DNA of 27,221 nucleotides, taken from IMG/VR virus record IMGVR_UViG_3300017969_000105, positions 1-27,221 of that record; one strand, 5' to 3'. The number at the start of each line of letters is the position of its first letter. Within the stretch, counting starts at the first letter, position 1. Under the pieces are notes generated by a model, which was not told the DNA's origin, did no database searches, and saw nothing but the letters and a program-made list of their open reading frames with translations. This document shows positions 1-27,221 of this stretch, piece after piece. Origin of the DNA: a virus. The position numbers and the translations under genes are program-made.

Positions 1-427
1 TACTTAGGACGATACGAGGTAACTGCAACTCGTGTAGAGCCTGCAGCATCGGAGCATTGTACCGAATAGCAAAAGCCAAGCAAGCAGCGCCCATAGGATT
101 CCAACCTAAGGAACTTGTAGGCGATTGACCCGTAACATTGATCATTGCGATCGGGTCATGCTTACTTAACTCTTCGTGGTCTTTGGCGTAGGCCTCGCGT
201 TGCTCAGATTCGAGCGACCAGTTGTCGAGACCTTCAATAGTCGATTGCACAACAGTAAGACCAGGTATGACCTCACCGCGGTACTGACCATAGAAGACTA
301 CATTGCAGTCTCCACGATCAATCAAGCGGCGAATGACTCCTTCCGTTTCGCCTTGCTCACCACGTTCAATAACAAGGTCGCGTGTGTAAAACACTGACCC
401 TCCTTTGCATACGATTAAGGTCTTCAT
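1..427 (-). CDS. Partial phage protein, possible GT-B-like glycosyltransferase (3' end outside window)
   Basis: An open frame of 142 codons starts at ATG 427 and runs off the left edge without a stop. Its start overlaps the stop of the nucleotidyltransferase gene (ATGA), so the two are probably translationally coupled. The protein begins MKTLIVCKGG, followed by a segment (E-x-E-G-V-I-R-R-L-I-D-R-G) that resembles the first beta-strand and helix of GT-B glycosyltransferases. A later stretch reads INVTGQSPTSS and then NAPMLQALHELQLPRIV. I have an impression of similar conserved phage proteins but cannot assign a family. Lying directly after a sugar-type nucleotidyltransferase is what would be expected of the enzyme that uses the activated donor. 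That role is inference; only the open frame and coupling are seen directly. Confidence 0.65.
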   Translation of the reverse strand, partial: MKTLIVCKGGSVFYTRDLVIERGEQGETEGVIRRLIDRGDCNVVFYGQYRGEVIPGLTVVQSTIEGLDNWSLESEQREAYAKDHEELSKHDPIAMINVTGQSPTSSLGWNPMGAACLAFAIRYNAPMLQALHELQLPRIVLS

Positions 428-1110
428 GCTTCGTGAATCCTCCAAAGATTAAGATAAGTTTGATATGTGGGAACAGTCCCAAGGTCCATCCATTCATTCG
501 TCCACTGAGCAGACAACTTAACGCCTTTTATTTTCTGATCGTTCAAGAAGTTGATCAAAGGACCATCCATGTCTTCCATCGTTGATCTTTTCAAGCCAAG
601 AAAGCCGGCAAGATAATACTTATGTACTCCATTGTCTCTTTCAGACCATTGGCATGTCTTAAGGTGGTTTGGCTCGTAACGATCAAGTTCGGGTAACTTT
701 GTTTGAGCATCATAACTAATGTAGGTACAGTAATCGGGTATGCCGTTTTTCACAATGCTCATGGTGTGAGGGTCAGGTAACGTTGGGTAGCGGTTGTCAC
801 CGAAGGTAATGACGGCGTTGTCACTGCAAAGAATAGCTGCTCGGTTAAGCGCATCGCTTATGCCCACAGGCTTGGGTTGCACAACGAACTCAACCTCAGG
901 GCAGTCGCCTTCATAGTACTCTGAGCGAATCTTCCAATAGGATTCCACGACCCTTGATCGGTCTTGCACAACGACGATGTTTTCGATTGTCTCGTGTTGC
1001 CTTAAAAAGTTCAAGGCAGACTCGAACATAACGCCGCCCTTTATTGGAAGTAAGACCTTGTTCTCAAGGCGTGTTGACTTGCCGGCTGTCAGTATGATTC
1101 CTGTACTCAT
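424..1110 (-). CDS. Nucleotidyltransferase of the RmlA/GlmU-N type (NDP-sugar or CDP-alcohol synthesis)
   Basis: A 228-residue protein with the fold signature of NTP transferases, which join a sugar- or alcohol-phosphate to an NTP and release pyrophosphate. The N-terminus GIILTAGKSTRL is the nucleotide-binding loop, and K24 in LLPIKGG matches the conserved lysine. QPKPVGISDAL (78-88) resembles the RmlA QPxPxGLAxA segment. FGDNRYP (103-109) resembles the LGDN metal and sugar site. The C-terminal WMDLGTVPTY matches the usual W-x-D-x-GT motif. Length is close to single-domain family members. It begins inside a TAATG overlap with the exported nuclease-like gene, has an AGGAGA site, and its stop overlaps the next start. 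Substrate cannot be read from the sequence; LicC-like cytidylyl transfer is an alternative. Confidence 0.85.
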   Translation of the reverse strand: MSTGIILTAGKSTRLENKVLLPIKGGVMFESALNFLRQHETIENIVVVQDRSRVVESYWKIRSEYYEGDCPEVEFVVQPKPVGISDALNRAAILCSDNAVITFGDNRYPTLPDPHTMSIVKNGIPDYCTYISYDAQTKLPELDRYEPNHLKTCQWSERDNGVHKYYLAGFLGLKRSTMEDMDGPLINFLNDQKIKGVKLSAQWTNEWMDLGTVPTYQTYLNLWRIHEA

Positions 1111-1526
1111 TACTTTTCTCCTATTTCAATATCACGAACATCGATGAAGCGAACGTGTATCGTCGCTCCAAGACCTCTCACATAAGAGATCGGAATTAAG
1201 GCGTCGCGCATGTCGCGCTTGGTCTTTTCAGGTTTTGATCTGATAAGGAATATGATCCCGGGTTCGTTACCAGTTTTCATCGCATACCGTAAACTCTGAG
1301 ACAAGGCTGCGTCATATTTGTCCAACCATTCGACTTCCCAAACGATGTCCTGTTGAAGGATATCGGGACGTGTACCGTCAGGCAAAATGAACTGTGTAGT
1401 CGACCCAGGCATCGACTTTGCAATTGCTTCAGTGTAGTCGTCTTCCTTAGGCTGAGCAAAGCCAACTTGGGACATCACGATTAGTGTACTCAAGCAAATG
1501 GTATTTCTCAAACATATAGTAGTCAT
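1110..1526 (-). CDS. Exported PD-(D/E)XK nuclease-like protein
   Basis: A 138-residue protein whose first 25 residues look like a Sec signal peptide: a short n-region (MTTICLRN), a hydrophobic core (TICLSTLIVM), and a likely cut after GFA. The mature part has LPDGTRPDIL followed by WEVEWLDKY, then SQSLRYAMKTGNEPGIIFL. This matches a family I recognise from bacteria, with RVDxLT, then AIEVDxAxKWAEAIGQxLxYA, often with a signal peptide. The D...E-x-E-x3-K spacing suggests a PD-(D/E)XK core. The signal peptide is encoded in an 80-nt overlap with the upstream gene, in another reading frame. A weak AAGG site precedes ATG 1526. An internal ATG at 1475 lacks a ribosome site and would lose the signal. 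A role against superinfecting DNA is speculation. Confidence 0.7.
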   Translation of the reverse strand: MTTICLRNTICLSTLIVMSQVGFAQPKEDDYTEAIAKSMPGSTTQFILPDGTRPDILQQDIVWEVEWLDKYDAALSQSLRYAMKTGNEPGIIFLIRSKPEKTKRDMRDALIPISYVRGLGATIHVRFIDVRDIEIGEK

Positions 1527-1920
1527 GATAAGCCTTCACTGGGTCGTCTTGATAGTACTCCTCAGGCATAGCTTGAGGAGGGTCAAAGAAGTAGTGAGAT
1601 GGAAACTTAAAGTGCTGAACATCAACACTCAAGTCATCAAGTATGAAATGAGTCTTGTGCCACTTATTGAACCTATGCTTGTACTCATAGGAAAGTTGAT
1701 AGGCTAGTGTAAGTGTCCATCTATAATTGCCAGCAGCAGACCTTACCCACTTGGCACAAGGATGATTGTAATGCGTAAGCTTGTATGGAGCAAAGAACCC
1801 GTAATGAATCCTTGCAGTCGACAGCAATTGAGCAGACTCAATTAACATCTTACCTACATGCTTATCACAATGATACTTGGCCGCATCATAAGGAGATCGT
1901 GACAAAAAGAATATGTTCAT
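1447..1920 (-). CDS. Conserved phage protein, family of unknown function (MNIFxLxxxPxxxAxxHCDKHVxKM)
   Basis: A 157-residue protein beginning MNIFFLSRSPYDAAKYHCDKHVGKM, followed by an AQLLSTA segment, then HYNHPCAKWVRSAAGNYRWT and a late region with PPQAMPEEY and NRDVPSW. This layout is familiar from conserved proteins of many marine and enteric phages, where it has no established activity. The H-C-D-K-H cluster with later His, Asn and Trp residues could form an active or metal site. ATG 1920 overlaps the stop of the 64-residue gene (TGATG), and the 3' end overlaps the exported nuclease-like gene by 80 nt. Function not assigned. Confidence 0.8.
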   Translation of the reverse strand: MNIFFLSRSPYDAAKYHCDKHVGKMLIESAQLLSTARIHYGFFAPYKLTHYNHPCAKWVRSAAGNYRWTLTLAYQLSYEYKHRFNKWHKTHFILDDLSVDVQHFKFPSHYFFDPPQAMPEEYYQDDPVKAYHDYYMFEKYHLLEYTNRDVPSWLCSA

Positions 1921-2114
1921 CAGTAACGTCCTATAAACTTAAAGTACTTTGGCTCGAAACCGCACCAGTCAATTGTAACATGTGTCACAGTGTTTGTCAA
2001 CATGATTCGACGCGAGGGTAGTACTAAGTCAACTATGTATTCATAGCCTGTCAGTTCTGACTTGACCCTGTCACCGATACTGGGTCGACGATTGCTTCTA
2101 AAGTACGTTTTCAT
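1920..2114 (-). CDS. Small hypothetical protein (64 aa)
   Basis: A 64-residue basic protein, MKTYFRSNRRPSIGDRVKSE, continuing through YEYIVDLVLPSRRIMLTN to a hydrophobic C-terminus. The order 'IGDRVKSELTGYEYIVDLVL' resembles a small SH3- or KOW-like barrel in which a G-D-x-V turn starts the first strand, but this is only a visual impression. It is coupled on both sides: its start overlaps the HAD phosphatase stop (ATGA) and its stop overlaps the next start (TGATG). A GGAGA site lies 8-9 nt upstream. No function assigned. Confidence 0.65.
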   Translation of the reverse strand: MKTYFRSNRRPSIGDRVKSELTGYEYIVDLVLPSRRIMLTNTVTHVTIDWCGFEPKYFKFIGRY

Positions 2115-2479
2115 TTGTCATCTCCATAAGAGTGCCAGCCTTCTTTCATTCCGGCGTCGCGTTTACAGTTCACAGCGTGCGCTGACTTTTGACCGTTAGG
2201 TTTCATATCGTTTACTAATGTGCGTGGACCGCTGCCGCAGTTCATAAGCAGCGCATCCCAATACAAACCTTTGCGACGTAACTGATCTTGCAGCCACTGA
2301 CGATTCGATTCCTTGCGGCCTGTCATCAACACTATGTGACAGCCTTGTGATTCCCAATCAGCAAACTGCTCCAAGACACCGGGCAGTATGGTGATAGGAT
2401 TAGTCCATTCCCATGGACGACAATGTTTGATGACTGTTCCATCAATGTCAACGATAACACATTGCTTCTTACAATTCAT
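2111..2479 (-). CDS. HAD-family phosphatase
   Basis: Counting from ATG 2479 this is a 122-residue HAD hydrolase. VIVDIDGTVI holds the catalytic nucleophile Asp11 and acid/base Asp13, and VLMTGR holds the motif II Thr. The later GPRTLVNDMKPNG segment, followed by AVNCKRDAGM, resembles small HAD phosphatases found in bacterial capsule and LPS loci (INDxKP then RNxG), as far as I recall. ATG 2479 was chosen over TTG 2485 because GGAG lies 8 nt before the ATG and only 2 nt before the TTG. The start overlaps the kinase gene by 11 nt. Its neighbours suggest it removes a phosphate during sugar-donor synthesis. The 3'-phosphatase domain of polynucleotide kinases is the alternative, given the nearby DNA ligase. 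Confidence 0.85.
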   Translation of the reverse strand: MNCKKQCVIVDIDGTVIKHCRPWEWTNPITILPGVLEQFADWESQGCHIVLMTGRKESNRQWLQDQLRRKGLYWDALLMNCGSGPRTLVNDMKPNGQKSAHAVNCKRDAGMKEGWHSYGDDK

Positions 2480-3167
2480 TTGCAATACTCCTTGCTCTAT
2501 CTAATGCCCACTTACGATACTTGAATGGATGAAGGTCTTTGTGACAAGCTAAACGAATGTAGTGTGTTGCCAGCAAAGCCCAGTGCACGTGAGAGATATC
2601 AAATCCTAACGCGCCGGGTTGACTGCCGTGTTTCATTTTGTGCCACCCGTCATATGACTGCAAGATCTTTGATTCGTCAAGCTCCATGCAGTCAAGACCG
2701 CGGCTCTTTCCTGGGTCGATGAGTTTCACTTCACCATGTGAAAGTATAACGTTCTCACAAGTAAGGTCGCCATGACAAAAAGCTACAGGCGTGAGATGCT
2801 TGTCACGAATCGTTCGCCATATAGGATCAGCCCATTCACTTGACGAACTGTGCTCGATCAAAGAAAGCCGCTCCTTACAGTACTCGATGTAGTGTTCCTT
2901 GTCTACGCTTAAGGTAGTTTCGATGCAAGGGTTGAACCAGACATGACTCTCCATGAAATCGTGGATGACGTCAGGCTGTGCATGAACCCCGGAAATGTAA
3001 TCATACACAAGACACTGAGGACTTATTGCCTTTAGGTTGTCAGCGATAACACTATGAGGTAACTTAAGCAGCCTTGCGACTTGCCAAGTAGCATCAGGAC
3101 AAAGCTTGATAATAATGTCGCAAGTTTTCGTCTTGTGTCGATGGACAGTCTGCTGCAAGTTTGTCAT
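2469..3167 (-). CDS. APH/choline-kinase-fold small-molecule kinase
   Basis: A 232-residue protein with the catalytic loop of the aminoglycoside phosphotransferase and choline kinase superfamily: FCHGDLTCENVIL (Asp134 and Asn139 from ATG 3167), then VKLIDPGKSRG, whose Asp151 replaces the DFG aspartate. LVYDYISG (53-60) looks like the hinge. The usual N-lobe is short. It probably transfers phosphate from ATP to a small hydroxyl compound such as a sugar or amino alcohol. ATG 3167 with AAGG 7 nt upstream is preferred over GTG 3170. The first 74 nt are also coding for the ligase C-terminus in another frame. Together with the HAD phosphatase and nucleotidyltransferase it makes a kinase-phosphatase-activation set like those in capsule loci. 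Substrate unknown; no sign of antibiotic resistance function. Confidence 0.8.
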   Translation of the reverse strand: MTNLQQTVHRHKTKTCDIIIKLCPDATWQVARLLKLPHSVIADNLKAISPQCLVYDYISGVHAQPDVIHDFMESHVWFNPCIETTLSVDKEHYIEYCKERLSLIEHSSSSEWADPIWRTIRDKHLTPVAFCHGDLTCENVILSHGEVKLIDPGKSRGLDCMELDESKILQSYDGWHKMKHGSQPGALGFDISHVHWALLATHYIRLACHKDLHPFKYRKWALDRARSIANEL

Positions 3168-3924
3168 CACGGAACCTTTTGAATGTTGGGTGTCTTAGCC
3201 GGCCTTTAGTGCCGACACATTGGTATTGAACTTCAACTACTTTGCCGATGTAGTATTCTTCGCGACAAGAGATTTCTTCACGGGTATCGACATCCATCCC
3301 TGATACGTTTGCAACTTCGTATCCTTCTGATGTGCTACATATAATCGACCCAATGAATCCTTCATGAGCGCCTTGGCCTTCGGTGTACCCAGTGATGATG
3401 AGGTCAATGGTTTCTTGAGGCTTATACTTATACCAGTCATACATGTTTCCGTTCTTAAGTACGTAACCTTCAATGTCACCGCCTATAGGTAACTCACGGA
3501 CGTTATCGAATCGACCAAGAGATCCCATAAGCGACATCGTTTCGTCAACCCAAAAGTCGAGAAACGTGAAGCCCCAGTTCTCGCACGTTAACTTAGTGGC
3601 TCCTAAGTCTTGTGCGTGATGAAGGCTTGGTGAGCAGAACGCATCGAAGCGAAGGTTCTTATCTTCTTTAGCAATAGCCGAGGACACATAAGATGCAGGT
3701 TCACCTGGGTACCAAAGTTCTCCCCACACCTCAGTGTCTCTCGGCATCTCAAGCACGCCCAACATCAGTGTCGGACAGAACTTGAGTTTCTCGTAGTATT
3801 CCTTTGTGTTACGTGACTTGATGCTAACACGGCCGGCAGTGTCCTTTCGTACCCTCATCTGCCAGCCATCGTGTTTAGCATGAGCAAAAGCAACAGGCTG
3901 ATTCTTGTACCTCGGAGCCTTCAT
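3094..3924 (-). CDS. ATP-dependent DNA ligase
   Basis: A compact 276-residue ligase that seals nicks through a lysine-AMP intermediate. Motif I is AKHDGW with Lys17 as the adenylated residue. VWGELWYPGE holds the motif III glutamate, EGYVLKN is motif IV, and WYKYKP is motif V. The OB-fold region carries GKVVEVQYQCV followed by LRHPTFKRFRDDK, typical of DNA ligases rather than RNA ligases. There is almost no N-terminal extension, as in small viral ligases. The start overlaps the coiled-coil gene stop (ATGA), with GAGGAGA upstream. The last 74 nt overlap the kinase gene. It probably joins Okazaki fragments with the polymerase and primase-helicase encoded further upstream. Confidence 0.93.
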   Translation of the reverse strand: MKAPRYKNQPVAFAHAKHDGWQMRVRKDTAGRVSIKSRNTKEYYEKLKFCPTLMLGVLEMPRDTEVWGELWYPGEPASYVSSAIAKEDKNLRFDAFCSPSLHHAQDLGATKLTCENWGFTFLDFWVDETMSLMGSLGRFDNVRELPIGGDIEGYVLKNGNMYDWYKYKPQETIDLIITGYTEGQGAHEGFIGSIICSTSEGYEVANVSGMDVDTREEISCREEYYIGKVVEVQYQCVGTKGRLRHPTFKRFRDDKLAADCPSTQDENLRHYYQALS

Positions 3925-4250
3925 GAGTTGATCTCCTCTTGCAGATCTTCAATGCTATCCTGTAAGCGGAGCAGTTGTTCAACCTTGGCCCGTTTATTTT
4001 CGATAGCAAGTTCTTGATTAAGCTCTTTAAGATGCTCCTCAGCGTCGTCAAGCATTGGGATAAGATTCTGTTGACGATGGAGCAAGGAATCAAGTTCCCT
4101 TTGCAGTTTCTCGATCTTTGCTCTTGTGTGATCGATGTTGTCCTGCAAGATCCTTGGAATTTGTATGTCTGTCTTAAGGGTCCGGATCAGCGACTCTTCA
4201 GCTTTGATTGCTTCCTTTAGATCAGCGACGACTGTTTTCCGTCCAGTCAT
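3921..4250 (-). CDS. Coiled-coil protein, first gene of left-end operon
   Basis: A 109-residue protein made almost entirely of charged heptad-like helix: KAEESLIRTLKTDIQ, then HTRAKIEKLQRELDSLLHRQQNL and AEEHLKELNQELAIENKRAKVEQLLRLQDSIEDLQEEI. One long or broken coiled coil is likely, so it should self-associate. No catalytic motif is visible. An AGGAGA site lies in a short form of the common leader. It is the first gene behind the predicted promoter at 4316-4345, and its last codons overlap the ligase start. A role as a ligase accessory or structural rod is possible but unsupported. Confidence 0.75.
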   Translation of the reverse strand: MTGRKTVVADLKEAIKAEESLIRTLKTDIQIPRILQDNIDHTRAKIEKLQRELDSLLHRQQNLIPMLDDAEEHLKELNQELAIENKRAKVEQLLRLQDSIEDLQEEINS

Positions 4251-4282
4251 TTGTTTCTCCTATGTTAGTAGTAGTACCCAGT

Positions 4283-4310
4283 GGGGGAGCTTATCCTGAA
4301 GCTGGTCCCC
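4283..4310 (-). promoter_or_regulatory. 5'-terminal stem-loop of the left-end operon transcript
   Basis: On the minus strand GGGG and AGCTT pair with AAGCT and CCCC around a 6-nt loop (CAGGAT), with a 3-nt bulge (ACC). The expected transcript start is about 4309-4310, so the RNA would begin inside the stem. There is no T-tract, so it is not a terminator. It may protect the 5' end. Pairing is seen by eye; function is inferred. Confidence 0.5.
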
Positions 4311-4315
4311 AGTTC

Positions 4316-4345
4316 ATTGTAACAAATGCTATGGTCAGTTGTCAA
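4316..4345 (-). promoter_or_regulatory. Sigma70-like promoter for left-end operon
   Basis: Minus strand: -35 TTGACA (4345-4340), 18-bp spacer, -10 TACAAT (4321-4316). It is a near-consensus match, sits in the intergenic gap, faces the coiled-coil/ligase operon, and follows the terminator at 4385-4418. Confidence 0.7.
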
Positions 4346-4372
4346 CCCCAGAATGCACTAATTTGGAAAAAC

Positions 4373-4418
4373 TTCTAAAATAAACTTGCTCCCAGAAATG
4401 GCACGTCCTGAGAGCAAG
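4373..4418 (-). terminator. Rho-independent terminator after acidic-tail gene
   Basis: Minus strand: stem CTTGCTC (4418-4412) with GAGCAAG (4391-4385), probably extended inside the loop by a CAG/CTG pairing, then TTTATTTTAG. It separates the acidic-tail gene from the left-end promoter. Confidence 0.65.
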
Positions 4419-4421
4419 TCT

Positions 4422-4457
4422 CGTGTCCTTGATCAAGTACACGTGATAATTATCACG
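4422..4457 (-). repeat. Two touching palindromes
   Basis: 4422-4443 is a 22-bp palindrome centred on CTTGATCAAG with one mismatched pair. 4442-4457 is a perfect 16-bp palindrome, CGTGATAATTATCACG. They share two bases. They lie just after the acidic-tail gene stop and before its terminator. No T-run follows either, so an operator, an mRNA 3' structure or a second stem of the terminator are all possible. Confidence 0.6.
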
Positions 4458-4465
4458 CGGCGATA

Positions 4466-4822
4466 TTACTCGTCGTCAGCATCCTCCTCAGGACCCTCAG
4501 ACTCGTCATCTTCATCATCGCCTTCGACTTCATCATCGACTTCGACTTCATCATCGACTTCGACTTCATCGTCGTCGACTTCGTCAGCATCTTCGGTCTG
4601 ACGTTGACGCGGCTCTTCGTCGGACTCGACCATCGGCATCGGTGCGCCTTTGATCTCATGTTCGTTGAGCAACTTGAAGGCGTCGTTCAACGCTTGTGGA
4701 TCATCGGTGCTGATGATGAACGCACCTTCGGCTTGCTTAACTTCGACGTTCATGCTGGTCAGCTTTTCTTTCACTTCGTTTGGGCATTGCCCGTGGAAGC
4801 TTGATTCACGTGTATGTCCCAT
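4466..4822 (-). CDS. Hypothetical protein with repetitive Asp/Glu tail
   Basis: A 118-residue protein in two parts. Residues 1-70 look like a small folded domain with alternating strands and helix (NVEVKQAEGAFIISTDD, then ALNDAFKLLNEHE). The rest is an Asp/Glu-Val tail with three copies of a six-residue DEVEVD-like unit, ending GPEEDADDE. The tail is encoded by an 18-bp near-perfect tandem repeat at 4523-4576. Such tails occur in DNA-mimic, scaffold-like and SSB-type proteins, and nothing here decides between them. The ribosome site is AAAGGAAC. A terminator lies between this gene and the one before it, so it probably gets only part of that transcription. Confidence 0.75.
   Translation of the reverse strand: MGHTRESSFHGQCPNEVKEKLTSMNVEVKQAEGAFIISTDDPQALNDAFKLLNEHEIKGAPMPMVESDEEPRQRQTEDADEVDDDEVEVDDEVEVDDEVEGDDEDDESEGPEEDADDE
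4523..4576 (-). repeat. 18-bp tandem repeat coding for acidic tail
   Basis: Three head-to-tail copies of an 18-bp unit (plus strand ttcgacttcatcatcgac) at 4523-4540, 4541-4558 and 4559-4576, the third with single-base changes. It keeps the reading frame and codes for Asp, Glu and Val. Confidence 0.75.
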
Positions 4823-4852
4823 AACTTTTGTTCCTTTCGAGAACTACAAACG

Positions 4853-4881
4853 AAAAAAGGGTCGCCCACAATGGACGACCC
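4853..4881 (-). terminator. Rho-independent terminator between 4903-5337 and 4466-4822 genes
   Basis: Minus strand: perfect stem GGGTCG (4881-4876) with CGACCC (4864-4859), 11-nt loop, then TTTTTT (4858-4853). No promoter was found between it and the next gene start at 4822, so it is probably leaky. Confidence 0.85.
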
Positions 4882-4902
4882 AAGGTCTCAGACAGCGGTG
4901 AA

Positions 4903-5337
4903 CTACTCGTCTTCTTCGAGAGTCGACAGCAGTTCGGCAGTGTCGATGCCGGACTCTTCGAGCTCCTTCTTGAGAGCATCCATCCGTTCTTGCATCTTCT
5001 GCAAGCGTTTGGCTTTGGCCGCGGCTTTCTTGCCACCACCCTTGCGAATCAGTTCGGCTTCATCGCGGTAGCCTTTGGCTTTCTGCTCGAGATCTTCGGC
5101 TCGCATAATGAGGTAAGAGGCTTCGGAAGCGAAGTCTGATTTGCGAAGCGGCTTGTGAACTTTGGGATCAAAGTCATCGGGAACAGACTCGAGTTTTTCG
5201 GTCGGTTTCCCGTCAGCATCGACCTTGAGCAGCGGATGATGAACTTTACCTTTCTTTTGCGGCGCAGTCGATTCATCGCCTTTGCTTCCAGGTTTAGCAG
5301 ACTTGGCAGATTCTTGAGGTTTGTTCTTCGTAGCCAT
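4903..5337 (-). CDS. Hypothetical lysine-rich, coiled-coil protein
   Basis: A 144-residue highly charged protein. The first 30 residues (MATKNKPQESAKSAKPGSKG and on) are rich in Lys, Ser and Pro and likely disordered. HHPLLKVDADGKPTEKLESV and DPKVHKPLRKSDF follow. Residues about 75-135 form a probable coiled coil (MRAEDLEQKAKGYRDEAELI, then KAKRLQKMQERMDALKKELEE), ending in an acidic LEEDE. No enzyme motif is visible. It has its own promoter (5409-5437), an AGGAGA site and a strong terminator after it, which suggests a separately controlled and perhaps abundant product. A structural or scaffold role is possible but not shown. Confidence 0.75.
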   Translation of the reverse strand: MATKNKPQESAKSAKPGSKGDESTAPQKKGKVHHPLLKVDADGKPTEKLESVPDDFDPKVHKPLRKSDFASEASYLIMRAEDLEQKAKGYRDEAELIRKGGGKKAAAKAKRLQKMQERMDALKKELEESGIDTAELLSTLEEDE

Positions 5338-5377
5338 GATTCGTTTCTCCTATAAGAAACAGAGTTCAAAAGTTTTC

Positions 5378-5397
5378 GACAATCAACTTTGATTGCC
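5378..5397 (-). promoter_or_regulatory. 5'-terminal stem-loop of 4903-5337 transcript
   Basis: Minus strand GGCAATCA pairs with TGATTGTC around AAGT: 8 bp including one G-U pair. It begins about 5 nt after the expected transcript start (near 5402) and has no T-run. Confidence 0.55.
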
Positions 5398-5408
5398 AAG
5401 ATAGGTCC

Positions 5409-5437
5409 AATGTATCCTGTGGATGTGTTTGTGTAAA
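5409..5437 (-). promoter_or_regulatory. Sigma70-like promoter for 4903-5337 gene
   Basis: Minus strand: -35 TTTACA (5437-5432), 17-bp spacer, -10 TACATT (5414-5409). The -35 hexamer is the same as in three other promoters of the window. It lies directly after the terminator at 5464-5502. Confidence 0.6.
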
Positions 5438-5463
5438 TCTCAAAACAGTAAAAAATGGAAAGT

Positions 5464-5502
5464 TTTTAGAAAAAGTTCTGGGGCCCGAGATGGACCCCAG
5501 AA
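5464..5502 (-). terminator. Rho-independent terminator after 5512-5946 gene
   Basis: Minus strand: perfect 8-bp stem TTCTGGGG (5502-5495) with CCCCAGAA (5483-5476), 11-nt loop, then CTTTTTCTAAAAA. It ends the small-gene operon started at 6560. Confidence 0.85.
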
Positions 5503-5511
5503 TCGTCGGGT

Positions 5512-5946
5512 CTATTCGTCCAATTGAATCAATTGGCCAATAACATCGATGAACCCTAGCTCGTCACGTTGGACTTGCCAACGGTCGCCGTCACCATCTA
5601 CATAGATGGCATAGTCATCGGAGTAGCTGAAAAGTTTACAGAGTTCGGGACATCCGAAAATCGGAAGTTGCATTTCATCAACCCAAGTCCAACATTCGGT
5701 CAAGTAGAACTCAGTGAACAAGAAAAGCTCTGCATCCTCAAGTACTAAGAATGTCTTGCAGCTATTTCCGATGACAACATCGAAAGTGTTTGCGACTGTC
5801 TTCTCAATGAAGAGCGTGCCGCCGGCGTAAGTGTAGCCTTGTGAACTTCCAAGAACGTCGTCAGCAAGAGCGTCAGCAAGCGAGTCGTTCCAAGTTCGTG
5901 TTAGTCGAAAAGATTCAATGTTGTGAAAGTCGTGAATGTTCTTCAT
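5512..5946 (-). CDS. Hypothetical acidic protein (144 aa)
   Basis: A 144-residue acidic protein, starting MKNIHDFHNIES, with several aromatic and hydrophobic strand-like stretches (CKTFLVLEDAELFLFTEFYL; YAIYVDGDGDRWQV). By eye, acidic residues outnumber basic ones by more than two to one. VDGDGDRW could be a turn or a metal loop, but no family is recognised. The leader ACATAGGAGACATCACA and the first codons (MKN) are shared with the next upstream gene at 5985-6200. It is the last gene before the terminator at 5464-5502. Confidence 0.7.
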   Translation of the reverse strand: MKNIHDFHNIESFRLTRTWNDSLADALADDVLGSSQGYTYAGGTLFIEKTVANTFDVVIGNSCKTFLVLEDAELFLFTEFYLTECWTWVDEMQLPIFGCPELCKLFSYSDDYAIYVDGDGDRWQVQRDELGFIDVIGQLIQLDE

Positions 5947-5984
5947 TGTGATGTCTCCTATGTGTAAAGGTAAAGTTAAGTAGG

Positions 5985-6200
5985 TTATCCGACTACTGTG
6001 ATCCCGTGATGAACAAGAACGGTGATCATTGGATCATTGTTGTGCATGACGACTGGAACGAATCGACCTTCCTCGTTTACTGCAATCAAGTAGTTCACTC
6101 GGTCGAAGCCACATGCTTCAAGTTCTTTCTCCAGTTTCTTCTTTGCGTTATCGAAGGTAGCGTAGCCTTTTGACTTTGCGATGTTTGTCAAGTTCTTCAT
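5985..6200 (-). CDS. Small hypothetical protein (71 aa)
   Basis: A 71-residue protein with a helical, basic N-terminal half (MKNLTNIAKSKGYATFDNAK, then KLEKELEACGFD) and a strand-rich C-terminal half (YLIAVNEEGRFVPVVMHNND, then MITVLVHHGITVVG). It is compact and probably folds as a small alpha/beta domain. It resembles short phage proteins of unknown function. A perfect copy of the common leader (CACTTACATAGGAGA) precedes it. It is read from the promoter at 6537-6565. Confidence 0.7.
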   Translation of the reverse strand: MKNLTNIAKSKGYATFDNAKKKLEKELEACGFDRVNYLIAVNEEGRFVPVVMHNNDPMITVLVHHGITVVG

Positions 6201-6207
6201 TGTGATG

Positions 6208-6222
6208 TCTCCTATGTAAGTG
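6208..6222 (-). repeat. Common leader copy before 5985-6200 gene
   Basis: Minus strand CACTTACATAGGAGA, identical to the copies at 6488-6502, 7543-7557, 19357-19371 and 19701-19715. It holds the Shine-Dalgarno sequence AGGAGA plus conserved bases upstream of it. Confidence 0.75.
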
Positions 6223-6229
6223 TTAGTGA

Positions 6230-6481
6230 TTAAGCGTGGCAGCGATTCTGTTGACGAACTTCATTTGCGAACTCAAGGAACAGTTGAGTCAAGTCTTCGA
6301 TCAAAGTGTCCCGATGATTTCTCCAAGAGTAGCTGTAACCCATCTCTTTCCCAAGGTCGATCAGTTGCTTCTTGTTCTTGGTGTCCTTGTCCAATCGATT
6401 GCGAAGTACCTTTGCGATCGAGCGGTCAGTTTTGTTTTCGGCGACAAGTTCTGCAACTTCTGTTTGAATCGATTTCTTCAT
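6230..6481 (-). CDS. Small basic hypothetical protein (83 aa)
   Basis: An 83-residue, Lys/Arg-rich, mostly helical protein: MKKSIQTEVAELVAENKTDR, then VLRNRLDKDTKNKKQLIDLGKEMGYSYSWRNHRDTLIEDL. The run of short helices broken by NKTDRS and YSYSWRNH could be a small DNA-binding helical domain, but no family is recognised. It is the first gene behind the promoter at 6537-6565, with the stem-loop at 6508-6527 and a perfect common leader. Confidence 0.7.
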   Translation of the reverse strand: MKKSIQTEVAELVAENKTDRSIAKVLRNRLDKDTKNKKQLIDLGKEMGYSYSWRNHRDTLIEDLTQLFLEFANEVRQQNRCHA

Positions 6482-6507
6482 TGTGTATCTCCTATGTAAG
6501 TGTTTGT

Positions 6508-6527
6508 GTCGATCAACAGCAATCGAC
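6508..6527 (-). promoter_or_regulatory. 5'-terminal stem-loop of 6481 transcript
   Basis: Minus strand GTCGAT pairs perfectly with ATCGAC around an 8-nt loop. It starts about 3 nt after the expected transcript start (near 6530) and leads straight into the common leader. Confidence 0.6.
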
Positions 6528-6536
6528 TATGTATAC

Positions 6537-6565
6537 ATTATCGACATATGGGGAAGTTATGTAAA
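6537..6565 (-). promoter_or_regulatory. Sigma70-like promoter for small-gene cluster
   Basis: Minus strand: -35 TTTACA (6565-6560), 17-bp spacer, -10 GATAAT (6542-6537). Same hexamers and spacing as the promoter at 7592-7620. An inverted repeat arm overlaps the spacer. Confidence 0.7.
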
Positions 6566-6590
6566 TAGGAAACGGGAAAAAACTTCCTCA
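6549..6590 (-). promoter_or_regulatory. Operator-like inverted repeat around promoter
   Basis: Arms at 6549-6557 (plus TGGGGAAGT) and 6582-6590 (plus ACTTCCTCA), paired except for one position, flank the -35 region. The inner arm lies between -35 and -10. The arrangement matches a pair of repressor sites, by comparison with the perfect version at 7604-7645. Confidence 0.45.
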
Positions 6591-6606
6591 TTTTGAAAAA
6601 TTTTTC
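6573..6606 (-). repeat. 34-bp block upstream of promoter, copy 1
   Basis: Identical over 34 bp to 7628-7661. It includes the outer operator arm, a T-run, and the 12-bp palindrome GAAAAATTTTTC. The A/T tracts could act as an UP element. Confidence 0.75.
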
Positions 6607-6618
6607 TGAAGTCCTGAA

Positions 6619-6783
6619 TCATCCTGTTTTCACGTACCCTCGAGACAGGTATTGTTTATAAGCTTTTCGAGCGGCATGAACTGGAAGCAGGACTGGTAGC
6701 TCGTCATTCTTTTTAATGACCGTAACTGAAGAAAGGACCGTGAACTTAACACGATCCTTTCCCTTAACCAATTGGACAATCAT
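6619..6783 (-). CDS. Small hypothetical protein (54 aa)
   Basis: A 54-codon frame from ATG 6783 to TGA 6619. The protein begins MIVQLVKGKDRVKFTVLSSV and ends with a basic helix-like segment (ARKAYKQYLSRGYVKTG). It starts 3 nt after the stop of the 86-residue gene. AGGAG lies about 14 nt before the ATG, inside that gene, which is a little far. Translational coupling is therefore likely. Without it the 170-bp gap would be unexplained. No family recognised. Confidence 0.55.
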   Translation of the reverse strand: MIVQLVKGKDRVKFTVLSSVTVIKKNDELPVLLPVHAARKAYKQYLSRGYVKTG

Positions 6784-6786
6784 ATG

Positions 6787-7047
6787 TCAGATTCCAACTC
6801 CTGGTGGTCGATCAGACTCCATGTATTCCTTTCTCTCTTGACCGTTAAGATGATATCGGGCAAAGGACCAACACGACTGCCAGTAATCCCTTGCGAACTC
6901 GATCGTGTTGGCCTCTAAGCGATGCTTACGGAACCCGTGATGGTATTCACATTCACTATCGATCAAGTGCTGATCCTGCAAGTCTTCGTCATTGTAACAT
7001 TCCAATGCGAACTCAAGTACTTCCTCAATCGGCGTGTTGCTTGTCAT
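6787..7047 (-). CDS. Small acidic hypothetical protein (86 aa)
   Basis: An 86-residue protein, MTSNTPIEEVLEFALECYND, then SECEYHHGFRKHRLEANTIEFARDYWQSCWSFARYHLNGQER. Acidic in the first half, aromatic and histidine-rich in the second, probably all helical. No family recognised. The leader TTTACATAGGAGACATCACA is the shortened form of the common leader. It belongs to the run of small genes downstream of the promoter at 7592-7620. Confidence 0.7.
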   Translation of the reverse strand: MTSNTPIEEVLEFALECYNDEDLQDQHLIDSECEYHHGFRKHRLEANTIEFARDYWQSCWSFARYHLNGQERKEYMESDRPPGVGI

Positions 7048-7074
7048 TGTGATGTCTCCTATGTAAAGGTTAAG

Positions 7075-7236
7075 TTAAAATCCAGCAAGCAGTAAGTCAA
7101 TGATCGTGTTCACCTTTCGCGTTGCGTTACTGCGTAAGTGCAGCGTGGCGAATGTTACTGCAATGGTTACTTCGTGTCGGCCAACATCCACGTGTTCGCC
7201 TTTGTGTTCATAGCAAGGACATGTTACGGTCAGCAT
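7075..7236 (-). CDS. Small hypothetical protein (53 aa)
   Basis: A 53-codon frame from ATG 7236 to TAA 7075, below usual size cut-offs. The protein starts MLTVTCPCYEHKGEHVDVGR, with Cys6, Cys8 and three His residues that might bind a metal, and ends KVNTIIDLLLAGF. The leader TTTTCACATAGGAGAAACACG and the first codons (ATGCTGACC) are nearly the same as those of the 74-residue gene upstream, which supports it as a real gene. It lies after the terminator at 7267-7286 and before the 86-residue gene. Confidence 0.6.
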   Translation of the reverse strand: MLTVTCPCYEHKGEHVDVGRHEVTIAVTFATLHLRSNATRKVNTIIDLLLAGF

Positions 7237-7255
7237 CGTGTTTCTCCTATGTGAA

Positions 7256-7286
7256 AAGAATAAGAAGGCCGCCCCGGAGGGCGACC
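7256..7286 (-). terminator. Rho-independent terminator after 7312-7536 gene
   Basis: Minus strand: GGTCGCCC (7286-7279) pairs with GGGCGGCC (7274-7267) with one G-U, 4-nt loop, then TTCTTATTCTTTT. The next gene begins only 20 nt further on and has no promoter of its own, so this terminator is probably partial. Confidence 0.7.
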
Positions 7287-7311
7287 AGTTATGTCTTCAT
7301 TGTATCAGCAT

Positions 7312-7536
7312 TCAGAACATCCAAGGTTTTTCTTCAAGATCCCATGCACGTCCATTGTAACTCACGTGACCAATTTTCTTGCCATCTTTCTCAAGCATTC
7401 CACAATTGCCTCGCATGTCACGCGACCCGATAAAATAGTGATCGCGGTGCTTTCTCCAAGCAGCACTTGCAGCAGCAACAGACTCGACTTCTTGTTTGAA
7501 GTTTGCTTCAGTTGTGTGAATGGTGATGGTCAGCAT
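7312..7536 (-). CDS. Small hypothetical protein (74 aa)
   Basis: A 74-residue protein: MLTITIHTTEANFKQEVESV, then AAASAAWRKHRDHYFIGSRD and a C-terminal strand-rich part (GKKIGHVSYNGRAWDLEEKPW). The last part could be a short beta-hairpin that binds a ligand or protein. It is the first gene behind the promoter at 7592-7620 and has the common leader. Its first codons match those of the 53-residue gene downstream. No function assigned. Confidence 0.7.
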   Translation of the reverse strand: MLTITIHTTEANFKQEVESVAAASAAWRKHRDHYFIGSRDMRGNCGMLEKDGKKIGHVSYNGRAWDLEEKPWMF

Positions 7537-7566
7537 CGTGTTTCTCCTATGTAAGTGTTTGTGTTT

Positions 7567-7582
7567 GTCGATTTGTTTCGAC
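7567..7582 (-). promoter_or_regulatory. 5'-terminal stem-loop of 7536 transcript
   Basis: Minus strand GTCGA pairs with TCGAC around a 6-nt loop, about 3 nt after the expected transcript start (near 7585), followed by ACAAACACAAACACTTACATAGGAGA in two runs up to the ribosome site. Confidence 0.55.
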
Positions 7583-7591
7583 TATGTTTCT

Positions 7592-7620
7592 ATTATCGAC
7601 ATGTGAGGAAGTAATGTAAA
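7592..7620 (-). promoter_or_regulatory. Sigma70-like promoter after DNA polymerase gene
   Basis: Minus strand: -35 TTTACA (7620-7615), 17-bp spacer, -10 GATAAT (7597-7592). It shares both hexamers, spacing and upstream block with the promoter at 6537-6565. Confidence 0.7.
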
Positions 7621-7645
7621 TACCAATCGGGAAAAAACTTCCTCA
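7604..7645 (-). promoter_or_regulatory. Operator-like perfect 9-bp inverted repeat around promoter
   Basis: Arms TGAGGAAGT (7604-7612) and ACTTCCTCA (7637-7645) are exact complements, 24 bp apart. One lies between -35 and -10, the other upstream of -35. Two repressor sites or an RNA stem from read-through are possible. Confidence 0.5.
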
Positions 7646-7661
7646 TTTTGAAAAATTTTTC
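7628..7661 (-). repeat. 34-bp block upstream of promoter, copy 2
   Basis: Identical to 6573-6606, about 1.05 kb away, while the genes behind the two promoters are unrelated. Between the block and the polymerase stop is a short AT-rich stretch (7663-7690) with no clear terminator. Confidence 0.75.
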
Positions 7662-7690
7662 GGCACGCATTTTACACTACTATATTAGTA

Positions 7691-9607
7691 TCATTTTAGG
7701 TGCTCGAATGCGAATCCTTCCTCGGGCGATTCTTTTATCTCTCCAGCCGACGCTTCAGACCAGTTCTTCGAGCTGATCCCATAAGAACATCGGACAGGAA
7801 CTCGCATCTCGATTTCAGGATTGGACATGTGCCATACAAGGTCGCGTCTTGTGCGAGGATCCTCGAACACTTCCTCTGGACCTGTAAGACAAAGTTCATC
7901 GTGCACTTGAGCCATGTAACGAATAGGAGTTCCCATAAGCTTACGTCTTAAGGTAACGATTCGTTCCTTCATAAGGTCAGCAGCAGTTGATTGGTTCAAT
8001 GTATTGAAAGCGATGTGAGCACGATCCGCCGGCAAGTGTCTATGACGTCCAAGCAAGTTCTTAACGTAGCCTCGAGCCTCAGCAACCTTTGCAGCCTTAC
8101 GACTTACACGCTTAAGCTCAGGAACCATTTCATGATACCCATCGTACACAGACTTTGCTTTTCGATTTCTTAGGTACTTGTAGATCTTATCGACTTGATC
8201 CTCGGACGATGCTTTCTCTTTTGCGATCTCAAGCAAGTGACCGACAAGATCCAAGTTAGATGACAAGGCCTCTTCGACCAAAGCGCGTCCACCACCGAAA
8301 CCCATAAGGAAGTTCATCGTCTTAGCCGGCTTACGCTTAATGCCACAAAGCTGAGCGACAAGTTGATGGTAGTCTGTCCATGGGTCTGTGTTGTATGCTG
8401 CAACGATCGCTGGGTTGTTTGTGTAATGCGCAATCGTTCGGAATTCGATTTGCGAATCGTCAATCGAAAAGAAAGCGCATCCTTCACGAGGAATGATCAA
8501 TGACTTAGCTAACTTGTTAAGCTGCTGTGAGTTGGGTTTCTTACATGACATACGACCTGTACGCACAGCTTGATTGTAACTTGGATGTAAGATTCCATCA
8601 ACGTGCAGTTCTTGATACGGCTTAACGAAAAAGCTAACGAAGGTCGATAGTGATCGGTACTGCAACATTGTCTTGACCAGTTCAACCGGAGCGTCGGCAT
8701 GGGTCAAGTACAGCTTAAGAGTGTCTTTATCGAATGAAGGGTTGTTGTCCTCCGTCCATCCTAGGACAGGTAAACCGTATTGATTGCAAAGGATGTCATA
8801 GCAGTCAGCTGAGTTGTCAGCCCTGAACATTTGGCCCGTGATGTCATACATCTTTTCATCGAGCTCCAACATCTTGTTCATGCAATTGATCTCTTGGGCC
8901 TTAAGCATGTTTGGGTCGACGCGCATTCCTTCACGTTCCATTTCAAACAAGGCCATCGTCAATTCTATTTCAGTGTTTGAGACTCGCCGGCATTCCTCGG
9001 GCATTCGGGACTCGATGTACTTGTCCAACCTCCTTGCAGTAATCACGTCTTGGCCAGCGTAAGGTGCCATGATGTCAGGCGGTATCGCTCCATAATCTTT
9101 GTTATTATGCAAGTACGGTTTCATAGCATCTTCATACTCACTAATATCATGCCTGAGCCAATGCTTACTGAGCGCGTCGATAGAATACCCGCCCTTAAAC
9201 TGGCGGTCACTATCGATGATTTTAGCCTGAGTCATCGTGTCCTTAAGTATGTAGTCGGGGTCGACCAATACTCCTAAGGCATTAGCACTTACGTGGCAGT
9301 CGTATTTCACGTTGTGGTTCGTCCACTGCTTTGATTGGTCAACAACATCGAACCACCAGTCAATGAACGCGTCACGATCAATGTTTGGCCCGTTGTGGTG
9401 ACCAACTGGAATGTACCACGCTTGCTTGTGATCATCCACAGTTATGCCCAGGCCGGCAACGTCACAGTTGTGCCAAGGGTTTACCGATTTCTCAGTCTTA
9501 CTGCCGGACGTTGTTTCAAAGTCAGCGAAGATCGTATGAGCGCCGGCTAGTGCCGGCAACTCATCGACGCGTTCAACCATCTTAACACCATTATCAAAAG
9601 TCAGCAT
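7691..9607 (-). CDS. Family A DNA polymerase with 3'-5' exonuclease
   Basis: A 638-residue PolA-type replicative polymerase without the 5'-3' exonuclease domain. The proofreading domain has Asp29 and Glu31 (FADFETT), Asp103 (NHNVKYD) and Asp187 (YAGQDVI). In the polymerase domain, motif A is SIDDSQIEFR (Asp383 catalytic), motif B is RKPAKTMNFLMGFG (Lys429 and Phe433, matching E. coli Lys758 and Phe762), and motif C is QVHDEL (Asp570). Unusual changes are Asp384 for Tyr706, Leu434 for Gly763 and Phe437 for Tyr766 (E. coli numbering). The Phe at the 762 position is the state often linked to virulent phages with this polymerase. The start overlaps the kinase stop by 7 nt. Confidence 0.95.
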   Translation of the reverse strand: MLTFDNGVKMVERVDELPALAGAHTIFADFETTSGSKTEKSVNPWHNCDVAGLGITVDDHKQAWYIPVGHHNGPNIDRDAFIDWWFDVVDQSKQWTNHNVKYDCHVSANALGVLVDPDYILKDTMTQAKIIDSDRQFKGGYSIDALSKHWLRHDISEYEDAMKPYLHNNKDYGAIPPDIMAPYAGQDVITARRLDKYIESRMPEECRRVSNTEIELTMALFEMEREGMRVDPNMLKAQEINCMNKMLELDEKMYDITGQMFRADNSADCYDILCNQYGLPVLGWTEDNNPSFDKDTLKLYLTHADAPVELVKTMLQYRSLSTFVSFFVKPYQELHVDGILHPSYNQAVRTGRMSCKKPNSQQLNKLAKSLIIPREGCAFFSIDDSQIEFRTIAHYTNNPAIVAAYNTDPWTDYHQLVAQLCGIKRKPAKTMNFLMGFGGGRALVEEALSSNLDLVGHLLEIAKEKASSEDQVDKIYKYLRNRKAKSVYDGYHEMVPELKRVSRKAAKVAEARGYVKNLLGRHRHLPADRAHIAFNTLNQSTAADLMKERIVTLRRKLMGTPIRYMAQVHDELCLTGPEEVFEDPRTRRDLVWHMSNPEIEMRVPVRCSYGISSKNWSEASAGEIKESPEEGFAFEHLK

Positions 9608-10134
9608 ATGTTGAACATCTCCTCTTGTCGTTCAAGGTAAGCATCAAGTATGATTTGAGCTTGACGATCAGTAACGTAAGGCATGTCCTCATTCAACTTG
9701 ATAAAGAAGTCATATTGAATGTCATACCGATCAAACGTATTCTCGATGTCGAAGTAAGCAGAGTTAACTGCAAGACATTGACCTACGTCATACATTTCCT
9801 TTCGTTCCTTGTATCTCTCCTTGAGCATTGCAGGATCCTCAAAGCAAATGACAACAGTCATCATGCCTTTAAGCGTAAGCATTGCGTCAATGAATCGATA
9901 CAAGTTCGGCGTGATAGGCGTCTGTCCTCGACATACAGTGCCATACACTAACTCGCTCATGTGGAATCGATCTTGCACGAAGTAATGACCACTGTGAATG
10001 TCATAGTCGTGAAAGTAATCGAAGTGAGGTGGCAGCAACCCGAAGTGTCGATACATATGTCGAGGCAACGCTTCTAGAAACTTGCCGGCCAATGTTGTCT
10101 TCCCCACTAAGTCTGGTCCTTCAATAATCAGCAT
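9601..10134 (-). CDS. Deoxynucleoside monophosphate kinase (P-loop, thymidylate-kinase-like)
   Basis: A P-loop kinase of about 177 residues. MLIIEGPDLVGKTTL is the Walker A loop with the G-P-D-x-x-G-K-T-T form of dTMP kinases and deoxynucleoside kinases. FVQDRFHMSELVYG holds the DR-x substrate motif. A LID-like Arg-rich segment follows (KERYKERKEMYD). ATG 10134 is preferred over 10143 because GGAGG lies 10 nt before it and only 1 nt before the other. Its ATG overlaps the stop of the thymidylate-synthase homologue (ATGCTGA). By comparison with T4 gp1 it may phosphorylate the product of that enzyme. This role is inferred from position; dTMP itself is the simpler substrate. Confidence 0.85.
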   Translation of the reverse strand: MLIIEGPDLVGKTTLAGKFLEALPRHMYRHFGLLPPHFDYFHDYDIHSGHYFVQDRFHMSELVYGTVCRGQTPITPNLYRFIDAMLTLKGMMTVVICFEDPAMLKERYKERKEMYDVGQCLAVNSAYFDIENTFDRYDIQYDFFIKLNEDMPYVTDRQAQIILDAYLERQEEMFNIC

Positions 10135-11066
10135 CTCTTCCATGCCTCCGATCTGTAAACAGGTTTAACATCGTAAAGTTTATGACGACATGCTTGAAGC
10201 ATATCACAAAAGAATGGGAAGGCGTTTATGTAATCGTGGTCGAGCATATAGTCTTCCCGCTTGCATCTAAGAATCTCTTCTTTCGCAACCGCCGAACTGA
10301 CTGTGTAAGTGTTTTCGTCCTTTCCAAGTAAATCAAGCCGGCGATGTTTGTAGTCTGTGCAACTCAAGGCCAACTTAGCCTTGTCGAAGTGCTTGTCATA
10401 AATGTGCATACTACCTACATTGTGAGTATAGGTTCCGAACTCCAAGTCGAGTGATCGTGCCATCAACTTTTGCAGAGTAGTGAAGCAAAACACATCATAA
10501 GGAAACCCAAGCCATATGTCGTTACTTCGCATATTCACGATCATATGCAACTTACCGTGACGGGCAATGAACTGCAAGGTTAGAGTACACGGCATATCTT
10601 TGACATCTAACTTGAAAGCATGAGGTAAGTCAGTAGGCCACCATAGGGATATGACAGCTTGACGACTATTGGGATGCTTACGAAGAATGTCTAAGACATA
10701 GCCTATCTGGTTGACCTTCGGGCAGGCTAAAGGATTAGCCATACGCCATCCGTAGGCCCCGTGTGCTATGTCATGCTCAGCAAAGTTTTGGTATGATGGA
10801 GCGTACTCCTTAATTCTTTTGATGTCACGCTCGCCGCTCATGTACCAAAGAAGCTCTGCTGAGGCATAACTTTTGCACAGGTCCCGAATAGGATTGCACA
10901 ACCAGTTGTACTCAATGTCGATTAAGGTCGCACTGAACCCAAGCAGCTCACTCGTACCGCCGGCGCGACTTAACAAGTTCGTCCCACGGGATAATAGGCT
11001 TTCCAGTGTCTGGGTCCAGATTGAATCGATACTTGTGTGGCACTCCTCCGTATGGAAGAACGTCAT
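10128..11066 (-). CDS. Thymidylate synthase homologue, likely dCMP-specific (hydroxymethylase or methylase)
   Basis: A 312-residue member of the thymidylate synthase and dCMP hydroxymethylase family, which add a one-carbon unit from folate to C5 of dUMP or dCMP. AELLWYMSG (70-78) and GAYGWRM are family segments. MPCTLTLQF holds the nucleophile Cys160. MRSNDIWLGFPYDVF matches the RSxDxxLGxPFN motif, but Asp191 stands where dUMP enzymes have Asn (E. coli Asn177). That exchange is the known switch to dCMP in T4 dCMP hydroxymethylase and in engineered synthases. GSMHIYDKHF gives the HxY pair. AAGGAGAA precedes ATG 11066. The first 119 nt overlap the methyltransferase gene in another frame. Confidence 0.85.
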   Translation of the reverse strand: MTFFHTEECHTSIDSIWTQTLESLLSRGTNLLSRAGGTSELLGFSATLIDIEYNWLCNPIRDLCKSYASAELLWYMSGERDIKRIKEYAPSYQNFAEHDIAHGAYGWRMANPLACPKVNQIGYVLDILRKHPNSRQAVISLWWPTDLPHAFKLDVKDMPCTLTLQFIARHGKLHMIVNMRSNDIWLGFPYDVFCFTTLQKLMARSLDLEFGTYTHNVGSMHIYDKHFDKAKLALSCTDYKHRRLDLLGKDENTYTVSSAVAKEEILRCKREDYMLDHDYINAFPFFCDMLQACRHKLYDVKPVYRSEAWKRC

Positions 11067-12213
11067 GGCTTCTCCTTATAGTAGAGACATAGTTCGTTAG
11101 GTTGAAAACTTTCTCGTCCGCACCATGAACATCGTCGCCTTCCCATACACAATCACGATGATTATAGGATGACTCCCAGTCCTCATTGCCCCAATGATTG
11201 TCGAGGTAAAGGTCGACCTGTTCAGCAAGCCATTGGCCTACTGCTGGCACGACGCCTTTCGCAAGCTGAGCACCAGGGTTTCGACCGACAGGTATATTGT
11301 CGCCCCAGCCCATGGCGGCTGCTAGCTCGCGAACAGTAAAAGGACGGTGGTGCTCAGGGTGGATTTGCCGAATGCAACTACTCGACATAGTCGGGAATTG
11401 ATTCAACCAGCTCGTGCGACTAATGCAGTGCAGTGAGAACGGCATATCACTTGTGCGTGCCATCCATACGAAACGGTAATGCTCAGGCAACGATGTCGGC
11501 GAATACTTCGCGAATCGATTTAAGCAATACCCGTTAGGTAGCAAAGGCACGACTTCCTTTTCATCCTCCGACAATTGACAGTACGCACCACCGTCGTAAC
11601 CATCGCTTGTGTGGAAAGGATATTCATAAGCCTCCATATCTTTCATTTGATACAGCGGGTCATAAGTTGCCGGACGCCATGGGTAGAGATCGGGTGGAAC
11701 GATGTTGAAGTTTGCATCCTTCTTATATGCCAAGAAGAAATACCGCTTGCGCATTTGAGGGCACCCAAAAGTACCAGCATTGATAAAAAGGTGAGCAATG
11801 CGATAACCATTAGGCACGCACCACTGATCACGCAAGTAATCCAGTAGCTCGCGACCAGTGGAGTATGCTTGTTGAACACTCTCCCAACAGATGACCGGGT
11901 AATCATTCTTAACTCCATATTCCATAAGTTCATGAATGTCCCGTGTTTGCTTCGCCCAAGCTCCGTGTGTCTCTTCAGAATAGCCTGAAGTAATACAACT
12001 GAAGCCTGTGCATCGTGGATTACCGAAAACCCAATCAGCTTCAATCTTAGGCCAATCCTTTGCATCAGAATTGACTGTGTTGACACCACAAACCTTTTCA
12101 GCAGTGTCTAACGCAAACCCGTGGGTCTCAAGGTGTGTGTCCACATTGTGAACCTTGTTAACACCAAGAGTGAAGCCTCCTGCGAACACGTGAACTCCTA
12201 AAGCCTTCTTCAT
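10948..12213 (-). CDS. Cytosine-C5 DNA methyltransferase homologue with altered motifs
   Basis: A 421-residue Dcm-family protein. Motif I is VFAGGFTLGV, one residue shorter than the usual FxGxGGxxxG. Motif IV is GNPRCTGFS, keeping the nucleophile Cys68 but with Arg for the second Pro of PPC. Motif VI is WESV (Glu111) in place of ENV. Motif VIII is QMRKR (153-157). RPFTVRELAAAMGW and QLAKGVVPAVGQWLAEQV fit motifs IX and X. The region between VIII and IX, the target-recognition part, is present. About 100 residues follow motif X and overlap the next gene. It may methylate phage DNA against host nucleases or act on another C5 group. It starts 3 nt after the MazG stop, with AGAGGAG upstream. Confidence 0.85.
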   Translation of the reverse strand: MKKALGVHVFAGGFTLGVNKVHNVDTHLETHGFALDTAEKVCGVNTVNSDAKDWPKIEADWVFGNPRCTGFSCITSGYSEETHGAWAKQTRDIHELMEYGVKNDYPVICWESVQQAYSTGRELLDYLRDQWCVPNGYRIAHLFINAGTFGCPQMRKRYFFLAYKKDANFNIVPPDLYPWRPATYDPLYQMKDMEAYEYPFHTSDGYDGGAYCQLSEDEKEVVPLLPNGYCLNRFAKYSPTSLPEHYRFVWMARTSDMPFSLHCISRTSWLNQFPTMSSSCIRQIHPEHHRPFTVRELAAAMGWGDNIPVGRNPGAQLAKGVVPAVGQWLAEQVDLYLDNHWGNEDWESSYNHRDCVWEGDDVHGADEKVFNLTNYVSTIRRSHDVLPYGGVPHKYRFNLDPDTGKPIIPWDELVKSRRRYE

Positions 12214-12216
12214 AAC

Positions 12217-12717
12217 TTACTCCTCTTCGTCACCCTGAGGAATCTCTCTCAAAACTCCGTCATGGGTCGGTCTGCTTTTGTGAATCTTGAGCACGCGCTC
12301 AAGGTCAGGCGCTACATACGTTTCACCTTTATCACGTACACGACCGGGATCGTCAGCAGCACGAGTCTTACTCATGTTGCTCTTATGCACCTCAGCAAAG
12401 GCCGAATCCATCGGCCAGTCATAAATCCTTGCAGTACCTGAGAGCACATACTGCAAATCGGTAGCTCCGTCAAGAGCTTCAACTTCGTCGCCATCAGCCA
12501 AGGCCATTAAGAACTCGCCTAACTCTTCAGCAAGCAAGTGGCCTCGACTAACACACATGTCCTCGTCGATGAATTCTTCGAGGTCAAGTCCAATGTCTCG
12601 GATTGCAACGCCCGCTTCATACAACCTTTCGTTTCTTGATATTGGGATATCAGCCTCACGAGGCAGGTTCATCTTTTTGTGAAAGGCGTCAACACATTGC
12701 ATAATGTATTTAAGCAT
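12217..12717 (-). CDS. MazG-type all-alpha NTP pyrophosphohydrolase (dCTPase/dUTPase-like)
   Basis: A 166-residue protein with the metal-binding pattern of all-alpha NTP pyrophosphatases: LAEELGEFL gives EExxE (64, 65, 68) and EALDGATDLQYVL gives ExxD plus Asp87. AEVHKSNMSKTRA is a conserved segment of phage MazG-like proteins. The family cleaves dNTPs to dNMP and pyrophosphate; T4 gp56, the dCTPase that clears dCTP, has the same general fold. It lies between the primase and the methyltransferase, and its ATG overlaps the primase stop (TAATG). Given the neighbours, removal of dCTP or dUTP is likely. House-cleaning or stringent-response interference are other known roles of the family. Confidence 0.8.
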   Translation of the reverse strand: MLKYIMQCVDAFHKKMNLPREADIPISRNERLYEAGVAIRDIGLDLEEFIDEDMCVSRGHLLAEELGEFLMALADGDEVEALDGATDLQYVLSGTARIYDWPMDSAFAEVHKSNMSKTRAADDPGRVRDKGETYVAPDLERVLKIHKSRPTHDGVLREIPQGDEEE

Positions 12718-15518
12718 TAGAACTCCTCTTCAATAAAGTCAGGACGGTCCTGCAAGTTGCCATCCTCAAGTAATGACTTAAGCATCTTGATGAACGGGCC
12801 CGTCTTACGGTATGATCGACCTTCGCGCACTAGGCAGTGCTTACGAACGAAGAGCGATAATGTTCCTTGTGCCTCGGTCTTATCCCACCCACACCAATCT
12901 TGTATGTCTTGCATATCTATTTTATTGGTGTGAAGTAGTTGTGTTACGAAATCCTTAGGAAACGGCGAGGACTCTATGTGGCGCTTAACAACGTCTGGGT
13001 CTTTAAGTTGTTCGCTTATGTTGATTGCTTGAGTGAAATCACTATACCCAAAGACCTGTGATGAATACATTCGCTTAAGCATGTTGACAATGTACTCAAC
13101 GTGTTCCTTCTTTACGATTAAGTTGAAGTCATCGTCGTGAGAGAATAAGCGGCCGGCAAGGGCAGCAGCAAGTCGAGCAATTTTATATCGACCTGAACCT
13201 CTATCGAAGATAGGTACAGCGTCCGAGAACATCCCTGATAACTCGGTGGCCCCAGCTAAAATAGAATCCTTTGCGGCAGGGTCGAAGTAGGCTCTATCTC
13301 GCGTCCAGGTCCATAGAATCAGGTCCCTGCATAGTTCGCTAGTATAGACATGTTCGACGTCTGGTCTCATAGCTTGCAGTTCATTCAACTTGCCCGTGTC
13401 AATTTCTTTTGCTGACACAAGGCCGAAGATATCGAATCGTCTTACGTCCTCAAGACCACCCACAAGTTCCTTGATCGCTTCGATGCCAAAGTTATATGTA
13501 TGAAGTGGATGCTCACTCCTTGGGTTGCTTAATGCGATAAGTCGTGTACGTGCTGACGTCTTGCGTTTCTCGATCTTAGGAATCTCTGCAACTCCAGATG
13601 ACCGCATGTCAGTCAACTTACCAATAACATCTGTGCTTGCGCCTTTAAGTTCCTCAAGTACAACTAAGCGCTTATCATGAGTAGGAATGACTCCCCACGT
13701 CACAAACCATTTACTTCCCATTTGCTGCAAGCCGCCAAGTAAACCCGCAACTGATGCATTCTTGCATTCAACCTTTTCTCCTAGTCCATAGTGTTTCATT
13801 AAGTGTTGGGTAGTGTCAGACTTGCCTTGTGAACTGTCACCTAAGATCAAAGACTCAACCCAACCTTTGATAGTGCGACCATCAAAGTCAAGAAACAGAG
13901 GGCTGTGATAAGTTAAGTCAACGATCTTATGCAAGTCGCGTCTTTGAAAGATCCTAGTGACATTTGCTTCAAGGTCATTATAGATCTCATCGAGCTTATC
14001 CTCAATCGATTGACCTTTCTTAGGTTGAAAGACCTTGAGCTTTTCAGGATTGGTAAGTTGATACGTGCTAAGCGCGTCCTGGGTTGTTTCATATCCACTT
14101 ATAAGTAACGTCGCTTGTTGTGATTGAGGATGAGGCCACATGCGACCTATCATCTCGTAGGACTCATTAAGTTCCAACCCGGGACCAATACAATAGGCAG
14201 GTTGCATAACACGATCGCTTGAACGATTCGTGATTTCAAGTTGAGGACTTATTCTTACATCCTCTACGTTGTGGTACTCATGCACATCGAATTCGCACAC
14301 ACCGCAACGTCTAGGTATTCCAATCGAGGACATGAGTGCTTCACGTTGACCTTTCTTGGAACCTCCAACCATTTCAAGCACAGCGTCTGATTCATGATTG
14401 ATTGAGAAACAGTGCTCGCCTGTCATCATCACAGGGCAAGCAGCACAAACCTTTTGATCCTCAGAGCACTGAACCTCTACTTCAGCTGGAATCGAATAAG
14501 GTGCAGTATCCATTGCTGACACAACAGACGTAAGCTTGATTCTTTTGCCTGTGTTTTCTGCAAGTACTGCTCTTGTTAGGTCCGTGTCCTCTGGGTCAAC
14601 GTCTTCAAGCTGATCCTTGCCTTCAGCTTTGAACTCAGAACAGTCATCAAGTAGTGGCTTAAGCATTCCACCTTCAGCAACATAGTCATTGATGTCGCCT
14701 TTAGGATGCTTGTCCTTATCCAAAGGCAATATGATATTGCCCACCCACCTCGCTTGATGCCTAAGCATTGCACAACGCATCTTAGCAGATTCTTGACCTG
14801 CTTCATCGATGTCATTGCAAACCCAGACTTTCTTGCCTATGAATTCCTTACTTAACGTGGCATCCCAGTTGTCCTCACCGCATGTTGCAGATACAGCGCC
14901 TATGTTATGCTTGTTAAGTTCAGCAGCTGCGACGACTGCCTTCATCTCGCCGCCGCATACAAGTATCTCATCGTATTCAAGTTGTTCGATTGGGTATAGG
15001 CGGATCTTACCATGGCCTCTAAGATTCTTCATCTTCTCTGGGCCAGGTGCTCCAGGCAAATACCTCCTAATGTTAACATACAAGCCGCCAGCATTCTTAA
15101 CAGGTATCGTGACACGTCCTTTGTGTTCGCCTAATCGATACTTGCGGATCAACTCGTCTGTTACTGCACGCTTATGCAACTCTGTAAGGAATGGTCCTGC
15201 ATCCCAAATGGCTCTGTGGTATTTCTCAACGGTATCAGCATCGATGATTTTAGACGTGTCGAATTCATATCGCTTCGATAGGTCAGCAAACACGACTTCA
15301 CGTGACGTCTTTAGGAATCGAGCAAGCAACGATATAATGTCGCCAGTCTTTCCACATCCAGCAGTCTGACATTTAAAGACTCGCTTCTCAACGTTCACGT
15401 GGCAAGAAGGTGATGTGTCGTTGTGAAACGGACAACATACCTTAACTTCCTCGTCGGCAGCCCAATCATAGTCGATGCCGTAGTTCTCAAGTTCGGCTAT
15501 GACACTAATCTGTTTCAT
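12717..15518 (-). CDS. Primase fused to MCM-like AAA+ helicase
   Basis: A 933-residue replication protein from ATG 15518. The N-terminus has a CHC2 zinc finger (Cys29, His32, Cys50, Cys55) and a TOPRIM core (VCGGEMKAVVA, then VCNDIDEAG). Next is a cysteine-rich linker with CAAC, RRCGVC and single Cys, perhaps a second zinc site with an OB-like part. The C-terminus is an AAA+ ATPase: Walker A GDSSQGKS (Lys566), Walker B LVVLEE (Glu622, Glu623), sensor 1 Asn665 (IALSNPR), and RRFD as an MCM-type arginine finger. The familiar phage fusion (T7 gp4) uses a RecA-type helicase instead. ATG 15518 was chosen because an upstream ATG at 15563 lies in the loop of a terminator; AGGG precedes 15518. Confidence 0.9.
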   Translation of the reverse strand: MKQISVIAELENYGIDYDWAADEEVKVCCPFHNDTSPSCHVNVEKRVFKCQTAGCGKTGDIISLLARFLKTSREVVFADLSKRYEFDTSKIIDADTVEKYHRAIWDAGPFLTELHKRAVTDELIRKYRLGEHKGRVTIPVKNAGGLYVNIRRYLPGAPGPEKMKNLRGHGKIRLYPIEQLEYDEILVCGGEMKAVVAAAELNKHNIGAVSATCGEDNWDATLSKEFIGKKVWVCNDIDEAGQESAKMRCAMLRHQARWVGNIILPLDKDKHPKGDINDYVAEGGMLKPLLDDCSEFKAEGKDQLEDVDPEDTDLTRAVLAENTGKRIKLTSVVSAMDTAPYSIPAEVEVQCSEDQKVCAACPVMMTGEHCFSINHESDAVLEMVGGSKKGQREALMSSIGIPRRCGVCEFDVHEYHNVEDVRISPQLEITNRSSDRVMQPAYCIGPGLELNESYEMIGRMWPHPQSQQATLLISGYETTQDALSTYQLTNPEKLKVFQPKKGQSIEDKLDEIYNDLEANVTRIFQRRDLHKIVDLTYHSPLFLDFDGRTIKGWVESLILGDSSQGKSDTTQHLMKHYGLGEKVECKNASVAGLLGGLQQMGSKWFVTWGVIPTHDKRLVVLEELKGASTDVIGKLTDMRSSGVAEIPKIEKRKTSARTRLIALSNPRSEHPLHTYNFGIEAIKELVGGLEDVRRFDIFGLVSAKEIDTGKLNELQAMRPDVEHVYTSELCRDLILWTWTRDRAYFDPAAKDSILAGATELSGMFSDAVPIFDRGSGRYKIARLAAALAGRLFSHDDDFNLIVKKEHVEYIVNMLKRMYSSQVFGYSDFTQAINISEQLKDPDVVKRHIESSPFPKDFVTQLLHTNKIDMQDIQDWCGWDKTEAQGTLSLFVRKHCLVREGRSYRKTGPFIKMLKSLLEDGNLQDRPDFIEEEF

Positions 15519-15536
15519 TTGAAGGTACCCTAGGCA

Positions 15537-15579
15537 TAAAAGGAACCACCCAATCGCAACCATGCAAAAGGGTGGCTCC
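15537..15579 (-). terminator. Rho-independent terminator before primase-helicase
   Basis: Minus strand: GGAGCCACCC (15579-15570) pairs with GGGTGGTTCC (15551-15542), one G-U, 18-nt loop, then TTTT. No promoter fits before the primase start at 15518, so read-through must supply the genes downstream. Confidence 0.75.
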
Positions 15580-15597
15580 GTGACGGTGAAATCTTAA

Positions 15598-16413
15598 TCA
15601 GAATTCAGAGCCAGCCGTAGGGTCAGGATCGTTATCACTTGATCCTGAGTCTTCCAGATCATTGACGATTCGTGAATCAGCATGAGCCTCTTTCATTTCA
15701 GCATGAAGCTCAGCGAATCGTTTGTAAAGGTCCTCATCTTGAACATAAGCAGGACCTGCAGGGTTGTCGACTTCGATCCCGTACCACACTCCGTTATCGT
15801 TTGATCTATAAACCGAGTGAGCTTGGAATACGTTGCCATAGATCGATGCCTTGCGCATCTTGATCAAGGCAGCGAAGTTCGTGCCAACACTGTGTTCACC
15901 TCCGCGGAATGATAAGATCATCGGCTCGAGGTTAAGCGGATGTTCCTGCATGTTGTACAGAGCAACGATAAAGTTCAAATGCTCTTCATGCGAAACAGGT
16001 TTGCCGCAAGACAACCCGACATCCTCTTGACGAGTGTTTGAGTCTCGTGACTTCATTGCAATCGATGAGCGTGGATCATGCGATCTTGCAGCCACACGAG
16101 GCGCATCCTTTTGCTCTCTTGGATTAAGTGTAACCCACTCAGGCCAAAAGAAGATAGGAACGATAAGGAACGGAGTGCCGTTCTTCTTATCCTCCATGCC
16201 GGCCAGTTTGGTCATCGTTGGTAACACAATGACTTCACCAGCGTCGAACTTGTCGGTGAACTCTTCGCCCGACGTTGATTGAACAACCTTGATACGCGGA
16301 GGCCGAATAAAGTTGTTGAGTTCATCAATGCCTTCGCGCTCACCCTCTTGCATAAAAGAAGGCAATTGCATTTCCTGTGGGATCAACTCGTTTTCGTCTG
16401 TCTTCTTAGCCAT
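15598..16413 (-). CDS. Conserved replication-region protein, possible ssDNA-binding protein
   Basis: A 271-residue protein. After a polar start, residues 35-100 read IRPPRIKVVQSTSGEEFTDK, then DAGEVIVLPTMTKLA and FLIVPIFFWPEWVTLN, a pattern of beta-strands I have seen in phage proteins of unknown function near replication genes (PRIKxxQ then VPL/VPIxxxxxW). The last 25 residues are acidic and end in Phe (SSDNDPDPTAGSEF), like the acidic tails of ssDNA-binding proteins such as T7 gp2.5. It lies before the primase-helicase and is followed by a terminator. AAGGAC precedes the ATG. ssDNA binding is inferred from tail and position only. Confidence 0.75.
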   Translation of the reverse strand: MAKKTDENELIPQEMQLPSFMQEGEREGIDELNNFIRPPRIKVVQSTSGEEFTDKFDAGEVIVLPTMTKLAGMEDKKNGTPFLIVPIFFWPEWVTLNPREQKDAPRVAARSHDPRSSIAMKSRDSNTRQEDVGLSCGKPVSHEEHLNFIVALYNMQEHPLNLEPMILSFRGGEHSVGTNFAALIKMRKASIYGNVFQAHSVYRSNDNGVWYGIEVDNPAGPAYVQDEDLYKRFAELHAEMKEAHADSRIVNDLEDSGSSDNDPDPTAGSEF

Positions 16414-16470
16414 GATGGCAGTCCTTCATAATGGTAATCAAGTAATCAGTTAATTAGTTAACACAAATCA

Positions 16471-17028
16471 TTAGTCGTCGAGGTTCGACTCAAGCAGCAC
16501 TTCGTCCATGTCCTTTACCTTTCTAACCTCGAGAGTGAACACTGGGTACTTGCTTTCAGGATCGATTCCTTTAGGCAGCTGCTTGCCGTCTGCAAGTAAC
16601 TCAGTTAGGTATTCCACAAACCCGGGCCAGTGTAGTCTAACACTATCACTAACCCATAAGGCCTCTGGAATGTTAAGTGATCGCATAAGTTCCTCAAAGG
16701 CTTCGGGATCTTTTCGCCTTGATGGAACGCTTGCAGTCATTCGAACTTTAGGCGAGCCTATACAATTATCTGTCCTGATAGGTTCTGCATCGTCTTGCTC
16801 TGTCCATCGCACGCATCCGAGTTTTTGTGCGACGTCGTTTGCCTTGCGAACGTCTTTACGAACCTCTTCAAGATGGCGCATCGCTTCGCGTGTGGCATAA
16901 ACGACATCAGCGATTTCTTGTAAGTCGCCCTCAGCCTTTACTAAGTCGAACAATGGAGCACGAAGCTTAAACATTTCTTCGTGTAGCTCCTTGCACAACT
17001 TGTAAACTTTGACTGCGGTATCATACAT
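16471..17028 (-). CDS. Conserved phage protein of unknown function (185 aa)
   Basis: A 185-residue protein in two parts. Residues 1-75 are helical and charged (YKLCKELHEEMFKLRAPLFD; REAMRHLEEVRKDVRKANDV), probably a coiled coil. Residues 95-185 look like a small alpha/beta domain (KVRMTASVPSRRKDPEAFEE; LPKGIDPESKYPVFTLEVRK). No catalytic motif is visible. It overlaps the 110-residue gene by 8 nt, and AGGAGA lies before its ATG. Its place between the SNF2 helicase and the possible ssDNA-binding protein suggests a replication or recombination accessory. Confidence 0.75.
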   Translation of the reverse strand: MYDTAVKVYKLCKELHEEMFKLRAPLFDLVKAEGDLQEIADVVYATREAMRHLEEVRKDVRKANDVAQKLGCVRWTEQDDAEPIRTDNCIGSPKVRMTASVPSRRKDPEAFEELMRSLNIPEALWVSDSVRLHWPGFVEYLTELLADGKQLPKGIDPESKYPVFTLEVRKVKDMDEVLLESNLDD

Positions 17029-17353
17029 AGACCTTGTCTCCTATTTCAACCTCAACATACGAGAGTACTGAGGCATCGTACTGCAAAGTGGTTACGTTGC
17101 CGTACATCGAAACTAATGCCCCAGTCACCACGACCATCGTGGATAAAGATCCTACGATTGCAAACTTGTCCTTTTTAGGATCGAAGCTTGACTCGCGAAT
17201 CTTGTCGGCTACCAGTCTTGCAAAAGCTGGCTCAAATATCGGAGGTCGCCGCTCATCGTCCGTGATGAGCTCAACGACTTCTCCAAAGTTGTACAATGTC
17301 GAAAGGTCTAAGTCCTTACGACGTGGTTGCTGTAAAACGAATACGCGGTTCAT
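17021..17353 (-). CDS. Conserved phage protein of unknown function (110 aa)
   Basis: A 110-residue protein beginning MNRVFVLQQPRRKDLDLSTL, with FGEVVELITDDERR, a middle helix (FARLVADKIRESSF), then KFAIVGSLSTMVVVTGALVS and a C-terminal strand pair. This outline, starting MNRVFVxQQPxRKD, is familiar from replication regions of Pseudomonas-type phages, where it has no assigned function. It overlaps the helicase stop (ATGA) and the next gene by 8 nt, so it is translated together with both. Confidence 0.75.
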   Translation of the reverse strand: MNRVFVLQQPRRKDLDLSTLYNFGEVVELITDDERRPPIFEPAFARLVADKIRESSFDPKKDKFAIVGSLSTMVVVTGALVSMYGNVTTLQYDASVLSYVEVEIGDKVYV

Positions 17354-19350
17354 GCCACAATTCCTTTCAGAATATCTTGAAGGATCTCTCGGATATCAGC
17401 GACCTGCAAAGCGTGCAGCCTCTTGCCCAGAACACGTTTGCGAATCTCTTCATCGATTGTACCAGGTACACAGAGGTCTGTGATTCTAACAGGTTTACGA
17501 GTACCACGACGATGAGCACGATCCTCGGATTGACTTCGTGCAGTACTTGACCAGTTCTGACTATAGTAAATGACGTGATCGCAGTCAGTGTCGGTAACAT
17601 CCGGAGATCCTGGAGGATAGCCCAACAGGTTCAACCCCGTCCCGCCCGCTTGCGGGTTGCCAACAAAGACTGTGCAATCGTCGTCATTATTGAATGCGCG
17701 TTCAGCTTCAGCACGATCCTTCTCTGAGGTTGATCCGTCAAAACGAACATGTCTTATTCCTTCAATGTTAAGTCTTGCACATATCGTTCGGATGTCTTGG
17801 GTAAAGCAAGCCCAGATGATTGTCTTTTGTCCGGGTTCTTTATTCTTAAGTATGTTCATCAAACCTTCGACCTTAGGATTAGGATCAAAGCGATGAACAC
17901 CACCAGATTCGATTTCATTACCATCATCGTCATAAATCGGATCAAACTTGCAGTAACCCGAAGTGATCTCAGCAAGTCGTAGCATACGTGTAAGTATGTT
18001 ATTGATCGTAAGCGACTTGTTGCCTGCTATCTCAAGTTCATTCTCAAGTTCTGCGATAAGCGTTTGAGAAACTTCGGTGTAAACCTTTGTCTGCTCTTTG
18101 CCCATCTCAACTTCTTCGATGTCGTAGTTCTTAGGCGGTAAGAATGGTAGCGCCTCTTCCTTACGAATGATGAAAGCCATTCGAGCAAGTCGTTCTTGCA
18201 TGAAAGGCATGTTCTGCAAGCCAACTAGCTTTCGGTGGTCGCCGCTTCGATCCTTGAACACACCATAGAAGGAACGGAACGAGTTGAAGCTAGAGAATCC
18301 AGATCCTCCCTGTCGCATAAACTCGAATTGAGTATATAGATCGATGGCGGTATTCGTGATGGGCGTTCCAGTGAGGACCAATCGATGGCGACTTATATCT
18401 CTGAGTTGCATCGCAGTCTTGCATCGTTTAGTTGTATGCCACTTGATGTAATGGCTTTCATCAAGGATTGCCATGTCCCACATTCCAACAGTCCGCAACT
18501 GTGGCCACATGTTGACTAAGCAGTCATATGAGCAAACGACCACAGTGAACTTGATGTCGGAGTCTGGCAGCATAAGCTCCATGAATGTGCGGAGCCTTTG
18601 CATCTTTCCTCCTCGAAGAACTCCAGCGCGATGTGGCTCTGTGCTAAACTTCTCGAGCTCAGCGATCCAGTTAGCACGAACGTTGTTCGGGCAGACCACA
18701 ATGACTTTGAATAAAGGACAAAGATCAGGGTCCTTTTGAGCTGCTTCGTAGTGGGCCTTTGCTTTTCTGCAAATGGCTGCGATCGCAACAGGCGTCTTTC
18801 CTGTTCCTTGCTCCATGAACAACCCATAACCTTCAGCCCGTGCGGCATTCGTTGCAGCAACTGTCTGGTACTTGCTTAAGCCGCATTCTTCATTGTGAGG
18901 AAAGGGTTTGCGAATGTTGAACCAAGCAGGTACTTCTTCGGACACTGGGTTCCCAAGCAAGACTTGCTGATAAGCCTTGAACCTTGCGAAGAGATTCGCA
19001 TTAAGTTGCTCGACTTGGGCCTCAGTACGAATCCAAGTTGCAGTGTCTTTGGCGTCGTCTGCCCAAAGGACTTGAGACGAAGGCCACTTAGCGTCGATGA
19101 TCTCGATTGAAGTGTCACACACAGGTATGGCATAGCGACCATCAGCAAGGCGCTTGTTCTCCGGAAAGAATGCCGGAAACTTTTGAGCTTGCCAGCTAGC
19201 GTAAGTTCCTTCAACACCGGTCACCCGGATAATGAACTTGTCGCCATCGGCGTTAAGCTCCACATGAAGCAGATCATTGTCTGCAAGGTTAAGTTCCTTC
19301 TCGAGCCATTTGTCTCGGATAGGATTGTGGGCAGCGTGAGTACTTGTCAT
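17350..19350 (-). CDS. SNF2/SF2-type DNA helicase or translocase
   Basis: A 666-residue superfamily 2 ATPase of the SNF2 group. LSKYQTVAA is a Q-like motif. MEQGTGKT (Lys185) is Walker A. ILDESH (297-300) is the DEAH-box, and LVLTGTPITNTAIDLY is motif III. The second RecA-like domain has VFVGNPQAGGTGLNL (motif V) and SQSEDRAHRRGTRKPV (motif VI, arginine finger). About 150 N-terminal residues before the Q-like motif are not recognised. Phage proteins of this group often accompany family A polymerases and may help replication restart or remodel protein-DNA complexes. The common leader with AGGAGA precedes ATG 19350. Confidence 0.92.
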   Translation of the reverse strand: MTSTHAAHNPIRDKWLEKELNLADNDLLHVELNADGDKFIIRVTGVEGTYASWQAQKFPAFFPENKRLADGRYAIPVCDTSIEIIDAKWPSSQVLWADDAKDTATWIRTEAQVEQLNANLFARFKAYQQVLLGNPVSEEVPAWFNIRKPFPHNEECGLSKYQTVAATNAARAEGYGLFMEQGTGKTPVAIAAICRKAKAHYEAAQKDPDLCPLFKVIVVCPNNVRANWIAELEKFSTEPHRAGVLRGGKMQRLRTFMELMLPDSDIKFTVVVCSYDCLVNMWPQLRTVGMWDMAILDESHYIKWHTTKRCKTAMQLRDISRHRLVLTGTPITNTAIDLYTQFEFMRQGGSGFSSFNSFRSFYGVFKDRSGDHRKLVGLQNMPFMQERLARMAFIIRKEEALPFLPPKNYDIEEVEMGKEQTKVYTEVSQTLIAELENELEIAGNKSLTINNILTRMLRLAEITSGYCKFDPIYDDDGNEIESGGVHRFDPNPKVEGLMNILKNKEPGQKTIIWACFTQDIRTICARLNIEGIRHVRFDGSTSEKDRAEAERAFNNDDDCTVFVGNPQAGGTGLNLLGYPPGSPDVTDTDCDHVIYYSQNWSSTARSQSEDRAHRRGTRKPVRITDLCVPGTIDEEIRKRVLGKRLHALQVADIREILQDILKGIVA

Positions 19351-19356
19351 TTCTTT

Positions 19357-19371
19357 TCTCCTATGTAAGTG
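19357..19371 (-). repeat. Common leader copy before SNF2 helicase
   Basis: Minus strand CACTTACATAGGAGA, exact copy. Here it lies inside an operon, 23 nt after the preceding stop, with no promoter. Confidence 0.7.
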
Positions 19372-19373
19372 TC

Positions 19374-19694
19374 TTATGCTTCAAGCCATGCTTCGTATTC
19401 TTCAGCGTAGTCATCGCTTATGCAATACGATTCGAGTTCGGGATGCATAGCTTCAAGATCTTCGATCATGATGCCTTCGGGCAGGTCATCATAAAGCTTA
19501 GCGTTCAATGCTTCCCATTGATCAAGATCACCGGACCATTCATAGATGCTTAAGTAATCATCATACAGCGCAAATGCTCGGTCACCATCAACTGCAAGCG
19601 ATGTCTCTGGGCAGTTGGGAGCAAACTTAACGTGTCGCCATTCAAGATAGGCGAAGTCGGACGGGACAAAGTTGTCATTTAAATCAGCATTCAT
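19374..19694 (-). CDS. Very acidic small protein, candidate DNA mimic
   Basis: A 106-residue protein with 27 Asp/Glu and only 4 Lys/Arg, and many aromatic residues (FAYLEWRHVKF, DDYLSIYEWSGDLDQWEA, CISDDYAEEYEAWLEA). Such a composition is seen in DNA-mimic inhibitors such as T7 Ocr, but no family is recognised by sequence. It is the first gene behind a strong promoter (19745-19773), with a 5' stem-loop and the common leader, and precedes the SNF2 helicase. It could also be a helicase partner. The DNA-mimic idea rests on charge and position alone. Confidence 0.75.
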   Translation of the reverse strand: MNADLNDNFVPSDFAYLEWRHVKFAPNCPETSLAVDGDRAFALYDDYLSIYEWSGDLDQWEALNAKLYDDLPEGIMIEDLEAMHPELESYCISDDYAEEYEAWLEA

Positions 19695-19718
19695 CGTGTT
19701 TCTCCTATGTAAGTGTTT

Positions 19719-19733
19719 GCTTGACTATCAAGC
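19719..19733 (-). promoter_or_regulatory. 5'-terminal stem-loop of 19694 transcript
   Basis: Minus strand GCTTGA pairs perfectly with TCAAGC around a 3-nt loop, about 5 nt after the expected transcript start (near 19738). The stem sequence is unrelated to those at 6508 and 7567, yet the position and the leader that follows are the same. Confidence 0.6.
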
Positions 19734-19744
19734 GTGATAAGACC

Positions 19745-19773
19745 AGTATACTATATAATCGACCTGATGTAAA
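19745..19773 (-). promoter_or_regulatory. Sigma70-like promoter for replication genes
   Basis: Minus strand: -35 TTTACA (19773-19768), 17-bp spacer, -10 TATACT (19750-19745). The surrounding DNA is AT-rich. It stands between the virion genes and the replication genes and probably starts the latter. Confidence 0.75.
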
Positions 19774-19811
19774 TAGTAATTTAAGACTTTTTGGCTATTT
19801 TATAGAAAAAG
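19774..19811 (-). other. AT-rich gap with weak stem-loop
   Basis: Minus strand ACTTTTT pairs with AAAAAGT around 13 nt, after the last virion gene. It is A/T only in the stem and would be a poor terminator. No other terminator is seen before the promoter at 19745-19773. Confidence 0.3.
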
Positions 19812-20558
19812 TTACAGCTTGGGTTTTTCACCGCCATCTGTGTCAATCACCTCTTGGTAAAACTCTGTGGCATGTCGAAGCCAGTCTTCACCGTCTTGAA
19901 TGTAGTCACTTAGGATCTTTTCTGTGTATCTTACATTGGGATACTCAGTAAAGACCCAGTCCTTAAAGTCTTCAAGAGTTTGAGCACCGCTCTCCCATTC
20001 ACTTAGTCTTATGCTCCCTGTGTTATCAACGATCATCAAGAAAGCAAATTCTATTTCTTTATCAACCTCTTCCTCAGGATCGTCCTTAAAGAAATCTTCA
20101 AAGAGCTCGATGAATGTGTTCTTAAGATCATCAAGCTTCATACGATTAGAAGCTGTCCCATCGCCTGTGGCTTTGAATGTCCAGCCTCCGAACGAGTCCA
20201 TTACCCATGATTCACCTTTAGGCCAGATGGCTTCTTGAACGCCGCCCCAACATTTACCTTTACCGCTAAGCACAGCGCCCGACACAGGCCAGTCCTTGCC
20301 TTCTTTAGCAAGCAAGTCGTTCCACGCTTCACGGTCTGAATTCCATTTATCTTTATCTTCTTGAGTAGGATCGCCAATACAAGAACCTTCAGGCGAGCTT
20401 GAGTCACGACCATCTCTCCATATGATACAAGCAGGACTGTCTGGGTCCTCTGTCTCAAAGGCGCATAGGTAAGTATACTCGACTGATGAGTCGATGGTGT
20501 GCATGATAAGCGTGCGGTAAGTTTCCTTGCAGCAACACCCAGCGTAGTGTCCTAACAT
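19812..20558 (-). CDS. Hypothetical distal virion protein (248 aa)
   Basis: A 248-residue acidic protein. It has a Cys triplet near the start (HYAGCCCKETYRTLI), a middle rich in Gly, Trp and Lys (GAVLSGKGKCWGGVQEAIWP, then DSFGGWTFKATGDGT), and an acidic helical end. It closes the virion operon and ends in GGEKPKL, close to the GNGEPKL that ends the protein before it. Its start overlaps that gene's stop (TAATG). This place, after the tape measure and distal tail genes, suggests a tail tip, fibre or adsorption role, but no family is recognised. Confidence 0.7.
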   Translation of the reverse strand: MLGHYAGCCCKETYRTLIMHTIDSSVEYTYLCAFETEDPDSPACIIWRDGRDSSSPEGSCIGDPTQEDKDKWNSDREAWNDLLAKEGKDWPVSGAVLSGKGKCWGGVQEAIWPKGESWVMDSFGGWTFKATGDGTASNRMKLDDLKNTFIELFEDFFKDDPEEEVDKEIEFAFLMIVDNTGSIRLSEWESGAQTLEDFKDWVFTEYPNVRYTEKILSDYIQDGEDWLRHATEFYQEVIDTDGGEKPKL

Positions 20559-21511
20559 TATAGCTTAGGCTCTCCGTTACCTTCATCATTACCACCTCCG
20601 TCAAGCACTGCTTCACAGTCAAGAGGATAGGCATAGAAGTCATTAGGATGATACTCGATTACGTTTACTTTACCTTCGGCTGCAAGGCCATCAGGTCCTG
20701 CCCACGCCTGAAGTATTTCGTCAGTTCCATTTATCTTAACGCTGCCTTTCGTTTCACCTTCTATGTCCGCTTCCACAACTCCGAACCACATGCCGCCATT
20801 GAACTTTGTAGCCACAAGCCCATGACCAATTGTGTTCGTTATGCGAACGACTGTGTCGCCAGCAAGACCGGCCCAGTGAATGTTAAAGGCCTCGAATAGG
20901 CTAGGACCTGAGAAAGCATTCTCATCATTCTCATCAAGAATACGAAAGTCGCCTCGCTCACGCTTAGCAATGTTTCCTTGAGCAACACCCACCATATCGA
21001 TAAGGTCATTGTTTCGCATAACCCAACCAAGACCAGAGGTTATGTCGTCGCACAAGTACACTAAGCCGCCACGAGTACGATCGGCTTCAAGATTAGGACC
21101 TATGCCGCATATGTTAGTTGGGTAAGGTCTTGTGTCTTCACCTGTAGCTCTTCTTACAAGAACAGGTTGCTCATAAGATATTGGTTGAGCTATTCCTTTC
21201 TGATTTCCAAGTATGCCATCAGGACCGTTTGTGAAAAACCCAATTCCCTTGTCTGATGCGCTTATGTTAGGCATGTCACCACGACTGCCTTGGCCTACAG
21301 CAGAAAACACAGAGTATGGAGCTATGCCTTCAGGTCGAGCGATAAACTCAATGAAGTTCATTCGAGCATTAGGCTGCTTAGTGACTGCCATACGCTTATC
21401 AGTGAAGCCATGTTTCTGCCTTGGCTCTACATCAGCACGCACAGCGTTTTCATTAAGCTGTTCAGCAGTAAGGTGCTCGCCTTTACGCCAGTTCTTTTTG
21501 AAGATTGTCAT
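20558..21511 (-). CDS. Hypothetical distal tail or virion protein (317 aa)
   Basis: A 317-residue protein that starts MTIFKKNWRKGEHLTAEQLNENA, a form common in phage tail fibre and baseplate-associated proteins (WxxGxxLTAxxLN). A Gly-rich, strand-rich body follows, with no coiled coil, and ends GNDEGNGEPKL. No enzymatic motif is visible. Its start overlaps the stop of the 253-residue gene (TAATG). A fibre or tail-tip part is likely from the N-terminal pattern and position. Confidence 0.7.
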   Translation of the reverse strand: MTIFKKNWRKGEHLTAEQLNENAVRADVEPRQKHGFTDKRMAVTKQPNARMNFIEFIARPEGIAPYSVFSAVGQGSRGDMPNISASDKGIGFFTNGPDGILGNQKGIAQPISYEQPVLVRRATGEDTRPYPTNICGIGPNLEADRTRGGLVYLCDDITSGLGWVMRNNDLIDMVGVAQGNIAKRERGDFRILDENDENAFSGPSLFEAFNIHWAGLAGDTVVRITNTIGHGLVATKFNGGMWFGVVEADIEGETKGSVKINGTDEILQAWAGPDGLAAEGKVNVIEYHPNDFYAYPLDCEAVLDGGGNDEGNGEPKL

Positions 21512-22272
21512 TAGAATAGGAACGCCGAAAAGTTACCGGGAGGGTGATTATAGTATTCTGAACCGCCGGCTGTGTAAATTCGCTGGTACGATTGAGTCTT
21601 TGCACGCCAGTAACGGTTCCATCCAGTTGCTTTGTGAGTGAAGGCAAGGTTCAAAGTAAAGCCATCGCTTCCGTCTGTCCTGATTGTCCTGTCCATTGTT
21701 GGAGTTCCAAAAAGCAATGTCTCAGAATCAAATGCTAATCCTAACAATGAACTGAAGTAAGGCGCTGAATTGCAATACCCGGGCAAGGTAAGAAGCGATG
21801 TTGGCAAAGGCGGAGCAACATTGTATATGGTTCGATTGAGAACAAGACCACGAACGAGTTTCCCAGGCGCCTCGCCCTCTTGAAGAACATCTCCAAAAGG
21901 TCCTCCCCAGCGGAACCCTCTGTAGTCCTGGGTTAGAAACTCAGCAGTTGGCTCAAGTGATTCACTGACAAGGTCGACTACATTGTACCCGTATGTTACA
22001 TTAAGTAATGCATGCTTGTATGTAATCGATTGGCCTACAACTTCACCTTCGTTTCCAGCCGGCGTGATTCCAATTGATTGACATACTGGAGCAGACGCAC
22101 CATTACCGTGAGGGAAAGGCACTTGCAGCCCCAACATCTCAGCTGCAACGTCGTGGCGGTCACTCCAATTGCATCTTAAAGTAACGTTCGCGCCTCGGTT
22201 ACTGACGTCCCAAGTTTCAGAGACCGTGTTATGCTCTTCCCATACTTCATAACTTGGAGAATAAATGCTCAT
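21511..22272 (-). CDS. Distal tail protein candidate (253 aa)
   Basis: A 253-residue, strand-rich protein starting MSIYSPSYEVWEEHNTVSET. The last 70 residues (LLFGTPTMDRTIRTDGSDGF, then LAFTHKATGWNRYWRAKTQS and NHPPGNFSAFLF) look like a tail protein of a family I recall from prophages and phages, though I cannot name it. Its start overlaps the tape measure stop (ATGA). In siphoviruses this slot usually holds the distal tail protein or a minor tail protein, which fits its size. The assignment is by position and general look. Confidence 0.7.
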   Translation of the reverse strand: MSIYSPSYEVWEEHNTVSETWDVSNRGANVTLRCNWSDRHDVAAEMLGLQVPFPHGNGASAPVCQSIGITPAGNEGEVVGQSITYKHALLNVTYGYNVVDLVSESLEPTAEFLTQDYRGFRWGGPFGDVLQEGEAPGKLVRGLVLNRTIYNVAPPLPTSLLTLPGYCNSAPYFSSLLGLAFDSETLLFGTPTMDRTIRTDGSDGFTLNLAFTHKATGWNRYWRAKTQSYQRIYTAGGSEYYNHPPGNFSAFLF

Positions 22273-24086
22273 GCAAGTCCACCCATCGTTTGTACTTTGT
22301 CTGAGATGTTCTTGAGGTAATTCGTTTGCATGTTAAGTTGTGAATTACCTTCGTTTGCGATCTGGTTGCCTTTACGTTGTTCCTCTGCAAGTTTCTTTTC
22401 GTATTCCTCAAGTTCTTTCTGATGACGTTCGTTGCGTTCCTCAACAGTTTCCATCTTCTTGCTGGTTTGCTTTTGGGCTTCGGCCATCGACTTGAGAGAG
22501 TCAGTCATCGACTTTTGATTCTTAGCTTGTGTTGAAGCGGCAGCATCTTGAATCTTATTGCTTATGTCTTCAAGACCAACACGACTTGCAGTAAAGGATC
22601 CATCCTCTGTGTCAGATCCTGACTCTTTATCTTTCTTATCCTTAGGACCATCTTTCTTATCTTTGTCTTGAGGCTCGAACGTAGGATCAGTAGATAGGCT
22701 TGCCTCGATTTCATCAAAGGATTTTCTGCCTTCACCATCAAAAGTAAACATATCAGCGAAAGCTTTTCGATTCTCAGCAACCTTATCATTTATCGAGTCG
22801 TTTAGCTTACTAGACAAGCTAGAAACACGGTCTGTTAGTTCCTTTTCAAATGGACCTAGTTCCCTTTCGGCAATTTCAGGCAAGGCCTTGATGGATGACT
22901 CAAAGCCTTCTGTCAGGCCGGTAAACTCAAAATTGAAACCATCGCCAGAAAGAAAAGATTTAAGCGCAGTCCAAAAGTCTGATAAGTTTTCCATCAAGTT
23001 AGAAAACACAGTCTTAGTGAAGTTGTAAACGTCTGTGAATATGTCTCTCCAGTTATCGACGAACCACTTAAGGTATCCTGGGATAACCTGCGTTAAGAAG
23101 TGCACAAGGTTATTGAAGACACTTACAAACACAAGCTGAAAGGTGTTAAGATACAACTGAAGTGACGTGCCCATGTTTTCAAACACGGCTTGAAAGACAG
23201 AGACTGCAACGATTGACTTGTCCACGAGCCACTTAACTATTGTTTCTCCGAACTCTGCGACTCGCTTAACGAGGTTACCCATGACCTCGCCGTTCTCAAC
23301 AAGATACCCAACCCAGTTCTTAGTGAAGGCTACCGCTTGTTGAAGATAAGGAGCAAGCGCGTCCATCGCAGGAACGAAAGCTTGAAAGATCATTTCACCA
23401 ATGTCACCAACAGTGTTCATCATCTGTGTAAGACGACCGGTGAACGTGTCTGCAGCAGCTGCGGCCGCACCGCCAAACTCTCCAGAAAGCTCAGCAAGAA
23501 TAACCTTTTGAGCACCGACGATGTCACCAGACTCTTGCAGAACTTTTATCTGTTCCCTTTGTTGCTCAGTAAACTGAACGCCGGCTCTAGATAAAGCGGA
23601 CATACCTTTAAGAGGATCGTTAAGAGCCTTCGCAACTTGCATGCTTGCGCCTTTAAGGTCTGTTCCTAAGACCTCGGCCATGTCGGCTGCAACCATTAAG
23701 GTTTCTTTGAACTGGTCGCCCTTGATGTTCTTAAATGTAGCGATGATGGCTTGCGATTGAAGAATGACTTCATCGCCGATGGTAGTCATTTCCTGCATTG
23801 CAGAGGCCATATCTTTCATCTCATCAGACGTGAAGCCGGCAGCGTTGCCCGTAGCGTTAAGAACAGACTCAAGTCTCTTTTCAGCTTGTTCTTGTTCCGC
23901 GTATAAAGAAAAGAGTTGCTTACCGAAGTCGAATACCTTCTTAGCAACAATAGCAGCTCCTACCGCAACGAACGTTGCCTTGACTGCTTTACCCCAGCCT
24001 TCAACAGAGTCACGTGATTCTTTTAAGCTTCGGTCAAGGTCGTCGTTCTTGCCCTTGATATCGATTGTCAGACTGCCTTCGCTCAC
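22269..24086 (-). CDS. Tape measure protein
   Basis: A 605-residue tape measure. Residues 1-40 hold SLTIDIKGKNDDLDRSLKES, typical of the N-terminus. Residues 60-260 have the conserved chaperone-binding-type region with QMQEMTTIGDEVILQSQAII, GTDLKGASMQVAKALNDPLK and FTGRLTQMMNTVGDIGEMIF. A hydrophobic, possibly membrane-interacting middle follows. Residues 460-590 are low-complexity and coiled coil. At about 0.15 nm per residue the tail would be near 90 nm (inference). The start is GTG 24086, with GAGG upstream, and lies inside the frameshifted end of GT by 53 nt. Confidence 0.93.
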   Translation of the reverse strand: MSEGSLTIDIKGKNDDLDRSLKESRDSVEGWGKAVKATFVAVGAAIVAKKVFDFGKQLFSLYAEQEQAEKRLESVLNATGNAAGFTSDEMKDMASAMQEMTTIGDEVILQSQAIIATFKNIKGDQFKETLMVAADMAEVLGTDLKGASMQVAKALNDPLKGMSALSRAGVQFTEQQREQIKVLQESGDIVGAQKVILAELSGEFGGAAAAAADTFTGRLTQMMNTVGDIGEMIFQAFVPAMDALAPYLQQAVAFTKNWVGYLVENGEVMGNLVKRVAEFGETIVKWLVDKSIVAVSVFQAVFENMGTSLQLYLNTFQLVFVSVFNNLVHFLTQVIPGYLKWFVDNWRDIFTDVYNFTKTVFSNLMENLSDFWTALKSFLSGDGFNFEFTGLTEGFESSIKALPEIAERELGPFEKELTDRVSSLSSKLNDSINDKVAENRKAFADMFTFDGEGRKSFDEIEASLSTDPTFEPQDKDKKDGPKDKKDKESGSDTEDGSFTASRVGLEDISNKIQDAAASTQAKNQKSMTDSLKSMAEAQKQTSKKMETVEERNERHQKELEEYEKKLAEEQRKGNQIANEGNSQLNMQTNYLKNISDKVQTMGGLA

Positions 24087-24740
24087 TTAACCACCTCGCG
24101 TAATCTTCTTCTGATTCAAAGGTTAGGTTGTCTGAATCAGAATCGCCTTGAGAACCAGGAATGATCTCTATAAGAAGCATCTGATCCTCATGAGTCATGT
24201 CTGCTATTTGATCAGGAGTGAACTTGTACCAGGAAGCGATAAGTTGATACCTTTGCTTTCTTGCAAGCTCGAGCTCCTCATAGGTTACTTCTTTTGTCTC
24301 CCTTTCTTCGGACTCTTGGGCTGGTGCTGTTTGGGTTTCTTCTTGGACTTTTTTCCTGGGCTGTTCACCTCGTTGAATACTTCGTTGGCCTTGCGAATGT
24401 TCTCAGGACTAAGAAGCATAGAGTGCAGGTCCTCAACCGTTAAGTCCGGATGATTATGCTGCAACATTTGCCAAGTCAGACGTGTCATGCCCGGCACTGT
24501 GCTAATGATTCTTGATCCCTCGCCACTCATGAACGTCATGCGGGAACAAGTAATCTGTGCTTGGCGAACAGCCATTTCCTTTTGTGAATCAGGCAAGTCT
24601 TCGGGCAACGTTTCATACACAGACTTCATGAACTGCTGTCTTACGAACAAGTCCAATTCTTGAATGTCTTTGTCTGTGAGTGGCGACGCAAAGTATGTCT
24701 TGCCTTCCAGTTGAATCTCTGTGCGAACTTTTCCTGGCAT
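24034..24740 (-). CDS. Tail assembly chaperone GT (-1 frameshift product)
   Basis: Made by a -1 shift at A AAA AAG (24354-24348) from the G frame. After codon 131 (AAG 24350-24348) reading resumes at 24348 and goes on for 104 codons to TGA 24034, giving about 235 residues. The extension reads VQEETQTAPAQESEERETKE, then VTYEELELARKQRYQLIASW and YKFTPDQIADMTHEDQMLLI. This is the usual T part. The frame has no start codon of its own suited to an independent gene before the G stop, and it overlaps the tape measure start. Lambda gpG and gpGT are made the same way, and GT brings major tail protein to the tape measure. Confidence 0.85.
24285..24740 (-). CDS. Tail assembly chaperone G
   Basis: A 151-residue protein: MPGKVRTEIQLEGKTYFASP, then LTDKDIQELDLFVRQQFMKS, a helical middle, and a very basic end (SPGKKSKKKPKQHQPKSPKK and on). 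The first part matches the fold of tail assembly chaperones, with a beta-hairpin and helices. It lies between the major tail and tape measure genes, the fixed place for such chaperones. In most translation rounds the G frame runs to TAA 24285; in a few the -1 shift gives GT. GAGG precedes the ATG. Confidence 0.85.
   Translation of the reverse strand: MPGKVRTEIQLEGKTYFASPLTDKDIQELDLFVRQQFMKSVYETLPEDLPDSQKEMAVRQAQITCSRMTFMSGEGSRIISTVPGMTRLTWQMLQHNHPDLTVEDLHSMLLSPENIRKANEVFNEVNSPGKKSKKKPKQHQPKSPKKGRQKK
24348..24354 (-). promoter_or_regulatory. -1 ribosomal frameshift site A AAA AAG
   Basis: Heptamer in the proper phase: GGA (24356-24354), AAA (24353-24351), AAG (24350-24348). It is the same heptamer as the E. 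coli dnaX site. The -1 frame is open for 104 codons after it. Confidence 0.85.
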
Positions 24741-24763
24741 CTGGGACCTCTGGGATTAAAGTA

Positions 24764-25630
24764 TCAGAACGGCCACCACGGTGATCCAGCACCGGGCAGT
24801 GTGATGGCACCAACAGCTCCGTCCTTGTAGCCTGCCATGCCAATGTTGATCGTGCGGTTGATGATCGCACCAGTTTCACGGTCAACAGTAAGGTTTGAGT
24901 AATCACCAACTTGACCCCACTTGAGCAGCCAGTAGTCGGTTGCATTGACATAGCATCGGAACTGATGCTTAGTTCCAATTGCCGGATAACCATTCGAGCC
25001 GCCCGGCTTGTTGTCCTCTTGGTTGAGAGCAAGAGTCCAATCAATCGGACCTTTCGTTCGACCTGTCCACAATGCAGACGTGCCCGCATCGTAGGTACTA
25101 CTGTTCACGTAAGTCGGAACCTCACTCGTTAAAGAAAGGGCCGCGGACGTGAGGTTAGGAATTTCATGCCAAGTTGCTCCATCAGTACTGTGTTCGATTT
25201 TAGTACCGACAACAGTAAGAGCAGCAGGAGCTGTGGAGTCCTTGGCTTGAGTTGCGTTCTGTTTCGTTAAGGTAAGATGGCCGCCGAACGAAGCGTCCAT
25301 CGCAAGCAGTTCACCGCCCGCCCAGTTCCAATTGACAGTCAGTTGAGTGACCACTGCTTGGCCCGTCAAGACCTCGCCGGCGTTACCTGGTGTAAGATCA
25401 TCAGGCGACGTTTGACCTTTGAATGTAAACTGGTCACCAGGGAGAACCGTTGGGACAGCGCCGTACAGCCCGAATCCTCCTGTCCAGTCACGAGCGCCCT
25501 TGTCTCGACCAGATCCACCACGAGTATTTGAGGCGACGTACCGGGCTGAGTTTTCAACCTCCGACACGTTCCAGTTTCTCATGGTACTTTGACCATTGAT
25601 GACGCCTAAGCGTCCGGAGTAAACTCCCAT
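24764..25630 (-). CDS. Major tail protein
   Basis: A 288-residue, strand-rich protein from ATG 25630: MGVYSGRLGVINGQSTMRNW, then FGLYGAVPTVLPGDQFTFKG, VLTGQAVVTQLTVNWNWAGG, and a C-terminal Ig-like region (TSAALSLTSEV, then YWLLKWGQVGDYSNLTVDRE). The 'MxxxSGRxGxVxG' opening and the tube-like domain are typical of tail tube proteins. ATG 25630 was chosen over one 57 nt upstream because AGGAGA lies 7 nt before it and it overlaps the previous stop (TAATG). It is the gene before the tail chaperones, as in most siphoviruses. Confidence 0.85.
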   Translation of the reverse strand: MGVYSGRLGVINGQSTMRNWNVSEVENSARYVASNTRGGSGRDKGARDWTGGFGLYGAVPTVLPGDQFTFKGQTSPDDLTPGNAGEVLTGQAVVTQLTVNWNWAGGELLAMDASFGGHLTLTKQNATQAKDSTAPAALTVVGTKIEHSTDGATWHEIPNLTSAALSLTSEVPTYVNSSTYDAGTSALWTGRTKGPIDWTLALNQEDNKPGGSNGYPAIGTKHQFRCYVNATDYWLLKWGQVGDYSNLTVDRETGAIINRTINIGMAGYKDGAVGAITLPGAGSPWWPF

Positions 25631-26124
25631 TATAAGTCTCCTGTCTGGAAAGTCATCTCGACTTCTATGTTCATTAGTGCGGACCACCCTTTGATACCGC
25701 GGTTACGTTCGGGATCACTTTCGCCTTCAGTGATATCGTTCATGCGTACGACGTTAACGAAACGTTTTCCGTTCCATGTTTCTTGAGCAACATGCTCAGG
25801 CCAGTTCTTCATAGCACGAACGAGAGCAAACTCAACTGGAAGAATCCTTTCACATACTAGAGTTTGCCCTGTTGCGATCATCCAAGCAAAGTTCTTAGTG
25901 ATCTTGGTGCCAGAACTCGTTACTTGCAGTCCGACGTTACCGCCGTCAGTAAGTAATGTGAGCTCAGGCAAGTCAGCATCAGTCACTGTGCGCTTAATGG
26001 GATCATTGTTTTGATCAAGACGAATACGATTCTTAAGTCGTACAAGCTCTGTGACATGCTCCGATGCTTCGGCGCAATTCCATAGAGACTTAAATACGAT
26101 ACTTAAAGGATCGTCATACGTCAT
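25630..26124 (-). CDS. Tail completion/terminator protein candidate
   Basis: A 164-residue protein. LSIVFKSLWNCAEASEHVTE, then LPELTLLTDGGNVGLQVTSS, AWMIATGQTLVCERILPVEF, and an end reading KGWSALMNIEVEMTFQTGDL. The mix of one helix and several strands, the size, and its slot between the gpG-type protein and the major tail protein agree with the tail terminator (gpU-like). By sequence I do not recognise a family for certain. The start overlaps the gpG-type gene by 11 nt, and the stop overlaps the tail tube start. Confidence 0.7.
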   Translation of the reverse strand: MTYDDPLSIVFKSLWNCAEASEHVTELVRLKNRIRLDQNNDPIKRTVTDADLPELTLLTDGGNVGLQVTSSGTKITKNFAWMIATGQTLVCERILPVEFALVRAMKNWPEHVAQETWNGKRFVNVVRMNDITEGESDPERNRGIKGWSALMNIEVEMTFQTGDL

Positions 26125-26641
26125 TCTTTAGTTTCTCCGCAGCTCGTCTTGCGTCATCAACCATCTTGTTCACAATTGATTGAGGAGGCTTAACGATAAT
26201 GGAACGAGTGGGTAGCACGCCTTTCCCAAAGTGGTGAAACGAAGCGATGTCTGCAACACTGACGTTTCCGCTAGGATGACTTGCAGGTCCGCCAAACCCA
26301 ACACGTATACCATAAGGAATGTTTTTCTGTAACGCACCAGCTTGAGAAAGGAACACTGGGTTAAGTGCTGCAAATAGAGTGCCCGTGTCTCTCAAGATAG
26401 TTGAACTCCCGCCACGTCTTCCAGCAATTGTGGAAGGCTTGAGGGGAGGCCAAGTACCATCGCCTTTTGATGCTTTATCAAAACGCAATTGAGCAAAGGA
26501 TCGGTAACGCATTGCCCATTGCTTTTTCATAGCTACAATCGGTCCCGTGGAAGCTGTGCCTGACAGTTCCTTTTGGAAACGATCGCCAAACTTTTTAAGC
26601 GGCGTCAAGTCGATCTTTACGTCCGCATCAATGTCTGTCAT
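26114..26641 (-). CDS. Mu gpG-type virion morphogenesis protein (head-tail joining)
   Basis: A 175-residue basic protein. WAMRYRSFAQLRFDKASKGDGTW, broken as QLRFDKASKGDGTWPPLKPS, followed by SSTILRDTGTLFAALNPVFL, then IASFHHFGKG and LPTRSIIVKPP. The pattern W-x-P-L-x-P-S-T, then LRDTGxL, then HxFG and P-x-R-x-I matches phage virion morphogenesis proteins of the Mu gpG group, which act in head or tail completion. Only a weak GAG precedes the ATG. A terminator lies between it and the capsid gene, so its level is probably below that of capsid. Confidence 0.8.
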   Translation of the reverse strand: MTDIDADVKIDLTPLKKFGDRFQKELSGTASTGPIVAMKKQWAMRYRSFAQLRFDKASKGDGTWPPLKPSTIAGRRGGSSTILRDTGTLFAALNPVFLSQAGALQKNIPYGIRVGFGGPASHPSGNVSVADIASFHHFGKGVLPTRSIIVKPPQSIVNKMVDDARRAAEKLKNDV

Positions 26642-26652
26642 ATTAAAACTCT

Positions 26653-26689
26653 AAAAGAACCCCGCCCAACCAATTGATTGAGCGGGGTT
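26653..26689 (-). terminator. Rho-independent terminator after major capsid gene
   Basis: Minus strand: perfect 8-bp stem AACCCCGC (26689-26682) with GCGGGGTT (26665-26658), 16-nt loop, then CTTTT. No promoter was found behind it, so the tail genes need read-through. Confidence 0.8.
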
Positions 26690-26709
26690 ACGGTCCTAAG
26701 GCCTCACCA

Positions 26710-27221
26710 TTACGGTGTGGTGTCAGTCAATTCGATCAGACACTTCGGTCGGTTACAGATGTGCAACGGGTTCGATTGAGTCTCGAGCTCGATGCCGCGG
26801 TCGAACTTCATTCGTTCTTGCTTGGCATATAGAGGTCGACCAATTGTGTTGACCGTTTCCGTGTAATCCGCCGGTCCATTGAACCGTTGGAACAGGTTGG
26901 GAACACCGATGGGAATTGCATGAGCTTTGTTCGCTGCGATGAACGGATCTCGTGCCCCGATTCCTCCTCGGTATTCTTCCCAGATGATCCCTTTGGGATA
27001 TTCAAATCCCGTGTAACGAGGATCATCGCGAAGGAATTGACCATTCTGCCAACGGTCATAGGCAGCTTCGACTTCGCTGTTCGTGATCAGGTTATCGAAG
27101 AAGGTACTGCCGCACAACACGTGGACATATTGGTAGGGCGTGTTGCCCAAAGCGGTTTCCATCGAACGCAACAGTGACAAGCCTTTCAGCTTGACGTTGT
27201 CTGAAGCGAAGTTGATGGACA
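26710..27221 (-). CDS. Major capsid protein, lambda gpE type (5' end outside window)
   Basis: The frame ends at TAA 26710 and stays open to the right edge, so the start is missing; a TTG at 27180 is internal. The visible 170 residues read NFASDNVKLKGLSLLRSMET, then HVLCGSTFFDNLITNSEVEA, FEYPKGIIWEEYRGG, AHAIPIGVPNLFQRFNGPAD, and YAKQERMKFDRGIELETQSN, ending ICNRPKCLIELT. I-x-W-E-E-Y-R-G with a late IPxGxxxxFxxxxAPAD-like part is the mark of the lambda gpE capsid family. It stands first in the structural run, as usual. Confidence 0.9.
   Translation of the reverse strand, partial: SINFASDNVKLKGLSLLRSMETALGNTPYQYVHVLCGSTFFDNLITNSEVEAAYDRWQNGQFLRDDPRYTGFEYPKGIIWEEYRGGIGARDPFIAANKAHAIPIGVPNLFQRFNGPADYTETVNTIGRPLYAKQERMKFDRGIELETQSNPLHICNRPKCLIELTDTTP

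Follow-up and report, generated by a model that had tools for sequence, protein, structure and literature searches.

The two minus-strand promoters that head the small-gene groups downstream of the DNA polymerase gene of this tailed phage are copies of a single unit, and we read this unit, with a probability of about 0.55, as an early-gene expression cassette in which a constitutive promoter would be read by the host and a 5' hairpin would protect the mRNA. In both copies an AT-rich block is followed by a sigma70-type promoter, a hairpin about 3 nt past the predicted start, an A/C-rich spacer and a strong ribosome site, and the whole has been duplicated as one 128-bp unit before two first genes whose 83-aa and 74-aa products are unrelated as judged by eye (Table 1). 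The window, by which we mean the whole stretch of DNA analysed, is the 27,221-base virus record IMGVR_UViG_3300017969_000105. The minus strand carries its early and tail genes, and a family A DNA polymerase (Pfam PF00476) is encoded at 7691-9607, with the two small-gene groups downstream of it.

A near-identical phage contig, IMGVR_UViG_3300023116_000076 (47,760 bases, henceforth the 47.8-kb contig), has ends that overlap by 430 bp at 97.4% identity. This end overlap is of the kind seen in a circularly permuted genome, here of about 47.3 kb, when two strain variants contribute to the assembly. A near-DNA search with window positions 5000-24000 (19 kb) returned no match among 50,697 phage records, and Rfam and tRNA searches returned none either. 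Ten proteins were compared with PHROGs; two of them, the polymerase and the tape measure protein, found a match, while the small genes among the ten found none.

The initial annotation had described positions 6573-6606 and 7628-7661 as equal, and the identity is exact over 34 bp, with the first mismatch at base 35. A longer minus-strand duplication has this block at its upstream end: 84 nt are 89% identical between 6523-6606 and 7578-7661, and the ungapped alignment runs on to both start codons, with 107 of 128 positions identical and 21 mismatches. Chance is excluded as the source of the block and of the duplication, and copying is certain. The mismatches are unevenly placed, with none in the 34 positions of the upstream block and 21 in the 94 that follow (hypergeometric 0.0008). 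They spare the upstream block, the -35 and -10 hexamers and the CTTACATAGGAGA ribosome module, and are found instead in the linker, in the spacer and in the loop of the hairpin. A duplication is thus plain, and one could ask no more of it than a recent recombination event with a function limited to these two promoters, the 34-bp identity reflecting youth or gene conversion, which could hold one part identical. We regard this reading as unlikely, since an event of that kind accounts poorly for mismatches that avoid the promoter elements, the upstream block and the ribosome module alike, and it leaves unexplained a pattern shared by five promoters of the genome.

Table 1. Features of the duplicated cassette, its operons and the further promoters of the same layout (window coordinates)
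Feature	Position	Strand	Basis or detail
Copy 2 34-bp block	7628..7661	-	A5T5 tract, TGAGGAAGT arm, T6 tract; about -76 to -43
Copy 2 promoter TTTACA-17-GATAAT	7592..7620	-	consensus 10/12; -35 7620-7615, -10 7597-7592; predicted start about 7585
Copy 2 inverted arms TGAGGAAGT / ACTTCCTCA	7604..7645	.	7604-7612/7637-7645; perfect 9/9, 24 nt between, around -35
Copy 2 leader hairpin GTCGA-AACAAA-TCGAC	7567..7582	-	3 nt past predicted start; z -2.55
Copy 2 A/C-rich spacer and ribosome site ...CTTACATAGGAGAAACACG	7537..7566	-	CTTACATAGGAGA module
First gene of copy 2 operon, 74 aa	7312..7536	-	ORF
Terminator-like hairpin after 74-aa gene	7286-7267	-	terminator scan
Copy 1 34-bp block, same sequence	6573..6606	-	exact repeat of 7628-7661
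Copy 1 promoter TTTACA-17-GATAAT	6537..6565	-	consensus 10/12; -35 6565-6560, -10 6542-6537; predicted start about 6530
Copy 1 inverted arms	6549..6590	.	6549-6557/6582-6590; one mismatch (8/9); 10/11 pairs over 11 bp
Copy 1 leader hairpin GTCGAT-TGCTGTTG-ATCGAC	6508..6527	-	3 nt past predicted start; z -1.08
Copy 1 A/C-rich spacer and ribosome site	6482..6507	-	CTTACATAGGAGA module
First gene of copy 1 operon, 83 aa	6230..6481	-	ORF
Strong terminator-like hairpin, end of copy 1 operon	5476..5502	-	terminator scan
Third promoter TTTACA-17-TATACT (19773-19745) and hairpin GCTTGA-TAG-TCAAGC (19733-19719)	19719..19773	-	leader z -1.88
Fourth promoter TTTACA-17-TACATT (5437-5409) and 10-bp hairpin (5399-5376)	5376..5437	-	leader z -2.98
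Fifth promoter TTGACA-18-TACAAT (4345-4316) and hairpin AGCTT-CAGGAT-AAGCT (4303-4288)	4288..4345	-	GGA in loop; whole-leader z +0.84

Both promoters have hexamers near TTGACA and TATAAT at a spacing within 16-18 nt. The initial annotation gave an incomplete account of what the two sites share, missing the conserved leader with its hairpin and ribosome site. Both predicted leaders begin with ATA followed by the stem, and loop and length differ between the copies while the pairing is kept. The same succession of promoter, stem, spacer, AGGAGA and ATG recurs at the promoters at 19773, 5437 and 4345, with the stem starting 3 nt from the predicted start at 5437, as in both copies, and 5-6 nt from it at 19773 and 4345. 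Folding was compared with that of shuffled leaders; copy 1 does slightly better than its shuffles and the 4345 leader no better, and 4345 is the weakest case among the five promoters of this layout. No T run follows the leader hairpins, and the coding-strand terminator scan lists none at the leaders.

To judge these stems against the rest of the genome, we listed all promoter-like sites on the coding strand with at least 9 of 12 consensus positions in the window, the L030 stretch and L031 1-3000, which together cover nearly the whole genome (n=41). In five of the 41, a ribosome site and start codon follow within 60 nt of the -10 hexamer, and each of the five has a perfect stem of 5 bp or longer close to +1, versus two of the 36 others (Fisher 2.8e-5, for an association tested on the same genome in which the five promoters had first been spotted by eye). 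Three further sites with a ribosome-site match 89-102 nt away have no stem of at least 5 bp. The ribosome module itself is also reused: CTTACATAGGAGA, with at most 2 mismatches, is found nine times in the window versus 0.59 expected, eight of the nine matches being on the coding strand and all within the early region. Across the 17.8 kb of L030, the shorter CATAGGAGA had no exact copy and was not in excess.

Relatives found by their polymerase (27-53% identity) allowed the layout to be followed beyond this phage. From 115 relatives 80 loci were retained, and the stem and energy tests drew on 61 of the 80 as well as on L084 and the window; the dyad survey used a comparable list, also of 61, assembled by hand. 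The 19 loci dropped by eye were four contigs of the same phage, near-duplicates, short loci, the most distant loci and L098, as L084 already stands for its contig. Promoters were counted if they had at least 10 of 12 consensus positions, a ribosome site and an ORF, which gave 27, four of them from the window. Perfect stems of 5 bp or longer occur within the first 36 nt of 13 of these leaders, versus 4.3 in shuffles (maximum of 60 shuffles: 9), and stems of 6 bp or longer in eight, versus 1.4. At 100 sites without ribosome site and ORF, 14 stems of at least 5 bp were found versus 15.1 in shuffles. Ten of the 27 had no stem of at least 4 bp within 36 nt, and folding-energy z-scores of the 27 leaders did not differ significantly from those of the 100 (p 0.079; 0.22 without the window). 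The 45 nt upstream have a lower GC content at the 27 than at the 100 sites (p 0.0005; 0.008 without the window). Leader stems in the relatives are therefore moderately supported by these counts, and AT-rich upstream blocks are well supported.

The nearest syntenic relative, L018 (50%), has a promoter TTTACA-17-TACGAT after its polymerase gene, and its orthologues of the 144-aa gene, the ligase and further genes keep the order seen in this phage. One relative, L023/L137, has its own duplicated promoter pair after the polymerase, 75 bp past the polymerase match and 1,044 bp further, with 42 nt at 79%. The 144-aa gene (4903-5337), which the promoter at 5437 precedes, is conserved: its protein has 44 ORF matches at E <=1e-3 and no Pfam match above cut-off. 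This minus-strand gene encodes a small, basic product that carries the motif P.DFD.K.HKPL..DF and is kept downstream of the polymerase in many relatives. In L020, tandem GGTCCGACGG repeats lie between early genes at 11327-11400.

AT-rich or A-tract blocks can act as UP elements or as bends at strong promoters. The 45 nt that precede the -35 have a GC content of 0.24-0.33, versus 0.47 in the window, and in the duplicated block the T6 tract (about -52 to -47) and the A5T5 tract (about -75 to -66) lie two helical turns apart. With these two tracts the block is like the UP elements and A-tract bends of strong phage promoters; unlike UP elements, it has no full match to the UP consensus as we take it to be. 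The inner GAAAAATTTTTC had been proposed to bend the DNA or to serve as an UP element. The AT-rich block as a whole fits either role, but the strain variant of the copy 2 cassette in the contig overlap differs from the window solely by a C inserted into GAAAAATTTTTC, and because this extra C interrupts GAAAAATTTTTC in one variant of copy 2, it is no strict site.

A different reading takes the inverted arms as an operator pair, at which a regulator of phage or host would bind both arms and shut off or time both promoters. Recomputation reproduced the arms as first described, flanking both -35 regions, perfect at 7604-7645 and with one mismatch at 6549-6590, and in each copy one arm does lie within the spacer between -35 and -10, a good position for repression. 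The arms are 33 bp apart from centre to centre, about three helical turns, so that they face the same side of the helix, and despite three differences in arm 2, 10/11 and 9/11 pairs are kept. In arrangement they resemble two-site phage operators, with inverted arms around the -35. As to chance, the window holds seven perfect 9-bp dyads (gap 3-40) against a shuffle mean of 4.0 (sd 2.4). When the 154-bp region that surrounds copy 2 was shuffled locally, a 9-bp dyad arose in 59 of 2000 cases, and column shuffles using both copies matched the 9-bp score in 22 of 2000 and the 11-bp score in 43 of 2000; the dyad is suggestive of something slightly beyond chance, and weaker than it appears because the site was chosen after being seen. 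Nor do the two arm pairs amount to two independent observations, because they were copied together in one duplication.

The expectation that further arm pairs would turn up elsewhere in the phage was not borne out, as the 27.2-kb window and the 47.8-kb contig hold the two duplicated sites only; copy 2 is met twice in the contig because the contig ends overlap. An extra ACTTCCTCA at 7019-7027 is intragenic and has no partner. The arms are absent from the promoters at 19773, 5437 and 4345, and no relative by polymerase appeared in a scan of the collection for exact 9-bp arms paired 22-26 apart. The pattern TGAGGAAGT-N22-26-ACTTCCTCA occurs in four stretches of viral contigs, two from the same phage and two elsewhere without visible promoter context, and in 41 stretches of bacterial genomes, many from 52-bp tandem arrays in three Bacillus strains; sequence context was viewed for nine of these stretches. 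We rejected the TGAGGAAGT/ACTTCCTCA arms as a shared phage site, their occurrences elsewhere being at what we take for chance level, the Bacillus arrays aside. The arrays have a 52-bp period, with TGAGGAAGT-N23-ACTTCCTCA contained in every unit, occur on many contigs (L041, L045, L046, L055 and others) and come from Bacillus sp. AFS088145, AFS055030 and FJAT-25509.

Promoters of some relatives do show striking dyads: in L084, one of 10 bp, perfect, lies around the -35 (7265) and one of 12 bp, also perfect and of different sequence, encloses the entire promoter at 8503. In L097, a promoter 71 bp past the polymerase is flanked by a 12-bp dyad. Palindromes centred on the -35 had looked like a conserved operator layout (L084, L019, L023, L025), but the control, drawn from 65 of the 80 relative loci together with L084 and the window, led us to reject them as a general rule: arms of at least 6 bp were found at 7 of 72 sites downstream of the polymerase versus 5 of 59 controls. 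The 10-bp dyad of L084 remains a lead. A scan of 20 small or early proteins revealed no repressor-like or DNA-binding repressor protein. The two sites of this phage differ from two-site phage operators in lacking a site family, a repressor in the scan and arms common to relatives, and the operator reading is weakly supported. The TGAGGAAGT/ACTTCCTCA arms probably arise incidentally from the conserved upstream block and the spacer; that they form a real operator has a minority chance, and we consider the operator pair quite unlikely. Of the proposal that one regulator controls both small-gene operons, what stands is that promoters of the same origin head two minus-strand small-gene operons; the regulator does not follow from it. 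An operator would also matter less than the cassette, because nothing points to a regulator.

It is very unlikely that the dyad acts in RNA, where read-through from the polymerase gene would fold the promoter region into a 9-10-bp hairpin for processing or for protection of the polymerase mRNA 3' end: both read-through RNAs do form more stable folds than their shuffles (z -2.00 and -2.71), but this rests on the same sequence evidence as the dyad and is not independent of it, copy 1 is not located after the polymerase, and the hairpin is no intrinsic terminator because no T run follows it.

In the expression cassette that we favour, host RNA polymerase would read the promoters early and constitutively, aided by the AT-rich block as an UP element or bend, and the 5'-terminal hairpin would slow 5'-end-dependent decay of the mRNA. 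Its reuse would then give strong expression to newly gained small genes.

Repeated units of promoter and stem-loop are already known, and the phage cassette is a variant of these. In the title of a 2014 paper by Comeau, PeSLs (promoter early stem-loops) are reportedly called promoter-terminator composites. The PeSLs of T4-type phages are described as a short unit of early promoter and stem-loop that recurs between genes where small genes turn over (PMC4503421), and a similar motif with an inverted repeat is described before many ORFs of the archaeal virus HGTV-1 (PMC3950731). Like the PeSLs as described there, the present phage repeats a promoter and stem-loop unit before groups of small genes. 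Unlike them, it has the stem after the start site, without a T run and not as a terminator, and whereas PeSLs occur in many copies in shuffling regions, the full cassette has two copies here, in a phage that is not T4-type.

The leaders can also be set beside stabilisers of bacterial mRNA. On the sites of the flhDC leader, the bound protein is CsrA. One source reports that a 5' hairpin stabilises bla mRNA and impedes RppH, and that in the flhDC leader a protein bound at two 5'-proximal sites blocks 5'-end-dependent attack by RNase E (PMC3997798). As in the ompA and papA leaders and the hairpin added to bla, the phage stem lies a few nucleotides from the predicted 5' end and is followed by an unstructured ribosome site (PMC3997798). 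Unlike the ompA, papA and bla stabilisers, the phage case is a prediction from sequence.

The phage also encodes a CsrA of its own, next to the early region and just past the left end of the window (L030:641-898; G001 about 8840-9097; PF02599, 48.9 bits). A sigma70 region 4 protein is encoded there too, likewise outside the window (L030:2312-2833; PF08281, 37.8 bits). Among 47 records searched, CsrA scored over the curated cut-off in nine, eight besides this phage, and sigma region 4 in 11. The GGA in the loop of the 4345 hairpin is a possible CsrA site, going by the consensus as we take it to be. In L023, whose phage encodes CsrA, a leader with GUACAAGGA and TGGAAGT/ACTTCCA around the ribosome site was seen (9936-9978 and 12404-12634), and GUACAAGGA presumably fits the same consensus. 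The sigma-like protein may direct late transcription of the structural genes; the scan for promoter-like sites gave no clear sigma70 promoters with ribosome sites for these genes. CsrA in phages is already in print, with 30 of 2517 phage genomes (PMC7366521). A broader scheme, in which tailed phages related by polymerase copy a movable cassette before new small genes and the hairpin, aided by CsrA on some leaders (4345), preserves early mRNA until the sigma-like factor takes over, seems to us very unlikely to hold as a whole.

Should the cassette reading be true, the rule of a promoter, a stem at +3 to +12 and a ribosome site would find early starts in the sequences of uncultured phages, and the expression of newly gained small genes would become testable on one short DNA cassette.
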